A program made the position numbers and the translations under genes. Source: Candidatus Nitrososphaera gargensis Ga9.2 (GTDB lineage Archaea > Thermoproteota > Nitrososphaeria > Nitrososphaerales > Nitrososphaeraceae). From it: a DNA stretch of 64,000 bases. The stretch is from positions 310,001 through 374,000 of the forward strand of contig NC_018719.1 in NCBI RefSeq assembly GCF_000303155.1. Direction: 5' to 3'. The notes beneath the pieces were generated by a model. The model was not told the DNA's origin. It saw only the letters and a list, made by a program, of their open reading frames with translations, and made no database searches. This document shows, one piece after another, positions 1 to 64,000 of the stretch. Positions within the stretch are counted from its first letter, which is position 1. Every line of letters begins with the position of its first letter.

Positions 1-22
1 TCTACTAAATTCAGAACCAACG

Positions 23-136
23 TCAGTTCAAGCTCGTGATGATCATGTATCCGTAGCCAGACAACAGAGCGCCTACAATCACCCATCCCACCATTGCATA
101 TCTTCTAGTATCAATTAGACACGCTACACACACCAT
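23..136 (-). CDS. 37-residue putative single-span membrane peptide
   Basis: A short frame starting at ATG 136 encodes a peptide with one hydrophobic span in its second half (around residues 15-33) after a short N-terminal part containing two Cys. Small single-span proteins are common in thaumarchaeal genomes, but nothing here identifies a family. The start has no clear ribosome binding site. It may be a real small membrane protein or a chance frame. Confidence 0.3.
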   Translation of the reverse strand: MVCVACLIDTRRYAMVGWVIVGALLSGYGYMIITSLN

Positions 137-203
137 TAGTTACTGCAACCATATTTTTAAGGTTGACAACTTTTCTCAGATGATACTATACTCACACTAG
201 ATC

Positions 204-458
204 TTAGTTCTTGCTCGATGCTCCAGTTCCCTCTTTTGTACCATTTCTGTTACTACCATCATTCATGAACAAGGCCAGCAAGGTGAAGGGAATAGATACT
301 ATCCCGCTTATCATTAATAAAATATGAACAGATGTCTCATCGTATGGAAAGCCGAACAACGGAAGGAACGGTATCGGAAACATCACGACTATCCAGATTC
401 CCACTACCACGGCAAGCATCTTCCACCTTTGCTTAAGCCTTGCTCTGATAGTCGCCAT
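204..458 (-). CDS. small two-span membrane protein, unknown function
   Basis: The 84-residue product has a basic N-terminus (MATIRARLKQRWK), a first hydrophobic helix at about residues 13-34, a second at about 43-64, and a polar Asn/Gly/Lys tail. The arrangement suggests two membrane spans with both termini on the same side. It stands alone, divergent from the winged-helix gene at 574; the 115 bp between them can hold both promoters. No family is recognised. Confidence 0.55.
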   Translation of the reverse strand: MATIRARLKQRWKMLAVVVGIWIVVMFPIPFLPLFGFPYDETSVHILLMISGIVSIPFTLLALFMNDGSNRNGTKEGTGASSKN

Positions 459-573
459 TCATCTATGCATAGGTTAGGGCTCTGACGTAAATTGGCCTTT
501 TGGTACGATTAACTAAAGTCTTGCCCGTTAACTAATTAACTGGCATTATGACGTCGATCCATGGTCTCTCGCT

Positions 574-1110
574 TTGCCTTTCGAGGACAGCACCAAGGAC
601 AGAGTGTACAGCTTTATTGCGAGCAATCCAGGCTCTTACTTCAGAGAAATTCTGCGGTCGTTGGAGATAGGCACAGGCAACCTCCAGTATGCAATCGAGC
701 TGCTTGAACGTGAGGGAAAAATAACTGCGATTCGGGTCGGTGCTTACAAGCACTTCTATCCATCTGATGTTGATGAGGAAAAGAAGAAGATCCTTGGCAT
801 TCTGTCACAGGAATCTCCAAGAGAAATACTGCTGTTTCTCTCAAGAAAACCCGGTGCTTGCCAGACAGAGGTTGCCAGAGAGATAAAATGCTCTTCGCCT
901 ACGGCGCGGTGGTATCTTGTCAGACTTGAGTCCCTTGGATTGATTTGGAGCAGAAAACAAGGAGTGGAGGTAAAGTATTATGCAAATACCTCTATTCCTG
1001 AGCTGGCAAATCTCCTGAAGGCATACCGTCCTAGTATCTGGAGCAAGTACGCTGACAGAATGGCCGACATGCTCAGAACTTTCGATGCTGAAGGAGATGA
1101 AAAGCGATAG
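574..1110 (+). CDS. tandem winged-helix transcriptional regulator
   Basis: The 178-residue protein contains two winged-helix units: residues about 5-65 (SNPGSYFREILRSLEIG, then a wing ending in HFYP) and about 75-150 (LSRKPGACQTEVAREIKC, SPTARWYLVRLESLGLI). This is the MarR/ArsR-like arrangement common in archaeal one-component regulators; no ligand domain is visible. The frame is open upstream of the TTG used here, so the true start is uncertain. The stop codon is followed directly by the ATG of the membrane protein at 1111, so the two genes are probably co-transcribed and act together. Confidence 0.75.
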   Translation: MPFEDSTKDRVYSFIASNPGSYFREILRSLEIGTGNLQYAIELLEREGKITAIRVGAYKHFYPSDVDEEKKKILGILSQESPREILLFLSRKPGACQTEVAREIKCSSPTARWYLVRLESLGLIWSRKQGVEVKYYANTSIPELANLLKAYRPSIWSKYADRMADMLRTFDAEGDEKR

Positions 1111-1416
1111 ATGCAAATTTTCAGCATTTTTGATATATTTGCGCAGAGTCACCATGGATTTTGGTGGGAGGTGTTCAGCCTAGGAAGCGCAGGACTTGCA
1201 GTAATATTGCTTGCTATAGCGATATTCGCATACAAGCGGCACAAGCTTGTACGGCTTGTACCTCTCTCAGCAGCATTTGGCCTGTTCATATTGAGGGTTG
1301 GCTTGCTTCATCTGGATAGCCTTTACCCGATGTTGGAATCAGAGCTGCAAGTTGCATCCGTCGCTACTGACTTTGGAATGCTATCGATGCTATTTCTAGC
1401 TGTAATTAGGAAGTAG
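1111..1416 (+). CDS. three-span membrane protein paired with winged-helix gene
   Basis: The 101-residue product has three hydrophobic segments (about 22-42, 50-68 and 82-98), with a short basic loop (YKRHK) between the first two. Its ATG follows the stop of the upstream winged-helix regulator without a gap. Regulator plus small membrane protein pairs of this type recur in archaea and may work as a membrane sensor module; that is inference. No catalytic motif is seen. Confidence 0.6.
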   Translation: MQIFSIFDIFAQSHHGFWWEVFSLGSAGLAVILLAIAIFAYKRHKLVRLVPLSAAFGLFILRVGLLHLDSLYPMLESELQVASVATDFGMLSMLFLAVIRK

Positions 1417-1480
1417 ACAAAAAGTATCTTGTACCAACAGATTTTATAGTATTACTGATATATGAATACAAAATATAGAC

Positions 1481-1588
1481 ATGGTTCAAGCATCCTTTTT
1501 CTTCATTGTTGGTGGGCTGATTCTTCTCGTATTGCTTTTCTTGTTTTACATTTTCCCATACCATCATCTGCTCAGCATTCTCAAGTGA
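1481..1588 (+). CDS. 35-residue single-span membrane peptide
   Basis: A frame of 35 codons from ATG 1481 is almost entirely one transmembrane helix (residues 5-26, starting FFFIVGGLILL) followed by a short PYHHLLSILK tail. A TATA-like stretch (acaaaatatagac) ends just before the ATG, leaving little room for a leader, which fits the leaderless transcripts usual in thaumarchaea. It is too short for family assignment; coding status is inferred from the sharp hydrophobic profile. Confidence 0.4.
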   Translation: MVQASFFFIVGGLILLVLLFLFYIFPYHHLLSILK

Positions 1589-1698
1589 AAGTGAAAGATC
1601 AGACTTGAAGGATCCTATTAGGGGATTCTGCTCGGTTTTCAAGTAACATATAGACAATCCTTTTTGCCTCTGCCTTAGCTCCTCCTTTGCACCGCTAA

Positions 1699-1911
1699 TC
1701 ATATTGTGATCTTTGCTGTATCATGTGGCTTGATTCTGTCCCAAAACGCTCCCAAAATTAGACCAAGCAAGCCCCAGAATATGCTCATCGTGAACCTGCT
1801 AGCGAGCCTAAAACCGATTACCAAGTCCATCGGTGCAGTTATTTCGTCTGGGTTTGATGGCATTGCCACAAATGCCGTAATCAAAAACATCACAGTTGGC
1901 AAATCCCCCAT
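1699..1911 (-). pseudogene. C-terminal remnant of a CbtA-like membrane transporter subunit
   Basis: The 70-residue frame contains MPSNPDEITAPMDLVIGFR, a pattern like the end of CbtA-type cobalt transporter subunits, followed by a final hydrophobic helix (SIFWGLLGLILGAFW). CbtA proteins are normally well over 200 residues, so the N-terminal part is missing. The frame is stopped only a few codons upstream (near 1925), where the plus-strand beta-propeller remnant begins, so a deletion or rearrangement breakpoint lies near 1912-1925. The CbtA assignment is by pattern only. Confidence 0.4.
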
Positions 1912-1920
1912 GACATAAAG

Positions 1921-2615
1921 ATATCAGACGACCAGCAGACTGTGTATACCACGGATATTGATTCAGGAACTGTTTCAATTATCAATGCCACAAACAACAT
2001 GCTTATCAGACAGATAGATACAGGTGAGAGGGCAGTTCATGGAATCGCTATTTTCAACGATATGCTTTACGTGGGGATGTCTATGGCGGAAAGGTGCTAG
2101 TCATAAAAGACAATGAAATAAAAGAGGAGATCCAAGTTGGCTCCGGTCCAGAATATACGGAGGTAAGCCCAGACGGAAGATACCTTTATGTTGCAAACCT
2201 ATGGAGTCCTATCCCAGTAGTTGATCTTCGGAATAAGACTGCGATAAAAGAGATTGACTCAGGCGAGACTCCGCATGGGCTTTCATTCACAGACGATGAG
2301 TTAAGGCTCTTCATAGTCAACATGGAAAGCGATATCCTGTCAGTGATTGATGTTACAAAGCACGAAATAATCAAGACAATTCCCGTAGGCGACAGGCCTG
2401 AATATGTTGCACTTACTCCAGACGAAAGGTTTGCGTTCGTCACCAATTTGGGCGCTGGCACAGTTTCCGTGGTTGATGCAGACAGTCTCGAAGTTGTAAA
2501 GGAGATACAAGGGGTAGGCGATGGTTCGCATGGCATAGCATTCAGTGCAGATGGCGACTTGGCTTACATAAGTAATATGTTTCAGACCATCCTGCCAAGT
2601 TTGTACTTGAAGTAA
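1921..2615 (+). pseudogene. YVTN-type beta-propeller protein remnant, frameshifted
   Basis: The translation shows repeated propeller blades of the YVTN family (GTVSIINATNNMLIRQIDTG; VVDLRNKTAIKEIDSGETPHG; SVIDVTKHEIIKTIPVGDRP; SVVDADSLEVVKEI), proteins usually exported and surface-associated in archaea. No signal peptide is present; the 5' end is cut at about 1921. The frame breaks near 2072, where a run of four G follows TACGT; one extra base would restore ...YVGDVYGGKVLV.... After SNMF near 2580 the blades end in a third frame change. At least four blades remain. Confidence 0.65.
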
Positions 2616-2965
2616 ACACTGGCTTCGTTGAAAAGAATGGCATAAGCATCGGTGACCGCCTGAGTCTAGACAGAGACAGTCATGGGCCAAATGACTTGGA
2701 CGAGAGGCCCTTGGACGGCTCTGCTGATGCTGTAGCCGTTGCAAGGAGCTTTTTGCTTGCTAAGCTGCCAGAGCTTGGAATCCACATAAACGACGAGCTA
2801 GATTTGCACACGGATATGGTAGTTGCCGAAACTGAAAGTGAATATCGTGTTGACTTTGGGCTAACGGATTCAGAAGGAAGATCGCACGAAGGATACGCTG
2901 AAGTTGCAAACGGCGAAGTCGTATTTGCAGTAATTGACGGCAGAACAATTCATTCAAGCTATTAA
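2585..2965 (+). pseudogene. C-terminal remnant of an unidentified protein
   Basis: In the frame that ends at 2965, coding-like sequence is continuous from about 2585, without a suitable start: it runs through KFVLEVNTGFVEKNGI and GDRLSLDRDSHGPNDLDE to a C-terminal region of predicted beta strands ending TIHSSY. It follows the beta-propeller remnant in a shifted frame, so it could be the tail of the same gene after an indel or part of a different one joined by deletion. No family is recognised. Confidence 0.4.
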
Positions 2966-3066
2966 CGACTGTTTTTCTAAACAACTTTCCCACGTTTCAT
3001 GGCATATCATTCTATTTTACAATCCTGTCTCCTATCGTTATATCAGAGAAAGTCCATCAGAGTAGT

Positions 3067-3207
3067 ATGGCAACGGATCCTGTGTGCGGCATGGAAGTTG
3101 ACGAGAAAAAAGCTCCAAAGGAAACCTACCAGGGCAAGGATTATTACTTTTGCTGTCCGAGCTGCCAGTGGGCTTTTCAAACCAACCCATTCCAGTTCGC
3201 AAAATAG
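3067..3207 (+). CDS. YHS-domain metal-binding mini-protein
   Basis: The 46-residue product begins MATDPVCGMEVDEKKAP and continues to YFCCPSCQWAFQTNPFQF, the full YHS pattern (DPVCGM, then F-C near the end) known from heavy-metal-handling proteins and ATPase accessory domains. Four Cys are present, suited to metal or redox chemistry. It lies about 70 bp upstream of a CcdA-like membrane protein and 1.5 kb upstream of a thioredoxin, suggesting a link to thiol or metal transfer. The frame is intact and the family match is clear despite the length. Confidence 0.85.
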   Translation: MATDPVCGMEVDEKKAPKETYQGKDYYFCCPSCQWAFQTNPFQFAK

Positions 3208-3275
3208 CTGTTTGTAATGCGTTCCGACAGGCAAGAATGTTCGCAATTTGAAACTTATTTAATTCATATTGAGGA

Positions 3276-4325
3276 GTGGTGAGGCGATCCATGCAGCAAA
3301 AGAACCTGACGCCAGAGCAAGCAAAGGTCAGGACTGCGATAATCATTGTATTGTTTGTCCTGTTCTCTGCAATAGTCCTCTCACTGTTTAGCATTTTTTT
3401 AGGTGGCTTTTCGCCAAGCCTTGCCCTTTCTTATGCAGCTGGCATATCGATGATATTTTTGCCATGCACCTTGCCTTTGGTATTCATAATCGTTCCATTA
3501 GCAATGGGCAAAGAACCGAAGAAAGGGATGGCAATGGCCGGGCTCTTTGGCCTAGGACTGACTATCACCATCGGCATTTATGGAATTGCAATTGGCGCAG
3601 CGGGCCAGTACATTGGAATGAACAATGTGATAAGAATAGCCTTCCTTGTAGCCGGCGCAGCAGCGCTGGTCTTTGCATGGAGCGAGCTGCGAGTCATAAA
3701 ATTCAGCATGCCGGATATTGGAGTTAGAATTCCAGAGGGAATCCAAAAGAGGGGCGACTATATCAAATCGTTCTTTATGGGCCTACTTCTTGGTAATGCA
3801 GGCGTAGGCTGCCCAAATCCTGCGTTCTATGTGCTGATAGCATACATAGCAAGCCTTGGTAGCCTGTCCGCAGGAGCAGCACTTGGTCTCATACACGGGC
3901 TTGGGCGAGCCACTCCTCTCATTTTCATTGCTCTGCTAGCCATTCTGGGAGTTAATCCAACACAGGCTATCGTAAAGAGAAAAGTGAGTATCAACAGATG
4001 GATGGGCTGGGGCTTGCTGCTTGTCGGAGGAATCATCTTCAACTATGGAGTATTTGGAATGGCTTGGTGGGAGTCATCTATCATTCACTTTGGGTGGAAT
4101 GAATTGGTAAGAGCAATACTTGGAGAAAATGTTGCCGAGCAGGAATCTTTGGAAGAACTGGTAGCAGAAGCAGCGCCGCCTACTGACAACCCGTGGCTAC
4201 TCTATGGCCCTTGGGTCCTTCTAGGAGCAATAGTTGCTGCAACTCAATTTGTAGTCTACAAGAGAAGGACATGGGGCGAGAGCATGGAAACCCACAAAGA
4301 CCAACAAAAGGAGGCAAGGCAGTGA
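3276..4325 (+). CDS. CcdA/DsbD-like thiol-disulfide membrane transporter
   Basis: The 349-residue protein is rich in transmembrane helices. It carries the two Cys-Pro motifs of the CcdA/DsbD family: FLPCTLPLVF in the first half and GCPNPAFYVL in the second, which move electrons from cytoplasmic thioredoxin across the membrane. The first helix lies near residues 20-45 and the last near 315-332, followed by a charged tail. GTG 3276 is the longest start; ATG 3291, preceded by GTGAGG, is an equally good choice. The YHS protein upstream and the thioredoxin downstream support a reducing-equivalent export role. Confidence 0.85.
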   Translation: MVRRSMQQKNLTPEQAKVRTAIIIVLFVLFSAIVLSLFSIFLGGFSPSLALSYAAGISMIFLPCTLPLVFIIVPLAMGKEPKKGMAMAGLFGLGLTITIGIYGIAIGAAGQYIGMNNVIRIAFLVAGAAALVFAWSELRVIKFSMPDIGVRIPEGIQKRGDYIKSFFMGLLLGNAGVGCPNPAFYVLIAYIASLGSLSAGAALGLIHGLGRATPLIFIALLAILGVNPTQAIVKRKVSINRWMGWGLLLVGGIIFNYGVFGMAWWESSIIHFGWNELVRAILGENVAEQESLEELVAEAAPPTDNPWLLYGPWVLLGAIVAATQFVVYKRRTWGESMETHKDQQKEARQ

Positions 4326-4326
4326 T

Positions 4327-4704
4327 ATGATGCGGACGGGCGAACAGGATAGGAAAAGAAGCAAGAATGCCAGTGATGTAACTTTTCCTGCTGCTGTATT
4401 TGCGATTCTGATTGCTGCTTTAGTCCTACTACTACCAGCCATTTCGGTTTACGCCCAAACAGTTAGCAATGAGGAGCATGCAGACGGAGAGCAAACAATG
4501 ACAGCAACAGAGCAGCAGCACGAAGAGGCTGGAGGCGAACATGAAAAGGCAGATTGGGTTGGTCCCGTCATAGCCGGAGCCATGATAGCTACGTCAACCA
4601 TAACTTATGAGACGTTAAAGAGGAGAGCGATAAGAGAGGAAGAGAAGAAAAAGGGTAGCACTGCTGGAAAGGAGAAAGACAAAAGCCAACACGGGGCAGC
4701 ATGA
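4327..4704 (+). CDS. two-span membrane protein in the CcdA locus
   Basis: The 125-residue protein starts one base after the CcdA-like stop. It has a helix at about residues 19-37 ending SVYAQT, which could also be a signal peptide, then a Glu/Gln/His-rich acidic linker, then a short hydrophobic segment (VGPVIAGAMIATSTITY) and a highly charged tail. It is probably translated with the upstream gene. No catalytic motif or family is recognised; the His/Glu-rich linker (EHADGEQ, QQQHEEAGGEHEK) could bind metal, which is inference. Confidence 0.6.
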   Translation: MMRTGEQDRKRSKNASDVTFPAAVFAILIAALVLLLPAISVYAQTVSNEEHADGEQTMTATEQQHEEAGGEHEKADWVGPVIAGAMIATSTITYETLKRRAIREEEKKKGSTAGKEKDKSQHGAA

Positions 4705-4753
4705 TTGCAGCTGTGGCGTATTTTAATACGATAGAATACAAGTAAAGTCGCAG

Positions 4754-5107
4754 GTGTATAGAAAAATGGCAAAGCCAACTACAGCTTCAAATGTGCAAGA
4801 TACAAACCCACAAAATTTTGACGGCATAATAAATTCCAACACAGTCACGGTGGCAGACTTTTGGGCAGAGTGGTGTGGGCCATGCAAGCAGACTGAACCA
4901 ATGTTCAGAAGAGTTGCGGACAAGTATTCTGAAAAGGCTGCCTTTGTAAGAGTTAATGCAGATGAAAATCAGGAATTGGTGCAGAAACATGGCGTGATGT
5001 CTCTTCCGGCATTCCTTGTTTTCAAAAACGGCCAAGTAAAAGAATCGGCGTTCGGTGGAATCGGACAGGGCAAGCTAGAAGGCATGATTCAGAAACAATT
5101 GTTATAG
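4754..5107 (+). CDS. trxA: thioredoxin
   Basis: The 117-residue protein has the complete thioredoxin fold signature: VADFWAEWCGPCKQ with active-site Cys at about residues 41 and 44, the cis-proline segment SLPAF, and VFKNGQ. There is no signal peptide, so it acts in the cytoplasm. GTG 4754 gives MYRKMAK; ATG 4766 is a likely alternative start. It follows the CcdA-like gene and is the natural electron donor for it. Confidence 0.93.
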   Translation: MYRKMAKPTTASNVQDTNPQNFDGIINSNTVTVADFWAEWCGPCKQTEPMFRRVADKYSEKAAFVRVNADENQELVQKHGVMSLPAFLVFKNGQVKESAFGGIGQGKLEGMIQKQLL

Positions 5108-5212
5108 CCATCCGGATACTATTGCAGAAATCATGAGCCTCCAGTCTAATCTGTATAAAATGTTTGGATAAAAGTTCAATACAAAGAAAGGTCCTCTACT
5201 GTGGCGTAATAG

Positions 5213-5392
5213 ATGCAACTAAGAGCAATGCATATAGTAGCATTAGTGCCTTTTGTAATTGGTGCATTGATAATCGGGTCGGAGATGCAGTACATCATTG
5301 ACTATTACGTCAGGTCTTCTTCATGCTACTTTCCAAACTGTCCTGATGTGGTTCCGGGTTATGAAGGCACCTGTTTGGGTCAATTCCAATAG
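5213..5392 (+). CDS. 59-residue membrane peptide, possibly frameshifted
   Basis: The frame from ATG 5213 has one hydrophobic helix (residues 6-23, HIVALVPFVIGALIIG) then a Cys-containing outer segment (SSCYFPNCPDVVPGYEGTC). It stops at 5392, but a second hydrophobic run (SIPIAIGATILMVDR) followed by a basic end continues in another frame to about 5463. A single indel near 5380 would give an 80-residue two-span protein, a common architecture for small thaumarchaeal membrane proteins. Confidence 0.5.
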   Translation: MQLRAMHIVALVPFVIGALIIGSEMQYIIDYYVRSSSCYFPNCPDVVPGYEGTCLGQFQ

Positions 5393-5941
5393 CTATTGGA
5401 GCTACAATTTTAATGGTTGATCGGATCAAGCAACAACGCAACCATCAACAGACAGTTTCACAGTAATGAATAGTCAAAATGCAAAAATGGTAGCAGAAGC
5501 AAAGACTTCATTGAATATGGTGTGTGTTGCAAAACAACAACTTTCAATGTAACCGAAGGCTCAAAAGAGCTGAAACTATGGAACCTCGGTCACATATGTC
5601 TCAGGAACAAGACAGACTAGCCAAGACGCTAATAGTTAGGTAGTAGCTCTCGCATATACGCCCCGTATAGTGCAAAATTAAGGCCAATGAGATAGCCATG
5701 GATTATTACTCGAGATCCGCTGGGCTGCACCTGGGCTACTACCTTCTAGGCGTGGAGAAACGACTGTCATTGGAGGTTCCATAAAGCCGGCGGGGAGCTT
5801 CATGAGAACTACCTACCTCAAATAGGAGGTTTTTATGCCTCCTAACCGGCGACCACTTTTGCAAAACAAGCTTTACTGAGAATAGAAACTAGCTGCACAA
5901 TACTTTTTGCTTGCCGGACCCAAAGATACAGCTGAACAGGC
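5393..5941. other. gene-poor stretch with protein remnant and structured segment
   Basis: No intact gene is seen. Around 5500-5620 short frames resemble a degraded Cys-containing protein (VCCKTTTFNVTEGSKELKLW). From about 5640 to 5860 the sequence is less AT-rich and full of short repeats and inverted repeats: TAGGAGG at 5823-5829 pairs with CCTCCTA at 5838-5844, enclosed by GCCGG at 5786-5790 and CCGGC at 5846-5850. This may be a non-coding RNA or the end of a lost insertion sequence. Confidence 0.4.
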
Positions 5942-6220
5942 ATGACAGGTATATTGTCAAATTTTGAGCTTGACTATTTGAGGGGCAAGGTGCAGCTGGA
6001 CGAAAAAGCTGCATACAACATGAGATACTTCCTTAAAAGGAAGCTTAAGGACCTAGCCTACCTAGAATTGCCATTGCTAATCGACTATGAGCGAAGGTCA
6101 AGTACTTCGGTAATGAAGAAAAACGAAAGCGTTATAATCTTGCGGGAGTCAGTATTTTGCCATGAGCGAAAAGAGAACAATGCCTGTATGCTTTACGCCA
6201 GAACAGCTCAAGATGGTTGA
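5942..6220 (+). CDS. short protein with integrase-N-like motif
   Basis: The 92-residue frame begins MTGILSNFELDYLRGKVQL and contains MRYFLKRKLKDL and LELPLL. The same spaced pattern occurs in the N-terminal fragment of the integrase at 35.8-36.2 kb (EIDWLLGKKQ, YRIKSDIKKKL, LELPLL) and in a decayed gene at 60.4-60.7 kb. The first 55 residues look genuine; the remainder, overlapping the downstream gene, is less certain. It may be a stand-alone copy of this domain or an integrase relic. Confidence 0.5.
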   Translation: MTGILSNFELDYLRGKVQLDEKAAYNMRYFLKRKLKDLAYLELPLLIDYERRSSTSVMKKNESVIILRESVFCHERKENNACMLYARTAQDG

Positions 6221-6284
6221 AGAGTATGCAAAGAAAAGGGGCATGCTCAACGCAAGCCAGGCGATAGAAGAACTGGCAAAATAA
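6162..6284 (+). CDS. 40-residue ribbon-helix-helix protein
   Basis: ATG 6162 opens a 40-codon frame: MSEKRTMPVCFTPEQLKMV, then EEYAKKRGMLNASQAIEELAK. A short beta-strand (RTMPVCF) followed by two helices separated by RGMLNAS fits the ribbon-helix-helix DNA-binding fold, which dimerises through the strand. A TATA-like sequence (gttataatc) lies about 30 bp upstream of the ATG. The gene overlaps the 3' end of the preceding frame and may autoregulate; its target is unknown. Confidence 0.7.
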   Translation: MSEKRTMPVCFTPEQLKMVEEYAKKRGMLNASQAIEELAK

Positions 6285-6290
6285 AATTTT

Positions 6291-6635
6291 TTACAGCGCG
6301 CCTTCGCCGCGCTGCCTTGACCCAATATCTATTGCTTCGTCCACGTCTGAGACGAATATCTTGCCTTCGCCAGCGAGCCCTGTGCTCGTACTCTGTAGGA
6401 TCTTGTCGATCACCTTGTCAGCCATCGAGTCCTTTGTAACGACCACTATTGTCGAGTTTACGTTAAACTCTGGTCTGTACATCCCAGTGCCTCTCCCAGA
6501 GTGGACCTCTTGCCGTGGTATCTGGCCGCGTCCCTTCGAGTCGTAATATGTAAAGCCCCCCAAGTCTAGTTCCTTCAGCGCTGCAAAAGCTCTGTCTAAC
6601 CTTGCAGCAGGAACAACCGCTTCGATTTTCTTCAT
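6291..6635 (-). CDS. P-II family nitrogen regulator (GlnK-like)
   Basis: The 114-residue protein has the P-II trimer fold: MKKIEAVVPAARLDRAFAAL, the flexible T-loop region (about residues 36-56, with SKGRGQ...VHSGRGTG), and the nucleotide-binding C-terminal segment (GLAGEGKIFVSDVDEAIDIG). P-II proteins sense ATP/ADP and 2-oxoglutarate and control ammonium transport and assimilation. The T-loop departs from the bacterial form and lacks a clear uridylylation tyrosine context. It stands between the ribbon-helix-helix gene and nirK; no amt gene is adjacent. Confidence 0.9.
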   Translation of the reverse strand: MKKIEAVVPAARLDRAFAALKELDLGGFTYYDSKGRGQIPRQEVHSGRGTGMYRPEFNVNSTIVVVTKDSMADKVIDKILQSTSTGLAGEGKIFVSDVDEAIDIGSRQRGEGAL

Positions 6636-6769
6636 AATGTGAACCCAGTCAGCTAGGTAGCGCTTTTATTAAAGCATTTTGTATTGCACAAAATATACAG
6701 AATCCCCGACCAATAATACAAAATTTCTAACTAAACAAAAAGAAAATGGTAAAGCCAGCTCGTGCTGAC

Positions 6770-8062
6770 TTAGCCTGTACTGTTCGTATTGGTGTCGTTG
6801 CCTGCTGCTGACGAAGTCTCGTTTCCTGCAGTGTCTGTTTCATTTCCTGTACCGGTCTGGTTTCCAGTGTCAGTCGCATTAGTGGTTTCTGTGGTTGCTT
6901 CTCCTGTCGGTGGTTCAAATTCCTCGGCTTGTTCTGCTGCCGGCCTTGTTTCCTCAAACGTTGTTGGACTCGTAACTCTGTCACTTCCCCTTGGTGGCAC
7001 CATCGTACCTGGCGGATGGTCGTCGTCAGTTGCATCTGGTGTCGCCAAGACAGCAAACGCGGCTCCTTTGACCACGTCATTCATCGCATGGTCAACGCCT
7101 ACATAGACACCTTCCTGCGGGAATGTCGCTTCAATTACTGAGCCGGATCCCGGAGGTATCCACCACGTCTCGTCATTCTTCAGCTGTGTCCCATACCTGT
7201 TCTTTATCGAGCCGTCGCGGACATCAATCATGCCAGATATGAAGTGGAACGCTATGCCATCGTTTGGTCCTGCGTTGACTATGTACCATCTTGTTAGCTC
7301 GCCCGGTTTGACTTGGAATATTGTTGCATTGGGGTTGATGTCTATTTTCGCAATTGCTCCTAGTGCCGGGACGTATCTATGCGCCATGCCATTTGTCATT
7401 ACTATATCCGGATTGCCTGTGAGGAACTGGGCTACGTCGAAAGAGCCTGTGCCGTTTGCCTGTGTGAATACGCCCTCGACATTGTTGCTGTAGATTTCAC
7501 CAAAGACTACGTAGAACTCTTTTGCCGGCTGTTCGTTTGGCGGGTGCACTACTATGCCACCGTACATGCCGTTTGCAATGTGCTCCCATACACCATTCAA
7601 GCCATCAGCACCACAGTGGTAAAAGAATACGCCTGCAAATGGTGGTTTCCACGTCCATGTTACTGATTCGCCGCTTCTGACCGTAGAGCCAGTGGCACTG
7701 GCATTAGCGCCAACTGCGTCATTTGGACCATGGCCTGCATGGAAGTCGATGCTGTGTATCACTTCGCCTTCATTTATCAGAGTGAATTCAATTGTATCTC
7801 CTTGGTCTACAGATATTACTGGTCCCGGTATTGTTCCGTTAAAAACCATTGCCCTATACATTACGCCACCCGGATGTAGCGCGTTGTCCGGAGCTACCTG
7901 CACGTCTACTTCGTCTGCAATAAGGGTGACTTTTTTTGTCGTGCCGGTGGACTGCGCCTCTACGTCGAAGTTGAGCCCTGTAATGGGGCTAAGTACGGCG
8001 AATCCAGCCAGCAAGACACCTGCCACGATTCCTGCTATAACGGGTTTGTTCATTGCAGGCAT
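6770..8062 (-). CDS. nirK: copper nitrite reductase-like multicopper oxidase
   Basis: The 430-residue exported protein has an N-terminal hydrophobic segment (7-28) and two cupredoxin domains. Likely type 1 copper ligands are His103, Cys150 (FFYHCGADG), His161 and Met166; His108, His149 and a C-terminal His (His273 or His325) fit the type 2 site. This is the thaumarchaeal NirK class, abundant in ammonia oxidisers. After about residue 345 there is a long Thr/Glu/Asn/Gly-rich tail with many N-glycosylation sequons (NAT, NQT, NET, NDT), likely a cell-wall-spanning extension. An AT-rich promoter region lies upstream. Confidence 0.88.
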   Translation of the reverse strand: MPAMNKPVIAGIVAGVLLAGFAVLSPITGLNFDVEAQSTGTTKKVTLIADEVDVQVAPDNALHPGGVMYRAMVFNGTIPGPVISVDQGDTIEFTLINEGEVIHSIDFHAGHGPNDAVGANASATGSTVRSGESVTWTWKPPFAGVFFYHCGADGLNGVWEHIANGMYGGIVVHPPNEQPAKEFYVVFGEIYSNNVEGVFTQANGTGSFDVAQFLTGNPDIVMTNGMAHRYVPALGAIAKIDINPNATIFQVKPGELTRWYIVNAGPNDGIAFHFISGMIDVRDGSIKNRYGTQLKNDETWWIPPGSGSVIEATFPQEGVYVGVDHAMNDVVKGAAFAVLATPDATDDDHPPGTMVPPRGSDRVTSPTTFEETRPAAEQAEEFEPPTGEATTETTNATDTGNQTGTGNETDTAGNETSSAAGNDTNTNSTG

Positions 8063-8207
8063 TGAACTGTTCGAATATTAAAAATATTTTGATTTTCTCA
8101 CTAGTTTTTTAGTTATAGTATAATATATAATTTCTTTTAATGATAAATTTATTATATGATATTGTACTGAATTACGACCCTACAAACAACAGCGCCGATA
8201 TACGTTT
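8063..8207. promoter_or_regulatory. divergent AT-rich promoter region of nirK and zinc-protein gene
   Basis: The 145 bp between the divergent starts at 8062 and 8208 are extremely AT-rich, with several TATA-like elements (agtataatatataattt; aatttattatatgat). nirK is usually highly expressed in ammonia oxidisers, and this region is a fitting place for a strong archaeal promoter. Which box serves which gene cannot be decided by eye. Confidence 0.5.
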
Positions 8208-8660
8208 TTGTACCTGTACAGGCAAGTATTTTCTCACTTGCACATTTTTGGCAAAAAGCAGGTCGTGAATTGTGCGGTATGCGGCAAGGAGCTCGGGCGC
8301 CACAAGTACAAGCCCGGTGAAGACTGGGGCATCGAAGGCCTGCTCTGCGGCGACTGCCACATAGAGAAGACAAGGGAGTTCATGCTCAAGCAAGAAGAGA
8401 CTCCTGACATTTGCGCAATGTGCGGCAAAGAGATCATGGGAGACGGCCACAAGCCAAGGTGGCAGTGGGAGATGGAGCAAGGCGCCCTGCTGTGCAAGCT
8501 GTGCTTTGACAAAAAAGACAGCGACTATAACAGGAAAACCAACTTCTGTGCTATCTGTAACAGCAAGCTTGGACTGTTCTACTATCATCCTAAGCCGGCT
8601 TGGCACATTGAGGGGAATCTATGCAGGAAGTGCTGGGACAGTCGCAACAGCAAGGGGTGA
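8208..8660 (+). CDS. triple zinc-knuckle protein
   Basis: The product has three tandem units of about 45 residues, each with a CxxC at the start and a CxxC at the end: CAVCGKELGRHKY...LCGDC, CAMCGKEIMGDGHK...LCKLC and CAICNSKLGLFYYH...LCRKC. Each can bind one zinc ion. The repeat points to internal duplication and a role in protein or nucleic acid binding. TTG 8208 is the longest start; GTG at about 8266, just before NCAVC, may be the real one. The C2H2 gene follows 6 bp downstream. Confidence 0.7.
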   Translation: MYLYRQVFSHLHIFGKKQVVNCAVCGKELGRHKYKPGEDWGIEGLLCGDCHIEKTREFMLKQEETPDICAMCGKEIMGDGHKPRWQWEMEQGALLCKLCFDKKDSDYNRKTNFCAICNSKLGLFYYHPKPAWHIEGNLCRKCWDSRNSKG

Positions 8661-8666
8661 TATTGC

Positions 8667-8867
8667 ATGTTCAAAAAGCATGAATGCAAGACGTGCGGGA
8701 GTAAGTTCCGCAAGGTTGAAGAATTGATGCAGCACCAGCAGGTGGCTCATGAAAAACGGCTCTACATGTGCAGCGAATGCAACATGGGCTTTGATGGCAT
8801 GGAGCAGATGCGCGACCACGCCAGAAAATTTCATTCATACAACAGGATGAAAGAAAAAGGCTGCTAG
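8667..8867 (+). CDS. two-finger C2H2 zinc-finger protein
   Basis: The 66-residue protein carries two C2H2 fingers: CKTCGSKFRKVEELMQHQQVAH (residues 7-28) and CSECNMGFDGMEQMRDHARKFH (35-56). Archaeal C2H2 mini-proteins of this kind are small DNA- or RNA-binding factors of mostly unknown target. It lies just downstream of the triple zinc-knuckle gene, so the two are likely co-expressed. Its stop codon touches the stop of the convergent rpoP gene (8868). Confidence 0.85.
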   Translation: MFKKHECKTCGSKFRKVEELMQHQQVAHEKRLYMCSECNMGFDGMEQMRDHARKFHSYNRMKEKGC

Positions 8868-9035
8868 CTAGATAGCTTTGAGTTGCTTTACTATGGGCGG
8901 CCTGGCTTTTCTGAACACCCTGAAACCGCAGATGCATTTTATCTCTGGCAATCTCGATAGTTCCTCGACTGTCACCGGCGTCCCACAGCGCATGCACTCA
9001 TAGGTGACGTTGCCGCCTGCGTTTGAAGTTGCCAT
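8868..9035 (-). CDS. rpoP: DNA-directed RNA polymerase subunit P (Rpb12-like)
   Basis: A 55-residue frame from ATG 9035 reads YECMRCGTPVTVEELSRLP and then IKCICGFRVFRKARPPIVK, the RpoP/Rpb12 zinc-ribbon pattern (CxxC ... CxC plus the basic FRKARPP motif). Subunit P sits on the RNA polymerase surface and helps assembly and promoter opening. The gene is short and easily missed. It is convergent with the C2H2 gene with no bases between the stops, and lies 30 bp upstream of the ppdK stop-side end. Confidence 0.9.
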   Translation of the reverse strand: MATSNAGGNVTYECMRCGTPVTVEELSRLPEIKCICGFRVFRKARPPIVKQLKAI

Positions 9036-9064
9036 CCTCTGATTTTGGGCGTCATGCCCACATT

Positions 9065-11767
9065 TTAAGCTATAGTGGAATGCCGATGAAGGCGTTTGTT
9101 CTGTTTGATGGCCGACTGCGCCGCCGCCAGGATGGCAATTGGTATGCGGTGAGACGAGGCACTGACGTAATCTAGGCCGGCGGTGCTGCAGAACTCTATA
9201 GAGCGGGGATCGCCGCCGTGCTCACCGCAGATGCCGATCTCAATGTCCTTTTTCTCTTTCCTTGCCATGTCAACTGCCATCTTCATCAGCCTGCCTACTC
9301 CCTTCCTATCGATGCTCTGGAAGGGGTTCACGCTCACTATCCCCTTTTCCAGATAGAAGGGCAGGAACTTGCCTTCCGCGTCTTCTCTGCTAAAGCTGAA
9401 GGTTGCCTGCGTCAGGTCGTTTGTGCCAAAGCTGATAAAATCTACCAAGTGTGCAATGTCATCTGCCACGAGACATGCGCGCACTACTTCGATCATACTG
9501 CCAAACTTGATCTTTAGCTTTATCCTATGCCGGTGCTCTACTTCACGCTTGACCGACTCGAATATCTGCCTGACGGCTGCAAGCTCCTCCACTAGGCCCA
9601 CCTGCGGCACCATTATCTGGGGCTCGACTGCCACACCCTCTTTTGCGAGCTCGGCCGCCGCCTCGCATATCGACCTTATCTGGGTCTCGTAGATCTCTGG
9701 GAACGATATTCCCATCCTGACTCCTCTGTGCCCAAGCATCGGGTTTATCTCTGACAGCTCGTGCACGCGGTGGAGTATCTTTTCAATGCGGGCGATCTCG
9801 GATGGCTTGGCGCTACTAGATTTAAGCTCGAATATCTTTTGCATCAAATCTTCTTCCTTTGGCAGGAACTCGTGCAGCGGCGGGTCAAGCAGCCTTATTG
9901 TCACCGGCAGACCATTCATCTCCCTAAGGATTGCCTTAAAGTCTGACTTCTGCAGAGGCTCAAGCTCTGCAAGAGCTCTTCTCCGCTCCTCCTCGTTCTC
10001 TGCCATTATCATGCTGACAAACTGCATTATCCTGTCGTGCTGGTTAAACATACGCTCTGTCCTGCAAAGCCCGATCCCTTCAGCCCCGTACTTGCGGGCA
10101 AGGGCAGCGCTTTCTACTGTGTCGGCGTTTGCCCTTATCTTGATGCCCTTCATTTCCGAGGACCATTGCAGGAGCTCTTTGAACTCTGACGAAATCTCTG
10201 GCTCGACCGTCGGGATCTCGCCTACGTACACCCTGCCTGTCGAGCCATCTATCGTTATCTTTTGGCCCTCGCTTACCACCACTTTTTTGCCCCCCACGCT
10301 AAAGCTCTTGCCCTCGGCATCGATCTCTATCTGCGAGCACCCGACGACACACGGCTTGCCCATCCCCCGAGCGACTACCGCTGCATGCGAGGTCTTGCCG
10401 CCGCGGCTTGTCAATATGCCTACGGACTGGAAGAACGCAGGGACATCGTCAGGTTTTGTGTCCTCTCTCACCAAGATCACCTTTTCGCCTTTTTTGCCAA
10501 GAGCCTCTGCCTGCGCAACATCAAATACTGCTATGCCGCTAGCCGCGCCGGGAGAAGCGCCTATGCCCGTAGCAATTGCCTTTTGCTTGACATGCGGGTC
10601 TATCCTGCGGTATAGGATCTGCTCTAGGCCTTCAGGGTCGATGCGCTCAAGGGCCGCGGTCTTGGTGATGAGTCCCTCATGGTAAAGGTCGATCGAGGTC
10701 TTGACCGCCGCTACCGCATTCATCTTTGCTGCCCTCGTTTGCAGGATGTAGAGACGGCCCTTTTCAACAGTGAATTCGACGTCCTGCGGCTCCTTGAAGT
10801 GGCTCTCCAGCTTTTCGCACACGCCGAGCAGCTGCTGGTAGACGTCAGGCATTTCGCTGACAAGCGAGTCGATGTGGTTGGGAGTCGCCCTGCCCGACAC
10901 GACGTCCTCGCCCTGCGCATTTATGAGGTAATCGCCATACAACTGCTTTTCGCCTGTCTCCGGGTCGCGGGTGAACACCACGCCAGTGCAGCTATCGCTT
11001 CCCATGTTGCCAAAGACCATCGTGACTATCGTGACTGCTGTGCCACCCGCCATGTCGGGGGTGATATTGTGCTGCTTGCGGTACTCCACTGCGCGCTTGC
11101 CAGTCCACGACCGGAACACCGCGTCGATGGCAAGCTCTAGCTGCTTGTACGGGTCGGCAGGAAATTTCTTGCCTCCTGTGCCTTCGCAGAGCGACTTGAA
11201 CGACATTGCAATATCCTTGAGCACCTTTGGGTTTGACAGGTCCTTGCCGGCTAGAATGCTGTCAAATTTGCGATCATCGACGCCCAAGACGATCTTGCCG
11301 AACATCTGAATGAAGCGCCTGTACGCGTCCCATGCAAACCTCGGATCATTGCTCTTCCTTGACAGCCCTTCTACAGTTTCATCGTTGAGCCCAAGGTTGA
11401 GGATCGTGTCCATCATGCCCGGCATAGACACGGGGGCGCCGGAGCGCACTGACACCAAAAGCGGGTTCTGAGGGTCGCCGAATTTCTTGCCCGTCAGGCT
11501 TTCAAGGCGGCTTATCGATCTCCGCACTTCGTCCATCAGACCATCAGGCAGGCGCCTTCCGGCTTCGTAGAACTTTTCGCAAATCTCAGTTGTTATTATA
11601 AAGCCGGGCGGCACTGGAAGGCCAAGCCTTGTCATTTCCGCAAGCCCGGCGCCCTTGCCTCCTAGCAGCATCTTGTTTTTGCCGTCTGCCTCGTCGAAAA
11701 AGTATATAGGCTTGACGATTGCCGGAGCCTTGCCAAAACCTTCCTCTGACATAGGGATGATGATCAA
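9065..11767 (-). CDS. ppdK: pyruvate, phosphate dikinase
   Basis: The 900-residue enzyme interconverts pyruvate, ATP and phosphate with PEP, AMP and pyrophosphate. It has the N-terminal ATP-grasp region (MLLGGKGAGLAEM), the phosphohistidine swivel domain (GGKTSHAAVVARGMGKPCVVG, with the catalytic His in TSHAA) and the C-terminal PEP/pyruvate TIM barrel ending GICGEHGGDPRSIEF, which carries the catalytic Cys. Length and domain order are complete. In thaumarchaea it serves gluconeogenesis next to the 3-hydroxypropionate/4-hydroxybutyrate cycle. ATG 11767 is the longest start; MSEEG at residue 6 is an alternative. Confidence 0.97.
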   Translation of the reverse strand: MIIIPMSEEGFGKAPAIVKPIYFFDEADGKNKMLLGGKGAGLAEMTRLGLPVPPGFIITTEICEKFYEAGRRLPDGLMDEVRRSISRLESLTGKKFGDPQNPLLVSVRSGAPVSMPGMMDTILNLGLNDETVEGLSRKSNDPRFAWDAYRRFIQMFGKIVLGVDDRKFDSILAGKDLSNPKVLKDIAMSFKSLCEGTGGKKFPADPYKQLELAIDAVFRSWTGKRAVEYRKQHNITPDMAGGTAVTIVTMVFGNMGSDSCTGVVFTRDPETGEKQLYGDYLINAQGEDVVSGRATPNHIDSLVSEMPDVYQQLLGVCEKLESHFKEPQDVEFTVEKGRLYILQTRAAKMNAVAAVKTSIDLYHEGLITKTAALERIDPEGLEQILYRRIDPHVKQKAIATGIGASPGAASGIAVFDVAQAEALGKKGEKVILVREDTKPDDVPAFFQSVGILTSRGGKTSHAAVVARGMGKPCVVGCSQIEIDAEGKSFSVGGKKVVVSEGQKITIDGSTGRVYVGEIPTVEPEISSEFKELLQWSSEMKGIKIRANADTVESAALARKYGAEGIGLCRTERMFNQHDRIMQFVSMIMAENEEERRRALAELEPLQKSDFKAILREMNGLPVTIRLLDPPLHEFLPKEEDLMQKIFELKSSSAKPSEIARIEKILHRVHELSEINPMLGHRGVRMGISFPEIYETQIRSICEAAAELAKEGVAVEPQIMVPQVGLVEELAAVRQIFESVKREVEHRHRIKLKIKFGSMIEVVRACLVADDIAHLVDFISFGTNDLTQATFSFSREDAEGKFLPFYLEKGIVSVNPFQSIDRKGVGRLMKMAVDMARKEKKDIEIGICGEHGGDPRSIEFCSTAGLDYVSASSHRIPIAILAAAQSAIKQNKRLHRHSTIA

Positions 11768-11863
11768 CCGCTTTGTTGGTTTAAAATGTTGTGCACTTTT
11801 ACCGATAATTTCAAATCTTGCCGCCCTCTGTTACAGTGGGGCGGTCTTGGCTGGCGTCACCGG

Positions 11864-12505
11864 GTGATTATTGTCTTGTCTGACGTGCTGCCAGTTCCCT
11901 TGCTCATTCAGGCTCTGGACCTGTTTGGCACCATGGCATTTGCCGTAACTGGCGCATTCAAGGCGATAGAGCACAAGTCTGATATCGTAGGGGTGATAAT
12001 ATTGGCTACGATAACTGGCGTTGCCGGCGGCGTGATGCGGGATCTCCTCTTTGGCAGGATACCGCCGACTGCAATAGTTAACCCGCTCTACCTCATAATC
12101 ACTGTGGCAACAGGCGTTGTAATGTTTTTCCTCTACCGCGCGCTCAAAAAGCACTGGAATCTGTTCCTAAAGTTTGACGCGATCGGTCTTGGCGTATTCA
12201 CGGTAATTGGCGCGACCGTCGCATACAACCTGTTTGGGCTGAACTTTCTTGCGATGGTGTTTGCGGGCTTGTTCACTGCCATCGGAGGAGGCATATTGCG
12301 CGATGTGTTTGTCAACGAAGTGCCGATAGTGTTCATAAAGGAGCTGTACGCGTCGGCAAGCTTTATCGGAATCGTAATGTTTTTCGGGCTCTTGGCCGCC
12401 GGCGCAGACCTGAATGTTGCGGCCATACCAAGCATCATCGCGGCCACTTCCCTCAGGCTGCTTGCCATGAGGTACAACTGGAACCTGCCGGCTTCCAAGA
12501 CCTGA
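11864..12505 (+). CDS. TRIC-like (UPF0126/YadS) channel protein
   Basis: The protein has about seven helices in two homologous halves, each with a glycine-rich signature: TGVAGGVMRDLLFGRIPP in the first and TAIGGGILRDVFVNEVP in the second. This duplicated GG(x)xRD pattern defines prokaryotic TRIC-type trimeric cation channels. The frame is open well upstream, but GTG 11864 (VIIVLSDVLP) or the TTG at 11873 fits the family start; it is divergent from ppdK. Function in ion or amino acid transport is by family. Confidence 0.85.
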   Translation: MIIVLSDVLPVPLLIQALDLFGTMAFAVTGAFKAIEHKSDIVGVIILATITGVAGGVMRDLLFGRIPPTAIVNPLYLIITVATGVVMFFLYRALKKHWNLFLKFDAIGLGVFTVIGATVAYNLFGLNFLAMVFAGLFTAIGGGILRDVFVNEVPIVFIKELYASASFIGIVMFFGLLAAGADLNVAAIPSIIAATSLRLLAMRYNWNLPASKT

Positions 12506-12644
12506 CGTAGGGCTCTATGGATTTTGTCACCAGTAGACTTAACTAGTCCAGCGGTGTTGCCATCGTTGGAGCTTCACGTCATGATGATGGCAGGACGGTC
12601 GGGATTTTACGAATTCTCTAGCTAAGCGGAAGCTTCTTCATCTG

Positions 12645-13002
12645 ATGATAGTCGATGATGAAAGCGACATACTTTACGTGCTAAAACCGGGCATTGAAAA
12701 AAATCTGGGCTGCAGCGTCAGCACATTTTCAGACCCACTCCAGGCTCTCAAGTATTTCAGAGAACCCCAACATATATGATCTAGTCATATCCGATGCGCG
12801 GATGCCTAGAATGACCGGTTTTGAGCTTGCTAGGCGCATCAAAGATGTCAAGCCAGACGTCAAGGTCATAATCATGACTGCATCTGAGATCAACCGGCTA
12901 GAATTTGAAAATGTGCTTCCTTCTACAAAAATTGACGGCTTTGTGACAAAGCCTGCAACCCTGAAAGTCGTGTGCGTTGCAATAGAAAGGTGCCTAGGAT
13001 AG
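12645..13002 (+). pseudogene. response-regulator receiver-domain protein, frameshifted
   Basis: The sequence encodes a single CheY-like receiver domain: MIVDDESDI (acidic pocket), the phospho-acceptor Asp in LVISDARMPRMTG, the conserved Thr in IIMTAS and Lys in FVTKPA. The frame shifts near 12762 in gagaacccc: the first half ends in a stop at 12778, while NPNIYDLVISD continues in another frame. No output domain is present. It is a broken gene, or one base is wrong in the assembly; all key residues survive, which favours the second or very recent decay. Confidence 0.7.
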
Positions 13003-13042
13003 TTCCACCAATAATATTACTAGTTTTACGCAATAACCTTTT

Positions 13043-14068
13043 TTATTGGAAAGAGTCGAGCGAGAGTGTCTTCTCTGCTTTTCTGTCATGCCCGTTGCCG
13101 ACCGGCTCGGCATCAAACCCCATTTCGCAGAGCGACTCTGCAAACTCTCTGGCAAAGCCATGGAACGTGTAGACCTTGTCCGGCCTGCACTGCTTGACCG
13201 CCTCCACCAGCTCGTTATAGTCGCAATGATCCGAAAGCGGCATCACATAATCGAGCCCCATCATGTACCTGTAGCGGCTGCCAATCGCCCAGCCACTGAA
13301 GCCTATGGTGACTGCGCCATATCTCTCCTTCATCTCCCTTACAAATGCGTTCCTTTCAGACATCAGTGGCGCGACCATTACCCATGGTCTGTTCTTTGAC
13401 AGAAGCTTTTGCTCTTCTGCCTGCTTGTGGGTTACGCCACCTGCCAGTTCTACCCCTAGCTCTGAATATACTGAATTGATCTTGGCGACAGAGTCGTAGA
13501 TTATTGGGTCCCAGTGGCCGAACAACTTCGTCAACAGTTGCGCCTTTCCAAGGGTGTAGCCCATCAGTATTACAGGGATGCCAAAGTTGAACATTTCAGA
13601 AATTATTTTGTTAGTCTTGTGTGTTATCTCTGACAGCGGCGGGAAGACGTATTCGGGCCGGCCAAATGTAGACTCGATTATCAGCGTGCGAGCATGAGGC
13701 ACCTTTGCTGGCTTCATGAACGCCCTCTCTCTCACAGAGATGTCGCCAGTGTAATATACGTCGTCGTCGCCCACCAAAAGGCCGCGAGATCCAAGAATAT
13801 GACCTGTGTCTACCAGCTGGAAGCCATCTTGCTCTTCGGCCGCATCAACAATTTCATAGCCCCTTGCATGGGCGATGAGCGTGGTTTCCTTTGACGCAAG
13901 TACCTGCGTCTTGATCTTTTTCCTGCCGCGCCGATGCAGGTGATCAACGTGCGCGTGCGAAACAAATGTGAAATCGCAATCAACTGGATGCGAAGGGTCA
14001 AGCGCTATCGTGATGTCATTTTGCCGCACCATTATCCCTGACTGGCCAAGCGTTACTCCCCCCGTCAT
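13043..14068 (-). CDS. MBL-fold exonuclease / mRNA 3'-end processing-like protein
   Basis: The 341-residue protein has the metallo-beta-lactamase motif TFVSHAHVDHLH (HxHxDH, residues about 34-45), the metal-binding segment DTGHILGSRG, YTGDIS, and in the C-terminal part LSDHCDYNELVEAV and YTFHGFA. These belong to the RNA/DNA-processing branch (CPSF73/Artemis-like, DNA-ligase-associated exonuclease), which cuts nucleic acid with two zinc ions. The beta-CASP region is compact. It faces the response-regulator relic. Confidence 0.85.
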   Translation of the reverse strand: MTGGVTLGQSGIMVRQNDITIALDPSHPVDCDFTFVSHAHVDHLHRRGRKKIKTQVLASKETTLIAHARGYEIVDAAEEQDGFQLVDTGHILGSRGLLVGDDDVYYTGDISVRERAFMKPAKVPHARTLIIESTFGRPEYVFPPLSEITHKTNKIISEMFNFGIPVILMGYTLGKAQLLTKLFGHWDPIIYDSVAKINSVYSELGVELAGGVTHKQAEEQKLLSKNRPWVMVAPLMSERNAFVREMKERYGAVTIGFSGWAIGSRYRYMMGLDYVMPLSDHCDYNELVEAVKQCRPDKVYTFHGFAREFAESLCEMGFDAEPVGNGHDRKAEKTLSLDSFQ

Positions 14069-14234
14069 CCCGAGCTGTCATGCCTAGCTGACGATGAGTA
14101 TTTTAACATTTAGCTACTCGCCTTGTGTAAAAATGGCAGGTTCAAACAATATAAAGACAAACGACTGAGCCAGAAGCTTTAGCTGGCTATCGAATGGTAA
14201 AGATGAAACAAACAGACAGACTTTTCCGAATCTA

Positions 14235-14588
14235 TTACAGGTTTGACTCTTCAATTGCAGGTATAACTTTGTCCATCATAATGCTGTCAACATTCTTGGT
14301 ATCTGCATCAAATGACAAGAGCAACAGGTGATTGTTTGCCAGTGGCACTGTAACTCTTATCAGCAGCTCATAGCGCGTCAGCGCATACTTCACTTTTCCT
14401 ATCTTGCTCTCCCATACTTGTCTTGTAGAATGGCGAATGGTAGCAAATAGCGCGTATCTCTCTGTTTCTTCAAATGTCATCAACGGCTTTAGGGTTTTTC
14501 GGTACTTGCTTGCGATAATGTATCCAAGCTTATTAGCAACAGCACAAAAGCGAATTGATTTATCTAGAGATAATATCCGTTCCGGCAA
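14235..14588 (-). CDS. thaumarchaeal conserved protein (DUF6659-like)
   Basis: The 117-residue soluble protein begins MPERILSLDKSIRFCAVANKLG and contains ASKYRKTLKPLMTFEE, ATIRHSTRQVWESKIGK and VPLANNHLLLLSFDAD. This pattern recurs in a lineage-specific family that is present in many copies in Nitrososphaera-type genomes; I recall it as DUF6659, with moderate certainty. The fold looks like a mixed alpha/beta sensor domain. Function is unknown; it is an isolated gene. Confidence 0.65.
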   Translation of the reverse strand: MPERILSLDKSIRFCAVANKLGYIIASKYRKTLKPLMTFEETERYALFATIRHSTRQVWESKIGKVKYALTRYELLIRVTVPLANNHLLLLSFDADTKNVDSIMMDKVIPAIEESNL

Positions 14589-14850
14589 GTTCTCGTAAAC
14601 TGTATCACCACTTTTCGTATTGATTAAACACTAGACGAAGTTAAAAGACTTTAGAACGCTGCTTTCTCATTGAATGATATTATATCCCTCAGGCCATCAC
14701 CACACAAAAAGTTAACGGCCGGACGACAATCGCAGTTTTACAAAAGTGTGTGCAAATTATACTGGTTCCACTATCACAAGCCACTTGTACAAAATTTATA
14801 GAAGTATCTTCAAAATTCACTTAAGCGAATAGGTCTACGCAACATTATTC

Positions 14851-15120
14851 TTGAGAGTGTATGCCGCTTCGCCTATTGGAACGGTCATTGTTGCTTCATT
14901 GATTGCCGGTACCATTGCTATGCCTGCCGCTGTCATGGCAGCACCCGATCACCCTTGTATAATTGGCGGCAGTCCCTGCAATTGTGACATATTTCGCCTT
15001 GATGATGTTATCGATTGGAGTTTATCCAACGTCAATATTGCAATAAATGCATTATTTCCTCGTAGAGAACAAGCCGCTGTCAGTCGAGATCATTGTCAGC
15101 AACTTTGGGGGCAGCTATCC
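14851..15120 (+). CDS. possible small exported Cys-containing protein
   Basis: From TTG 14851 the frame gives an N-terminal signal-like segment (TVIVASLIAGTIAMPAAVMAA) followed by DHPCIIGGSPCNCDIF, which looks like a processed exported peptide with three Cys. After about residue 70 the frame overlaps the better-supported gene at 15047 and turns into low-quality sequence, so a frame break near 15040-15060 is likely, and the 3' end here is approximate. Function unknown. Confidence 0.35.
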
Positions 15121-15208
15121 ACATGGCAAAGTCCACATGGACACGATCGACATGCTGGAGTCAAAAGGCTACTCATTTGGTAAGATCAAAAGCGTTCTGC
15201 CACCATAG
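15047..15208 (+). CDS. 53-residue conserved-looking hypothetical protein
   Basis: ATG 15047 opens a frame with MHYFLVENKPLSVEIIVSN and HMDTIDMLESKGYSFGKIKS, a compact alpha/beta protein without membrane segments. Its composition is much more protein-like than the overlapping alternative frame. It sits just upstream of the M50-like gene and may share its transcript. No family is recognised. Confidence 0.5.
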   Translation: MHYFLVENKPLSVEIIVSNFGGSYPHGKVHMDTIDMLESKGYSFGKIKSVLPP

Positions 15209-15243
15209 CAGAAGGCTAAAAGCACCATAGTGCGCGTGAACAA

Positions 15244-15717
15244 TTGTTGAAGTTTAGCCGGCAGGTCGTCGTGTGGTCAGTGGTGCTCTATTTTGCGCTT
15301 GGCATCCCGATAAGCCTGCTGCACGAGGCAGGCCATGCCTACGTTTGCAGTGCCAGCGGCTTTGACTACCAGATCTGGGTTGACGCGACAGGCGGCCACA
15401 TGATATGCTTTGGAAGAGTGCAAGATAGTTTTGTCTACAACGCAATGGGCGGAGTCTTTGGGCTGGCTGGAAGCGTGGCTATAATCACGGCATGGCTGCT
15501 GCTTGCCAAGAGACACTATGCAATACTGGCAGTGGGTCTGGCGTATTCTGCGGACCAGGCTGCCAAGATAATTTTGGAAGGGCTCTATGCCAGCGTTTAC
15601 GAGTCAGGCGCAATAGACGGGTACATCACCGCTATGCAGGTCGTCTCATGGATTGGCTTTATGCTCTACTTTGCAAGGGTAAAAGAGCCAGCCAAGATTG
15701 CTGCCAGCGACATTTAA
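15244..15717 (+). CDS. M50-like zinc membrane protein
   Basis: The 157-residue protein has about four helices. The first ends with LLHEAGHAYVC, an HExxH zinc-binding motif embedded in the membrane as in site-2 protease (M50) family members. The second metal ligand motif (NPDG in true S2P) is not obvious; NAMGGVFGLAGS occupies a comparable place. It could be a short S2P-like protease or a non-proteolytic relative. The start is TTG 15244. Confidence 0.6.
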   Translation: MLKFSRQVVVWSVVLYFALGIPISLLHEAGHAYVCSASGFDYQIWVDATGGHMICFGRVQDSFVYNAMGGVFGLAGSVAIITAWLLLAKRHYAILAVGLAYSADQAAKIILEGLYASVYESGAIDGYITAMQVVSWIGFMLYFARVKEPAKIAASDI

Positions 15718-15752
15718 GAATGGGCTGCCTGCAAGCTAGTTAGTATATACAT

Positions 15753-16373
15753 TTGACCATAAACCTTGGCATTCTAATCTCGGGCAGGGGGAGCAACATG
15801 GATGCGATACTTGGCGCGATCAAGTCCGGCAGGATAAAAAACACCAAACCATCGGTCGTAATTTCAAACAAGCCCGATGCCGCAGGGCTAAAGATCGCTT
15901 CTGAAAAATACGGCGTCCCGGCAAAGGTGGTACCAGCAGACGGCCTGAAGGGCTGGGACTATGACCAGAAGGTGGTGGCTGTACTGCAAGCGCATGGCGT
16001 GACGCCCCAGTCAGGTCTTGTGTGCCTTGCAGGCTTTATGAGGATAATTAGCCCAGAGTTTGTCAGGCAGTACAAGATGAGAATACTCAATATCCATCCT
16101 GCGCTTTTGCCGTCGTTCCCTGGGCTCCACGCACAAAAGCAGGCACTTGACTATGGCGTCAAGGTCACTGGCTGCACGGTCCACTTTGTGGACGAAGGGG
16201 TAGACTCGGGGCCGGTGATACTGCAAAAGGCCGTGCCAGTAATGGAAGGCGACGATGAAGAAGCCCTCTCTGCAAGGATACTGGAGCAGGAGCACCAGCT
16301 CTACCCAGAGGCAGTACGGCTGTTTTGCGAGGGCAGGATAAAGGTGCAGGGCCGCAGAGTTTTGGTAACATAG
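15753..16373 (+). CDS. purN: phosphoribosylglycinamide formyltransferase
   Basis: The 206-residue enzyme transfers a formyl group from 10-formyltetrahydrofolate to GAR in purine synthesis. The signature regions are present: ILISGRGSNMDAI, VISNKPDAAGL, LAGFMRIISPEFV, NIHPALLPSFPGLHAQKQAL (catalytic Asn and His) and VTGCTVHFVDEGVDSGPVI (catalytic Asp). TTG 15753 gives a start directly before the first strand. Its stop abuts the stop of the convergent MFS gene. Confidence 0.95.
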   Translation: MTINLGILISGRGSNMDAILGAIKSGRIKNTKPSVVISNKPDAAGLKIASEKYGVPAKVVPADGLKGWDYDQKVVAVLQAHGVTPQSGLVCLAGFMRIISPEFVRQYKMRILNIHPALLPSFPGLHAQKQALDYGVKVTGCTVHFVDEGVDSGPVILQKAVPVMEGDDEEALSARILEQEHQLYPEAVRLFCEGRIKVQGRRVLVT

Positions 16374-17516
16374 CTATCTTCTTTTGAACATCACAATCGA
16401 TCCTGCCAATATGCTCCCGGCAACAAAGAACGCAAAATACGGGCTGCCTGAGCCAAATGCGTCTGACGAGAGCCCTGCCACGATGGGCCCGGCCGTCCAT
16501 CCTGATCCAAACAGGGCGTTATAGATTCCAAGCTTGGCCCCTATCTGACCTGATGGCGTATCTCTTGTCACCAAGCTGAACGTTACAGGGTAGAATATGC
16601 TAGTGGCAAGCCCGACCAGTGCGATGGCTATTGCAAACGACAGAAATGAAGTGAACACAAATGCAAGCAACATGGCTATTGCTGTCGCCAAAACCGCCAG
16701 CGCAAGCGCAAGAACGCCATACACGGATATCCTTGGCACGAACATCAGAGTGGCAAAGCGCGATATGCCGAACAGGAAGAACAACACCTCGATATCTTGG
16801 CTTGTCAACGATGCCTCATTCATGTACGCGGGAAGCACCGCAAGCACCACCCCGAACGTTATCGCATAGTACAGGATGACAGAGCTGAGCGTCGGACGCG
16901 CGGCCACCTCCCTCATTATCTGCACAGTGCCAGCGCGAACCTCCAAGTCCTTCTGGACCGCAGGCCAGCCGTAGCGGCGCAAAAGCATCGACGGCACCAT
17001 CCCTGCCGCCATGATGGCTGCGGCAAGCTGAAAGAGCATGATATAGTTGAACACATCAAGGATAAGCTTGCCAATAAGAGGCCCAACCATAAAGCCCAAA
17101 ATCCATGCAGCAATGAACGTCGAGATGCTCTTGACCCGCCTATCTGGTGTCGTGTTTGTCGAGACAAGCACCTCGGCAGAGGGCCAAAAGAGGGCGTGTG
17201 CGACGCCGGCTAGCGTCCTGTAAAGCATTATTTCGGGCACTGACTGCACGGTGGAGAGCATAAAGATCGAAAACATGTTGAGCAGTACGCCTGATACGAG
17301 CATGTAGGACTTGTTGAGCCTATCAAGCAGCATGCCAAAAAAGAAAGGCGCAAACATGTAAGGCAGGTAGTTGATGGTCCCGATAAGACCAACCTGCGAG
17401 TAGTCTGCGGCCAGCTGGTCCCTTGCAAACACTGGTACTATGGGCGAGTGCATGCCATACGATACGCCAACGATGGCGGCACAAATTGCAACGAGCAGAA
17501 CTGCGCGACTGATCAT
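16374..17516 (-). CDS. major facilitator superfamily transporter
   Basis: The 380-residue protein shows about twelve hydrophobic helices in two halves. The loop between helices 2 and 3 reads FFFGMLLDRLNKSYML, the MFS motif-A position, and RDTPSGQIGAKLGIYNALFGSGW is typical of multidrug or sugar efflux members. There is no soluble domain. The substrate cannot be predicted. It is 16 bp downstream of the methyltransferase gene on the same strand and ends flush against purN. Confidence 0.88.
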   Translation of the reverse strand: MISRAVLLVAICAAIVGVSYGMHSPIVPVFARDQLAADYSQVGLIGTINYLPYMFAPFFFGMLLDRLNKSYMLVSGVLLNMFSIFMLSTVQSVPEIMLYRTLAGVAHALFWPSAEVLVSTNTTPDRRVKSISTFIAAWILGFMVGPLIGKLILDVFNYIMLFQLAAAIMAAGMVPSMLLRRYGWPAVQKDLEVRAGTVQIMREVAARPTLSSVILYYAITFGVVLAVLPAYMNEASLTSQDIEVLFFLFGISRFATLMFVPRISVYGVLALALAVLATAIAMLLAFVFTSFLSFAIAIALVGLATSIFYPVTFSLVTRDTPSGQIGAKLGIYNALFGSGWTAGPIVAGLSSDAFGSGSPYFAFFVAGSILAGSIVMFKRR

Positions 17517-17532
17517 TGCGATCCTACTACTA

Positions 17533-18231
17533 CTATTTGTAAGCGGCGATTATCACCGCGCCACCCATCATTCCTTTGTCGAACTGCACCCGGGAAAATT
17601 TTTCCTTCAGCATGGAATCAAGCTCTGAATTCTTGGGCCAGCGCAAATAAGTGCCATAAAGCGTCTTGAACTTTAACCCCGCCTTGCCTGCCGCAAAATA
17701 GGCAAAAACGCCGAGGAAATATTTCAGGTATGCCGAGACAAACGCCCTTGCAACGGGGCTATCAGGCTTGCCAAGGTCGACTATGACGAGCCGGCCGCCG
17801 GCCTTCAGCACGCGGTGCATCTCGGCAATCGCCTGCGGTAGCTGTATCGCGTCGCGGAGCGAATACCCACACAGCACCGCGTCAAACGTCCCGTCGCGGA
17901 AGGGCATGTATTCAAAGACGCCAGAGGAAAGCGCCGCCTGCGAATCAGGTAGATAATTTTTTACGTTTGCAAGCATCTCTGGTATTGGGTCGTACATCAC
18001 TATCTTTGCGTCGCCGCCTGCCTCTGCAAGCGCTACGCGGGACATGTTGCCATAGCCCGAGCCAGCGTCCAATACAATGTTGCCGGCCGACACCCTGCCG
18101 CGGATGCCGCGCAACCTGTATTCCTCATCCTTGCCAAGCGAGATTACTCTATTCACCTTATCGTAAACAGGGATTATGTAGCGCAGTACCTCTATTACCT
18201 CGCCCCAGTATCGGCTTCCAAGACCGGACAA
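17533..18231 (-). CDS. UbiE/MenG-like SAM-dependent methyltransferase
   Basis: The 232-residue class I methyltransferase contains the SAM site VLDAGSGYGNMSRVAL, FEYMPFRDGTFDAVLCGYSLRDA and LKAGGRLVIVDLGKP. The N-terminal YIIPVYDKVNRVISLG fits UbiE/MenG enzymes that methylate quinone rings; thaumarchaea need menaquinone-type methylation, so that role is plausible. The C-terminal part is longer and hydrophobic. It is likely co-transcribed with the MFS gene. Confidence 0.85.
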   Translation of the reverse strand: MSGLGSRYWGEVIEVLRYIIPVYDKVNRVISLGKDEEYRLRGIRGRVSAGNIVLDAGSGYGNMSRVALAEAGGDAKIVMYDPIPEMLANVKNYLPDSQAALSSGVFEYMPFRDGTFDAVLCGYSLRDAIQLPQAIAEMHRVLKAGGRLVIVDLGKPDSPVARAFVSAYLKYFLGVFAYFAAGKAGLKFKTLYGTYLRWPKNSELDSMLKEKFSRVQFDKGMMGGAVIIAAYK

Positions 18232-18264
18232 CTGACGGCAGATTCTGCGATGCCATTATTATAG

Positions 18265-18633
18265 CTAGTTTCTTCCGCCTTCGAGCGCTTGTTTCCAGAG
18301 GATGATCCCCGGATCAAATCCTCTGAGCTGCCTCCCAAACTGCTCGTCGCTCAGGCCGTCGGGCTTTACAAAGGTCCAGACGACCGTCGTGCCGCCGTAA
18401 TTCGGGATCATCCTGACATAGACATTCCATTCAAGGCCTTCGCCAGTAAAGACGTGATCCAGCACTCCTGCTTCTCTTATGGGTGCGTGCTTTATCCTCG
18501 ACTCGCCTGCGATAGAGTGATCAAACGTCCACGAACCATCATTGTCCTTTGTGACAGACTTTGCGGCTCCGCCGATCTCCATGCCCATTGGGTCGTTGAA
18601 AAAGTCAAAAACATCGTCAATGCTCCTGTTCAC
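18265..18633 (-). CDS. SRPBCC (START-like) family protein
   Basis: The 122-residue protein begins MNRSIDDVFDFFNDPMGME and contains SWTFDHSIAGESRIKHAP and VWTFVKPDGLSDEQF, the layout of polyketide cyclase/START-like ligand-binding domains with a hydrophobic cavity. The start is close to the domain border, so a few N-terminal residues (first strand) may be missing. Divergent from the TrmB-like gene with 17 bp between the starts. No ligand can be named. Confidence 0.65.
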   Translation of the reverse strand: MNRSIDDVFDFFNDPMGMEIGGAAKSVTKDNDGSWTFDHSIAGESRIKHAPIREAGVLDHVFTGEGLEWNVYVRMIPNYGGTTVVWTFVKPDGLSDEQFGRQLRGFDPGIILWKQALEGGRN

Positions 18634-18650
18634 GAGAGAGCAAAAAGGAG

Positions 18651-19112
18651 GTGGCTAACAGGCTGATTCCAAGCTTGCTAAAATATGCTGGCGCAGGCAA
18701 GCGAAATAGCGCAGAGATATTTGTCGGCCTGAAAGGTCTCCGCACTGCCTATGAAATTTTGTTGCAGGATGCGGCAAGAGGCGACATCTTGCGCTATTTC
18801 TATCCATTCGATGACTATCACGAGATCGCAAGCCCAATCTATGCAAGGTTGCACCTTTTCCAGAAGCAGAAAAGGCTGGATGAGAGAGGCATAGGAACAA
18901 CCGCCTTCCAGAAATCAAAGCACTATCAAGAGCTGAAAAACGTCAACATGCGCTTTGTGTCGTTTCCTCTTCCCGGCACCATGGACATTTTCGGAGACAA
19001 GATGCTGATGGTGTCGTGGGAAAATACAACGGCAATACTGATCACTTCGAAAGAGATCAATGATCACTTCAAGCAGTATTTTGACAGCGTCTGGAGTATG
19101 GCCAAAGTATAG
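18651..19112 (+). CDS. TrmB-type effector domain without DNA-binding domain
   Basis: The 153-residue protein resembles the C-terminal region of TrmB regulators: IFVGLKGLRTAYEILL, a variable sensor segment, RGIGTTAFQKS, and DIFGDKMLMVSWENTTAILITSKEI with a final helix NDHFKQYFDSVW. TrmB proteins usually start with a winged-helix domain of about 100 residues; here only about 20 residues precede the effector region. GTG 18651 is the only sensible start and the upstream 17 bp are shared with a divergent gene, so the HTH is absent rather than missed. Confidence 0.6.
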   Translation: MANRLIPSLLKYAGAGKRNSAEIFVGLKGLRTAYEILLQDAARGDILRYFYPFDDYHEIASPIYARLHLFQKQKRLDERGIGTTAFQKSKHYQELKNVNMRFVSFPLPGTMDIFGDKMLMVSWENTTAILITSKEINDHFKQYFDSVWSMAKV

Positions 19113-19144
19113 AAAAGCAATTATCTTGCTACTGTTCATGCGGC

Positions 19145-21718
19145 ATGTCCGTGGTAAACTACCGTTGCCCGAAATGCAGCTCGCCCCATTCGGTCGGAGT
19201 CGACAAGATATTCGACGGCCGGCTGATATTCAGGTGTGCAAAGTGCAAGATTTGCTCAATAGTCCCGGCGCCTGGCAGCATTGACGAAGCCTACCTTGAC
19301 TTTCTTGACCGGTTCGAAAGCGGCAGCGGCGTCGCAGACGCTAGCGACCTAAAGCTTCTGATGGAACAGGAACGGATAATCCGGCCTGCCAAGGAAATAG
19401 ACGCTCTCATGGCTTCTGCAAATGCGGCCGGCGACCCGCTCCTTGAAGATTTGCTGCGCTCGCAGCAGGACTATGTCGTTGATTTTCAGGCCATAGAAGA
19501 GCCGCCGCCAGAATTCGGATCGAACATTGAAGATCTGCCGGTGGACGAAGCGATAATCAGTGCTTTGAAGGCAAAAAAGATCGAGCGCCTCTACAGTTTT
19601 CAGGAGCAGGCGATCAGGAAAATCCTACAAGGCAATGATGTTGTCATTACCGCGCCCACCGCGTCGGGCAAGACCGAAGCCTTTTGCATCCCTGTATTGC
19701 AAAAGATCGCGGAGGAACTGCCGCGCTTTGGCTCGCTCCGCACAGGCGAGGGCAGCAGCAAAGTGTCTGCAATTTTCATTTACCCCACAAAGGCGCTGTC
19801 CCGAGACCAGTTGCCAAAAATAAAAGAACTGGCAGAGCCGCTTGGCGCAATGGTTGCAGTCCTTGATGGCGACACGCCGGAAAAAGAACGCACTTCAATA
19901 ATGGATTCGCCGCCTGATGTCATTGTCACCAATTTCGACGTGCTGCACTACCACATGATGCACCGGACGAAATTTTCAAGAATGATAAGGACTGCCAGAT
20001 TTCTGGTAGTTGACGAGGCCCACGTCTACACTGGCGTCTTTGGGGCAAACGTGCACCACATCATTGCAAGGCTTGAGAGGCTCGCCGGCAGAAAACTGCA
20101 GGTTATCGCAGCTTCGGCAACATTGCCAAACGCCGATGAATTTTGCCAGACGCTCTTTGGCAGGAAGATGCATATCGTGCAGGGTAGGGGCAGGCGGGGC
20201 AGGATAAACCTTGCAATAATCTTCCCCTCGCTTCGCTCATACCGTTCATTGGCGCTTGACCTGCTGCGGCAGACCACAAAGAGGAAGCACAAGACGATAG
20301 CCTTTGCCAGCTCGCACCTTGGCTCTGAGCTGATGGCGTTCTATGGGTCACGTCAGGGAGTAAGCATCAGAGTGCACCGCGCCGGCCTGCCGCCCGCTCT
20401 CCGGAAGGAAATAGAGCAGCAGTTCAAGTCGGGGCAACTTGCCGCGATATCTGCCACCCCGACGCTTGAGCTTGGAATTGATATTGGCGATGTTGACGCG
20501 ATAATCTCCAACATCGTGCCTGTCAACAGGCTCACTCAGCGCATTGGGCGCGCGGCCAGGCGCGGCCAGCAGGGGTATGCCTTCCTTGCGCTTGGCAACG
20601 ACCCGATAAGCCAGTACTACAAGATGCACCCTGCAGACTATTTGGCTGACCACGAGTATGCATACACCGATCCCGCCAACCCGTTCGTGCAGGAATATCA
20701 GGTGCTTGCGATGGCGTGCGACAGACCACTGTCGATGGCAGAAAGCAAGCCGGTGTGGAACGTGCTCCAGAAGCTCGTCTCAAAAGGCGTTGTCAAAACA
20801 GTCAGGGAAAGGTTCGTGCCCGACTTGAAGCAGGCCATGAAGATGCTGAATGAATACAGCATCCGAGGAATTGGGAGCAGAGTCGATATCAAGTTCAACA
20901 AGAAGATAATTGGAGACCGGTCGCTGCCGCAGGCGCTTGAAGAGCTGCATCCAAACGCGATATACTTTCTGGCAGGCCGGCGTTACAAAGTTCAGGAGCT
21001 GCACTTCGAGCCAAACAGCCAGCCCTACGCTGAGCTTGCCGTGATCCCCTCTGACTATCCATATTATACAAAGGCGCTGACAGACGAGTGGCCTTCCATT
21101 CTGGAAGTGTATGAGAAAAAAGTGGTGTTTGGAATTGAAGTGGCGTACTGCGCTCTCAAGATCCAGAAAAGGGTGCTTGGCTACGCCAACATCGAGATCG
21201 GGCAGGAGGTGGTGCAGGGCAAGAAGGTGGTGCTGGACAAGCCGCTCGAATTCGAGTTCGTGACAAAGGGCTCTGTGTTCAGGGCGCCCAGGCCGGTCGA
21301 TATCTTGCAAAAGGTGGATGACGAGCAGTATGTAGAGATGAGTGGCTTCCACGCTTCAGAGCACGTCATAATAGAGGGAAGCGCCATGATAACCGGCGGC
21401 GCGTCTCAGGACCTTGGGGGCATCTCACTTGGGTCCTCCGGGCTGATATTTGTCTACGACGGGAGCATTGGCGGCAACGGCGCAAGCAGGGCATTGTTTG
21501 ACAGGCTCGACAAGGCGTTTGGGCGCGCGCTGCGCATATTGTCAGAATGTCCGTGCAAAAGCGAGAGCGGCTGCCCGCGCTGCACGTACTCATATAGATG
21601 CGGCAACAACAATGAGTACCTGCACAAGCTGGCTGCGATAGAAGTGATGAATAGAGTGGTAGAAGGCGAAAGAACGGAGATCGGCGATAGGATCGCCGGC
21701 GACCGCGCCCTTGTTTAA
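19145..21718 (+). CDS. DEAH-box helicase with DUF1998 (MrfA/Hrq1-like)
   Basis: The 857-residue protein has an N-terminal zinc ribbon (Cys8, 11, 31, 34), superfamily 2 helicase motifs (Walker A APTASGKTEAF near 170-180, DEAH near 290, SATLP, and motif VI LTQRIGRAARRG) and a C-terminal DUF1998-type Cys cluster (CPCKSESGCPRC, then YRCGNNNEYL). This is the MrfA/YprA/Hrq1 branch, 3'-5' helicases linked to repair of crosslinked DNA. Long and intact. The N-terminal ribbon is an addition relative to bacterial MrfA. Confidence 0.9.
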   Translation: MSVVNYRCPKCSSPHSVGVDKIFDGRLIFRCAKCKICSIVPAPGSIDEAYLDFLDRFESGSGVADASDLKLLMEQERIIRPAKEIDALMASANAAGDPLLEDLLRSQQDYVVDFQAIEEPPPEFGSNIEDLPVDEAIISALKAKKIERLYSFQEQAIRKILQGNDVVITAPTASGKTEAFCIPVLQKIAEELPRFGSLRTGEGSSKVSAIFIYPTKALSRDQLPKIKELAEPLGAMVAVLDGDTPEKERTSIMDSPPDVIVTNFDVLHYHMMHRTKFSRMIRTARFLVVDEAHVYTGVFGANVHHIIARLERLAGRKLQVIAASATLPNADEFCQTLFGRKMHIVQGRGRRGRINLAIIFPSLRSYRSLALDLLRQTTKRKHKTIAFASSHLGSELMAFYGSRQGVSIRVHRAGLPPALRKEIEQQFKSGQLAAISATPTLELGIDIGDVDAIISNIVPVNRLTQRIGRAARRGQQGYAFLALGNDPISQYYKMHPADYLADHEYAYTDPANPFVQEYQVLAMACDRPLSMAESKPVWNVLQKLVSKGVVKTVRERFVPDLKQAMKMLNEYSIRGIGSRVDIKFNKKIIGDRSLPQALEELHPNAIYFLAGRRYKVQELHFEPNSQPYAELAVIPSDYPYYTKALTDEWPSILEVYEKKVVFGIEVAYCALKIQKRVLGYANIEIGQEVVQGKKVVLDKPLEFEFVTKGSVFRAPRPVDILQKVDDEQYVEMSGFHASEHVIIEGSAMITGGASQDLGGISLGSSGLIFVYDGSIGGNGASRALFDRLDKAFGRALRILSECPCKSESGCPRCTYSYRCGNNNEYLHKLAAIEVMNRVVEGERTEIGDRIAGDRALV

Positions 21719-21822
21719 GAAGAGGCTGCGCACAAGAAAGATGTGATTCTTGATAACAACAAAACACCATAATTCTTAAATCCAAATGCTGCCGTGATGG
21801 GCAGCGGAATCATGTTGGCACC

Positions 21823-21984
21823 ATGTCTATAGAAAGACTGAACACCTTTTACGTGTGCAAAAATTGCAGGGCCACTTTTATCTTCAGAGAAGACATGATC
21901 GAGCACCAGAGATCGACCGGGCATGCCGGGGCCCTGGAAATCCCTTTCGAAGAGGCATCATCATCCTCTTATAATAACAGCTAG
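21823..21984 (+). CDS. single C2H2 zinc-finger mini-protein
   Basis: The 53-residue product is one C2H2 finger (FYVCKNCRATFIFREDMIEH, second His in STGH) followed by an acidic, Ser-rich tail (EIPFEEASSSS). It begins at ATG 21823 and lies between the helicase and topoisomerase IB genes, both on the same strand. It belongs to the group of tiny zinc-finger proteins scattered through this window. The target is unknown. Confidence 0.75.
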   Translation: MSIERLNTFYVCKNCRATFIFREDMIEHQRSTGHAGALEIPFEEASSSSYNNS

Positions 21985-22081
21985 CCGGTCCACCTTGGGG
22001 CAGGTTATTATAAACAAAAAGATGACACTGATCTAACTGGGATAAGGTTTAAGAGTAGTTCCAGACGGTTTTTAAATAAAA

Positions 22082-23758
22082 TTGGAAGAGGCCGTCACTG
22101 CGACGCGTATGAAGTGGCAGACGCTTGAGCACAAGGGCGTCGCGTTTCCACCCGAATACCAGCCAAGGGGAATTGTAGTCACCATCAGAGGCGAAAAGCT
22201 GGCGCTCAACAGAGATCAGGAAGAGCTAATTTACGCGTGGGCAAAGAAAAAGGACACACATTATGTGCAGGACCCTGTCTTTCAAGAAAATTTCATGAGT
22301 GACCTCAGGCCGCTCCTGCCTGAAAAATTCAGGAATATCACGATCAAGGACATTGATTTTTCAGCTGCTTATCGGCTTGCAGACGAAGAAAAGCGCATGA
22401 AGGAGCAGGAAAAGGAGAGGTACAAGACGCTGGCAAAGGAAGAGAAAAAAAAGATTTCGCTGGCCAAAAAGGCCGAGCGGGAGAGGCTCAAGGCGACATA
22501 CGGCAAGGCGGTGGTGGACGGGGTCGAGGTCGACATCGCAAACTGGCTGGTCGAGCCGCCGGGGCTGTTCATGGGCCGTGGTCAGCACCCTATGCGCGGG
22601 CGGTGGAAGCCCCGCGTAAGGCCGCAGGACGTCACGCTCAACTTGGGAGAGAACGCCCCGGTGCCGGAGGGCAACTGGAAAGAAATAGTCCACGACCACT
22701 CGTCAACTTGGCTTGCCACTTGGATAGAAAACTTAACTGGCAAGCGCAAATACGTGTGGCTGCATGATTCGGCGGCGCTCCGTCAGGAAAACGACCGCGC
22801 AAAATATGACAAGGCCAAAAAACTGGCCGAGCAGGAGAGCAGGGTGCACCGCGAAGTGATAAGGAGGATGATGAAGGGGGGCGACAAGACTGCGACTGTG
22901 GCCTATCTCATTTTAAAGCTCGCCATGAGGGTTGGCGACGAAAAGGATCCAGACGAGGCCGACACGGTGGGCGCAAGCACGCTCAGGGTCGAGCACATCA
23001 AGTTCCCGCAAGCAGGAGGCGGCAGGCAGATGATAGAGTTTAACTTTTTGGGTAAGGACAGCGTCCCTTGGCAAAAGACCCTCGAGGTTAATTCGGACGA
23101 CACAAAGGCGTTGTATGAAAACCTGAAGAAATTCATGCAGGGCAAAAAGCCAAGCGACCCGATCTTTGACGGTATTAACTCGCGCAAGGTAAATGCATTT
23201 TTGCAGGAGATAATGCCGGGCCTGACTGCCAAAGTGTTCAGGACCTGCATTGCCACGAGGGTGGTGCAGCAAGAGCTGTCAAAGGCCAAGGTCGACAAGA
23301 ACTCTTCAGAGGCTCAAAAGATCTATGCCGCCAGAAAGGCAAACCTTGAAGCTGCGATCAAGTGCAACCACAAAAAGGGAGTCGACCCCAAGAACCCTGC
23401 CGCAAAGAAGGCGCTTGAAAAATTCGAGGAAAGCATAGCCAAAAAGAAGGAGGCGATAGCGCAGCTAAAGGCGGACATTGCGGCGAAGAAATGGAAGACC
23501 GAGCTTCAGGAGCAGCGGCTAAAAGAGCGTCTGGAAAAGATAGAAGTCCAGCTGAAACTGCAACAGGAAACGCGCGACTACAACCTTGGAACGTCGCTTC
23601 GGAACTACATCGATCCGCGCGTCATGAAGGCGTGGCTCAACTATGTCGAGCTTGACTGGACCAAGGTCTACACAGCGACCCTCCAGCGCAAGTTCAAGTG
23701 GGTAGAGGGCCACAAGGACAAGAATTTCCGGACATTCTACCCTGAAATGAAAAGCTAA
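22082..23758 (+). CDS. DNA topoisomerase IB (eukaryote-type)
   Basis: The 558-residue enzyme has the eukaryotic Top1 core: N-terminal PPEYQPRGI region, WKEIVHDHSSTWLATW, LRVGDEKD-like LAMRVGDEKDPDEADTVG, KDSVPWQKT, FRTCIATRV, a long coiled-coil linker (about 430-495), and the C-terminal TSLRNYIDPRVMKAW with the nucleophilic Tyr at about residue 509. Type IB topoisomerase is a hallmark that thaumarchaea share with eukaryotes. TTG 22082 or ATG 22109 (MKWQTLEH) can be the start. Confidence 0.97.
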   Translation: MEEAVTATRMKWQTLEHKGVAFPPEYQPRGIVVTIRGEKLALNRDQEELIYAWAKKKDTHYVQDPVFQENFMSDLRPLLPEKFRNITIKDIDFSAAYRLADEEKRMKEQEKERYKTLAKEEKKKISLAKKAERERLKATYGKAVVDGVEVDIANWLVEPPGLFMGRGQHPMRGRWKPRVRPQDVTLNLGENAPVPEGNWKEIVHDHSSTWLATWIENLTGKRKYVWLHDSAALRQENDRAKYDKAKKLAEQESRVHREVIRRMMKGGDKTATVAYLILKLAMRVGDEKDPDEADTVGASTLRVEHIKFPQAGGGRQMIEFNFLGKDSVPWQKTLEVNSDDTKALYENLKKFMQGKKPSDPIFDGINSRKVNAFLQEIMPGLTAKVFRTCIATRVVQQELSKAKVDKNSSEAQKIYAARKANLEAAIKCNHKKGVDPKNPAAKKALEKFEESIAKKKEAIAQLKADIAAKKWKTELQEQRLKERLEKIEVQLKLQQETRDYNLGTSLRNYIDPRVMKAWLNYVELDWTKVYTATLQRKFKWVEGHKDKNFRTFYPEMKS

Positions 23759-23816
23759 CGTGTCAGAAGACTTATATCATTTCCAGCGTTCCTTTTAAGC
23801 TTGATCGGTCATTCTA

Positions 23817-25352
23817 ATGATATCTACATATCCTTGGAAAGATGGAGCCAGGTTTTTCATTCCAGGGATCCTTCTCCTTGTTGCTGCAATTGCCGACATT
23901 CCTGCGTCCGTGCAGCAGGAACAAGGCTATTCTTCAGAATCTCTCTTTATGGCCGTTTTTCCAAACGGCGATGCGCTTGTCGAATATGACGTCAGCATCA
24001 ATAATCCGCTTGCACAGGAAATAAGGATCAAGCTGTTTGGCGGGGCGCATATCAACGACCTTATCGTCGCCGATTATGAAGACCAACTGGTGGACTATGA
24101 CATAGGGAGCAGCCCGAATGAAATTGTGCTGGACACGCCCGGAGTAGAAAACATCAGGATAAGCTATTCGACGCCAGACCTTGCTAACAGGATCCAAGGC
24201 ATATGGACTTTTGCGCTCAACGCCACCACCGCCTTTTCGGTAAGGCTCCCGCCTGACAGCGTGCTTGTCGATTACGAGCCTATCCCGGCAGCGATAAAAA
24301 TAGTGCCCACCAACCAGCCCCTTTTGACGTTTGACGAGCCCGGCGAGATCCGGGTAAGCTATGCAATAGGTGTGCTTGGGACAGAAGATCAGGCAAATAT
24401 AGCCATCCAGCTTGCAAACGTGGCTATCAGGGAAACTGAAGAGGGACACCCGGGCATCATTCTGACTGGAGCGAAGGACCTGCTCCAGAGAGCAATAGTC
24501 GCCCGTGACGACGGCAAGTTCGCCGAAGCCGAGTCGCTGGCAGGCAGGGCAAACGACGCTGCAGTTACCACAGGCAGGGCTTATGAGGATGCCCAAAGCG
24601 CAATTGCTGCTGCCGACACCCAGATAGATCAGGCCGCCAGCGAAGGCCGCGACATCGTATCTGCAAGGCAGCTGCTGGAACAGGCAAATGACGAGTTTGC
24701 AGGCGGCAACTATACGGCTGCCGCAAGCTCTGCACAGAATGCCATCAAGGCAATAGGTGCAAGACCGCCTGATCCCCAAGTGCCAGTGGCGGCGATCGTC
24801 GCCGGGGCAGTGGCCGCGGCAGGTGGCGTGGGCGCGCTAGTCTTTCTCAAAATGAGAAAGCCGACGCTGCTGACGCCACAACAGCAGAAGAGGGACCCTC
24901 CAAAAGTCTCCAATAACAATAGCAGGACGACGGCAATAATCAGGCCGCCTGAAGTAAAAGAAGCGGAAGAAGAGAAGGGGGGGAAGAAGCCTGCTGGTGG
25001 TGTTGTAGGAGAGCCTCTTGAAGAAGAGGTCAGTAGCGCGCCAGTTGTTGAGCCGGGCGCGATACCTGATTCGCAGAACGACAGGTCTGTTCTTGGCAGA
25101 ATAGTGGGTAGGATACTTGAAGAAAAGCCGCACCTGCGCCCTGAAGACCAGCAGGTGCTCAAGTTCCTTGCTGAAAAGGAAGGGGCCGCCTTTGAAAGCG
25201 AGATCAGGAGCAAGTTCCAGCTGCCCAAGACCACGATATGGAGGCTGGTCAAGAGGCTGGAGAGGGAAGAGCTTGTCGAGATACGCAAGGCCGGCGGCCA
25301 AAACCTTATCAAGCTAAAGTTCGAGGACAGGATGCCTTCTTCCTCTTCTTAG
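23817..25352 (+). CDS. membrane-anchored sensor with C-terminal winged helix
   Basis: The 511-residue protein has an N-terminal hydrophobic segment (13-31), an extracellular beta-rich domain (about 40-200), a helical repeat region (about 200-320, EAESLAGRANDAA, EGRDIVSARQLLEQAN), one transmembrane helix (VAAIVAGAVAAAGGVGALVFL, near 328-348), a Pro/Lys/Glu-rich cytoplasmic linker, and a C-terminal winged helix (VLKFLAEKEGAAFESEIRS, LPKTTIWRLVKRLEREELVE). The layout suggests an outside signal passed directly to a DNA-binding domain. The stop is about 35 bp before the CBS gene. Confidence 0.8.
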   Translation: MISTYPWKDGARFFIPGILLLVAAIADIPASVQQEQGYSSESLFMAVFPNGDALVEYDVSINNPLAQEIRIKLFGGAHINDLIVADYEDQLVDYDIGSSPNEIVLDTPGVENIRISYSTPDLANRIQGIWTFALNATTAFSVRLPPDSVLVDYEPIPAAIKIVPTNQPLLTFDEPGEIRVSYAIGVLGTEDQANIAIQLANVAIRETEEGHPGIILTGAKDLLQRAIVARDDGKFAEAESLAGRANDAAVTTGRAYEDAQSAIAAADTQIDQAASEGRDIVSARQLLEQANDEFAGGNYTAAASSAQNAIKAIGARPPDPQVPVAAIVAGAVAAAGGVGALVFLKMRKPTLLTPQQQKRDPPKVSNNNSRTTAIIRPPEVKEAEEEKGGKKPAGGVVGEPLEEEVSSAPVVEPGAIPDSQNDRSVLGRIVGRILEEKPHLRPEDQQVLKFLAEKEGAAFESEIRSKFQLPKTTIWRLVKRLEREELVEIRKAGGQNLIKLKFEDRMPSSSS

Positions 25353-25386
25353 CCACGCTTAAATAAAGCGTAACCGATAATCATGT

Positions 25387-26013
25387 ATGAGCTACGTCCC
25401 AGACGATATCTCTTCACTGCTGTCTGAGCCTATAGAGCACTACATCAATACAAACGTGGTAATTCTGGAAGGCGACAGGTTCACGGACGAAGCGCTGAGC
25501 CTGATGAAAGAAAAGGGCGTCAGGAGCGTCTTGGTGTCGCACGTTGGCGAAGTCGTAGGCATCGTTAGCAAGACCGACATCCTGTTCAAGGTCATGTCGC
25601 AGGGCAGGAACCCCGGCAAGGTCCGCCTCAGGGAGATAATGACAAGCCCTGTACTGGCAGTGAACCCGCACAATACCATGCAGGAAACACTGTCACTCAT
25701 GGACAAGCACGTCATAAGACAAGTGATCGTCAGCTCGCATTCGGCTGTCTTGGGCATGGTATCCCGCGACGACATTTTTGAAAAGATACACATGGCTACA
25801 ATGTCCACCGCGCATACCGCGATCAAGGGAACGCCTGTCTGCATCATCAATCCAAAGGCGATCGTCTACATGAAGGACATCACCACGGCTAAGCTGGTCT
25901 GCCCATACTGCGAGTCGCCCTTTGACACGAAAGAAGGGCTGTCAAGCCACATCGACAGGCTGCACTCTGGCTCGGGTGTGCTTGAAGGCGACGTCCGGCG
26001 AATGTTTGAATAG
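25387..26013 (+). CDS. CBS-pair protein with C-terminal C2H2 zinc finger
   Basis: The 208-residue protein has two CBS motifs, near residues 10-70 (VRSVLVSHVGEVVGIVSKTDIL) and 80-140 (IRQVIVSSHSAVLGMVSRDDIFE), forming a Bateman module that usually binds adenine nucleotides. The C-terminus adds a C2H2 finger (CPYCESPFDTKEGLSSHIDRLH). The fusion suggests an energy-state-controlled nucleic-acid or protein-binding factor. It follows the membrane-anchored winged-helix gene closely. Confidence 0.85.
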   Translation: MSYVPDDISSLLSEPIEHYINTNVVILEGDRFTDEALSLMKEKGVRSVLVSHVGEVVGIVSKTDILFKVMSQGRNPGKVRLREIMTSPVLAVNPHNTMQETLSLMDKHVIRQVIVSSHSAVLGMVSRDDIFEKIHMATMSTAHTAIKGTPVCIINPKAIVYMKDITTAKLVCPYCESPFDTKEGLSSHIDRLHSGSGVLEGDVRRMFE

Positions 26014-26049
26014 CTTATATTATGTACTGCGAAATTTCAGGTGGCAATA

Positions 26050-26141
26050 GCCGGGGTAGCTCAGCTTGGTTAGAGCGTACGACTCATAATCTCATGCAAT
26101 AAGAAATCGTAAGGTCGCGGGCTCAAATCCCGCCTCCGGCA
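26050..26141 (+). tRNA. tRNA-Met(CAT), elongator type, with intron
   Basis: The acceptor arms GCCGGGG and CTCCGGC, D-arm GCTC...GAGC, anticodon arm TACGA-CTCATAA-TCGTA and T-arm GCGGG-CTCAAAT-CCCGC fold fully. A 17-nt intron is placed at the canonical 37/38 position, after CTCATA. The anticodon is CAT. The G1-C72 pair at the acceptor end and the intron point to elongator Met, though CAT could also be tRNA-Ile2, which needs lysidine/agmatidine modification; this cannot be settled by eye. Confidence 0.88.
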
Positions 26142-26166
26142 CCTTCCTTCTTCTTCTCTATCACAC

Positions 26167-26331
26167 TCAATACGAATGGACTTCGGACTTGTGCTCGCGC
26201 AGGTATTTCTTTTTCTTGAACCGCTCGTTGCATTTTTCGCACTTGAATGGCTTTTCAAACTCTTCAAGAAACCTTCGCCTGCGCTCTTCAGGCGAATCAA
26301 TCACTGGTTTTTGGTTATCAATATTTATCAT
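26167..26331 (-). CDS. single C2H2 zinc-finger mini-protein
   Basis: ATG 26331 opens a 54-residue frame: an acidic/basic helix (SPEERRRRFLEEFEKPF) followed by one finger, CEKCNERFKKKKYLREHKSEVH. It lies between tRNA-Met and a zinc-ribbon gene on the same strand. Very basic around the finger, which suits nucleic-acid binding. Family of tiny archaeal C2H2 proteins; target unknown. Confidence 0.75.
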   Translation of the reverse strand: MINIDNQKPVIDSPEERRRRFLEEFEKPFKCEKCNERFKKKKYLREHKSEVHSY

Positions 26332-26413
26332 GATAATGGAATTCTACCTTTTTTGTTTATTTACTTTAAGTAAGATTTTACACTGGCAACCTATCAGGCC
26401 TAGATGCGCCATT

Positions 26414-26614
26414 TTAGGAGCCGTCGATGTTCTTTTTGCGCATCTTTTTGTAGTTGATGCTGCCGAGGTAAATGTCGGAAAAGCTGCTCGAGTCAGAGGG
26501 GCCCTCTTCCCTATCATATATTTCACGTTTTGCGCCGAGGCCCTTGCACCTGAAGCAGACTAGGCCCTCGTCATACATCGGCTCGCTGCAATGAACGCAG
26601 TTTCCCATTTCCAA
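26414..26614 (-). CDS. small zinc-ribbon protein
   Basis: The 66-residue product starts MEMGNCVHCSEPMYDEGLVCFRC with two CxxC knuckles, enough for one zinc ion, and ends in a polar helical tail (INYKKMRKKN). MEMG start chosen at 26614; MGN two codons on is equally possible. It lies 80 bp upstream of the C2H2 gene at 26331 on the same strand. Function unknown. Confidence 0.65.
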   Translation of the reverse strand: MEMGNCVHCSEPMYDEGLVCFRCKGLGAKREIYDREEGPSDSSSFSDIYLGSINYKKMRKKNIDGS

Positions 26615-26704
26615 TTGTTAGTTAGGTAGGTGATGCATTCTTAACCTCGTGTATGTAATGACGACAACAACAAGCGCTTATAACAGCGCGGCGCGCTAGG
26701 GAAA

Positions 26705-26845
26705 ATGTTGCCGAGAAAGACGATTTATGGCAGGTGCCCGAAGTGCAAGACAAAGAGCGAACTTGAAGTCATTTCCGGAACGCCGGGCAGGGAAAAATTC
26801 CGATGCAACCAGTGCTACCACAATTTTGGAATGGACGAGCTCTAA
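26705..26845 (+). CDS. 46-residue zinc-ribbon protein
   Basis: From ATG 26705 the frame reads MLPRKTIYGRCPKCKTKSEL, then KFRCNQCYHNFGMDEL: a four-Cys ribbon with the knuckles 19 residues apart. The start is preceded by an AT-poor stretch (gcggcgcgctaggga) rather than a clear TATA box. It lies just upstream of tRNA-Phe. It resembles TFIIS/transposase-type ribbons; no specific role can be given. Confidence 0.7.
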   Translation: MLPRKTIYGRCPKCKTKSELEVISGTPGREKFRCNQCYHNFGMDEL

Positions 26846-26888
26846 CCCAGACACGATTATATATGAATTGCAAAACAGTCTTGACAGT

Positions 26889-26978
26889 GCCGTCGTAGCT
26901 CAGCCTGGGAGAGCACTCGACCTTTTTGGGGTGAAGCTGAAGACCGAGCTGTCGTGAGCTCAAATCTCACCGACGGCA
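26889..26978 (+). tRNA. tRNA-Phe(GAA) with a non-canonical intron
   Basis: Acceptor arms GCCGTCG and CGACGGC, D-arm GCTC...GAGC and T-arm GTGAG-CTCAAAT-CTCAC are clear. The anticodon loop CTGAAGA and 3' stem CCGAG (26944-26948) require a 5' stem CTCGG, which forms only if the 16 nt at 26920-26935 are removed: CTCG | intron | G CTGAAGA CCGAG. This puts the intron at position 30/31, inside the anticodon stem, not at the usual 37/38. Acceptor and D-arm match archaeal tRNA-Phe. Confidence 0.85.
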
Positions 26979-26989
26979 CTATCATATTA

Positions 26990-28345
26990 TTATGCTTTTA
27001 CAACATTTCTGACCATCTTGGCTACGCTGTCAATGATCTTGCCAGACGCAGCAAGGTGATTCTTGGCTTCAAATATTGCCTCTAGCTCCTGCTTTGACAG
27101 GTGTTTTGAAATGCTTTTGTCATTTGAAGCTGCGTCAAAAAGGTGGTCGCCAGACTCTAGCGCGGCAAAGGCGACTCGCTGTATATCGCGGTAGGCTTCA
27201 AAGCGGGCAACACCCTTCTTTACCAGTGCCTCAAGCACAAACTCGGCGTATATCTGCCCCTTTGTCATTTCTATGTTTGATGAGATTTTTTCAACATTCA
27301 CCTTCAGCTCTGAAACGACCTTGGTCATCGCATTGAGCATTTCATCCAATAGTATCGCAGCCATGGGCAGAGTAAAGCGTTCGTTTGCCGAGTTTGAAAG
27401 ATCGCGCTCATGCCACAGCGCAACATTTTCCATAGACACGCTGACAAGCGCGCGCAGCATTTTTGCCAGTGAAGATACGCGCTCGCTCTTTATCGGGTTG
27501 CGTTTGACTGGCACTGCACTGCTTCCCATCTGGCCCTTGCGGAAGGGCTCGGCCACCTCGCCTATCTCGGTGCGCTGGAGGTTCCTGATCTCTATTGCTA
27601 TTTTATCAAGTGTAGAGCCAATGAGCGCGATGCAAAACTGCATCTCTGCAAAGCGCTCGCGGGGCACCACCTGCGTGGCTGCATCTACGGGATATAGATC
27701 CAGATTTTGCGCGACTATCTTTTGCACTTCAAGCGCCCTGTCGCCCATGAGTGAGCCGGTGCCGACCACACCCAGCGTCTTGCACAGCAAAAAGCGCTTG
27801 CTGCCTTGCTGTATGCGCTCGACGTGCTTTGCCATCTCTGCAGCCCACACTGCAAACTTTAACCCAAACGAAATGATGCTGGCGTGCTGTCCGTGCGTTC
27901 TGCCAACCGCCGGCATCGCCTTGAACTCAACTGCCCTGTCTGATAGCAGCAGAGCCAGCTTGGCCACTTTGGACTCGATTATAGAGAATGCGTCGCGCAT
28001 CTGCATGCAGGTCGATGTGTCGACAACATCGTTGCTCGTCAGCCCGTAGTGTATCCATGGCTTGGCTTTTGCAGAAACCTGCTCGCTTAGTGCTTCTACC
28101 ATGGCGGCAGTGTCGTGCTCCGATACCGATTCCAGCTCGCTGACCCGTGCAAGCGTGACTTTGCTCGAGCGTGCTCCTTTTGCAATTTCTCTGGCTGCTT
28201 CTGCCGGGATCATGCCTATCTGGGCCTGCGCCTGCGCAACGGCTGCCTCAAAGTCCAGCTGGTATTGAAGTCGCTTCTCGTCCTCGAAAATCTCGCGCAT
28301 CTCCTTGCTACCATAGCGTCCCGAGTCTATTGGCAGGATTGGCAT
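26990..28345 (-). CDS. purB: adenylosuccinate lyase
   Basis: The enzyme splits SAICAR and adenylosuccinate in purine synthesis. It has the superfamily signature GQMGSSAVPVKRNPIKSE with the mobile catalytic Ser, HGQHASIISFGLKFA with a catalytic His region, and HYGLTSNDVVDTS. I place the start at ATG 28345 (MPILPIDSGRYGSKEM); the frame is open a further 19 codons to 28402, but that part is not family-like. Length about 451 residues, normal for archaea. A perfect 14-bp inverted repeat lies about 60-90 bp upstream of this start. Confidence 0.95.
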   Translation of the reverse strand: MPILPIDSGRYGSKEMREIFEDEKRLQYQLDFEAAVAQAQAQIGMIPAEAAREIAKGARSSKVTLARVSELESVSEHDTAAMVEALSEQVSAKAKPWIHYGLTSNDVVDTSTCMQMRDAFSIIESKVAKLALLLSDRAVEFKAMPAVGRTHGQHASIISFGLKFAVWAAEMAKHVERIQQGSKRFLLCKTLGVVGTGSLMGDRALEVQKIVAQNLDLYPVDAATQVVPRERFAEMQFCIALIGSTLDKIAIEIRNLQRTEIGEVAEPFRKGQMGSSAVPVKRNPIKSERVSSLAKMLRALVSVSMENVALWHERDLSNSANERFTLPMAAILLDEMLNAMTKVVSELKVNVEKISSNIEMTKGQIYAEFVLEALVKKGVARFEAYRDIQRVAFAALESGDHLFDAASNDKSISKHLSKQELEAIFEAKNHLAASGKIIDSVAKMVRNVVKA

Positions 28346-28407
28346 CTCTATGGTATAGAGCGGTAAAGTGCTGAAAATAAATCTTGTTAGCGCATATCTC
28401 ACACGTA

Positions 28408-28438
28408 TAGAAAAATATCTGTTCCAGATATTTTTCTA
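28408..28438. promoter_or_regulatory. perfect 14-bp inverted repeat upstream of purB
   Basis: TAGAAAAATATCTG (28408-28421) and its exact complement CAGATATTTTTCTA (28425-28438) are separated by three bases. It lies upstream of purB (minus) and 190 bp before rtcB (plus). It could be an operator, or a hairpin terminator-like element; neither strand has an upstream gene ending here, so the operator reading is preferred. Confidence 0.4.
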
Positions 28439-28623
28439 GCCCCACTATGTCGGAAATGCCATGAATATGCCCACGACTACCTGACGCCTATCATATTTGC
28501 AAGGGGATAAACTGACTAGCCGGCTGCCAGCTTCTACAAGCACGATGCCAGCGACAGGTTCGCAGACTGCTACGACGCCAAGCAAGGCTTATAATTACTT
28601 TAGAGAACATAGCAGCAACAGAA

Positions 28624-30099
28624 TTGAGCGAGCTTGTCACAAGGAGCGGCAACCACCGGGTCAGGAAGGTAAGCGATCTAGAGTACCGCATCGACCCAAA
28701 CCCTGACAGGGGCATGAAGGTCCCAGTCACGATCTATGCAAACGACTTGTTGATATCAAAAATGGTAACTGACAGGACAATCGACCAGGCGGCAAACGTC
28801 GCAACGCTGCCCGGCGTTAAAAAGCATGTAGTCGTGCTGCCAGACGGCCACGAAGGCTACGGCTTTCCTGTAGGCGGGGTGGCCGCGACTGACATCGAGG
28901 AAGGAGTCATAAGCCCCGGCGGCGTAGGCTATGACATCAACTGCGGCGTCAGGCTTGTCAGGACCAACCTGACAGAAAGCGATCTCCGGCCGCGGCTAAA
29001 AGATCTCGTTAACGAGCTTTTCAAGTCAATCCCCTCCGGTGTGGGGAGCGAAGGCGCAGTCCGCCTGACGAAAGCCGAGCTGGACGAGCTTCTAGTTGAA
29101 GGCGTAAGATGGGCTGTCCGGCATGGCTACGGGACAGAGGACGATGCCGAGGTATGCGAAGAGAGCGGCATGATGGCCGGCGCAGATCCTGCAAGCGTTT
29201 CAGACACTGCAAGAAAGAGGGGAGCGCCCCAGTTAGGGTCCCTGGGCTCTGGCAACCACTTTCTCGAAGTGCAAAAGGTGGACAAGATCTTCGACGAGCG
29301 AGCGGCCAAGGCGATGGGACTTGATCAAGTTGGACAGCTGACCGTGCTCATACACTGCGGCTCGCGCGGCTTTGGACACCAGATATGCACAGATTACCTG
29401 CGCGTTTCTGAATCTGCACTGCGCAAATACGGACTGACCCTTGCAGACAGGGAGCTAGCGTGCGTCCCAAACAACTCGAAAGAGGGCGAGGACTACCGCA
29501 AAGCAATGTACTCTGCTCTTAACTTTGCGTGGGCAAACAGGCAAATGATCACCCACTGGACCCGTAAGACATTCGAGCGCGTCTTTAAAGCCGGCGAGGG
29601 CGGCCTTGACATGGATCTCGTTTACGATGTTGCCCACAACATCGCCAAGGTAGAGCGCTACAAGGTGGACGGCGAAGGCACCCGAGACGTGGTGGTGCAT
29701 AGAAAAGGCGCGACAAGGGCGTTCCCTGCAGGCATGGAGCAGGTGCCGGGCAAATACCGAGGAATAGGCCAGCCTGTTATAATCCCCGGCTCGATGGGAA
29801 CCGCCAGCTGGATCTTGCTTGGAAACAAAAAGTCGCTTGACCTTAGCTTTGGCTCTACCGCGCACGGAGCCGGCAGGACTATGTCAAGGTCTGCGGCAAA
29901 GCGCAGCTACACTGCAGAAGGAGTAAAGAGCGGGCTAGAATCAAAGGGCATCTATGTCAAGGCGCTGACAAGGGAAGGTGTGGTCGAAGAGACGCCCGAT
30001 GCGTACAAGGACGTTGACGCTGTCGCCAACGTATCGCACTCGCTTGGCATAGCTACCAAGGTCGTGAGGCTCGTGCCGATAGGAGTGATAAAGGGCTAA
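28624..30099 (+). CDS. rtcB: tRNA-splicing ligase RtcB
   Basis: The 491-residue enzyme joins 2',3'-cyclic phosphate or 3'-phosphate and 5'-OH RNA ends using GTP and Mn2+. Key features are present: PDGHEGYGFPVGGVAA, GGVGYDINCGVRLV with the metal-binding Cys, LGSGNHFLEV, HCGSRGFGHQ, the guanylylated His region HGAGRTMSRSAAK, and VANVSHSLGIATKVVRLVPIGVIKG at the end. Two intron-bearing tRNA genes lie 2 kb upstream, whose exons it would ligate. The stop overlaps the next start by one base. Confidence 0.97.
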   Translation: MSELVTRSGNHRVRKVSDLEYRIDPNPDRGMKVPVTIYANDLLISKMVTDRTIDQAANVATLPGVKKHVVVLPDGHEGYGFPVGGVAATDIEEGVISPGGVGYDINCGVRLVRTNLTESDLRPRLKDLVNELFKSIPSGVGSEGAVRLTKAELDELLVEGVRWAVRHGYGTEDDAEVCEESGMMAGADPASVSDTARKRGAPQLGSLGSGNHFLEVQKVDKIFDERAAKAMGLDQVGQLTVLIHCGSRGFGHQICTDYLRVSESALRKYGLTLADRELACVPNNSKEGEDYRKAMYSALNFAWANRQMITHWTRKTFERVFKAGEGGLDMDLVYDVAHNIAKVERYKVDGEGTRDVVVHRKGATRAFPAGMEQVPGKYRGIGQPVIIPGSMGTASWILLGNKKSLDLSFGSTAHGAGRTMSRSAAKRSYTAEGVKSGLESKGIYVKALTREGVVEETPDAYKDVDAVANVSHSLGIATKVVRLVPIGVIKG

Positions 30100-30506
30100 T
30101 GTCTGCCGCTGAAGAAGATCCTGACATCGAGATGATCAAGGCGCGCAAGCTCAAAGAGCTGCGTGAAAAAGCCGCGGCGCTTGAGAAGTCAAAATCAACT
30201 GTCGGCCAGCCAAAGAAAAAGAAGTCTGCCCGCGAAGTGGTGTCTGGCTACCTGTACGACAGGGGCGATGAAGTGCTCGATTTGGCATACGCGCAGTACC
30301 CCGCGCAGACAGAGGCGATAGTTACAAGAATCGCAGAGCTCATGCTGTCAGGCGAAATAACAAGCAAGATATCTGGTGGCGAGCTCTTGGCGCTTTTCAG
30401 GTCAGTAGGTCTGAACGTGAGGGTCAACACTACCATCAGAGTTGAGGACAAGGGCAAGCTCATCTCGTTCTCTGACAAGCTAAAGCAGCAGAATGATGAT
30501 GATTGA
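30099..30506 (+). CDS. PDCD5-family DNA-binding protein
   Basis: The 135-residue protein has the PDCD5/TFAR19 layout: a charged N-terminal helix DPDIEMIKARKLKELREKAAALEK, a three-helix core (VLDLAYAQYPAQTEAIVTRIAELMLSGEI), and ITSKISGGELLALFRSVG. The family binds DNA in archaea and is linked to apoptosis in eukaryotes; the archaeal role is not established. It is translationally coupled to rtcB (TAATG). Confidence 0.85.
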   Translation: MSAAEEDPDIEMIKARKLKELREKAAALEKSKSTVGQPKKKKSAREVVSGYLYDRGDEVLDLAYAQYPAQTEAIVTRIAELMLSGEITSKISGGELLALFRSVGLNVRVNTTIRVEDKGKLISFSDKLKQQNDDD

Positions 30507-30509
30507 AAT

Positions 30510-30848
30510 TTGGCAGTAATAGGCACCTTTATTATAGATTTTCAAACAACCGAGTTTGAGCCGGACGGCAAGATAGCTGTCGACCTTTTGTCAGGCTGGC
30601 AGAAAACAATCCAGCTGGAAAACGCGTTTGCGCTTGACCCCCCAGTCCAGAGCGCAGGCTGGTCGTTTGCCAAGATGTTTCTCGCCGGCCAGTTCGTGGA
30701 AAAGATATACACAGCGTACGCCTACGATATCAACGCCTCAAAGGGTAAGAAGTTCGAGGACAAGTTCATTGCGTGGCTGCAAAAAGAACTGAAAAACAGG
30801 GGCTGCGGCGCCCAGATAAAAATGGCGCCGGAAATGAAATCATTTTAG
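30510..30848 (+). CDS. conserved small soluble protein of the rtcB operon
   Basis: The 112-residue protein begins AVIGTFIIDFQTTEFEPDG, contains LDPPVQSAGWSFAKMFLAGQFVEKIY and ends with a helical segment (FEDKFIAWLQKELKNRGCG). Start TTG 30510, 3 bp after the PDCD5 stop, so it is the third gene of a tight operon. No family recognised; no membrane or metal motif. Expression with RNA ligase and PDCD5 is the only functional hint. Confidence 0.65.
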   Translation: MAVIGTFIIDFQTTEFEPDGKIAVDLLSGWQKTIQLENAFALDPPVQSAGWSFAKMFLAGQFVEKIYTAYAYDINASKGKKFEDKFIAWLQKELKNRGCGAQIKMAPEMKSF

Positions 30849-30875
30849 AATTTTCGATTGTTAAAGATACTTCTA

Positions 30876-31714
30876 TCAATCCTTTCTAGCAAGAACAAAC
30901 CGGGACTTGAGGGGAAACGATATTCTGCCGCTATCTTGACTGACAAAAGGAGATAATTCTCGTTCAGCGTTGTTGAACAATTTCTTGTATTCAATCTCGC
31001 TGACCCTGGAAAATAGCTGGCCAACATCGATCCTCATGTAAATGCAAGGATAAACTCTTGGACTGATGAGAATGATGTTGTCTTAGTCACACCTCCTTCA
31101 TCACAATCTCGCCAAATCCGCTGGTTTTGACAAGGGAAAACAGTTCTGAAGGATCTGAAAGCAAATATGGCATGCGCACTATCATTGCCACTTCCTGACC
31201 AAATCCGTGCTGCAACAACTGCCCCAATATATCAAAACTGGGACTATCTTTGATCGACGCCCACACATTCATGCCAATCTGCCGCCACTGTTGCCAACTC
31301 TATTATTATCTGCACTAACAAGCACACGGTTCATTTCCTTTAGTGTCTGAAGCCTACGGGAAAGAACTGCAATCCCTGTTGGCACATTACTAGAATAAAG
31401 GACTCATCATCAGGGAATGGTAGCGAAATAGCAGACCCCTCTATCCATTCTATACTTTTTCTAGAGTAAGAATGGCGTGCCATTCTAAGCATCGAAGGAT
31501 TGACATGGATCCCTACAACAACTCTTCTCACAATAATATTATGACTGTCTGCGACAAGGTATGATAAAATGCCTGTTCCACAGGCTACATCGAGTATGCT
31601 GCCACTGGTTTGTTCAAGGTTCGATAGTTGTATCAAGTCTCTAGCAAAGGGCTCAAAGAATGTAGGAACCAAATGGCGTTCATAGGCTTCGGGCGCGTTT
31701 CCTTCGCGCCATAT
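30876..31714 (-). pseudogene. SAM-dependent methyltransferase, decayed
   Basis: The remnants read, in several frames, IWREGNAPEAYERHLVPTFF, ILDVACGTGILSYLVAD (SAM-binding motif I), GSAISLPFPDDESFILVMCQQGLQFF, then RLQTLKEMNRVL, then MNVWASIKDSPSFDILGQLL and finally EIEYKKLFNNAERELSPF to the stop at 30876. This is a type 11 methyltransferase of about 270 residues broken by at least three frameshifts, with the N-terminal start lost behind a stop at 31715. It separates the rtcB operon from rps11. Confidence 0.75.
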
Positions 31715-31930
31715 CTAGTCCAAATAGAATCGTTATTGCCAAAGATCGTCTATTCTTTCTTCATCTTTCATTTCTGGCTGCAATGCTAATGGGCAGCCAG
31801 ATTTAATAAAACTTGAATAAACGTCTGGAAATAAAGGAAAACTCGGTGTATGCTGCAGGATAGGATTTGGGACGTATGATCGCCGTCCCATATTATTGTC
31901 CGTTTCTAGATCAAGGAATTGAAAATTGAT

Positions 31931-32341
31931 CTAGACTCTGCGTCCCCTTCTGCCGCCCGGTTTTCTTGTAGTGTCGTGTGGTATCGGAGTCACGTCGTCA
32001 ATCCTGCCGATGCGGAAGCCCGCCCTTGCAAGTGCCCTGATGGCTGCCTGCGCGCCTGGGCCGGGGATTCTCGGGCCCACGCCACCAACGGCTCTTACTC
32101 GGATGTGGAGCGCATTGATGCCCTTTGCCTTGGCAACTTCGGCTGCCGCAACAGCCGACTTCATGGCCGCATAAGGCGATGATTCATACCTGTCAGCGGT
32201 AACGTGGCGCCCGCCGGAGCTGAATGAAATCGTTTCGCTCCCGCTCAGGTCGGTGATGTGGACAAGCGTATTATTGTAACTGCTAAAGATGTGGGCTACT
32301 CCCCACTTTGTCTGGGTAATCTCGTCGGTAGTTTCAGACAT
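31931..32341 (-). CDS. rps11: ribosomal protein S11 (uS11)
   Basis: The 136-residue protein has the archaeal uS11 features: [65 protein letters not shown] and the basic C-terminus [12 protein letters not shown]. It binds the platform region of 16S rRNA. The usual neighbours (S4, S13, rpoD) are not adjacent; it lies next to thiL instead. Confidence 0.98.
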
Positions 32342-32376
32342 GCACTTACATTCGCCCCTTTAGAGGGTTAAAAACG

Positions 32377-33315
32377 TTATCGCATGCGAAAGTGCACATA
32401 GCCTCTGTTCTCAAGTAACCTCTTTCCGACAAAGACGTCGCCGGCCCCTCTTTGGACCCTGCCTATGACATGCAGGGCAGTTCCTGCTTTCCTTGCGGCG
32501 GCCATCGCCTGCTTTAGCTTCGATCTCGGGATCGTCGCCACGATCTCGTACTCTTCGCCCCCGTGAAACACCAGCTCGTGCGCATCAAGACCGTTTTCTT
32601 GAGCAAACTTCTCCACCCCTTCTGCGGCCGGCACATTTTCAATTGCAATGTTGACTCTGCTCTGGCTTGCCAGCTCGTAGAGCGATATAGCAAGGCCATC
32701 GCTTGAATCAATAGATGATGAAAAATATTTTGCCAATGCCAGACCAAAGCGCTGCCTGGGCTTTGGCACAAGCACAGACTCGGCCGCCTGCTTTTTGAAT
32801 GCCCCTGTGGCCACTGTGTTCTGCATCAGGATTGCAAGGCCGGCGGGCGGCAGGCCAAACATGCCGGATACTACCACAAAGTCGCCCGGTCCAGCTCCCT
32901 TCCTTGTCGGGATCTTGCCGCTGCTGGCAAAGCCTACCATGCTGCAGTCAATGACAAGCTCGTTAGCCTTGTTTGTGTCGCCGCCCACTATCTTGACTCC
33001 AAATTCCTTTGAAGCAATTGCAAAGCCTTCCGCAAGCCCCTCGACGTACGGCCGGGTGCGGTTCTCTGGCAAGCCAAGCGATATCATTGCTGCATGTGGC
33101 CTGACGCCCTTGGCAGCAAGGTCGCTGACGCATGAGACAATACTCTTTCTGGCAATCTGCCATGCCTCCATGCTATCTGGCACGTCGGTGCTTGCGACCA
33201 GCATGTCTGTTTTGAAAACGACACCCTTGCCAAGCAGCACGACATCGTCAAGGTCGGCTATGCCAAGCTTGTCCGCAAAGATCCTGATGATCTCTTTTTC
33301 ATCTAACTTGGTCAT
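32377..33315 (-). CDS. thiL: thiamine-monophosphate kinase
   Basis: The protein has the PurM/ThiL fold: MTKLDEKEIIRIFADKLG, VVLLGKGVVFKTDMLV, SCVSDLAAKGVRPHAAMISLG, KIVGGDTNKANELVIDCSMVG, SSIDSSDGLAISLYELA and VFHGGEEYEIVATIP. ThiL makes thiamine diphosphate from the monophosphate. I choose ATG 33315: the frame is open to 33438, but that part overlaps the upstream mutase gene and lacks family features. The 17-base overlap with the mutase 3' end indicates an operon. Confidence 0.92.
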   Translation of the reverse strand: MTKLDEKEIIRIFADKLGIADLDDVVLLGKGVVFKTDMLVASTDVPDSMEAWQIARKSIVSCVSDLAAKGVRPHAAMISLGLPENRTRPYVEGLAEGFAIASKEFGVKIVGGDTNKANELVIDCSMVGFASSGKIPTRKGAGPGDFVVVSGMFGLPPAGLAILMQNTVATGAFKKQAAESVLVPKPRQRFGLALAKYFSSSIDSSDGLAISLYELASQSRVNIAIENVPAAEGVEKFAQENGLDAHELVFHGGEEYEIVATIPRSKLKQAMAAARKAGTALHVIGRVQRGAGDVFVGKRLLENRGYVHFRMR

Positions 33316-34597
33316 ATGCTGCCTGGACCTTTTCGCTTGCATCCTTGAAGAGTGCCTGCGCCTTGCCGGCTCTGGACTCGACAGAGACTCTGATCGCGTG
33401 CTCGGTGTTTGATGGCCTGACCAGCACCCACGAGTCATCGTCTATTATCGCCTTGACGCCGTCTTCGGTCATTATAGAAGACGCGTCGCGCTTGAAAATA
33501 TCGGGCAGCTTTTCAATCACTTTTTTGTGAAACGCAGACTCGGCCGTTATCTTTGACCTTATCTGCACAAACTGCGAAGCAAATTTCAAGCATGAATCTA
33601 TCGTCTTTTTGTCAAGGGTCGAAATCGTGGCAGCTGCCAAGAGCCCGTCGCGGCACATGTTGAACTTGGGCATGATAAAACCTGCGCTACTTCCCTCGCC
33701 CCCGGCCTCCGCGTCTACCTCAAGCATCTTGCTGACAACGTTCGCCTCGCCCACCTTGGAGTATGATATTTTGCCTTTATGGTCACGGACGTACTTTTCT
33801 ATTGCGACGCTGGTGTCTATGCTGGTCACAAACTTTTTCATGCCCATCTCAAGTGACCTAGCCACGCACAGAAGCAGGGTCGCGTCCGGGTTTAATTTTT
33901 CTCCCATATTGTTGACCACTACAAGCCTGTCGGCATCAAGATCGAGCGCAAAGCCGTGGTCTAGCTTGTTTGCAGTTACAAGTGCGCGCAGATCCGCAAG
34001 CTCGTCCGCGGTAGGATCGGGGCCCCTTGACGACACGCCTGCGACGCCGTTAATGCTGTGGTACTGGTGGCCCAGCTTTTTGAACAGTCTTTCGCCATAG
34101 CCACATGCGGCTCCGCCGCCGGGATCGATTCCGACCTTAACCTTCGCGCCGCCTTTTGCAACGTCTGCCACTTCGTCCACATAACGCGAAGAGATCCGAA
34201 ACTCGCTCCCAAACTTGCCTTCGCAGCCGCCTACCGACTTTAACATCTTGGCAAGCTCGCGCTCAAAAAGTCCCCTGCCCTCGATTATGAACTTTAATCC
34301 GTTCCATTCTAGCGGGTTGTGAGATGCCGTTATTATCACACCTGCGCCGAACCTGCGCGCCTCCCGAAACGCCGCCGGTGTGGGAGCAACGCCCAGATTG
34401 TAAACATCGACGCCTCCTGCCATCAAGCCTGCCACAACAGTCTGGGCGATTATCATGCCAGACGGGCGGGTATCTCTTGCGACCACACACTTGCCAGATT
34501 TTATTACACTGGCGAATTGGCTTGCGAATATGCTCACTTCATGCAGGTTGAGGTCCTGCCCGTAAACCCCTCTGACGCCCGAGATCGATATCTTCAC
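33299..34597 (-). CDS. glmM: phosphoglucosamine/phosphomannomutase
   Basis: The 432-residue enzyme starts MKISISGVRGVYGQDLN and has the phosphoserine loop GVIITASHNPLEWNGLKF, the metal loop LDLDADRLVVV, the sugar loop GGEGSSAGFI and the phosphate-binding region VRPSNTEHAIRVSVES. It moves phosphate between C1 and C6 of hexose or hexosamine phosphates for glycan and nucleotide sugar supply. The archaeal family mixes GlmM and ManB activities, so the exact substrate is open. It overlaps thiL at its 3' end. Confidence 0.88.
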   Translation of the reverse strand: MKISISGVRGVYGQDLNLHEVSIFASQFASVIKSGKCVVARDTRPSGMIIAQTVVAGLMAGGVDVYNLGVAPTPAAFREARRFGAGVIITASHNPLEWNGLKFIIEGRGLFERELAKMLKSVGGCEGKFGSEFRISSRYVDEVADVAKGGAKVKVGIDPGGGAACGYGERLFKKLGHQYHSINGVAGVSSRGPDPTADELADLRALVTANKLDHGFALDLDADRLVVVNNMGEKLNPDATLLLCVARSLEMGMKKFVTSIDTSVAIEKYVRDHKGKISYSKVGEANVVSKMLEVDAEAGGEGSSAGFIMPKFNMCRDGLLAAATISTLDKKTIDSCLKFASQFVQIRSKITAESAFHKKVIEKLPDIFKRDASSIMTEDGVKAIIDDDSWVLVRPSNTEHAIRVSVESRAGKAQALFKDASEKVQAAYDQVR

Positions 34598-34644
34598 AAC
34601 GAAAAACTGATCTCGCTGGTATTTATTTTAGCGTGTGGGAAAAC

Positions 34645-35714
34645 CTAATGCTTTAACCGTGGGATGAAAGCAAGCGTCAGATATTTTAGTTACTTACCAT
34701 GTACCAAAAGGCAGGTCTTCTGAGGAAACCGCATGATAAGGTGCTACAAATTCAGGCTAACCCTACAGAGCATCAAGTCAAAATCTTGAATGACACCATT
34801 GAAACATGCAGACATCTCTACAATAACTCGCTTGGAGAAAGGAGTGCAGGTTGGGGCATTGGATATTGGGAGCAGACGTACATTTTGCCATTAAGGAAGC
34901 ATGATAACAAATACTACAAGTGCACAGTCAAGTCTTACAGGATGTATTGTCGAGGCTTGATAAGGCGTATCCTGCATTTTTCAAAAATATAATGAAATAT
35001 CCGAGATTCAAACGAAGCGAGAAGTATAATTCTTTCACGTATCCACAGTATATGGCGGCTTCAAAATCAACAGAAACCGTCTTGTCGAACTGGTTGACAC
35101 TCAGCGACGGCAAAATACACTAAATGTCAGAGCTCATGCGAAGAAGATCAGGAAGCTCCAACGAAATCTTGTAAGGAAAAAGAAGGGTTCTAAGAACCGA
35201 GAGAAAGCAAGGATTCAACTATCAAAAGCATGGCGACAAGTAGGAAGACACAGGGATGATTTTGTGCACAAGACATCAAAAAATGGTGGCAGATGAAGGC
35301 TACACTTTTTGGTGTACTTGAGAAGCTGAATATCGCTACAACATGGTCAAGAGCCATCATTCTCTCTCTAGCACAAGCAATAATGGATATATGCCACTTG
35401 GGGAAAAAGCTGCGCGAATATACACTGCCTACAAGGTAGAAAAGCGCGGTCGACAGGCAATTGTTGTCAATCCAAATGGAACTTCGCAGAAATGCTCCAG
35501 ATGCAGATTTGTGGTTGAGAAAGACCTGTCTGTACACACACATCAATGTCCAAGCTGCGGGCTAACAATAGAGACTACAATGCAGCTTTGAACATACTGA
35601 AATTGGGCTTGGAACGAGCCCATGCTGAGAAGCAGCCAATACTTGTCCGACAAAGGATAAGCAAGTTTGCTTTTATGAAGTAAGAAGCCACTGTCTTAAG
35701 ACGTGGGTAGTCCA
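34645..35714 (+). mobile_element. decayed TnpB-only (IS605/IS1341-type) element
   Basis: The coding relic at 34699-35683 is followed by a right-end hairpin: CCAC at 35688-35691, GTCTT and AAGAC in the middle, GTGG at 35703-35706, then GTAGTCCAC. This palindromic 3' end is typical of archaeal IS605-family OrfB elements and is where the guide (omega) RNA is encoded in active ones. The left border is estimated from TTAACCGTGGGATG near 34654. No tnpA is present. The end lies 50 bp before tRNA-Thr. Confidence 0.65.
34699..35683 (+). pseudogene. tnpB: TnpB (OrfB, RuvC-like nuclease), frameshifted
   Basis: In three frames the sequence gives the TnpB order: KVLQIQANPTEHQVKILNDTIETCRHLYNNSL, a middle part (LVRKKKGSKNREKARIQLSKAWRQ), GVLEKLNIATT, VEKRGRQAIVVNPNGTSQKCSRC and CPSCGLTIE, then RDYNAALNILKLGLERA. 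The zinc finger and the last RuvC Asp are kept, but several frameshifts break the protein and the first RuvC motif is damaged. It cannot encode an active nuclease. Confidence 0.8.
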
Positions 35715-35763
35715 CTTTGGCGCTAAGCATTAAATAACGAACGCCAGAAGTTGCGTATGTTTT

Positions 35764-35837
35764 GCCCTAGTAGCTCAGCCTGGCAGAGCGAAGGTTTCGT
35801 AAACCTTAGGTCATGGGTCCGAATCCCATCTAGGGCT
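35764..35837 (+). tRNA. tRNA-Thr(CGT); integration site
   Basis: GCCCTAG pairs with CTAGGGC, D-arm GCTC...GAGC, anticodon arm AAGGT-TTCGTAA-ACCTT, T-arm ATGGG-TCCGAAT-CCCAT; discriminator T fits archaeal Thr. No intron. Its 3' half is repeated at 43167-43202 (direct) and 43111-43151 (inverted), and an integrase N-terminal fragment reads into it from the right, so it served as the chromosomal attachment site for the downstream element while staying intact. Confidence 0.95.
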
Positions 35838-36193
35838 TCTGTATTCTCTACTGTCTCATGAAGCGGTTTACTCAACCTTCCCTCTGCCAGCTTCGCTACC
35901 AGGGTGGGCTGCGGCTGAGGATTCGTCCTCAGATTCTGAGGATTAGCGCTCAGACCAAAGGTTGAACAATCATATCCTAACTTTGCAAGCAAAGGCAGCT
36001 CCAGATTCTGGAATGTCTGCAGCTTTTTCTTTATGTCGCTCTTTATCCGATATTCATAAGCCTTTGAAACCTGCTTCTTGCCAAGCAGCCAATCTATCTC
36101 TGTCCTTGTAAGAAAAGCTGGCGAGCTTTTTTTCATAAGCTCAAGAGCCTGTATAGTCGTATTTAGCTTTTGAGGAGGTAGATTGTGAGCCAC
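35800..36193 (-). CDS. integrase N-terminal fragment (intN)
   Basis: From ATG 36193 the frame reads MAHNLPPQKLNTTIQAL, TRTEIDWLLGKKQVSKAYEYR, IKSDIKKKLQTFQNLELPLLAKL, then a low-complexity stretch and EALDGIRTHDLRFTKP, which is the tRNA-Thr sequence read on the minus strand. This is the N-terminal domain of a thaumarchaeal tyrosine recombinase cut at the att site; the frame runs on by chance to 35723. The catalytic residues are in the distant C-terminal part. Possible start context and domain are intact. Confidence 0.75.
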
Positions 36194-36284
36194 TAAAGTT
36201 TATGGAGGGTTCAGCTTGTCCAAGCCGAGCTTTCTAAATAGTGTTCAAGGAAGCAAAAAGAAAGGATAAACCAAAGGATAATGA

Positions 36285-36374
36285 ATGACAGGTAAATCAC
36301 CACGAAAAACAAAAAAGAGAAAAAAGCTTCGAAATACCCGAGGCGAAATAAAGGAACGAAGGGGAAGTAAATAA
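36285..36374 (+). CDS. 29-residue highly basic peptide
   Basis: ATG 36285 gives MTGKSPRKTKKRKKLRNTRG followed by EIKERRGSK. The extreme Lys/Arg content could reflect a nucleic-acid-binding peptide of the element, divergent from intN, or only an A-rich spacer. There is no other support. Confidence 0.2.
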   Translation: MTGKSPRKTKKRKKLRNTRGEIKERRGSK

Positions 36375-36443
36375 CTCTAGTCCGGAATAGCGCTTGATAA
36401 GGCTACTAAATGTATATTATGGAACAACCAGCAATTACTATTA

Positions 36444-37183
36444 TTGAGTGAAAGGGAAGCGTCAAGACGCATCAGGTTTAGGAGCTTTTTACTCATAGTA
36501 GTCGTTCCCATCATTGTCTCAGTCATGTTAGTGCAGATCAATCCCTTTCTATTGTTGAAACCTTATGGATCGGCATACTATGCTGACGGTCTGCAACCGG
36601 CTCATGCACTTAATCAGGGCTACAGTGTCCCAATAGACATAATGATAGTCAATAGCCCGACACAAAAAGTGCCAACTCTGAGCCGGAATTTCGGATCATG
36701 GTTGACAATGCCAACAGGGTTTGGCATAAGGCCGGTGTGACATTCGTAGTGCGGTCACTTGATTATAAAGAAGTGCCCGATGAAGTACTAAACAGTCTTG
36801 ACAGCTTTAACAACACTGCGCTCAAGCAATTCGGCAAGGCTGTACTTGCTGATAGATTCGAAGATGGCATAATAGATGTTGTATTTCTAAGATCATTTTC
36901 CAATGGGATCGAAGATCTAGCGATAATTGAGGGAAATATTTCAATCGCTTTTCTGAGTGAATTGGAAAGTATCGATTTTATCTCATGGACACTTGCACAT
37001 GAACTTGGGCACACACTAGGACTGCTCGACGTGTTTGAGTTCGACAATCTGATGATAAGGGTAGATGGTACTTCTATGCTCAGATTTTCGTATAGGAATG
37101 CCTACCTACCATCGAACCTTACAGACCAGCAGATAGTAATTATCCGTAATACTATCGAAGCAAAGTCGTTTTCAATTTCATAG
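36444..37183 (+). pseudogene. membrane-anchored metzincin-like metallopeptidase, one frameshift
   Basis: The first part has a transmembrane helix at residues 13-33 (FLLIVVVPIIVSVMLV) and PIDIMIVNSP. The second, in another frame, continues MVDNANRVWHKAGVTFVVRSL and carries THELGHTLGLLDVF-type motif LAHELGHTLGLLD, the HExxHxxGxxD metal site of metzincins. The frames change between about 36660 and 36700, at an A5 run (acacaaaaagtg). All catalytic residues survive, so this is a recently broken gene or an assembly error. Outward-facing protease is likely. Confidence 0.7.
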
Positions 37184-37191
37184 AGGAGCGG

Positions 37192-37515
37192 GTGCTTGAA
37201 AGCTATATGTTCCCTGAAAAGCTAAAGAAGGCAATTCAACTACTGGGTGATGATGTAAACTGGAAGATAGTTGAATTGCTTGCAGACAGAGGCAAGGTTA
37301 CCTGGCAAGAACTTCTCGATGGATCAGGAGCAGTACACGCAAAAACGCTCAACTTCCAGCTGAAAGAACTGATTGGAGTTGGACTTGTAGATAGATACGA
37401 GGTTGGCCGTTCACTCGAAGGCAACACAGGGATTCTATCATTCGATCTTAGTCCGTGGGGAAAGGATATAGTTAGAGGCTTGCAGTCAGCATTGAATACC
37501 AAACAGAATGAATAG
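37192..37515 (+). CDS. ArsR-like winged-helix regulator
   Basis: The 107-residue protein begins (ATG 37207) MFPEKLKKAIQLLGDDVNWKI, continues VELLADRGKVTWQELLDGSG and KTLNFQLKELIGVGLVDRYEV with a wing, and ends SPWGKDIVRGLQSAL. This is a single winged helix with flanking helices, typical of archaeal element-encoded regulators. TTG 37192 would add five residues. It follows the peptidase relic by 8 bp, so they are likely one transcript. Confidence 0.7.
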   Translation: MLESYMFPEKLKKAIQLLGDDVNWKIVELLADRGKVTWQELLDGSGAVHAKTLNFQLKELIGVGLVDRYEVGRSLEGNTGILSFDLSPWGKDIVRGLQSALNTKQNE

Positions 37516-37858
37516 TTGTCCGAATTCCTAGAGACAGACTGCCTATTCTGTGCAAAAATCAGGTCAAACTAAATGGTTTAAAGGTAAACCAATTACAAAG
37601 CTTGTTCCCGCCGCACTTTTGCCAAAAAGCAAAAAGCTAGAATATTGCTCCTTTTGCCAAAACAAGCCTAATTCTTGGAGATCCTATTTTTCCATAATTT
37701 TGTTGAGTGACCGAGGATCAAATAATATCCGAAGCACTCAGACTGCTGGCCGTCAAGGCCACCGTGGTTTTGATACGCCAAGCAGTACCGTAGGAAAGAA
37801 GAAAGACAGTGCAGTGTAGGCTATCTCTAGCAACACTAGAGATAATGCTTCATTTGAT

Positions 37859-37881
37859 GGCCCTCTTACAATAAGAGGGCC
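37859..37881 (+). terminator. hairpin plus T-rich tract
   Basis: A perfect 10-bp stem (GGCCCTCTTA at 37859-37868, TAAGAGGGCC at 37872-37881, loop CAA) is followed by tcaacttttttcttttttt. A second hairpin, ATCTCTAG/CTAGAGAT, lies at 37823-37843. Archaeal termination mainly needs the T tract; the hairpin may protect the 3' end of the regulator transcript. Confidence 0.55.
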
Positions 37882-38110
37882 TCAACTTTTTTCTTTTTTT
37901 CACGGACTTATCAGGATGGAAACATTATTTGCTTATGCCCCTACCTGCGCTGACTGCCAATATGAATGGGCGTCTAGAGGCCTTTTATTCTTTCAAACCT
38001 GAGAGCTTGGTAGTTATGTAGAAGACTATTGTTACATGTAACAGAACGTACAATTTCCTTAGTACTGCGCGTTTGTTCCTTCGTTATTCTGTCAGAAAAT
38101 ACTAGGTTAG

Positions 38111-38158
38111 TTTTGAGCTTATTCATCCCATTTTTAATGGGAATGATTAAGCTCAAAA
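38111..38158. repeat. 48-bp imperfect palindrome
   Basis: The left arm TTTTGAGCTTATTCATCCCATT and right arm (reverse) TTTTGAGCTTAATCATTCCCATT differ only by two single-base indels. It can form a 22-23 bp hairpin or cruciform with almost no loop. No coding frame uses it. Candidate for an origin, resolution or regulatory structure. Confidence 0.6.
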
Positions 38159-38457
38159 CCATCAAACTGGTTTTAGGGGCGAACGAACAGACAGAAGGAC
38201 AAAAATGATAGTTTTTTGTCCGTTGTTTGTCTGTCCGGGAACCTAACTAACTATCAAAAGGTTAAGATCATGTTCAGTCGGTCAGTCAGTTAGTTAGGAT
38301 CTTACCCGCAAGACTGGTTTGACTGACAGCATGCCGAACCTTCTGAGACATTGAGGTTAGTGCAATCTGGTTGCTGGAAGTTTAAAGAACACTTTTACAA
38401 ACCTCAACTGATCATAAAAAACACCATTCAGACAGTAAAAATGATGGAAACCGGCTG

Positions 38458-38672
38458 CAACTTGGTGTAAACTGTTTGGAAACTTTTGGAAAACCTGCTG
38501 CAACTATCTATCAACCTGCGGAAAATAGATATAACCACAAACTGAACTTGCGAAAAACGCCATCCATAATTGAAATTTAGCTGCAACTCGTGGCAAACCT
38601 GTGGAAACTGAGTGTCAAAAGTTGGAAACTTGGCGGAAAACCACTGTCAACTGGTTGAAGGTTGCGCAAACC
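38458..38672. repeat. helically phased CAACY/AAACY repeat array
   Basis: A five-base core CAACT, CAACC, AAACT or AAACC recurs at 10-11 bp steps: 38458, 38469, 38480, 38491, 38501, 38512, a weaker middle part, then 38584, 38595, 38605, (38616 CAAAA), 38626, 38638, 38648 and 38668. The period equals one DNA turn, so all cores face one side of the helix. It ends right before the TATA-like box at 38672 and the two-gene GNAT unit, which suggests cooperative protein binding or bent DNA. Confidence 0.65.
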
Positions 38673-38713
38673 TTATAATAGTAGTTTCCAGAAACTATAT
38701 CTGGATAAAGGAA
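38672..38713 (+). promoter_or_regulatory. promoter of the GNAT two-gene unit
   Basis: CTTATAATAGTAG (from 38672) is a good archaeal TATA box about 35-40 bp upstream of ATG 38714. It follows directly on the phased repeat array, so any protein covering the array would sit next to the TBP/TFB site and could control it. Confidence 0.55.
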
Positions 38714-38863
38714 ATGTCCACTACTCCAGAGATGAAGGTTCCAGTATTGGAGGGCAAGGATGCTGAAGAGTTCCAGAAATATAATTCTAGAGTATTGACG
38801 CTGGAGGAAAAGGCATCACTTAAGAAGGCCCACGACTTTTACAAGAAACACTGCAGAGTCTAA
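38714..38863 (+). CDS. 49-residue partner of GNAT enzyme, putative antitoxin
   Basis: From ATG 38714 the frame reads MSTTPEMKVPVLEGKDAEEF, QKYNSRVLTLEEKASLKKA, HDFYKKHCRV. It is small, charged and helical after residue 15, with an extended start. The stop overlaps the start of the GNAT gene (TAATG), indicating translational coupling. Length and order fit an antitoxin upstream of its toxin, but it is not a ribbon-helix-helix protein of the TacA type. An upstream in-frame GTG at 38612 lies in the repeat array and is unlikely. Confidence 0.55.
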   Translation: MSTTPEMKVPVLEGKDAEEFQKYNSRVLTLEEKASLKKAHDFYKKHCRV

Positions 38864-39384
38864 TGAAGGTAGATCCTGAGAAATTATCCTTTGACCTATT
38901 CTCAACTAGTGATAACTTTTCTGCCCTTGATTTTACCGAAGATGACGGCACAGATCCATTAGGAATTGACGATTTTATCAAGAATAGAGTCCAAGACTAT
39001 CTGCCAAACAAGTTGGCAAGCATTTGGACAGTCAGATACGAGTCTGTAATCGTAGCATATTTTACAACTTCTATGTTTGCAATAGGATATAGGCAACTAT
39101 TTGACGATGAGCATGTAAAAGAAGTGCCAATTGTCTCATACCCCGCTGTATTGCTTGGAAGAATGGGTGTTCACAAAAAAGAAAGAGGCAGAGACATAGG
39201 TTACTGGATTTGCCAGTTCTGTATTGGTCTGGCGCAAGAGATAGGCAAGAGAATAGCCTGCAGGTACATTGTTTTGCAGACAGTCAAAGCCAAGTCAACA
39301 TATTATGAAAAGAAATGCATGTTCCACCAAACAAAGAGAGTGAATCTTGAAGGAAAAATTTGGATGTATAGAAGGTTATCATGA
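38863..39384 (+). CDS. GNAT acetyltransferase, TacT/AtaT-like
   Basis: The 173-residue protein has the GNAT order with VPIVSYPAVLLGRMGVHKKERGRDIG: the acetyl-CoA loop (ERGRDIG), then YWICQFCIGLAQEIGKRIACRYIVLQTV and STYYEKKCMFHQ. The combination LLGRMGV-x-GRxxG, IGxRxxxxx and YYEKxxF near the end is that of TacT-type toxins, which acetylate aminoacyl-tRNA. It is coupled to the small upstream gene and lies in an integrated element. Toxin role is inferred from sequence pattern and gene arrangement. Confidence 0.7.
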   Translation: MKVDPEKLSFDLFSTSDNFSALDFTEDDGTDPLGIDDFIKNRVQDYLPNKLASIWTVRYESVIVAYFTTSMFAIGYRQLFDDEHVKEVPIVSYPAVLLGRMGVHKKERGRDIGYWICQFCIGLAQEIGKRIACRYIVLQTVKAKSTYYEKKCMFHQTKRVNLEGKIWMYRRLS

Positions 39385-39492
39385 TAGCGTCGGAGTACTG
39401 GTTAGGAGCTAACTTGCAGCTTAACAAAAGCTGTTAAAAGCTGATATATTAGTTAGCGTAATGCATGAAATCTGTGAGGTAATAGCAACCCA

Positions 39493-40944
39493 ATGTTCTT
39501 TGCCTTCCCGCATACGCGTGCGCGCTTTCAGTACGCGCATATACGCTTCTTTGAGCGGGAATTTGGCCTAGAATACACCAAGTTTGAAAACAGAAGGATG
39601 CAGGAAGTGTATCAAGCCAAAACCCACAAGTTGTCCGAAGTATCTGGCTATGTTGTCTGGCTGCGCCGCAACAAGGCATTTCTGATCGTACCAACACTGA
39701 CAAGCCCTGAGCCATCTGTTTTTTGCGAAATACCGGATTGGATTAATTTAGAGATTCCGCCAGATAGAGCCTTTGTAGTAACAAAGGGCAAATGGGGGTA
39801 CAAGGTTGCTAGAGGCGTAGAGCCATCAGCTTCGCCCATTTTCACAGTTGACCACTACAAGGTAACGAGGCCTGATCTTGGGAGTATCAGGCCAGATAGT
39901 ACTTACCATGATTTTCGTGAAATATTGTTTGAGGGTTTAGCAGACGTGTATCCAGAAGTCCAAGACTTGGTAGCTCATAGCATTATAAGCTCGCCAAAAA
40001 CACTGGACAGGCTTGGCGGGCTGACTTTATCAGTCTACAACGAATCAAAGGCTACTTCAAGGGTACTATTAGCATACCTGAAGAGATTCTTGCCAAAAGA
40101 GTTCCTCCGCCAACAGGCTTTACCATCTTTCAGTAGAGCAGATAGGTCACAGCATAAGGCTTGATCCTTTCCCTTGGATGTACAAATCCTTTGATGCAGA
40201 CAGGGAACTATCAAAAGACGCATTGACACTCTTGTGCAGACCATCAGACTTTTCAGTACCAGACGAGGTCATGATCTCGCTAGAAAGTGACTATTCAAAG
40301 CCAAAATCGCTACGAGACCCGCCCGCCGCCATGGCCGATGTTCCCATAGTTGCTGCAAACACACTTGAAAAAGGCGAGCAGTGTATGATCCATCCCCTGA
40401 CGTTCCAAAATTCATAATAGCGACACATCTAGTTCCGGTTAGCCTGCCGGCATCGTTGTACGAATCTAGTCTTGGTTATCTGCAGGAGAAAATAACTGAA
40501 ATTTCATACAAGTATCCACAATTTAGAGCCGAGCTTGGAAGGGGTGGAATTTTAGACCTTGATATTCATGGAAAGCCATTGTCGCTGCTGCACCTTGGAC
40601 TATCCGATGGCAGGTCTAATTCGCAGGTTGAAGTAACAAGACAGACTATCGAGAATGCACTCTCAATCTACGACCGCAACATGGACAATACTCTAGCGAT
40701 ATGGCAAGATGCATTTCCGGGAGACGGTAAACTAGACTTTTCGGGAACTGCACCCGAGCAGCGTAGAATTGCCGGCTACATTTACCATCATGGCCCTGCC
40801 ACACGCGAACAGATGTACGAGGCTCTCAAGAATGAAATGTCTCGGGACTCGTTTTACAGGTGGTGGAAGGACTTGTATGATCATGGCGGCATATACGAGA
40901 AAGTACCTGGAATATTTGACATAGTTCCACATTATAGGGAATGA
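39493..40944 (+). pseudogene. large element protein with C-terminal winged helix, two frameshifts
   Basis: Three coding-like blocks follow one another: 39493-about 40130 (frame 1; FFAFPHTRARFQYAHIRFF, IISSPKTLDRLGGLTLS), about 40110-40380 (frame 2; VEQIGHSIRLDPFPWMYKS) and about 40380-40944 (frame 1; DPSPDVPKFIIATHLVPVS, ending in RRIAGYIYHHGPATREQMY and FYRWWKDLYDHGGIYEKVPG). Together they make about 480 residues. The last 70 residues form a winged helix. The two frame changes compensate each other. No family is recognised; replication or maintenance protein is possible from its place beside the repeat region. Confidence 0.6.
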
Positions 40945-40984
40945 ACGGTTGCACAAGCATTCGTGATTTTGTAAAAAAAGAAGG

Positions 40985-41156
40985 GGTTGCCTAAGTTGCG
41001 CTACTGTTGCATGAACGTCTTGCATTCACAAGTGCGGCCGTTAGGCAAAAGTCTGCTGCATCTACCATTCTGAGGATGCTCCATCCTCATATGGTAGCAG
41101 CTTGTATTGTTGCATATGTCGTATGGAGACATTGCAACAAAGATAATACGGCAACC
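40985..41156. repeat. nested inverted-repeat (fold-back) segment
   Basis: Outer arms GGTTGCC (40985-40991) and GGCAACC (41150-41156) enclose further complementary pieces (TGTTGCA and its partner TTGCAAC) and a central hairpin: GCTG-CA-T-CTACCAT...GAGGATG, loop CTC, CATCCTC..ATGGTAG-CAGC (41055-41101). No gene is seen in 40945-41318. It could be a MITE-like insertion or a structured RNA between convergent genes. Confidence 0.45.
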
Positions 41157-41318
41157 TGCTTAAAGGAACTAATTGGCCTAACAAAATTTAGTCCGATAGT
41201 ATATTCGACATTTGTCTACTTATATAAAAGAACTAATTTTTTACTCCCTTAGGGGGAGAAGGTAATATTCAGAGCAATTCAGTATCTAGATCAGTGTAAT
41301 GAAAAAATGCCGTTTGTA

Positions 41319-42218
41319 CTAGATAAACTTGATTGCGCGCCCATCCACAGGCTGAGCCAATATTTCTATATCTACCACACAAGGTTCAGCATTTTTTGCA
41401 GTGATTACAATTTGAGCTTTGGTTGGAGCCAATATTCTGTTCCTGTGAGGAGGCTGCTGCCAGCCATCCTCTGTGGGAGCAATAACTCTCGGCAGCGCAT
41501 CCGGGGATTGATAATGCTTTTTTACTTCGGTTCGAGCTTTAATGGAATCCTCATATACCTCAGTTTGTTTGGTGTAACTGTTTGTGCCACTTGTTGGCAG
41601 CTTTGATACCTCTGTGCGAATATCATTAACTATTTGAGCTTGATCACCCTTGAGTATTGCACATAGGTCAACATATTCTACCGAGTTTGCGTTTATCGTC
41701 ATTGTGTGGCCGGAGGTTGGGCTAATCCAAGCCACCTTTTCCTCATTCCCGTCGATTCTTAGGACAGCTTTACAATTCTCTGCGGCGTTCCTTCCGTCGT
41801 TCCTAACTATTATTCTATTTGCAACATATTCAACGAGATACTTTGTCTTAATGGAAGGAATTGCACCCAATAACGGGCTGCTGACACTGTAGACCTCGCT
41901 ATGAAACGCCCTTAGAACTGGGGATTTGTCCTTGGCAATCCTTAGAATTGGCCTTCTATAATGATCAAGAAGTCTATTGGCAAAATAAAGCGCAAATCCC
42001 GCAACTAGACCTCCTATGACAAACTGAAGTGATAATTGAATCCACTGAACTTGCATGCTGGCTACACTAGCTTCTGTATTCGGCAGATTCTGATTTGAAG
42101 GAATGCTTGTACCAGTTTCGTTCACATTTTCTTGTGCATAAATGTGCTTCCCTGGTTGGTTTACAAGTAAAAAGAATGCGATAATAGTAAAAGCGTTCAA
42201 AAGGGCGTTAGCATACAT
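41319..42218 (-). CDS. element-encoded membrane protein
   Basis: The 299-residue protein has an N-terminal signal or helix (ALLNAFTIIAFFLLVNQ), a polar stretch with NET and NTEAS, a transmembrane helix near residues 62-85 (LSLQFVIGGLVAGFALYFANRLL) and a cytoplasmic or external beta-rich domain (IKTKYLVEYVANRIIVRNDGRNAAENCKAVLRI) resembling general receptor-like folds. No family is recognised. It is the last intact gene before the integrase remnant. Confidence 0.65.
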   Translation of the reverse strand: MYANALLNAFTIIAFFLLVNQPGKHIYAQENVNETGTSIPSNQNLPNTEASVASMQVQWIQLSLQFVIGGLVAGFALYFANRLLDHYRRPILRIAKDKSPVLRAFHSEVYSVSSPLLGAIPSIKTKYLVEYVANRIIVRNDGRNAAENCKAVLRIDGNEEKVAWISPTSGHTMTINANSVEYVDLCAILKGDQAQIVNDIRTEVSKLPTSGTNSYTKQTEVYEDSIKARTEVKKHYQSPDALPRVIAPTEDGWQQPPHRNRILAPTKAQIVITAKNAEPCVVDIEILAQPVDGRAIKFI

Positions 42219-43110
42219 ATATTGTGGCTTATCGCGAGACCTCTAAAAGATTATCGCATATGCTGAATCTTTTGCCATGTTAGGGAATAGCTAGCTCGTG
42301 ATGCAGTGATGCTATTATCCTTCGAATTTTTTTTGCAGTTGTCCTTAAAGTCTGGCCTGAAGTAGTGTCTTGCAAAAACCGACTTTGGGATTCTGCCTTG
42401 TAACAAATCGATGAATTCTGTCTCTATCCTTTTCGTTCTTAAGTAAGTTGCAAAGATGCTCCTGCAGTTTTTCATCTTCATTTCCATATCCCTTTTCGTG
42501 ATATAGAGTCGTAGAGCATTTTACCCACAATTCTTGCAGCTTCTGGCAAGTTCAATAACCTCTTGGTTTATGATACTGATATACGCTTTCTTTGTCCTCC
42601 TAATGAAAATCTCAGGATACTTGTAATGTTCAAGCGTCATCCAGTCTTTTTTAAGATAGTTATCAAGGTCAGTCTGAATAAGGTTAATACTCTGGCAGGC
42701 TTCGTCGGGTCTCGGACCAACAAGGGTGGCATATATGAGAATGTTGCCATACTCATTTGGTATCTTTGAAAAAGTAGCCTTCAGCCATTGCATCATTGCT
42801 GAGTAGTTATTTCCGTTGTTCTCCATCATTGAAATGAATACATCCATGTCACTACCTACAGTCCACTTCAAATCATATCGTTGTTTGATAGCTTTCCAAG
42901 TGTCATAGCATCCGTAGTATTTGGATAGGTTCGAGAGAGCTCTCATGGCATGCTGTCTATTCTTAGGAGTTAAAGTTAAAGCTCAGATGCGTTCTGTGTC
43001 TGCAATATGTGGCCGTATCTCCGGGCAAAATTAATCAGCTGACCAGATGTTTTCTTTCTCCTCTCTTTCAATATCCAACTTTCAAACCCTTTGAAAGAAG
43101 GAGTACCGGC

Positions 43111-43151
43111 ACTAGATGGGATTCGGATCCATAACCTAAGGTTTACGAAAC
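43111..43151 (-). repeat. inverted copy of the tRNA-Thr 3' half beside attR
   Basis: On the minus strand these 41 bases match tRNA-Thr positions from the anticodon stem (GGTTTCGTAAACC) to CATCTAG with two mismatches. With the direct copy at 43167-43196 they form a 30-bp inverted repeat with three mismatches and a 26-base spacer. Both copies share GGATCC where the tRNA has GGGTCC, so they derive from the element rather than from the chromosome. Confidence 0.75.
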
Positions 43152-43166
43152 CGAACGAGAACCCAA

Positions 43167-43202
43167 CCCTTAGCTCATGGATCCGAATCCCATCTAGGGC
43201 TT
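43167..43202 (+). repeat. attR: direct copy of the tRNA-Thr 3' end
   Basis: CCTTAG-TCATGG-TCCGAATCCC-ATCTAGGGCTT repeats the 3' end of tRNA-Thr (35802-35837) with two internal substitutions. It marks the right border of the element and starts the intC frame on the minus strand. It lacks the 5' half of a tRNA and cannot be a functional tRNA gene. Confidence 0.85.
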
Positions 43203-43319
43203 TTGCGTTTTTTATAATGTTAGAAAAAATACTGCCAAAATGTGTCGTCAAAATATAGTAGAATGTTTGTTTCTTGAATAACTTATATGTGATCTTCGGG
43301 AGAACTATCCCGAATTATT

Positions 43320-44105
43320 TTGATAGAGCAAAATTGTCATGCAGCATGCATAGTTGACTTAGACGGTTCAGGGTTTTCTGCAATTTATTCCAGGATCCAC
43401 CAGTATCTCCTCAAAGGCTATGCCGTGGCATATGTTGCAGAGGATAACACAGCGACCGCAATACAAAACATTAAAAATTCCGGAGTTGACGTTGACCACT
43501 TCCTACCAACTGGCGCTCTTCAGGTAATTGACAGGGACTTGTACTACAATCCAAACAAGGAACTTGAGCCACAAAAATTACTTGATCAGTTTTCCAAGAT
43601 AGTAACTCAAGTTGACTTCCAAAAGTTCAAGGGGATGCTAGGAATTGGTTCAGCTGGTCCTGCCTTTTTCCAAAAAGGAAAACTTGAACCACTCTTGGAA
43701 TATGAACACAAGATTGGCAAGAGATTTAAGGTGCCGGTAGAGATCATCTGCTGCTATCGGTCTAATGACATCAGGCAACTAGAATTCAGCCATCTTGTAT
43801 CTGTCATTACTTCTCATGCATATGTGATTACCTCAGAAGGGACAGAGCATAAGGGACTGAACTCTGACGCAATTATTTCATTTATCGCTGCTGGAATTAA
43901 CAAATCATTGTGTGCAAACATATCTGACATTATATTAAAAACCTTGGAAATTGCATATGGCATAAAGAAAGAGCGAATAATATCACAACCGAGAATTTTT
44001 AAAAATGCCTTGGAAAAAGCACTTGGCATCACTTCTTCCAGAATTGTCCTAGCTGAAATAGAGAATGAAATCCGGTGCGCTCTGCTGGGCGACAATAAAA
44101 CGTAG
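43320..44105 (+). CDS. MEDS-domain (DcmR-type sensory) protein
   Basis: The 261-residue protein begins IEQNCHAACIVDLDGSGFSAIYSRIHQYLLKGYAVAYVAEDN-like (split here as residues 3-21 and on) and contains GVDVDHFLPTGALQVID, matching the MEDS sensory fold, a RecA/KaiC-like domain found in methanogens, methylotrophs and thaumarchaea. The C-terminal third is helical and may mediate dimerisation. It lies 115 bp outside attR, upstream of a second MEDS gene. Signal unknown. Confidence 0.7.
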   Translation: MIEQNCHAACIVDLDGSGFSAIYSRIHQYLLKGYAVAYVAEDNTATAIQNIKNSGVDVDHFLPTGALQVIDRDLYYNPNKELEPQKLLDQFSKIVTQVDFQKFKGMLGIGSAGPAFFQKGKLEPLLEYEHKIGKRFKVPVEIICCYRSNDIRQLEFSHLVSVITSHAYVITSEGTEHKGLNSDAIISFIAAGINKSLCANISDIILKTLEIAYGIKKERIISQPRIFKNALEKALGITSSRIVLAEIENEIRCALLGDNKT

Positions 44106-44116
44106 AGGTGTTTGGC

Positions 44117-44474
44117 ATGGGTATTATTAGCAATCAAGTTGAAGACTTCGACTTGCTTGGCCCAAACAAGCACATTGCGATGTTTTTACGAGGAGCCAGA
44201 GCGGGCAAGGGAGATAGAGTTTCGATTCTTGCGTAATGGTCTCTTTAGGGGAGAGCATTGCATCTACATATTGCATGAAGGTGACGAGATCGACATTATA
44301 GAAAATGAGATAGCTGACAATGGGATTGATGTCATTCATTTCAAGAAGAAGGGTCTCCTCCACATAGTAAAAGTCAATGATCTCTTGACCCGCCCAGAGG
44401 TATACATGGACGCTTTTCAGAATTTGCTAAATGACATTGCAAACAAGTTCAAGCCAATAGTAAAAGAGCTGTAG
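44117..44474 (+). pseudogene. second MEDS-domain protein, frameshifted
   Basis: ATG 44117 gives MGIISNQVEDFDLLGPNKHIAMF, then the frame changes in a T5 run at about 44176; the next frame continues FYEEPERAREIEFRFLRNGL, EHCIYILHEGDEIDI and KKGLLHIVKVNDLL. Removing one T joins them into a MEDS domain of about 119 residues. It directly follows the longer MEDS gene and probably arose by duplication or acts with it. Confidence 0.7.
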
Positions 44475-44614
44475 GAACTGCTGTCGCCAACGTAACGATA
44501 GGAAAGGATAGGATGGGTGTAGAATTGCAACTTGAAAAGCATTTTCATAGTATATTTGCCAGCTTTCATGGGTCGTGGATGTGCCATTATTACCTTGCGA
44601 ATATTGATCATTAT

Positions 44615-44890
44615 CTATCTTTTCAGCTGGCCGGGCTTGCAGATGTGGTAACCCTTTCCAATCCTCACGTTGCACCCCGGGCAGAGTTTTGGAGGGGCAA
44701 GCTTTGGAGGTCTCTCAAAGTTGCTTCTCATTGTCTCATTGTACTCCTTGTTGAGCGCATTCAGCTCCGCCTGCAGCCTAGGTATGTCACGCTTGGCCTT
44801 CCTGTTGTGCATCCTGAGCTGGATCTTGTGTATCTTGTGGTTCAGGTCCCGCAGCCTCTTTTTTCTAATATGGCGATAACGATCTACCAA
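44615..44890 (-). CDS. coiled-coil protein with C-terminal zinc knuckle
   Basis: The 91-residue protein is a basic coiled coil (HIRKKRLRDLNHKIHKIQLR, DIPRLQAELNALNKEYNETM) followed by CPGCNVRIGKGYHICKPG, a Cys-Cys-His-Cys knuckle. Such proteins may bind RNA or act as adaptors. It stands alone on the minus strand between the MEDS genes and a small plus-strand gene. No named family. Confidence 0.65.
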   Translation of the reverse strand: MVDRYRHIRKKRLRDLNHKIHKIQLRMHNRKAKRDIPRLQAELNALNKEYNETMRSNFERPPKLAPPKLCPGCNVRIGKGYHICKPGQLKR

Positions 44891-45082
44891 AGGCCGGCCA
44901 TGATCCTGCTAGTAACCATATTAAGTATTCGCGAAAACCTGTTAATGTCACACTGCAGCTGTGTCGTCTTTCTGGTTTTGTAGCTCTTTTGCAGACAAAA
45001 ATTACATAACAGTATTCTATCGACAATAGCACCAAAGGTGCAGCGTTCCTTATATTCATCAAATACAACAATGGCATGAAAC

Positions 45083-45265
45083 GTGACCTACAAAATCACT
45101 GTCAAGATCAACGAAAAGAATCTTTCAACTGAAGCAATAAAACAGGCAGTCAACTACATCAGTGGGGCGCTGGATAGCATGCAAATCGCCCACACGATCG
45201 AGTGCCACAAGGACAAGATCGTGCTGACCAGAATGAGCAAGCCACCAACAATAGTGGAGCACTGA
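45083..45265 (+). CDS. 60-residue conserved-looking protein
   Basis: GTG 45083 starts TYKITVKINEKNLSTEAIKQ, AVNYISGALDSMQIAHTIEC, HKDKIVLTRMSKPP: a beta-alpha-beta pattern of a small soluble domain. It is 23 bp from the convergent surface-protein gene. No family recognised. Confidence 0.5.
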   Translation: MTYKITVKINEKNLSTEAIKQAVNYISGALDSMQIAHTIECHKDKIVLTRMSKPPTIVEH

Positions 45266-45288
45266 AAGAAAAAGGGTGGAAAAAAATA

Positions 45289-45999
45289 TTACTTCCACAT
45301 TTCCCCAGTCATAGTGGTGTCGTCGTTGTTGCTGCCACTATGCATCCCGCCGCCATAGTTACCCATCATTTTTGATGCGGTTGTCGCGTTCATGATGTGG
45401 TGTATTATCTCTGGCGTTATTGTCATGCCATAAATCGGCGTGTCCCCAAAGTGGTCTTCAACAGCTTCGCGGTCCAGAGATATTGCTATCACGTTGCCCT
45501 GAGACAGGGTGATCGTTGTTTCAACGTCTTCCGCCGGCCCCTCTCTCAAAGTGACCGTGGATGTACCTCTCACCATTGTCACATTGCCCTCTGTTGAGCT
45601 TTCACCTGCTTGCCTAAAGTTGTATATCTCGTGGGTGTGCTGCGCCGAGCCGTCAAGCCTTGTCATATAAAAACCTGCGTAAAAGTCGATGTTACCGGTT
45701 TCGTTTGTCATCATCCAGTGGCCCACTACAACCCATGCCGGCTCGCCATCTTCGTTCTGTATGCTTGAAACAATGCCAAACTTTTTGCCCTTGTCGAACC
45801 ATGACATTATGCTGTGATCCATGAGTCTCGAAGTCATTGTGTTAGAATCGTCGTTGTCGCCGTCATCTGTTGCCATGTCTGAAGAAGACGTCATTGTGTC
45901 AGAGTACAGATTTGCCAGCGCCGGCGTTGCCAAGGCGAATATCCCGCCAAATAGCGCGAGCAAAGCCGCGATCGCTGCTATTGCAAGTTTTGTCTTCAT
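45289..45999 (-). CDS. secreted protein with Met/Asp/Thr-rich region
   Basis: The 236-residue protein has a clear signal peptide (KTKLAIAAIAALLALFGGIFALATPALA), an acidic Ser/Thr/Asp/Met stretch (SDTMTSSSDMATDDGDNDD), a beta-rich middle domain (AWVVVGHWMMTNETGNIDFYA) and a Met/Gly/His-rich tail (HHIMNATTASKMMGNYGGG). Met and His clusters suggest copper binding, in line with the copper-dependent energy metabolism of ammonia oxidisers; this is inference. It resembles thaumarchaeal exported proteins of unknown role. Confidence 0.7.
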   Translation of the reverse strand: MKTKLAIAAIAALLALFGGIFALATPALANLYSDTMTSSSDMATDDGDNDDSNTMTSRLMDHSIMSWFDKGKKFGIVSSIQNEDGEPAWVVVGHWMMTNETGNIDFYAGFYMTRLDGSAQHTHEIYNFRQAGESSTEGNVTMVRGTSTVTLREGPAEDVETTITLSQGNVIAISLDREAVEDHFGDTPIYGMTITPEIIHHIMNATTASKMMGNYGGGMHSGSNNDDTTMTGEMWK

Positions 46000-46069
46000 C
46001 GTTCATGGCGTGAATACTGAAAATATAAGGGATATACGACAAATTTCCCTTTATTTTTCCAGAAGTTAC

Positions 46070-46417
46070 TTATGCTTCGGCAATCTGCTGCTTTGTTGCT
46101 AGCTTTCTTGCGTCGATGATCTGCCATACCCAGTACCCGATTGATCCTAGGCCGACTGCAAACAGGCTGATGTTGACAATCGTGCTTCTGGTGATTGTCT
46201 GCATGTCTATCCCTGATGATGACATGTACTGGACGCCTATGAACCCCGGATATGCAATCAGCAAAAGCCCGATGCCTATAGTCAAGATGGCAATGCCGCG
46301 CCTGACTTGACCGAGGTAGATATGCCCCGCGCCGAAGAATACTATAGCCAGTATAGTGGCAATGGTTCCCCTGTCAAGCCTTGACGCGACGGTATCGAGA
46401 ACACCGAGGCTGAGCAC
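46070..46417 (-). CDS. TM2-like small membrane protein
   Basis: The 115-residue protein has three hydrophobic helices (about 19-36, 40-58, 86-104). The first two, TIATILAIVFFGAGHIYLGQVRRGI, show the G-x-hx-hYLG-x-x-x-G pattern of TM2-domain proteins. Start ATG 46417 or an internal one. It is between a secreted protein and a small helical protein on the same strand; function unknown. Confidence 0.7.
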   Translation of the reverse strand: MLSLGVLDTVASRLDRGTIATILAIVFFGAGHIYLGQVRRGIAILTIGIGLLLIAYPGFIGVQYMSSSGIDMQTITRSTIVNISLFAVGLGSIGYWVWQIIDARKLATKQQIAEA

Positions 46418-46474
46418 GTCTCAAAGTCGCCTGAGGCAGGATATAATGTTCTGTATGAGAGAAAGTCTTACAGA

Positions 46475-46726
46475 CTAGATCTTTCTTGCCTTGATCTCAT
46501 GTCTTAACTGCCTCCTCACCTGTTCGACTGCGCTGTTGAACACCTTAAGGTACGCTTCTTTGAGCTCTGGCTGCGCCACTATAAGGCTCAGTGCCACTTC
46601 GCCTGCTGCTGAGACGAGGCTGACTATTGCAATGTCTGCGCCGACCTGTTTGCTCTCTATGAGGTCGTGCAGGCTATCGACCACCTCGGCTACCCTGCTT
46701 GCTTCTTCCATAGCCGGAATCATCAT
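46475..46726 (-). CDS. small all-helical protein
   Basis: The 83-residue product is predicted helical throughout: MEEASRVAEVVDSLHDLIESKQVG, ADIAIVSLVSAAGEVALSLIV, AYLKVFNSAVEQVRRQLRHE. The middle helix is hydrophobic but not long enough to be certain as a membrane span. Divergent from the anion transporter gene (62 bp). No family recognised. Confidence 0.5.
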   Translation of the reverse strand: MMIPAMEEASRVAEVVDSLHDLIESKQVGADIAIVSLVSAAGEVALSLIVAQPELKEAYLKVFNSAVEQVRRQLRHEIKARKI

Positions 46727-46788
46727 CCTGTTGCTGAACTATTATTCCTTGTGAGGTGCAACGGTTTTGACTCACGACAAATAAAGCG

Positions 46789-48093
46789 GTGAATACCTTG
46801 CTGCACTATATGCAGGAGTACATTGCCCTTGGCGTCTTTGCGGTAGTGTACACACTGATAATCGGCCGGAGACGCTTTGGCGTCCCAATATGGGCCGCCA
46901 TGCTGATAGGCGCCGCGCTCATGATCGGCCTGCAGGTGATCGGCGTTGAAGCCGCGTTCATGTCGGTCAACCTTGACGTCATCGCATTCCTGTTTGGCAT
47001 GTTCAGCATAGTCTCTGCGTTGGACAGGGCCGGAGTCCTTAGGCGCGTGGCGATCAGGATGCTTGCGGTAGCCAAGACCCCTGACAGGCTCTTGATGGCT
47101 TTTGTTGTTGGAATGGGGCTGCTTGCCGCATTTCTAGTCAACGACACGATAGCGCTGCTTGGAATCCCCCTTGTTGTCTATGTCGCAAGGCACGCCGGCA
47201 TTAGGCCGGTAGTATTGCTGATAGCGCTTGCCTTTGGCATCACGGTAGGGAGCGTCATGACCCCGGTAGGCAACCCGCAGAACCTGCTCATTGCAATAGA
47301 GAGCGGCATCCTAATGCCCTTTACGACGTTTCTGGTGCAGCTGGCGGCGCCTACCATAGTCAACCTGTTTATGACCTACGCAATACTGAAGGTGTATTAT
47401 CGCAAGGAGATCAAGTTGAACTATCAATTGAGTGCCATTGAGCTTGCGGAAAATACGGACAGGGTCTACAGCCCGCGCCTTGCCAAGATTTCAATTGCTG
47501 TCCTTGTCGCGACGATCGCCGGCTTTATCGTCTCAGAGGCGCTGCACTTTCTTGGTATCGTCGAGTTTAGCCTGAGCACAGTGGCGATGCTGGGGTCTGC
47601 CGCTATTTACGCAGTGAGCGACCAGAGAAGGGAGATAATGAAGAGCGTCGACTACTCGGTGCTGGTATTCTTTGGCGGCATGTTTGTCGTCACCTCTGCG
47701 CTCTGGTCATCCGGCGCGGTGTCGCTGTTGTTCATGAACTACATTCCCACTCCGGACCCTGCAGACCCGGTGCAGAGCGCGACCGTAATATCGGCTGCAA
47801 GCATCGGGATAAGCCAAGTGCTGAGCAACGTCCCATTTGTAGCGCTCTATAACTTTGTGATGACAGACAGCGGTTTTACAGGCCAGCACGTGGATCAGTG
47901 GATGATGCTGGCAGCGGCGAGCACAATAGCCGGCAACCTCACGATACTCGGCGCGGCAAGCAACATCATTATCATAGAGGCTGCCGAGTCGCGCGGCGTC
48001 ACCGCGTTTTCATTTCTGGAATTCTTTAAGGTTGGGAGCATCGTGACTGCAGCTAACCTAGCAGTGTATTATGTGTTCATTGTCCTGATCTAG
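46789..48093 (+). CDS. ArsB/NhaD/SLC13-superfamily ion transporter
   Basis: The 434-residue protein has about eleven helices. Superfamily features are VNDTIALLGIPLVVYVA and VMTPVGNPQNLLIAIESG in the first half, and ISQVLSNVPFVALYNF and GNLTILGAASNIIIIEAAE in the second, the paired re-entrant hairpin motifs. Substrates in this superfamily include arsenite, Na+/H+ and dicarboxylates; none can be chosen here. GTG 46789 start. It overlaps the convergent dehydrogenase by four bases. Confidence 0.87.
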   Translation: MNTLLHYMQEYIALGVFAVVYTLIIGRRRFGVPIWAAMLIGAALMIGLQVIGVEAAFMSVNLDVIAFLFGMFSIVSALDRAGVLRRVAIRMLAVAKTPDRLLMAFVVGMGLLAAFLVNDTIALLGIPLVVYVARHAGIRPVVLLIALAFGITVGSVMTPVGNPQNLLIAIESGILMPFTTFLVQLAAPTIVNLFMTYAILKVYYRKEIKLNYQLSAIELAENTDRVYSPRLAKISIAVLVATIAGFIVSEALHFLGIVEFSLSTVAMLGSAAIYAVSDQRREIMKSVDYSVLVFFGGMFVVTSALWSSGAVSLLFMNYIPTPDPADPVQSATVISAASIGISQVLSNVPFVALYNFVMTDSGFTGQHVDQWMMLAAASTIAGNLTILGAASNIIIIEAAESRGVTAFSFLEFFKVGSIVTAANLAVYYVFIVLI

Positions 48094-49130
48094 GGAACCA
48101 GAACTGCGCGGGCCTCTACCTGCGACTTTTTGAGCCTTGCCAATACTTCATTAGCTTCTTCCAGCTTGTGAGTCTCAATAACCACTTTCAGGCCGGAACT
48201 GCTTGCCAAACTGACCAGCTCGGCCATGTCCTTCATTGTGCCGATGACGCTCCCTTTCACTATCTTTTCTTCAAACGTCGGAAAATCAGAGACATTGCCA
48301 AGCACGCCCAGCACGATGGTGCCACCCTTTTTGACAGACTTGATGGCGGTATCTATCACTTTGTCAGAGGGCGCAAAGACTATTGCGCTGTCAAGGAGCC
48401 CTCCTTCCTCCTTTTTCAGGTTTTTCAGAAACTGCCCCTGCGAATCTTGGTAGACAATGACATTGTCTGCGCCCAGCTTTTTTGACAGATCAAGATGCTT
48501 TTTCGCCCTTGACATTGCTATTACCCTTGCACCCTGCATCTTGGCTATCTGTATTGCTAGGTGGCCGACGCCTCCGATGCCAAAAATGCCGACTGTTCTG
48601 CCTGCCGCCGGCTCGCTTGCCTTGACTGCCTTGTACGCTGTTATGCCGGGGCAAAATAGCGGAGCGGCATGCTCTGAGTCCAGATTGTCCGGGATCGGCG
48701 TGACAAACTCTTCTAGCGCAGAAATGTACTCGGCGTAGCCACCCTGTACTGTCTCTCCTGTTATCTCGGCGCTCTCACAAAGGTTCTCTTTGCCGGTAGT
48801 GCAGTATTCGCACTGAAGACAAGAGCTGAAAAGCGGCTGGATTCCTACCCTGTCGCCTACCTTGATCTTTTTCACGCCACTGCCAACCTGCTTGACCACG
48901 CCCACCACTTCGTGGCCGGGAACCACTGGCAGGTGCGAAGGCGCGCCAAACCTTTTCCAATCGCCTTCTATAAGGTGCAGGTTTGACCGGCAGACGCCGC
49001 ACGCCTCTATCTCTATCATCAGTTCGTTTCTGCCCTTTGCCACGGGTCTGTCAATCGACATCAATTTCAGCGGCCGGGTTTCTATTGGGGCAAGCTTTGT
49101 CAGGACCATTGCCCGCATTTTTTCTGCCAT
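48090..49130 (-). CDS. zinc-dependent alcohol dehydrogenase
   Basis: The 346-residue medium-chain dehydrogenase has the catalytic zinc Cys in EACGVCRSNLH, VPGHEVVGVVKQVG, the structural zinc site with four Cys (CLQCEYCTTGKENLC), and the NAD(P)-binding motif GIFGIGGVGHLAIQIAK. MCD enzymes oxidise alcohols or reduce aldehydes. It starts ATG 49130 and lies 9 bp downstream of the Nudix gene, so they are likely co-transcribed. Confidence 0.93.
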   Translation of the reverse strand: MAEKMRAMVLTKLAPIETRPLKLMSIDRPVAKGRNELMIEIEACGVCRSNLHLIEGDWKRFGAPSHLPVVPGHEVVGVVKQVGSGVKKIKVGDRVGIQPLFSSCLQCEYCTTGKENLCESAEITGETVQGGYAEYISALEEFVTPIPDNLDSEHAAPLFCPGITAYKAVKASEPAAGRTVGIFGIGGVGHLAIQIAKMQGARVIAMSRAKKHLDLSKKLGADNVIVYQDSQGQFLKNLKKEEGGLLDSAIVFAPSDKVIDTAIKSVKKGGTIVLGVLGNVSDFPTFEEKIVKGSVIGTMKDMAELVSLASSSGLKVVIETHKLEEANEVLARLKKSQVEARAVLVP

Positions 49131-49139
49131 ACCCTGTTG

Positions 49140-49709
49140 TCATCGCCTCCTCCCGCTACTTGTTTTCATTGTACAGCATAGCAGGTACGCGATCAGGGTG
49201 CCGGCGTTTTCCACTTTTCTTTTTGTTATCAACTGGCGCAACTGCTTGACCGTAACTTTTCTCATGCTGATCTGCTCGCCGCCATCGTGCTTGGTCGCAC
49301 TCGCCCTTGCCAGATCGGTCGCCCTGAAGATATGCACAGACTGCCTTGTCCGGCTCACAGCCGGGTGGTAGCTGTAGACGTATTCGACCTTTCTTGCCCT
49401 GTATCCTGTCTCCTCTTCAAGCTCCCGCTTGGCGGTGTCAAGTGGGTCCTCTTTGTTTTCAACATGGCCGGCCGGAAACTCTAGCAGCACCTTGCCAATT
49501 GGGTAGCGGAACTGCCTTATCATAAGAAGCGTCTGCCTATCAATGAATGGCACGACTATAACCACGTCTGAAGCATGGTATTTTGTATAGGTTAGGACAT
49601 TGCCCTTTGGCGTCCTGACCCTATCCTGATACAACTCGATATAGACAGTCTTGCCGTCGCCGGCCTTGAACACCTCTTTGGTTTCAAGGCACTCCCAGCC
49701 TTTTTTCAT
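49140..49709 (-). CDS. Nudix hydrolase (ADP-ribose pyrophosphatase-like)
   Basis: The 189-residue protein has the Nudix box: Gly in AGHVE, then ENKEDPLDTAKRELEEETGY (G-x5-E-x7-REL-x-EE-x-G). The preceding LLMIRQFRYPIGKVLLEFPAG is typical of ADP-sugar pyrophosphatases (NudF-like). It would hydrolyse ADP-ribose or related compounds using Mg2+. It lies directly upstream of the dehydrogenase. Confidence 0.9.
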   Translation of the reverse strand: MKKGWECLETKEVFKAGDGKTVYIELYQDRVRTPKGNVLTYTKYHASDVVIVVPFIDRQTLLMIRQFRYPIGKVLLEFPAGHVENKEDPLDTAKRELEEETGYRARKVEYVYSYHPAVSRTRQSVHIFRATDLARASATKHDGGEQISMRKVTVKQLRQLITKRKVENAGTLIAYLLCCTMKTSSGRRR

Positions 49710-49748
49710 CTGTAGTAGAGGTATCGATAGGCCGATAATAAATCTAGG

Positions 49749-50351
49749 CTATAGCCTGCGTCTTGCAAAAATAGTCACACCAATGATGCCCGATATCGCT
49801 GCTCCCATAATCATTGCCGTAATAGGCCCAAACTCGGGCGCTATCTGCGTGCCGATTATCTCTATCTGTTTTTGGCCTTGACTGTAGCTTATTGATAGAA
49901 CCCTGTTGCCGTCGCCAGCATTGTTGTTGACGTATTTTGTGATTTCTATAACGTTGTCGCTTACGTCTTGTCCGTTTACAAAAACAGTGTACTCTGTATC
50001 TTGGCCGCCGTCCGAGGCATCAAGCAGGCTCCTTGGCACATTGATGTAAAGGATGCCCCAGTATGTTGCGTTGAGGTCTATCACAAGAGCCTTCTTGCCG
50101 GTATCGACCACAATTTCAGTGATCTGGGCAGTCCTAGAGTCTGGAGTTCCTCTGTCATTAGCAATGTCATACTGGACCGAAAAAGTGTTGCCCTCCACAG
50201 TCACGTCATAAAAGCAGCCCGTCTCGCCACACTCTGAAGATAGCCTGCTCTCTGGAGTCTGGCTGTAAAAGTATGCAGATGCAGAAGGTGCAGCAAAGAT
50301 GGCGCCTAGCAAAATGGCAGATACTAATGATGCGTACGATGTCCAGTTCAC
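49749..50351 (-). CDS. PEFG-CTERM surface protein
   Basis: The 200-residue protein has a signal peptide (ASLVSAILLGAIFAAPSASA), a beta-rich ectodomain with paired Cys (SSECGETGCFYD), and ends APEFGPITAMIMG...IFARRRL: the PEFG motif, a transmembrane helix and a basic end. This is the sorting signal recognised by thaumarchaeal archaeosortases, which anchor proteins to the cell surface. The start is ATG 50351. No enzymatic motif. Confidence 0.88.
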   Translation of the reverse strand: MNWTSYASLVSAILLGAIFAAPSASAYFYSQTPESRLSSECGETGCFYDVTVEGNTFSVQYDIANDRGTPDSRTAQITEIVVDTGKKALVIDLNATYWGILYINVPRSLLDASDGGQDTEYTVFVNGQDVSDNVIEITKYVNNNAGDGNRVLSISYSQGQKQIEIIGTQIAPEFGPITAMIMGAAISGIIGVTIFARRRL

Positions 50352-50510
50352 ATCATATCATCCATTGCTGCAATCGTCGAACTTGCTAATTAAGTTCTTG
50401 GTGCTTATAATAATATAATATCGTGCAAAATTTACATGTTCTAGTGCTAGAACAGCTACCACCAAGGAGCACCTTAAATCTGGCCTACTGCAAAATAATT
50501 ATTGTTATCA

Positions 50511-51329
50511 ATGACCGACGATCAGAACAACAGCAATAACCTTGAGTGCAGGCTTTCGGGCAGGACGCTGCAGGTCTACCTTTATTTGCAGAAAAAGAAA
50601 GAGGCCTCCAGAATTAGAGAAGTGCAGCGCGATCTCGGGCTGTCAAGCCCTAGCGTGGCCGAGTACCAGGTTGAAAAGCTGGTAGAAATGGGGCTTGCCG
50701 GGCGGGACAGCTATGGTAGGGTCTTTGTCACAAGAAAAGTCAAGGTCAAAGCGCTTGAGTCATATGTCAACTTTGGCCGCTTTACAGTGCCGCGCCTTGC
50801 GTTTTACGCAAGCATCTTTACCGCGATCGCTGCATTGTATGCTGTTTTCAATTTTAATTCGCTGAACGTCTATGATGTTGCAGTGCCAGCCGGCGCTGCT
50901 GCCATTTTCTGGTTTGAAGCGTGGAAGCTATGGAAGTACAGCCTGTTTGAAAAGGCGAAAAAGCCGGCCGAACGTGATTACTTTTGGGCGTCTCTCATGC
51001 CGGGCCTTGCAGCCCTTGCAGTGTTTATAGCTGGCACCTTTTTCCTGTTCTACTACGTCGAGCCAAGCGGCCTCGTCTCGACGGCCCCGCCACCTGCAGA
51101 TCCAAACGCTCTGCCGTTCCAGTCAGCACCCCAAAGCCCGCTGACGGTTGACGACCTTCCAGCACCGCAGAGGAATACTGGTGGCGACCTTCCTTGGCTT
51201 GGCTTCTCGCCTCTGCAAATTACGATCCTGTTGTTTGCCGGCGCGCTCGTAGCCGGCTTTGTGGTCTACTTGATGGTCAAGTACCGCTGCGACAGGGGCG
51301 TTCTAGTGTCAGAACAGGAATGGAACTAG
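50511..51329 (+). CDS. membrane protein with N-terminal winged helix
   Basis: From ATG 50511 the protein has a winged helix (YLYLQKKKEASRIREVQRDL, SSPSVAEYQVEKLVEMGLAG) in the first 80 residues, then transmembrane helices near residues 93-112, 118-137, 160-180 and 237-257, with a Pro-rich outer loop (PPPADPNALPFQSAPQSP). It is organised in the opposite order to the sensor at 23817. Likely a membrane-bound transcription regulator; signal unknown. It is followed by a secreted membrane protein. Confidence 0.75.
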   Translation: MTDDQNNSNNLECRLSGRTLQVYLYLQKKKEASRIREVQRDLGLSSPSVAEYQVEKLVEMGLAGRDSYGRVFVTRKVKVKALESYVNFGRFTVPRLAFYASIFTAIAALYAVFNFNSLNVYDVAVPAGAAAIFWFEAWKLWKYSLFEKAKKPAERDYFWASLMPGLAALAVFIAGTFFLFYYVEPSGLVSTAPPPADPNALPFQSAPQSPLTVDDLPAPQRNTGGDLPWLGFSPLQITILLFAGALVAGFVVYLMVKYRCDRGVLVSEQEWN

Positions 51330-51377
51330 CAGTTCGGAACGCAGGATTATCAGGACTGCACGCGATAGTATGCTTGC

Positions 51378-51743
51378 ATGAAACAACAATTAATCATCAT
51401 TGCAGCAGCAACTGCGGCCGGGATTCTGGCCGTAACGTCGGTACCGCAGTCGTACGCGCAGTACGGGGCTGACAGCATAGGGACCGCCACCCAAGAACAG
51501 CTGCTAAGGTGTGAAGAGCTCGAAATAGACCGGAACCAGTGCAACGATGTCACGATCTTGGCCAAGGAGCGGCTGCTGTATGCGCAAAAGACAACGTACG
51601 GAAACAACCCTGACGGTTCTGGAACGCCATATTTCAAAGGCATTGAAACGTTTACCGTGATCGGTGTCTTGGGCGCTATCTTTGGCGGCGTTGCAGGCGC
51701 GTTTTACATGATGGGCAGAAAGGGAAAGCAGGTCCCTGTCTGA
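51378..51743 (+). CDS. exported protein with C-terminal membrane helix
   Basis: The 121-residue product has a signal peptide (LIIIAAATAAGILAVTSVPQSYAQ), a short ectodomain with two Cys (LLRCEELEIDRNQCNDVT) and a C-terminal helix (TVIGVLGAIFGGVAGAFYMMG) with a basic end. The Cys pair probably forms a disulfide. It lies 48 bp downstream of the membrane winged-helix gene and could be its partner. No family recognised. Confidence 0.7.
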   Translation: MKQQLIIIAAATAAGILAVTSVPQSYAQYGADSIGTATQEQLLRCEELEIDRNQCNDVTILAKERLLYAQKTTYGNNPDGSGTPYFKGIETFTVIGVLGAIFGGVAGAFYMMGRKGKQVPV

Positions 51744-51779
51744 CCATCATCATCATTTTTTATTTTTTGTGATGATCGC

Positions 51780-51980
51780 ATGGCGTACTGCATTGGGACC
51801 TGCGCCCGCTACAGATCAAGCACCTTGGAAGAGTCTAGACTGCGTTACGCCTTTGGCGACAGATGGTGCTGTTACTGCAGTGTCTTTATCAGGTGGAACG
51901 GGAGGGACTGTCCTTGCTGCCGGACGCGGCTGAGGACAAGGCCAGTGAGAAGAAGAGGAAGGCCCGCTGTCATTTCTTGA
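51780..51980 (+). CDS. small multi-Cys zinc protein
   Basis: The 66-residue protein reads MAYCIGTCARYRSSTLEESRLRYAFG..., then RWCCYCSVFIRW and DCPCCRTRLRTRPVRRR. Five or more Cys arranged as CxxxC, CxxC, CxxC-like knuckles suit one or two zinc ions; the C-terminus is very basic. Proteins of this form recur in thaumarchaea near replication or repair genes. Function unknown. Confidence 0.65.
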   Translation: MAYCIGTCARYRSSTLEESRLRYAFGDRWCCYCSVFIRWNGRDCPCCRTRLRTRPVRRRGRPAVIS

Positions 51981-52055
51981 ACCGCCCTGGATGGTATCAT
52001 TTTACGTGATCATGTTTGCTATCTATTAAATACTATAAACTGTCGGTAATACCCC

Positions 52056-52502
52056 ATGGATAGACCCACCGGGGTCACGATAATCGCAGTCCTTATGGCC
52101 ATAGCCGGTATTGTAATGATAATAGCAGGCATTAGCGCTCTTGCCTTTGCGCCTTTTATCCCGATAGCAGTCCCAAGCCAAGACCTCCCGGCCGGCCTGT
52201 CTATGACTATGCTGGGCGGCATAGCAGTGGCGTCAGGCGCGTTCATGCTTGCGCTTGGGATCGCTGGCCTTGTGATATCGTATGGCCTTTTCAAGGGAAA
52301 CGGGTGGGCGTGGACAGCCGCGGTGGTACTGTCAATCATTGGTATAGCCACGTCAGTCTTGGCTATAGTGACTGGCAACTTTGGCAGCGTGATAAGCTTG
52401 ATAATCAACGGCGTGATACTGTACTACCTTTACAGGCCGCACGTCAAGGCTTATTTTGGCAAGGCTGTCTCCGCTCCTGCGTCGGACACGACAGCGGCTT
52501 GA
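52056..52502 (+). CDS. four-span membrane protein
   Basis: The 148-residue protein begins RPTGVTIIAVLMAIAGIVMI, a beginning typical of small archaeal four-helix membrane families, with helices near 8-35, 49-76, 85-108 and 112-130 and a soluble Ala/Ser-rich tail. No catalytic residues. It precedes the asparaginyl-tRNA synthetase gene by 44 bp on the same strand. Confidence 0.65.
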   Translation: MDRPTGVTIIAVLMAIAGIVMIIAGISALAFAPFIPIAVPSQDLPAGLSMTMLGGIAVASGAFMLALGIAGLVISYGLFKGNGWAWTAAVVLSIIGIATSVLAIVTGNFGSVISLIINGVILYYLYRPHVKAYFGKAVSAPASDTTAA

Positions 52503-52546
52503 CAACACTTAAGAATTAGTCAGCAAACCTAGATTCTGAAAATAAT

Positions 52547-53854
52547 ATGTCTCTCCGTACAAGCCAGATCAAGTCCTCTGACTATATCGGCAAAGAGGTC
52601 ACGATCAGAGGCTGGGTCTATAGGCTGCGCAAGCAAAAAGAGAACGCGTTCGCGCTCGTGCGGGACGACAGGGGCGGCGTTATACAGTGCATATTTCCAG
52701 CAGACAAGGTGGCTGGCCTGACGATAGAATCATCTGTTGAAGTAACGGGTGTCGTGAGCCAAGACGCAAGGGCACCAGAGGGAGGCTACGAGATAAAAGG
52801 CAAGAACATCAGGGTATACAGCGTCGCTGGGACTGACTACCCGATAGGCGAGTACCAGAGCGACGAGCTCTTGCTTGACAAGCGGCATCTTGCCCTTCGC
52901 ACCCGTAAGATGGTCGCAATGGCAAAGATACGCGCTACCGTGCTTGACCTTGGCAGGCGCTGGTTCGTAGATAATGGCTGGATGGAGGTGACTGCGCCCA
53001 CGATAGTCAAAGGGGCGGTGGAGGGAGGATCGACACTATTCAAGCTGAAATATTTCGACGAAGAGGCGTACCTATCGCAGAGCGCACAGCTGTACCTTGA
53101 GGCCATGATATTCTCGCTCGGGCCCGTATGGAGCCTTACGCCTTCTTTTCGGGCGGAAAAGTCGCGCACAGTCAGGCACTTGGCCGAATTTTCACACCTA
53201 GAGGCCGAGGCGCCATGGGTCACGCTTGAAGACATCCTGCAGGTGCAAGAGCAGCTGGTGTCATACATTATCCAGAAAACGGTCAAAGAGCGGGCCGAAG
53301 AGCTTGCTTTTCTAAAGCGCGACACGACAGACTTAAAAAAGATCGAGCCGCCTTTCGAGCGGCTGCCTTATGACAAGGCGATTGAAATACTGCGGTCTAA
53401 AGGGTTCACTGTCACCGAAGAAAGTGGCACAAAGCGCGAAATAAGGGCAGGCGACGACCTCAATATCGACTCGGAACGCGAGCTGACAAAGGATGCAAGC
53501 AAGCCGATATTTGTAATTGGCTACCCGATTGCCGTCAAACCCTTTTATGTCAAGGAAGACCCAGAGCGCAAAGGCGTCGGGCTTGCCGCAGACATGCTTG
53601 CTCCTCGGGGCTTTGGTGAGATAACGAGCGGCGGACTGAGGGAAGACGACATCGTCTCAATAACGGAGCGGATCAAAAAGGAGGGGCTCAACCCTGCGGC
53701 CTACGACTGGTATCTTGACTTGCGAAGATACGGGTCAGTGCCGCATGGGGGCTTTGGACTTGGCATTGAGCGTTTGATGCGGTGGATAACAAATGCCGAC
53801 GATATCAAAGATACGGTATTGTTCCCGCGCACAATGTCGCGGGTCACGCCGTAA
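52547..53854 (+). CDS. asnS: asparaginyl-tRNA synthetase
   Basis: The 435-residue class II synthetase has an OB-fold anticodon domain (VTIRGWVYRLRKQKENAFALVRDDRGGVIQC split around residues 18-48), and the catalytic motifs VTAPTIVKGAVEGGSTLF, motif 2 FRAEKSRTVRHLAEFSHLEAE-type, and motif 3 GGFGLGIERLMRW. EGGSTLFKLKYF is characteristic of archaeal AsnRS as opposed to AspRS. It charges tRNA-Asn directly. The gene is intact. Confidence 0.92.
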   Translation: MSLRTSQIKSSDYIGKEVTIRGWVYRLRKQKENAFALVRDDRGGVIQCIFPADKVAGLTIESSVEVTGVVSQDARAPEGGYEIKGKNIRVYSVAGTDYPIGEYQSDELLLDKRHLALRTRKMVAMAKIRATVLDLGRRWFVDNGWMEVTAPTIVKGAVEGGSTLFKLKYFDEEAYLSQSAQLYLEAMIFSLGPVWSLTPSFRAEKSRTVRHLAEFSHLEAEAPWVTLEDILQVQEQLVSYIIQKTVKERAEELAFLKRDTTDLKKIEPPFERLPYDKAIEILRSKGFTVTEESGTKREIRAGDDLNIDSERELTKDASKPIFVIGYPIAVKPFYVKEDPERKGVGLAADMLAPRGFGEITSGGLREDDIVSITERIKKEGLNPAAYDWYLDLRRYGSVPHGGFGLGIERLMRWITNADDIKDTVLFPRTMSRVTP

Positions 53855-53869
53855 AAAGAATGTGGGCCA

Positions 53870-54409
53870 CTAGACCGATACAGAGTTTTTCTTTTTCTTG
53901 CTTGATTTTTTCTTTGCGGTAGTCGACGACCTTTTTGCCCTTGGCTTCTTTGCCTTTTCTTCTGCTACAACCACCGGCACTTCAACAGTTGCTGCAACAT
54001 CAGGAGCTGCTTCAATAGAGATTTCGACTGGTGCTGCTGCTTCCTCTACGGGCGCGTGAACATCGATCGCCGGCGGTACTACGGCTATTGGGTTATTCTT
54101 AATCAGGTGTATTTCGATGCAAGACATGCGCTTTATCTCGCCGGTTGCAATTCTAAGCTCGTCAGTTCCCACTGTGATTGACTTTGTCAAAACATCTACG
54201 TCGCGCTTTACAATCTCTGCGACATCTACTGCAGTCACTATGCTAAGGCTGCCTATTGCCTTGATTATTAACTCACCGGTGCTGTTTATCCTGTATAGCG
54301 CCGGTGCAACATAGTCCAGTGTGCGCTTTTTGCCGATGAGAAGAACCGCCGGTGGAACATGCAGTCTTGGTTCTAGTGAGGTTTTCTGTTCTACGATTGC
54401 TGTCATCAT
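53870..54409 (-). CDS. Alba-family chromatin protein with basic tail
   Basis: The first about 100 residues form an Alba domain: VLLIGKKRTLDYVAPALYRIN, ELIIKAIGSLSIVTAVDVAEIVKR, and IRVGT-like ITVGTDELRI with MSCIEIHLIK. The remaining 75 residues are an Ala/Pro/Val/Glu hinge followed by a Lys/Ser/Thr-rich end (KKPRAKRSSTTAKKKSSKKKK), similar to linker-histone tails. Usual Alba proteins end after about 95 residues. The tail could widen DNA binding; post-translational modification of its Lys/Ser is possible. Confidence 0.85.
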   Translation of the reverse strand: MMTAIVEQKTSLEPRLHVPPAVLLIGKKRTLDYVAPALYRINSTGELIIKAIGSLSIVTAVDVAEIVKRDVDVLTKSITVGTDELRIATGEIKRMSCIEIHLIKNNPIAVVPPAIDVHAPVEEAAAPVEISIEAAPDVAATVEVPVVVAEEKAKKPRAKRSSTTAKKKSSKKKKNSVSV

Positions 54410-54514
54410 ATCGTCTCGTAATTACCCGCTTTTGGTTTTAGATACCAAACGTCAATGGATGTTGTCAATCATTACAAAGGTTTTAAACTCCATTGATAGA
54501 GACATTTACCGATA

Positions 54515-55462
54515 TTGTCACCAGAGTCGTTTCTAGAAGCTGCAAAAAGGCAGGTCTTGCTTTTCGATGGCGCGATGGGGACTGAGATACAGCGCCTCAA
54601 CCCCAAGCCTGAGGATTTCCCCGACGGCAAGGACGGCTTTAACGACGGCCTGATCCTCTCAAGGCCAGAATGGATAAAGCAGATCCACCGGAGCTACCTC
54701 AAGGCAGGAGCCGACTGCATCGAGACCAACACGTTTGGGTCAAACAAGTTAAAGCTTGACGAATACGGCTATGGCGACAAGACAGTCGAGTTTAACAAAA
54801 AGGCAGCCGAACTCGCAAGAGAGGTATGCAACGAGTTCAAGGACAGGCCGCGCTACGTCATAGGCTCGATGGGACCAACAGGATATTTGCCGAGCTCTAA
54901 CGACCCCGACCTTGGGCAAAAACCGCTTGATGAGATACGAGACGCGTTCATGCTGCAGGCCGAGGGTCTGATCTTGGGAGGGGTCGACGCACTCTTGATA
55001 GAGACGAGCCAGGACATACTTGAGGTCAAGCTGGCAATCGAAGCCTGCCACATGGCTATGGAAAAGGTGGGCAAAAAGGTGCCGATAATCGCAAACATTA
55101 CGCTTGACCAGTACGGCAAGATGCTGCTAGGCACGAGCGTACAGGCCGCCTACACCACGGTAAGCGATATGAAGATCGACGCGTTTGGGCTCAACTGCTC
55201 GACAGGGCCGGCCGAGATGGCACCAAGTGTGAGGTGGCTGAGCGAGCAGGGCCTTCCAATACTGGTCATGCCAAACGCTGGCATGCCTCATAACGAGGGC
55301 GGGCGCGCGGTCTACAAGATGGGGCCAAAAGAGATATCGGAAGCGCTGGCAGAGTTTGTCAGCAAGTACGATCACGTAAGAATGGTCGGGGGGTGTTGCG
55401 GAACAAACCCGCAGCACATCGCAGAGCTGAGAAAAGCCCTAGATAGCTCTAGTACCAGGTAG
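54515..55462 (+). CDS. metH: methionine synthase homocysteine-binding domain (MetH-N)
   Basis: The 315-residue protein is a homocysteine S-methyltransferase barrel: LLFDGAMGTEIQRLN, ADCIETNTFGSNKLKL, GSMGPTGYLPSS, LLIETSQDILEVKLA, FGLNCSTGPAEM (first zinc Cys) and VGGCCGTNPQHIAEL (second and third). It lacks the pterin and B12 domains, which are in the separate gene at 56534. TTG 54515 start. Together the two proteins form a complete MetH. The 3' end overlaps the convergent 55449-55742 gene by 14 bases. Confidence 0.92.
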   Translation: MSPESFLEAAKRQVLLFDGAMGTEIQRLNPKPEDFPDGKDGFNDGLILSRPEWIKQIHRSYLKAGADCIETNTFGSNKLKLDEYGYGDKTVEFNKKAAELAREVCNEFKDRPRYVIGSMGPTGYLPSSNDPDLGQKPLDEIRDAFMLQAEGLILGGVDALLIETSQDILEVKLAIEACHMAMEKVGKKVPIIANITLDQYGKMLLGTSVQAAYTTVSDMKIDAFGLNCSTGPAEMAPSVRWLSEQGLPILVMPNAGMPHNEGGRAVYKMGPKEISEALAEFVSKYDHVRMVGGCCGTNPQHIAELRKALDSSSTR

Positions 55463-55742
55463 TAGCAGTAGCAGCTACCTTTTCCATGGGCTTTTTGCGT
55501 GGCTCTGAAGCAATATCTTTGTAGAAATATTCAATTCCTACCTTGCCAAAGCCCCTTACTCTTTTGATCCGGCCTTGGACTGTAAGACGCGTAATTGCAA
55601 ACCTTACATCCTGCTTGTTGCCGATCATCTGATCAAGGTCTTTGCTGGTGACCTTGCCACTTTTGCTTCTAATAATGGCGTATACCGTCTCTATGAGGCC
55701 GGCAGAGCCATTCTTGAATTTGTATTGTTGAATCGTAGCCAT
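55449..55742 (-). CDS. small winged-helix-like protein
   Basis: The 97-residue protein reads GLIETVYAIIRSKSGKVTSKDLDQMIG, DVRFAITRLTVQGRIKRVRG and KVGIEYFYKD, matching a winged helix with a beta-wing at the end, and a basic C-terminus. It may bind DNA or RNA. It lies convergently between the two halves of metH. No named family. Confidence 0.6.
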   Translation of the reverse strand: MATIQQYKFKNGSAGLIETVYAIIRSKSGKVTSKDLDQMIGNKQDVRFAITRLTVQGRIKRVRGFGKVGIEYFYKDIASEPRKKPMEKVAATATTWY

Positions 55743-55881
55743 GTCCCTTACTTTCTTTTTTAATATAAAACAGGTAAGGTAGAATTTTCGGTATGCTGTT
55801 TACTTTTTTTGACCAGCTAGATTGTCTTAACTTACTATGCTTAAAAAGAAAGGACAAAAAAGCAGCCAGCCTGGAAATGCC

Positions 55882-56385
55882 TTAACGTATGGCTCCCTTC
55901 CAGACCTCAAAGAGGGGCGCATACTGCGGCGAGCCGGGGCCAACTAGACCAAGCTGCATCATGAACCTAAGGTCGTCGCGAATTGATCTGTGCTCCACTA
56001 CCTTGCCGTTGGCTATTCTATGTATGTGCACTGCCTGATAAGAAAAGCTGCGACCTGTCGGAGCGATGCCAAAAAAGTTCCCAACATGCTTGCCGCTTAC
56101 CTGCATTATGGAGACGGCCTTGTCACGCGAAGCAACGGTTTCCTTTTCCTCGTAGTAAAGATCGGCAAAAGCGCCCCGCAAGTTCTTGATGGTGTCGATA
56201 ACTTCGTCCGGCCCCCGAAGCTTTCCGCGTCTTGGATCGGCCTGCGATTCGTGGTTAAAGTATTCCGGCCCGATAAATTCGCTGACCTTGCTCACGTCTC
56301 CAGTGTTGAACGCTTCAAACACCCGACGCGCAATCCTGATGTTCTGTTTTTCTATTTCTTCCAGCGACGACATGCCATGTTTCAT
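55882..56385 (-). CDS. SnoaL-like ester cyclase family protein
   Basis: The 167-residue protein has the SnoaL-type alpha+beta barrel pattern: RIARRVFEAFNTGDVSKVSEFI, YFNHESQADPRRGKLRGPDEV, ADLYYEEKETVASRDKAVSIM and RSFSYQAVHIHRIANGKVVEH with the typical IAxGKVVEHR end. Family members cyclise polyketides or bind small molecules; the substrate is unknown. Start ATG 56385 or the internal MSS. Confidence 0.8.
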   Translation of the reverse strand: MKHGMSSLEEIEKQNIRIARRVFEAFNTGDVSKVSEFIGPEYFNHESQADPRRGKLRGPDEVIDTIKNLRGAFADLYYEEKETVASRDKAVSIMQVSGKHVGNFFGIAPTGRSFSYQAVHIHRIANGKVVEHRSIRDDLRFMMQLGLVGPGSPQYAPLFEVWKGAIR

Positions 56386-56533
56386 CCGTTTTTGTTCTTA
56401 AATTTATGCGTGGAATAATGTGCATCTATATTTCAGAATACTCCTTCCTCCTCACCTTCCTCATTCGATGACTTTTGCGTGGGTTGCAAGCTGATAGCAA
56501 ATATAGGCGATTCATGAATAACATCTTCCATAT

Positions 56534-59059
56534 TTGGTGGTCCCCCGGGTAAGTTCAGCTCTAAAGGCAGTGGACCTGAGGCAAGAGCCCCCACCTCTGA
56601 TAATAGGCGAGCGCCTCAATACCCAAGGGTCTAAAAAAGCCAAGGAGCTGGTGCTCAATAACGACTTTGACGGGCTGGTGGACCTTGCAAGGGCGCAGGT
56701 AGAGGACGGCGCGCACTGCCTTGACGTGTGCGTCGCAACCACCGAGCGGTCAGACGAGCTCGAGTTCATGACTAAACTTGTCAAGCGCCTGAGCCTTGAA
56801 ATAGATGCACCGCTTGTGATAGACTCTACGGACCCTAAGGTCGTCGAAGCGGCTGTAAGGCAGATACCCGGCAGGCCGGTGATCAACTCGATAAACCTTG
56901 AAGGAGACGGCTCAAGGTTTCACGCGCTGGCGCCCCTGATGGCCAAGTACGGGCTGCCGGCGATAGCGATGTGCATAGGCCCAAAGGGGATGGCCAAGAC
57001 TCCGCAGGAAAAGCTGGAAATTGCGCAGCTGCTCTACGACACGGGCAAGCAGCAGTATGGGCTGCAAGCCTGGCAGTTTATCTTTGACGTGCTCACTTTT
57101 ACGCTTGCGACTGGAGAGGCAGAATTTGCCGACTCTGCCAAGAACACGCTTGAGGGCATCAGGCTCGTCAAGCAAAGGTTCCCCGAGTCGTTCACCACGC
57201 TGGGGTTGAGCAACGTGAGTTTCGGCCTGCCGGCAAACGCAAGGAAGGTGGTCAACTCTGTGTTCCTCTACCACGCGCTAAAGGCTGGACTTGATACAGT
57301 AATAATCAATGCCCGAGATATTATCCCGTACCCAGAGATCGACGGGCAGCAGAAAAAACTTGCCGAGGATCTGATCTTCAACAAGCACCAAAACGCTCTT
57401 GCAGAGCTTATCGCGCACTTTGAAGGTGCCGCCAAGGCAACTGCCGCCGGTCCCACCAAAAGGATCGAAGTCGATCCAAGCTGGCCGGCCGACAAGCGCT
57501 CCTACTTTCGCATCGTCAACAGGCTAAAAGAGGGAATAGAGGACGACGTAGTGCAGGCAATAGCCGACCGCGTCAAGGGCAACAAGGTGATCCAGCAGGG
57601 TGATGGCAGGCTTGCTCTTGCGGCCCCAAAAGAGGCCGCACACGAAGCAGCGGTCGAAACTCTCAACGAGGTCCTGCTACCTGCCATGAAGGAGGTGGGC
57701 GACAAGTTTGGCGCCGGCGAACTGATCCTGCCGTTCGTACTAAAGTCTGCAGAGTGTATGAAGGCAGCGGTGGCAGAACTGGAAAAATACCTCATCAAGC
57801 AGGAAGGGGTGAGCAAGGGCAAGCTGGTGCTCTGCACAGTCTATGGAGACGTGCACGACATTGGCAAGAATCTAGTAAAGACTATTTTCGTGAACAACGG
57901 CTACACTGTCTACGATCTGGGCAAACAGGTGCCTCTGCAAAAGATCTTGGAGAAAATAAATGAAGTCAACGCGGACGCTGTGGGCCTGTCGGCGCTCTTG
58001 GTGTCAACTTCAAAACAAATGCAATATTTTGTAGAGCATGCCCGGCAGAACAACATGAAGGTGCCCGTGCTATGCGGCGGGGCAGCAATTAACAGCAGCT
58101 ATATCAACAGGATTGCAAAAGAGGGCGGCATCTACGGACCAGGGGTGTTCTACTGCAAAACCGCGTTTGATGGCCTGAAGGTGATGAACAAGCTGATGTC
58201 GCCGGAGCGCAAGCAGTTTGTCAGCGAATGGCAACAAAAGCTGGAGAAATGGGACGAGCGGCAGGCAGCGACAGTAGTCGATCAGTCGCAGCTGCCTTAT
58301 AGCGGCATCAAGCCGGTAGCACCTCCTGTGCCGCCTCATGTTAACCGGCCTGTCAGGATCGAACCCCTGCAGGTAAAACTTGAGGAAGTATGGAAATACC
58401 TCAATAAAAAGTCGCTCTTTGTGCTCCAGTGGGGAATGAGAGGCAAGGGAGCAAGCGATCAGGACCCTGAAAAACTGTTCGAACAGTGGAAGGAGCGCGT
58501 GGTAAAGGACAAGTTGTTCGAGCCACGCGCAGTTTATGGTTATTACAAATGTCACAACCTGACGCCGGGTCAGGGAGGAGTCGGTAAGTTGGCAGTTGAT
58601 CTGGCAGACGGCAAGCAGCAGGTGGTGTTTGAATTCCCGCGCTCGTCAAAGGACAAGCACCTCTGCCTTGCAGACTATTTCGGCAAGGACGACATTGTCG
58701 CTTTCCAGTCGGTGACTGTCGGCAACAGGGTCACAGAAATAATCGATAGGTGGAACAAGCAGGACAAATACACAGACGCCTACTACCTGCATGGCCTTGC
58801 AGTCGAAACGGCAGAGGCGATGGCCGAGTGGGTGAACGCAAAGATCAGAGACGAGCTCAAGATAGGAGAAAAGCGCGGGCTCCGATACAGCTGGGGATAC
58901 CCGAGTTGCCCTGACATCTCACAGCACCACTTGGTGTGGCAGATACTTGACCCTGCGAAATCCGGCATGACGCTCACAGAGTCGGGCCAGATAGTGCCAG
59001 ACCAGTCGACTGCCGCGATTGTAGTCCACCATCCAGAAGCAGAATATTTCGTGCTCTAG
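56534..59059 (+). CDS. metH: methionine synthase pterin/cobalamin/reactivation part (MetH-C)
   Basis: The 841-residue protein carries the pterin-binding barrel (LIIGERLNTQGSKKAKEL, APLVIDSTDPKVVEAA, GRPVINSINLE), the cobalamin cap and Rossmann domain with the B12 lower-ligand motif YGDVHDIGKNLVKTI (DxHxxG), and a C-terminal SAM-binding reactivation domain (GLRYSWGYPSCPDISQHHLVW). It lacks the homocysteine domain, supplied by the gene at 54515. TTG 56534 start. This division of MetH is a known variant, complete here across 4.5 kb. Confidence 0.93.
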   Translation: MVVPRVSSALKAVDLRQEPPPLIIGERLNTQGSKKAKELVLNNDFDGLVDLARAQVEDGAHCLDVCVATTERSDELEFMTKLVKRLSLEIDAPLVIDSTDPKVVEAAVRQIPGRPVINSINLEGDGSRFHALAPLMAKYGLPAIAMCIGPKGMAKTPQEKLEIAQLLYDTGKQQYGLQAWQFIFDVLTFTLATGEAEFADSAKNTLEGIRLVKQRFPESFTTLGLSNVSFGLPANARKVVNSVFLYHALKAGLDTVIINARDIIPYPEIDGQQKKLAEDLIFNKHQNALAELIAHFEGAAKATAAGPTKRIEVDPSWPADKRSYFRIVNRLKEGIEDDVVQAIADRVKGNKVIQQGDGRLALAAPKEAAHEAAVETLNEVLLPAMKEVGDKFGAGELILPFVLKSAECMKAAVAELEKYLIKQEGVSKGKLVLCTVYGDVHDIGKNLVKTIFVNNGYTVYDLGKQVPLQKILEKINEVNADAVGLSALLVSTSKQMQYFVEHARQNNMKVPVLCGGAAINSSYINRIAKEGGIYGPGVFYCKTAFDGLKVMNKLMSPERKQFVSEWQQKLEKWDERQAATVVDQSQLPYSGIKPVAPPVPPHVNRPVRIEPLQVKLEEVWKYLNKKSLFVLQWGMRGKGASDQDPEKLFEQWKERVVKDKLFEPRAVYGYYKCHNLTPGQGGVGKLAVDLADGKQQVVFEFPRSSKDKHLCLADYFGKDDIVAFQSVTVGNRVTEIIDRWNKQDKYTDAYYLHGLAVETAEAMAEWVNAKIRDELKIGEKRGLRYSWGYPSCPDISQHHLVWQILDPAKSGMTLTESGQIVPDQSTAAIVVHHPEAEYFVL

Positions 59060-59134
59060 GTAAGTAAGTCGCATGCTACCAGCCGCGCCAGAAGTTACTG
59101 CCATTCTTAAGTAGCTGCAGATGCAAATAGAGAG

Positions 59135-59509
59135 ATGATGGAAGAATCTGCAAGCGAAGTGGCCAAGCGCGAGCTACTCAACTGGCCCGGCGTGACGGTG
59201 CACGATCATCGCTTTGGCGGGCTCGAATTCCGAGTCAACGGAAGGGAGATGGGGCACATACATGGAGACGAGCTGGCAGACCTGCCGCTTCCAAAAGACA
59301 TAAGCAGAAAACTCATTGCTCAGGGCAAGGTCTCGCCGCACCACTTTATCCCCCAGTCTGGGTGGATAAGCTACTACATCAACGGAACGGCCGACATTCC
59401 CGGCCTGATAGAACTGTTCAGGATGCAGTACGAGCGCATGACAAGCTATGGCAAAAAGAGCAAGTCTGCCCCTGCTACTACTCCCGTATCCTCAGCTCAA
59501 ACTCCCTGA
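59135..59509 (+). CDS. luciferase-domain (DUF5519-like) protein
   Basis: The 124-residue protein reads SEVAKRELLNWPGVTVHDHRFGG, LEFRVNGREMGHIHGDELADLPLP and HHFIPQSGWISYYINGTADI, the pattern of the small luciferase-like/DUF5519 family, where a histidine-rich core (GHIHGD, PHHF) is conserved. Function in archaea is unknown. Its 3' end overlaps the convergent membrane protein by 32 bases. Confidence 0.75.
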   Translation: MMEESASEVAKRELLNWPGVTVHDHRFGGLEFRVNGREMGHIHGDELADLPLPKDISRKLIAQGKVSPHHFIPQSGWISYYINGTADIPGLIELFRMQYERMTSYGKKSKSAPATTPVSSAQTP

Positions 59510-59921
59510 CATCAGACTGTGTCCCCTCTACAAAGAGCACCCCTTTGACTGTATAGACTGCTTCTCTTGCCGGCGCGCTGGCGGCAGTTATCATGACCTG
59601 CATCTGGCCTGTTCGCGCGTCCTTGCTCTGGAGGTCGGGCAGGTCAACCGTGGGCCTGTCGATAGACAGGTAGGGCTGGTAGCTGGAAGGCTCTATGACA
59701 GTGACCACCCTTGCGTCGGTGATGGCTCTGGATTCAAGGTTCTGCACGTTGAACACGATCTTGGTTGCTTCACCCACCCTGATGTCGATCCTGTCGGGAG
59801 TAAACTCGGTAAACCTCACGTTTGGCGCGCCAGTATTGGCTTGCCTTGGCATTGCAAAGACGATGACTGCGACAGCGATCGCAACGACCAGAGCGGCGAT
59901 CGCTATTACCTTCAGAAGCAA
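59478..59921 (-). CDS. membrane-anchored Ig-like (CARDB-type) protein
   Basis: The 147-residue protein has an N-terminal helix (VIAIAALVVAIAVAVIVFAM) followed by a single beta-sandwich (FTPDRIDIRVGEATKIVFNV, QNLESRAITDARVVTV) resembling cell-adhesion-related CARDB domains. It faces outward, anchored at its N-terminus. No enzymatic motif; surface or assembly role by inference. It is upstream of a membrane coiled-coil gene on the opposite side. Confidence 0.65.
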   Translation of the reverse strand: MLLKVIAIAALVVAIAVAVIVFAMPRQANTGAPNVRFTEFTPDRIDIRVGEATKIVFNVQNLESRAITDARVVTVIEPSSYQPYLSIDRPTVDLPDLQSKDARTGQMQVMITAASAPAREAVYTVKGVLFVEGTQSDVREFELRIRE

Positions 59922-59975
59922 CGATCAAAATACTGCTATTTTGTATAAACGCGAATGGTGTCTTTGTAATATAAG

Positions 59976-60338
59976 CTAGTTGTAGAATGAAAACTCTGAC
60001 GACTTTCTTACGTAAATGACGTCTTGCGGCTTGTTGTGTGGCTGCGCTGCGCCTTCTGGTTTTTTATCTACTTCCTTTGTCGTTGTATTATTATTGACTT
60101 CAGGCTGTATGCTCTTTAGCTGCTCTGACATTTTGTCAAACTTGGCGCTCAAATCGCTGATGCTCTTTTCAATCTTGCCTGCGTCCGCGCTTGCAGCCTT
60201 GCTCTTGCTTGCTGCAATGACCGCGGCGGCAATACCTGCACCCATGGCAGCCATATTGAGTGCGGTGATTATCACCTCGAAACTCTTTTTCTTTTGAGAA
60301 GAAACCTCGTCGTCCATCTCTTCAATTGGATTATGCAA
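59976..60338 (-). CDS. membrane protein with coiled coil
   Basis: The 120-residue protein has a hydrophobic helix at about 24-43 (VIITALNMAAMGAGIAAAVIAA), a coiled coil (AGKIEKSISDLSAKFDKMSEQL) and a polar Asn/Thr/Lys-rich end (NNNTTTKEVDKKPEG). It probably forms an oligomer anchored in the membrane. No family recognised. An AT-rich gap with integrase-N-like remnants lies upstream. Confidence 0.55.
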   Translation of the reverse strand: MHNPIEEMDDEVSSQKKKSFEVIITALNMAAMGAGIAAAVIAASKSKAASADAGKIEKSISDLSAKFDKMSEQLKSIQPEVNNNTTTKEVDKKPEGAAQPHNKPQDVIYVRKSSEFSFYN

Positions 60339-60379
60339 AACGAACTCTTATACCTTGTTCCAGTACTATCGATCTATTA

Positions 60380-60669
60380 CATTTTTTACGGCCAGCAAAA
60401 ACGATAATAATCTTCTCACAACTCCTTTTGTAAGATGATTTTGATCGTCATTATTGAAGAGCTTTCTAAATGATGAAAGCTGTTTATCATTAAGGTAACT
60501 ATGTTCTGACAGTAACGGAAGCTCTAGATCCAGAGTGTCTAAGCTCTTTCTTTATACGGTATCTAGCATCAATGGCAGGCTTTCCTTCCAGCTTTATCTT
60601 GCCTGTCAAAAAGTCTAATTCAAACTTTGACAGCAAATATGATTCAGCAATCAATAGTAATGCGCTGGT
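60380..60669 (-). pseudogene. decayed integrase-N-like domain gene
   Basis: The minus strand reads AESYLLSKFELDFLTGKIKLEG, IDARYRIKKELRHS, then, after a frame change near 60545, LDLELPLLSEHSYL and FRKLFNNDDQ to a stop near 60380. The order FELDxLxGK, YRIKxxL, LELPLL matches the intN fragment at 35.8-36.2 kb and the gene at 5942. It is a broken copy. The rest of 60339-60882 shows no intact gene. Confidence 0.55.
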
Positions 60670-60882
60670 TCAAAAGTATTCTGATGCTTGCTTCTATCTA
60701 GGCATATCTGCTACTCTAGGTTGAAAATGATGTACAATGAACCAAATCTGAATCGGTTATCTAATGGCAGAGATAGTTGCTGGATAAAGATGCAAAGGTC
60801 TGATAGCGATGAGATATTGAGACACTTGCTTATTCATAGACCTCAACCACTCTTTTCGACTCCAAATCCACCCATGCAGAGA

Positions 60883-61251
60883 TTACCTGTCGTCTCCTTC
60901 GACAAAGAAGTTGAGAAATGGATACTGAGTTGGATTTTGTGAAGTAGGTGATACTCCATGCGGCCCTGCATCATCAACAAATGCGTATCCAATCAAATGA
61001 TATTCTTGTCCGTTTACAATTTCGGCAATTTTGTCATCAGCCCTTGCAATCTTTTCTGCTTCCCATATATCTGCACAATTATAGCCAAATTTTAGCTCAG
61101 CATTTGCAGGAGCGCACGTAAATTGAGTATATTCTATATCATCATTATCAACAAACTTTTGTTGAGCCATTGCTGGCAAATATAACAGTACACCTAATAT
61201 GGCCATGCCAAGAATAAATACAGCAAGCGAAGAAGAGCGCCAGCTAGCCAT
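60883..61251 (-). CDS. secreted protein with two Cys
   Basis: The 122-residue protein has a signal peptide (SLAVFILGMAILGVLLYLPAMA) and an ectodomain reading NDDIEYTQFTCAPANAELKFG, YNCADIWEAEKIARADDKIAE and HLIGYAFVDDAGPHGV. One disulfide is likely. It overlaps the upstream zinc-ribbon gene by eight bases and is the last gene of a four-gene minus-strand operon. Function unknown. Confidence 0.65.
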   Translation of the reverse strand: MASWRSSSLAVFILGMAILGVLLYLPAMAQQKFVDNDDIEYTQFTCAPANAELKFGYNCADIWEAEKIARADDKIAEIVNGQEYHLIGYAFVDDAGPHGVSPTSQNPTQYPFLNFFVEGDDR

Positions 61252-61525
61252 ACATTGCTAAGGTTATCTTTGCCTCTATTTCTGGTTTTATCCAAATTTT
61301 TTTCTTCTGTTTATCATCTGGGTGTTTCTTTTGGTTGTTCAATTTGGTTGGTTTGAAGTTAAATGGAGGTAAAGGAAAAAAGTTTACTCTATCGTATGAA
61401 CCCCACCTATTACCATCACTATCAAAGATCAGCATCGCTAATGCCTGACAACAATGGGACTCGTGCTCTTCCATAATGAATTTGCCGCTGCATCGGCAAC
61501 ACTGAATGATGTTTTCGGATGCCAT
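61244..61525 (-). CDS. zinc-ribbon protein
   Basis: The 93-residue protein begins with a Cys-rich knuckle (IIQCCRCSGKFIMEEHESHCC), then a WGSYDRVNFFPLPPFNF segment and a very basic region (NNQKKHPDDKQKKKIWIKP). Zinc binding and nucleic acid interaction are likely. It is nine bases downstream of the 61534 gene and overlaps the 60883 gene, in one operon. Confidence 0.6.
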   Translation of the reverse strand: MASENIIQCCRCSGKFIMEEHESHCCQALAMLIFDSDGNRWGSYDRVNFFPLPPFNFKPTKLNNQKKHPDDKQKKKIWIKPEIEAKITLAMYG

Positions 61526-61533
61526 CTATGTTC

Positions 61534-61953
61534 TCACTTTGTTTCGATCCGCGTAGGACCATAACTGATCTTGCCCTCAGAAGGCGCTTTTGGATGCTGT
61601 TTTAGGTATTGCTGAATCACAGGCAGTACATCCATTCCTCCAGTAACTACGGCAATGTAGTAGATCATGAGAGCATTCATTTCCACCATTGGTGTCTTTA
61701 CCTCGGCAATTACCTTCCAGTTCACATCTGAAATCTGCCAGCCATTAGAACCAATTTGAGGATGCAAATTCCTTTGCAAGAATGTCATAGTAACTATGCC
61801 TTGTACCTCATCGACACCTATCATGATCTTCTCAGCAAATACACTACCGAAATCCGTTGGAACAACTTTTGGATGTGTTTCTATAAACCGAGAGCTGCCG
61901 CCAATTGTACGTAGCTCAGCGTCAGAAGGTTTCTTTTGTTCTTCTGTGGTCAT
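61534..61953 (-). CDS. soluble conserved-looking protein of the RHH operon
   Basis: The 139-residue protein reads ELRTIGGSSRFIETHPKVVPT, FAEKIMIGVDEVQGIVTMTFLQRNLHP, INWKVIAEVKTPMVEMNALMI-like helical end and PVIQQYLKQHPKAPSEG. Its ATG overlaps the stop of the ribbon-helix-helix gene (ATGA). The coupling to a DNA-binding protein suggests a two-gene module, for example a regulator with an effector. No family recognised. Confidence 0.55.
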   Translation of the reverse strand: MTTEEQKKPSDAELRTIGGSSRFIETHPKVVPTDFGSVFAEKIMIGVDEVQGIVTMTFLQRNLHPQIGSNGWQISDVNWKVIAEVKTPMVEMNALMIYYIAVVTGGMDVLPVIQQYLKQHPKAPSEGKISYGPTRIETK

Positions 61954-62138
61954 AGCTTCCCGCCCTTGATCTTTGCGCCTTCAATCTTTCCGCTTGGTAC
62001 AGGCTTGCCAATCTCTTTTGCTAATGCGGTTTCAAATAATTCAGTGACAGTGATGCCGCGCTTGATAGCTTCTATCTTGGCATCCTTCCACAAATCTGGA
62101 TTTACGTTTATTGAAGTAGGTTCACGCTTTACCATCAT
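61950..62138 (-). CDS. ribbon-helix-helix DNA-binding protein
   Basis: From ATG 62138 (MMVKREPTSINVNPDLWKD) the protein shows a beta strand (TSINVN) and two helices (PDLWKDAKIEAIKRG, TVTELFETALAKEIG), the MetJ/Arc fold, ending in a Gly/Lys-rich tail. The frame is open 13 codons further upstream, but that part overlaps the operator region. TACCATCA repeats and palindromes lie directly in front of it, fitting autoregulation. It leads a four-gene operon. Confidence 0.7.
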   Translation of the reverse strand: MMVKREPTSINVNPDLWKDAKIEAIKRGITVTELFETALAKEIGKPVPSGKIEGAKIKGGKL

Positions 62139-62221
62139 ACCATCATACCAATGCCGTATATATAACATTAATGGCATAAGTATTTATAATCATGCCACTA
62201 TACCATTAGTGGTAGACTGGT
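62126..62221. promoter_or_regulatory. divergent operator region between RHH operon and transposase
   Basis: TACCATCA occurs twice in tandem, then TACCAATG (62130-62153), overlapping the RHH start; GGCAT/ATGCC (around 62174-62195) and CCACTA (62195-62200)/TAGTGG (62207-62212) are inverted repeats. TATA-like boxes (gtatatataac; tatttataat) face both genes. The RHH protein is the obvious candidate to bind here, and the transposase gene would be under the same control. Confidence 0.5.
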
Positions 62222-63358
62222 ATGCAAACACAACCAACCGCAAACAATTCGGAAGCTCGGATGACGAGAGGATTGCAGATACTTAAAGGAAAGCAGATCG
62301 TAGAGAACACGGACGGCAGCTTTGCTGTCCCCTCTCAGACGAGCAAGAACATCTATGAAGTAAGGTTGCTCGGTCAAGCTTGGGCGTGTACCTGTCCAGA
62401 CTTTGAGTTTAGACAGATTGATGCTTGCAAGCATATCTTTGCGGTAAAGATGTTCATAGCTGCCAATGTCTACCTGAAAGAAGAACCAAAGCCCAAAGTG
62501 TTTGCTAGTGATGCTATTCCATGTGTCAGATGCGGCTCTATAAGAGTAATTCATTATGGTGTTAGAAGTGGCAAGCAAGTCTACTTCTGTAAAGACTGCA
62601 AGCGCAAGTTTGGCGAACAGTCATTGTTAAAGAAAGTGCAGTTTACTCCAGAGTTGATAACGCTGACATTGGACTTGTACTTTTCGGGACTCTCACTTAG
62701 GAAAGTAGCGCGCAACATTTCAGACCACTTTAACATCCATGTCGAATATACCACGATCTATAGCTGGATAAAGAGGTACGTTCCCATGATAGCCGAATAC
62801 GTCAATACCCTGGCACCAAAGGAGCTCTCAGATACATGGCACGTTGACGAGATGTTTGTTAAACTCAAAGGCGGGCAATTCCACAAGAGCGGCGCAAGGA
62901 TCGGGTTCCTATGGAACATCATGGACAGGCAGACGAGGTTCTTGCTATCTAGCAAACTAAGTGAGGAACGCGACAAGATAGGCGGAATAGCAGCGTTCAA
63001 AGAAGCAATCACTAACGCTCACGGTCTGATACCAAATGAAGTGAGAGCTGACAGCCTGAACAGCTACCCGCATATCGTAAAGACGACATTGCCAAATGCT
63101 AAGCTCATTGCAAAGTGCGGCATCAGAAAGCCACACACAAATAACAACAGGATTGAAAGGCTCAACGGTACACTACGAGAGAGAGTAAAGGTACAACGTG
63201 GATGGAAAACTATAAGCACACCCCTAGCAGAGGGACAGAAATTGCAGTACAATTTCGTAAAGCCACACATGGCACTAGACGGACAGACACCCGCACAAGT
63301 AGCTGGAATTCAAGTTAAAGGATGGGGTGAATTGCTCAAGAGGTCACTTAATAGGTGA
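62222..63358 (+). CDS. DDE transposase with N-terminal SWIM zinc finger (IS6-like)
   Basis: The 378-residue protein starts with a SWIM-type finger (CTCPDFEFRQIDACKH), then a Cys4 ribbon (CVRCGSIRVIHYGVRSGK, FCKDCKRKF), a helix-turn-helix (LSLRKVARNISDHFNI, TIYSWIKRY) and an intact DDE core: WHVDEMFVKLKG, VRADSLNSYPH and NNRIERLNGTLRERVKVQRG. No terminal inverted repeats were found next to it. It may be an active insertion sequence or a domesticated enzyme; the RHH operon divergent to it supports retained control. Confidence 0.8.
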   Translation: MQTQPTANNSEARMTRGLQILKGKQIVENTDGSFAVPSQTSKNIYEVRLLGQAWACTCPDFEFRQIDACKHIFAVKMFIAANVYLKEEPKPKVFASDAIPCVRCGSIRVIHYGVRSGKQVYFCKDCKRKFGEQSLLKKVQFTPELITLTLDLYFSGLSLRKVARNISDHFNIHVEYTTIYSWIKRYVPMIAEYVNTLAPKELSDTWHVDEMFVKLKGGQFHKSGARIGFLWNIMDRQTRFLLSSKLSEERDKIGGIAAFKEAITNAHGLIPNEVRADSLNSYPHIVKTTLPNAKLIAKCGIRKPHTNNNRIERLNGTLRERVKVQRGWKTISTPLAEGQKLQYNFVKPHMALDGQTPAQVAGIQVKGWGELLKRSLNR

Positions 63359-63910
63359 TTCTTGGGCGTCGGTCTGCTTATCACGTGAACCTGTTTCTTC
63401 ATCAGGCGTGATTTTAGGTACTATGTCTTGTAGATTGTTGAGGTGTTTATCAATTATCTGATTGTATTCTTCCACAAGCATTTTTCTTAGCTCGGGCATT
63501 ATCTCTATGGATTTCGGATGAGTACGTAAATTCTTTGCCCAAACCCATTTTTCAAGAACCTTACGATTAAGCAAATAGTATCTATTTTTGATTTTTTCAT
63601 CAATATCCCGAACGAGCTCGTTCCATTCGTCTTGATTGAAGGCATATCTTTCTTGCGGCGTTGTTTGTTGATGCATGAACGCGATAGCATCGTATTTGTA
63701 CTTCATTTTGTCCAAATGATATATCATTGATGATAACAAATCCAATTTCTCTTGGATCAAGCCCATCTTCCGTTGTTTTCCCAATTGGCGCATAGTTAAG
63801 AAGTAATTGAGACTTGCTGAAACTGCACCGCTAACAACTGCTGAGATGCCTACAGTAGAAAGGATGATCTGAACCCAATTTATAGCAGGTTGTGCTTGTT
63901 CGCCTGACAC
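63344..63910 (-). CDS. N-terminally membrane-anchored helical protein
   Basis: The 188-residue protein has one helix at about 11-33 (WVQIILSTVGISAVVSGAVSASL) and then long helices (QRKMGLIQEKLDLLSSMIYHLD, QDEWNELVRDIDEKIKNRYYLL). It overlaps the transposase by 15 bases at the 3' end. The layout resembles archaeal proteins that anchor helical bundles at the membrane. Function unknown. Confidence 0.65.
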   Translation of the reverse strand: MSGEQAQPAINWVQIILSTVGISAVVSGAVSASLNYFLTMRQLGKQRKMGLIQEKLDLLSSMIYHLDKMKYKYDAIAFMHQQTTPQERYAFNQDEWNELVRDIDEKIKNRYYLLNRKVLEKWVWAKNLRTHPKSIEIMPELRKMLVEEYNQIIDKHLNNLQDIVPKITPDEETGSRDKQTDAQESPIK

Positions 63911-64000
63911 ATAAGAGCCAAGTTATGGTATATATTTATAGAATTTGGGCATCTCACCAACCATTTTTGAACAACCATTTTTAACACCACCTAGATTGAA

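Follow-up and report, generated by a model that had tools for sequence, protein, structure and literature searches.

A probable decayed suicidal-integrase element in a tRNA-Thr gene of Candidatus Nitrososphaera gargensis, and inverted tRNA copies in its family

The element and its target

The window analysed here, a stretch of 64,000 nucleotides from Candidatus Nitrososphaera gargensis Ga9.2 (a genome of 2,833,868 bp in a single contig), contains on its plus strand a tRNA-Thr(CGT) gene at 35764-35837. ARAGORN calls this gene, which the preliminary description had already named as the target of an integrated element; it would represent the attB site, restored upon integration. The tRNA is followed by the N-terminal part of an integrase on the minus strand, int(N) (35838-36193), then by cargo genes, and at the far end by the catalytic part, int(C) (minus strand, 42251-43107), adjoining a partial copy of the tRNA. 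By sequence comparison this copy, attR (43165-43202, plus strand), repeats nucleotides 38-74 of the tRNA in the same orientation as the gene itself. Comparison of the sequence with itself finds a plus-strand att core of 21 bp that is identical at 35818-35838, on the tRNA side, and at 43182-43202, within a direct repeat of 50 nt with 84% identity. The chromosomal flank carries a gene of the phosphoglucomutase/phosphomannomutase family, here named glmM (33299-34597, minus strand; Pfam and synteny), and according to ARAGORN and synteny it neighbours the same tRNA-Thr(CGT) in the genomes G002, G026, G040, G041 and G042. Between glmM and the tRNA lies a decayed IS605/TnpB remnant (34699-35683, Pfam).

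The cargo starts with a zincin-type peptidase with the motif HELGHTLGL (36444-37183, plus strand, weak Pfam match), which is spread over two overlapping frames, probably by one frameshift, and whose sequence as a query found no relative elsewhere in 70 Nitrososphaeraceae genomes. A winged-helix/HTH protein follows (37192-37515, plus strand, weak Pfam matches to HxlR/HTH_20), and then a GNAT-like acetyltransferase (38863-39384, plus strand; PHROG 1758, E = 5e-11) that has paralogues in its own genome and in relatives. The frame list further gives a large protein on the plus strand at 39493-40944, divided over three frames (39493-40164, 40178-40417 and 40381-40944); its query had no other match in the 70 Nitrososphaeraceae genomes, and its C-terminal part is an ORFan. 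The last cargo gene encodes a putative membrane protein (41319-42218, minus strand) for which family profile searches returned no significant match. The earlier impression of an unfamiliar cargo is borne out by ORFans, the peptidase and large-protein queries being unmatched elsewhere in these genomes. Frames of at least 100 codons cover a fraction of 0.68 of the element, versus 0.87-0.88 of the flanks, and at least two cargo genes besides the integrase, those for the peptidase and the large protein, look broken.

The split integrase

An HMM of the N domain (A1) matches int(N) with E = 2e-30, the domain lying at 35972-36133. The minus-strand frame that starts at 36193 enters the tRNA, where it reads EALDGIRTHDLR, and the minus-strand frame begun at the partial tRNA copy opens with ALDGIRIHELR; both frames had been noticed before and are confirmed here. 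The additional claim that joining the ends yields one reading frame holds across att, where the two frames are in phase and the predicted join reads ...VENTEALDGIRIHELRVGF...LINFARRYGHILQTQNASEL, then stop, but it fails further on. The translated join ends after ...QTQNASEL; the arginine-region motif GPRPDEAC lies in a different frame, reached through a shift by 1 nt near 42980. A TAA in frame at 42521-42523 interrupts int(C) a second time, before MKNCRSIFATYLR...LQGRIPKSVFARHYFRPDF, with the tyrosine motif ARHYFRP sitting past it. The catalytic motifs of int(C) are thus present, though out of frame, and in alignments of the family (A2 and A5) the R (GLRP), R and Y (HYF/HYY) columns of the Arg...Arg...Tyr core are invariant. 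Barring sequence errors, the integrase of the window is a pseudogene, although part of its frameshifts could be sequencing errors. With these lesions and the broken cargo genes the copy in the window would be a fossil, and a circle formed from it would not be expected to re-integrate unaided.

The Pfam model Phage_integr_3 (PF16795) scores 24.8-26.1 bits, just below its cut-off of 27 bits, as compared with 207 for SSV1. The N-terminal domain SSV1_ORF_D-335, which scores 118 bits in SSV1 itself, is absent from the proteins of the window and of its closest counterpart in position, described below. An AlphaFold2 model of the counterpart's int(C) is weak (mean pLDDT 62); Cre derivatives and the SSV integrase are among its best matches in Foldseek, but none reaches E<0.001. 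No relatives of the integrase were found in the viral contigs searched.

That counterpart is an independent element in Centralia_MAG_167 (G002; JAJPHM010000061.1; loci L065 and L193), which occupies the same tRNA-Thr(CGT), also adjoining glmM, and has the same order of tRNA-Thr, int(N), cargo, int(C) and att over 14.1 kb. The two elements share the att half, the orientation of att and an inverted tRNA 5' half that is discussed below, and their int(N) and int(C) are 47% and 52% identical, respectively. In contrast to the window, both integrase halves are intact in Centralia_MAG_167: its far end repeats the tRNA 3' half over 43 bp without a mismatch, and the predicted join of its ends gives a single 374-codon frame (MVDDIKPALL...IIARR), that is, the full-length integrase that the joined gene of the window does not give. 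Its cargo of about 13 kb includes type I restriction-modification genes and is unrelated to that of the window, with no detectable gene in common. The integration with a split integrase of the SSV type, as originally proposed, therefore stands, because the gene order recurs with an intact joined frame. The halves are not from different families, as each matches its counterpart in Centralia_MAG_167, and the element's set of genes was not found in relatives outside the context of tRNA-Thr.

As to the uninterrupted target, an exact empty site (tRNA-Thr followed by 43203 onward), for which a search had been suggested, was not found among the relatives, but the tRNA-Thr adjoining glmM is free of integrase in G041, G042 and G026. 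The last of these has a relic element at another place (L067). G040 carries an int(N) relic at its own tRNA-Thr, and the right flank of the element is collinear with this relative only from about 46.8 kb.

A family across the Nitrososphaeraceae

Relatives of the int(N) domain are detected by HMM in 34 of 70 Nitrososphaeraceae genomes and, at a stricter E value, in 42 out of 300 from the whole order, and int(C) relatives in 28 of the 70; related int(C) genes also occur in Nitrosopumilales (L195, L196). By my own count, about 55 of the 68 loci with int(N) bear target-tRNA sequence, as do 26 of the 29 with int(C). The position of int(N) next to a tRNA recurs at about ten tRNAs, and the targets include Thr(CGT), Thr(GGT), Gln, Arg(CCG), Arg(TCG), Glu(CTC), Glu(TTC), Val, Ser(GGA), Ser(GCT) and Ala. 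Three arrangements are observed. In the first, att is antisense and the whole tRNA lies at the int(N) end (the window, Centralia_MAG_167, Ser, Gln and some Thr(GGT) elements); in the second, which is that of Glu, Arg, Ala and the Thr(GGT) element L021, att is sense and the tRNA adjoins int(C); in the third, that of Val and Arg(TCG), att is at the 5' half of the tRNA and the tRNA adjoins int(N). Within this third arrangement, the att of locus L159 is a perfect repeat of 96 bp. To judge from these sequence relatives, the element in the window is one of a widespread family and not an isolated curiosity.

These observations bear on whether the integrase was split at all. One could hold that this is an ordinary element with an unsplit integrase, that the halves are two unrelated decayed genes and that the DGIRTHDLR peptides are an artefact of translating antisense tRNA. 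Antisense tRNA does frequently yield open frames, and int(C) is degenerate in the window. However, I consider this explanation hardly credible, given the family-wide homologues of both halves, the halves at opposite ends of the element in Centralia_MAG_167 that join into an intact frame, and the recurrence of int(N) beside the tRNA at about ten tRNAs. The partition of the integrase gene at att is, in my view, nearly certain.

Inverted tRNA copies

Three features of the ends were absent from the preliminary description: the tRNA 5' half repeated in inverted orientation at 35865-35904, the 3' half likewise at 43109-43152, and a pair of tandem palindromes (35915-35954). The inverted 5' half, found by self-comparison, covers nucleotides 2-42 of tRNA-Thr on the minus strand with 83-88% identity, 27 nt beyond the 3' end of the tRNA. 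Its local alignment score of 25.5 is reached by 0 of 1000 shuffles, and the tRNA-Thr outscores every clearly different tRNA in a library of 79 members. A similar inverted 5' half is found in Centralia_MAG_167 and in the G026 relic. As it is in different reading phases in the window and in Centralia_MAG_167, conservation at the peptide level is ruled out and it is the DNA that is conserved. Both copies retain the D-arm part, while their anticodon loop is altered, so that this copy may be past recombining. The inverted 3' half (nucleotides 30-73, minus strand, 93% identity by self-comparison) adjoins int(C), and a copy similar to it exists in the G026 relic; the right end of the element in the window forms a quasi-palindrome of 92 nt. 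The palindromes, again found by self-comparison, are imperfect, about 19 bp each with a 21-bp period, and lie in the linker of the integrase; palindromes occur at the matching relative position in L065, L010, L033, L159 and L161.

Among 24 junctions with a whole tRNA whose 3' end faces the element, an inverted copy of part of the own target tRNA was counted when none of 1000 shuffles scored as well. Such copies are present at 11 junctions in five target groups, Thr(CGT), Thr(GGT), Glu(CTC), Arg(CCG) and Ser(GGA)/Tyr, and were not found at the other 13. Three of the groups have copies that begin close to the 5' end and take in the anticodon stem-loop (Thr(CGT), nucleotides 2-42; Thr(GGT), 3-45, identical at 43 of 43 positions; Glu, 2-46). 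The copy at Arg(CCG) comprises nucleotides 49-86 of an intron-containing gene, and that at Ser(GGA) and at one junction called Tyr, with att from the T-loop, nucleotides 36-94 approximately.

The inverted copies could be functional accessory sites, comparable to arm sites and possibly biasing the reaction toward integration, as 5' arm copies would number one each in attB and attP, two in attL and none in attR. Their match to the target tRNA, their recurrence in several lineages, the palindrome pairs close by, and the D-arm part that the window and Centralia_MAG_167 keep despite the changed anticodon loop all agree with such a role. Nevertheless, I regard it as quite improbable, since more than half of the junctions (13 of 24) have no such copy, and since archaeal integrases need no directionality factor and suicidal integrases are without reported arm sites according to a review (PMC8371274).

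An inverted att block in the Thr(GGT) relatives

The relatives at tRNA-Thr(GGT) differ in the orientation of att, which is antisense in L033 (CRAIB_MAG96) and sense in L021 (G060). Between these two loci, 64 nt, 20 of them spacer, are 97% identical yet inverted, whereas the catalytic domain is collinear. A block of 100 nt of non-tRNA spacer and palindromes in L021 matches L114 only when inverted, with a score of 28 against a 99th percentile of 17 for shuffled sequences and a score of 11.5 (p 0.64) in direct orientation. L099 also matches this block in inverted orientation, though weaker, and L033 (as L075) matches it above background in both orientations, slightly better when inverted. Both L021 and L033 retain the core and the inverted 5' half adjoining int(C). 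In these Thr(GGT) relatives, the block of att, spacer and palindromes is thus inverted within the integrase gene, with the tRNA 5' half left at the breakpoint; L021 is the one relative that shows this, in comparison with three others. Across other targets, 128 pairings screened for an inverted block yielded one more weak match, no other clear pair and no general pattern, and general homology of the spacers between sense-type and antisense-type junctions is not seen outside the Thr(GGT) group. The simplest reading of these alignments would be that the whole block was inverted and that the tRNA core was the site of one breakpoint, which may apply beyond the Thr(GGT) group as well.

Alternatively, the inverted tRNA halves may have been made during replication, by template switching or hairpin-mediated inverted duplication at the palindromic stem-loops of the tRNA. 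A template switch would leave the structure 5'half-3'half-spacer-RC(5'half), and the 92-nt quasi-palindrome at the right end would fit such an event. However, I find it unlikely, as it explains neither why the spacer and palindromes of L021, which are not tRNA sequence, are inverted with respect to L114 and others, nor why the copies turn up at several tRNAs and end close to the recombination core.

I therefore favour, as the probable explanation, that 35838-43202 is a decayed element with a suicidal tyrosine integrase, from a family in which attP carries inverted tRNA copies owing to block inversions catalysed by the integrase. The circular form would have held attP, the 3' half of tRNA-Thr in antisense, within the integrase gene. 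On recombining with the tRNA gene of the host, it would have rebuilt the tRNA with a 3' sequence derived from the element, and would at the same time have split the integrase, with int(N) left as a fusion to the tRNA and int(C) at a distance of 7 kb. Later mutations would then have disabled int(C) and several cargo genes, so that the copy could leave only with the help in trans of a related integrase. The inverted copies would stem from inversion of the block of att, spacer and palindromes inside the integrase gene, by the integrase acting at the palindromic tRNA core, with the leftover tRNA 5' half as the mark of the breakpoint. In this way att could be sense or antisense in one integrase family. 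The sequences themselves show the partition, the decay, the relatives, the inverted copies and a single block that differs in orientation between relatives; that the integrase itself performs the flipping, and that flipping still occurs, I infer. More tentatively, and rather as a possibility than as an expectation, the integrase genes of thaumarchaeal suicidal elements may contain an invertible att cassette, in which the integrase would flip the block between two tRNA-derived core sites of opposite orientation, with the inverted tRNA halves of the window as the footprint of one isomer; if true, an element could present its att in either orientation relative to its own reading frame.

Comparison with known systems

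The suicidal integrase system has been viewed as a development of hyperthermophilic archaea (review, PMC8371274), and a thaumarchaeal survey (PMC6563490) lists one split SSV1-like integrase, NitEve-E3. Here, by contrast, a family whose N domain is of another kind is widespread in soil ammonia-oxidising archaea and uses about ten tRNAs, with att in both orientations. An attP that bears inverted copies of the target tRNA would be a new feature, and together with the inverted att block it suggests a testable route by which suicidal integrases could change target or orientation. Such inversion at the tRNA core differs from the published model, in which int(N) and int(C) from two elements take part in an exchange. 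In vitro, the suicidal integrase IntpTN3 can invert the DNA that lies between two tRNA sites of opposite orientation, and nucleotides 2-44 of tRNA-Leu are its minimal site (PMC5495485), to which the anticodon-core copies found here (2-42, 3-45 and 2-46) are close in extent.

With the SSV1-type and suicidal integrases of SSV1, SSV2, pTN3 and pT26-2 (PMC8371274, PMC5495485), the family shares an att that is the tRNA 3' half inside the integrase gene, and an integration that splits int(N) from int(C) and restores the tRNA. Its C-terminal motif LQGRxPxxVFxxHY resembles IQGRKPTRVLTQHY of SSV1. Unlike SSV1, it has another N domain in place of SSV1_ORF_D-335, and unlike the SSV1 type it has both orientations of att as well as inverted tRNA copies; in SSV1 attP, as far as self-comparison of the SSV1 sequence and inspection by eye can tell, there is neither a long inverted repeat nor a duplicate of the tRNA 5' half.

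Locus L157, with an MCM gene and a split integrase at tRNA-Arg, is, from that MCM gene, probably NitEve-E3 of Ca. Nitrososphaera evergladensis, whose description it fits (PMC6563490). Like the element of the window, it belongs to a thaumarchaeon and has a split integrase similar to that of SSV1, and the int(C) of the two are 48% identical. It differs in having att in sense and the tRNA at the int(C) end, in being larger, in carrying MCM, and in having an int(C) that is open and not decayed. On these comparisons I place the element of the window, in its decayed state, in a thaumarchaeal variant of the suicidal-integrase elements.

Results and discussion

Between the tRNA-Thr(CGT) gene (35764-35837) into which the element at 35838-43202 is inserted and the chromosomal phosphoglucomutase/phosphomannomutase-family gene glmM (33299-34597, minus strand) lies a decayed OrfB/TnpB gene of the IS605 family (34699-35683, plus strand), with its HTH_OrfB and TNB domains in different frames. 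Immediately past attR, the partial tRNA-Thr copy at 43165-43202, follows a gene with a MEDS domain (DcmR sensory; 43320-44105); the genome comparison turned up no relative of it downstream of tRNA-Thr. In Centralia_MAG_167 the same tRNA-Thr is occupied by a related element (L065) that carries the type I restriction-modification genes hsdM, hsdS and hsdR (10388-15763 of that locus).

Further int(N) copies are present in the genome of Ga9.2. A second remnant of the same integrase family (window 5951-6082, plus strand) matches the int(N)-domain HMM more weakly (E 1.4e-8), and no tRNA was called in its neighbourhood. An additional int(N) half, at 1317-1643 of locus L118 (genome positions 2281200-2284400), has a frame that passes through the entire tRNA-Ser(GCT) in sense orientation. 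The GNAT cargo gene (38863-39384, plus strand) has a broken paralogue elsewhere in this genome (1753605-1753944), whose 80-aa C-terminal part is 89% identical.

Many members of the integrase family show palindromes of about 20 bp, single or in tandem pairs, in the stretch that separates att from the int(N) domain (L010, 1216-1241, a 26-bp perfect palindrome; L033, 1205-1245; L161, 11195-11240), which could possibly serve as recombinase sites.

In the family member L159, att is a 96-bp perfect repeat (4697-4792 and 14220-14315) that spans the 5' half of tRNA-Val and the DNA upstream. Here the same integrase family has integrated on the 5' side of its target tRNA, an arrangement for which the survey of thaumarchaeal elements holds only a single case (PMC6563490).

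Follow-up and report, generated by a model that had tools for sequence, protein, structure and literature searches.

Suicidal tyrosine integrases of the SSV type (SSV1, SSV2 and pTN3) carry attP inside the int gene, which is split into IntN and IntC segments at a tRNA gene, and their att covers the anticodon arm together with one tRNA half. SSV1 Int cuts at the borders of the anticodon loop, and an inverted repeat lies on either side of this loop (PMC8371274); in the model of Badel et al. specificity switches by int(N)/int(C) exchange, with new attP sites formed through recombination of oppositely oriented elements (PMC8371274). The Thaumarchaeota integrated elements described in a survey, which belong to the same archaeal group as the DNA studied here, are tRNA-targeted and have short direct att repeats, and one of them, NitEve-E3, has an SSV1-like split integrase (PMC6563490). 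How integrases whose own gene is destroyed by integration evolve new targets is an open question.

The same gene organization and the same type of att are present in a 64,000-nucleotide stretch of Candidatus Nitrososphaera gargensis Ga9.2 (NC_018719.1, positions 310,001 to 374,000), which we refer to as the window and number from its first base; the genome of this archaeon, of the ammonia-oxidising type, is a single contig of 2.83 Mb. A complete tRNA-Thr(CGT) gene predicted by ARAGORN at 35764..35837 (plus strand) is the integration target, restored at the IntN-side border of an integrated element of about 7.3 kb (35838..43164) that is defined by a direct tRNA repeat at both ends, empty-site comparison and cargo scans. 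IntN, the N-terminal part of a split SSV-type integrase that reads antisense into the tRNA, is an open reading frame at 35838..36193 (minus strand), and IntC, the C-terminal catalytic part (LVGPRPDEA ... ARHY), lies at the far repeat (42281..43110, minus strand; identified by Pfam Phage_integr_3 and by its homologues), confirming that the gene is split at att. The flank upstream of the element, up to an unoccupied tRNA-Thr gene, is common to the window and two relatives (G420 and G425) whose downstream sequence matches at about window 44596-45273, and 35838-43164 is therefore inserted DNA, possibly with more to its right. The sequence at 43203-44595 has no counterpart in these two empty-site genomes, so it too may have been inserted; the first open reading frame to the right of the element (43320-44105) encodes a MEDS sensory-domain protein (E 4.5e-20). 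The element's cargo is cryptic, with one acetyltransferase-like reading frame at 38863-39384. A second, weak IntN-like match (E 1.6e-4) at 5948-6115 (plus strand) is possibly the end of another element.

The IntC gene is broken by a frameshift near 42976-42990 and by one TAA stop near 42521, both missed in an earlier note on this DNA; the open frame upstream of the break runs from 43251 to 42976 and the whole IntC region from 43251 to 42281, both on the minus strand. Its last part matches Phage_integr_3 (E 3.7e-6), its relatives match both this family and PHROG 5127 integrase, and the integrase profile gives weak matches (E about 1e-3) to the SSV integrase structures 4dks, 3vcf and 3uxu. The window integrase and its relatives are thus akin in sequence to fuselloviral integrases, with phage records yielding only weak fusellovirus matches and a search for circular forms finding no integrase relative in IMG/VR with the profile or among plasmids. 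The window element does not have an intact, active integrase, and since it is a decayed member of the group these lesions count against activity and not against kinship. What the region contains is thus best explained as the divided att of a decayed element of the SSV (suicidal) integrase type that had inserted into tRNA-Thr(CGT).

Two opposed copies of the tRNA 3' half lie at the IntC border, as the earlier note had proposed. The direct copy, which is the chromosomal 3' remnant, spans 43165..43201 (plus strand; tRNA positions 38-74, 92% identical to the tRNA), and not 43167-43202 as first noted. The inverted unit is 44 nt long rather than 41, at 43109..43152 (minus strand; tRNA positions 30-73, 41/44 or 93% identical, E 1.3e-12), contains the anticodon stem-loop as well as the 3' half, and abuts the IntC core. 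The two are separated by 12 nt (43153-43164) where 16 had been reported, and form an inverted repeat of 36 nt with four mismatches (89%) or of 30 nt with two, not three. Each copy contains the 21-mer ATGGATCCGAATCCCATCTAG without a mismatch, against a chance expectation of zero, and folding of the inverted-repeat stretch as single-stranded DNA gives z = -8.8. Both copies are translated in the one open frame (43251-42976) and both have GGATCC where the chromosomal tRNA has GGGTCC, as had been stated. The two units share an A at position 53, a G in the intact tRNA, suggesting that sequence was exchanged between them or that one was copied from the other. An origin of the inverted copy by hairpin snap-back of the direct copy was considered and is ruled out, as a complete anticodon stem, arranged as in the tRNA, is present in the inverted copy and missing from the direct one.

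There is also a third tRNA-derived piece, overlooked in the earlier note, at the end of the IntN frame (35865..35904, minus strand). It derives from the 5' half of the tRNA (positions 2-42), is decayed and in opposed orientation, lies 27 nt beyond the tRNA gene and matches in 34 of 41 alignment columns with one gap (BLAST 83%, E 2e-6). Its Smith-Waterman score of 25.5 is reached by none of 300 and none of 2000 shuffles, compared with 16 for the best other 160-nt tile of the window, and tRNA-Thr ranks first among 42 tRNAs. With this IntN-side piece included, the reconstructed attP reads, in the direction of int, IntN, a decayed sense 5' half, the used antisense 3' half, a sense anticodon arm with 3' half, and IntC. 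Taken together, the two minus-strand pieces add up to an almost entire tRNA that points the other way from the used unit and is split at the anticodon arm, and the used att unit sits nested inside it. With three tRNA-derived units in both orientations the window attP departs from the usual single-unit description of such sites, which is not a strict definition.

Comparison with 92 distinct related integrase loci, whose att classes were assigned from a library of 42 tRNAs, shows that opposed copies recur; many of these loci are on short metagenome contigs, and homologous loci are not independent of one another. The named relatives are recorded as Nitrososphaera, Nitrosocosmicus and other Nitrososphaeraceae, and homologous IntN ends are present in 32 of 70 family genomes. 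Taking the best inverted repeat within 300 nt upstream of IntC, six of 92 att zones score at least 14 compared with none of 92 control stretches, and no direct-orientation repeat has a comparable score. L045, L038, the window and L037 rank strongest; of the remaining two, L039 is not tRNA and L102 (minus) is a T-arm pair between two divergent integrases. In searches of each locus with the tRNA copy that it carries, p<0.01 in mononucleotide shuffles was obtained for 7 of 40 antisense loci and for 5 of 19 sense loci, although one passing sense case (L017) is false, its opposed pair deriving from two different tRNAs. Some of the weaker opposed-copy cases match T-arms of other loci equally well, and the 12-16 nt T-arm matches in L107, L047, L044, L057, L123, L098 and L102 could reflect chance, binding sites or local copying. 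Most of the 92 loci have no outer units and only a few show them all; the exact inverted pair is found only in the window genome among the 70.

Two apparent compound sites, L102 (G403:C155) and L123 (G326:C1:1404700-1409000), were set aside. In each of them two divergent IntC genes flank a single tRNA-Glu half that is antisense to one IntC and sense to the other, and they probably arose when elements of opposite orientation integrated in tandem into one tRNA gene. At L039/L232 (G403:C173) about 450 nt separate IntN from IntC, and an antisense tRNA-Gln att lies in this interval; the int gene region is apparently unsplit here and still contains its attP. A palindromic motif, TTACYAAAWNYAGTAA in the form searched, recurs next to att, with 8 of the 92 zones containing it compared with none of 100 integrase bodies, and may be an arm-type binding site; it lies in the IntN-IntC linkers of L011, L038, L039, L045, L058, L092, L102 and L136.

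Neither of the two refuting accounts of the inverted copy that the earlier note put forward holds. In L009 (53% identical, the closest integrase with the same target) the att unit covers tRNA positions 29-74, within one base of the limits of the window's inverted copy, and its anticodon arm joins the IntC core directly; it lacks the IntC-side copy while keeping the IntN-side 5' piece (score 22.5). The inverted copy is therefore not fixed protein code of this integrase family, and most of the 92 loci have no clear one. Nor is it an assembly artefact, given the single-contig genome, the analogous layouts at other loci, and the presence in another genome, at L055 (the nearest integrase, 59%), of a decayed homologue: an IntC-side piece covering tRNA positions 45-70 that matches that genome's own tRNA version at 22 of 26 positions.

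Nested layouts are also found with other tRNAs. Opposed tRNA-Thr copies recur in L048 of the same genus, at a tRNA-Thr(GGT) gene, where a sense 5' unit, an antisense 3' unit, an antisense anticodon arm and a sense 3' unit are followed by IntC, and each of the four units is matched by none of 500 shuffles. L037 and L038, both at tRNA-Glu, are mirror images of the window: the IntN end carries a 3' half that is antisense and decayed (17-18 of 21-22 nt, 0/300 shuffles), followed by the used sense 3' half, an antisense anticodon arm with 5' half, and IntC. Their integrases are sisters with 58% identity, and each inverted copy fits the tRNA of its own host far better than that of the other (28.5 versus 12, and 32.5 versus 15.5). 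The tRNA-Glu(TTC) genes of L037 and L052 have an insertion in the D region, a probable intron, and as the L037 inverted copy includes the last bases of this insertion it was copied from the gene and not from the mature tRNA. In L045 (tRNA 3-45) and L038 (2-46) the limits of the inverted copies correspond to those of the 1-43 units seen in sense-5' integrases, and L045 and L136 both have an IntC-side opposed unit. The half-and-side rule is obeyed in all of the discriminating cases (the window, L009, L048, L037, L038 and L045), representing about four independent ones.

The orientation of att relative to int also varies across the family. Among 81 loci with assigned orientations (49 antisense and 32 sense), the integrase tree requires at least 12 changes compared with a mean of 25 when labels are shuffled, indicating that orientation is inherited but changes often. 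The clearest example is the antisense integrase L103, which sits within a clade of sense integrases that are 75-81% identical and all at tRNA-Arg(TCG), L014 and L096 among them at 80-81%. Similarly, L029 (sense) and L026 (antisense) are 65% identical and share tRNA-Arg(CCT), and L029 retains a 13-nt relic of an antisense anticodon arm. These data suggest that the orientation of insertion into a tRNA gene has been reversed again and again in elements of this kind. The earlier note had offered two rounds of integration, an att inversion or a site used in both orientations; of these, use of both orientations over evolutionary time is supported by the changes on the tree, by the opposed sisters and by the nested units in several elements, while present-day inversion by the window element is unlikely because its IntC gene is broken.

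We lean, with moderate confidence, towards interpreting the opposed copies as fossils left by suicidal integrases whose att orientation turned over, a process that would originate at the anticodon stem-loop with its near symmetry. The outer pieces would be the previous att of the integrase, left behind after it switched orientation relative to the tRNA. The crossover region would be the anticodon loop with its surrounding inverted repeat, and since this loop departs from symmetry chiefly at the three bases of the anticodon, att sites may occasionally recombine antiparallel at a low rate. An attP containing a whole tRNA and integrating in reverse would leave, in order, the reverse complement of the 3' half, the anticodon arm, the 3' half and IntC, which is the arrangement seen at the right border of the window; the left border would gain a 3' half and so restore the tRNA, and such a half is present. 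The new pair of direct repeats would then become the working att, the old units would decay, and excision through the new repeats would give a nested attP, with the shared A53 suggesting a later exchange between the two arms. What is observed are the tRNA pieces with their boundaries, their nesting, its recurrence at other loci and the changes of orientation on the tree; the reversed recombination, the restoration and the order of decay are inferred. The identities of the outer units fit later decay, at 83% and 93% in the window and about 80-85% in L136 and L055. Against this interpretation, few loci have all of the outer units, the two window 3' units share G53A, and L009 has the IntN-side piece but no IntC-side one. 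In L045 the inverted copy is still 100% identical over 43 nt, as would be expected of a functional or recently copied unit more than of a fossil.

It is unlikely, in our judgement, that the opposed units instead work, or once worked, simultaneously as a bidirectional attP, with the element integrating either way and the tRNA restored each time, the enzyme on this reading being unable to tell apart the directions of the near-symmetric anticodon arm. The strong inverted copies are complete or nearly complete units from anticodon arm to tRNA terminus that would restore a tRNA from the IntC side; the anticodon arm is intact in the window unit with its 41 of 44 matches, identity is 43/43 in L045 and 28/28 over the match core in L038, the copies follow the host's own tRNA, and near-identical integrases occur in opposite orientations on one tRNA. 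However, outer copies are often decayed, as in L136, L055 and the IntN-side pieces of the window, L009, L037 and L038, the A at conserved G53 in the window unit would yield a damaged tRNA, and we find zero loci integrated through the second unit. That some Nitrososphaeraceae suicidal integrases carry such a working site, with two opposed att units per tRNA, is accordingly doubtful. The shared G53A also fits a quasi-palindrome in which one arm was copied from, or corrected against, the other, and a template switch during replication through tRNA hairpins, copying a nearby stretch backwards with no attachment role, would make inverted rather than direct local copies, as observed; the window stretch does form a strong hairpin. 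We regard this as quite improbable. The copy limits coincide with att units and not with random points, the half-and-side rule is kept in all of the discriminating cases, and the window inverted copy includes tRNA positions 30-37, missing from its neighbour, and has the two strands of the anticodon stem arranged as in the tRNA; in L038 the inverted copy repeats a 5' half that is absent from the circular attP. The remaining suggestion, that inverted T-arm or anticodon-arm pieces are extra integrase-binding sites making attP symmetric, draws on several antisense-type integrases in which inverted T-arm pieces of 12-16 nt occur at comparable distances and the P' arm is not lengthened. It is very improbable, with such pieces missing from most relatives, even close ones (L097, L059 and L109 compared with L098, L102 and L044), their distances from the anticodon centre variable, and the full-length 5' halves left unexplained.

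Under the preferred interpretation, turnover of att orientation, nested opposed units would constitute a readable fossil record of att turnover on a single tRNA, with a simple cause indicated in the symmetry of the anticodon arm, and antiparallel recombination by suicidal integrases is a testable prediction. A practical caution is that some of the att site goes unseen when it is mapped by direct repeats only. We found no description of opposed att copies in suicidal integrases in the open-licence literature searched, and the available sections of the Thaumarchaeota survey (PMC6563490) make no mention of opposed or nested copies such as those seen here. Whereas the SSV-type attP has been described with one tRNA-derived unit, these loci have up to four, in both orientations and nested. 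The model of Badel et al. likewise invokes exchange between two elements, while here it is the orientation that changes, on the same tRNA, with relics of the old att surrounding the new.
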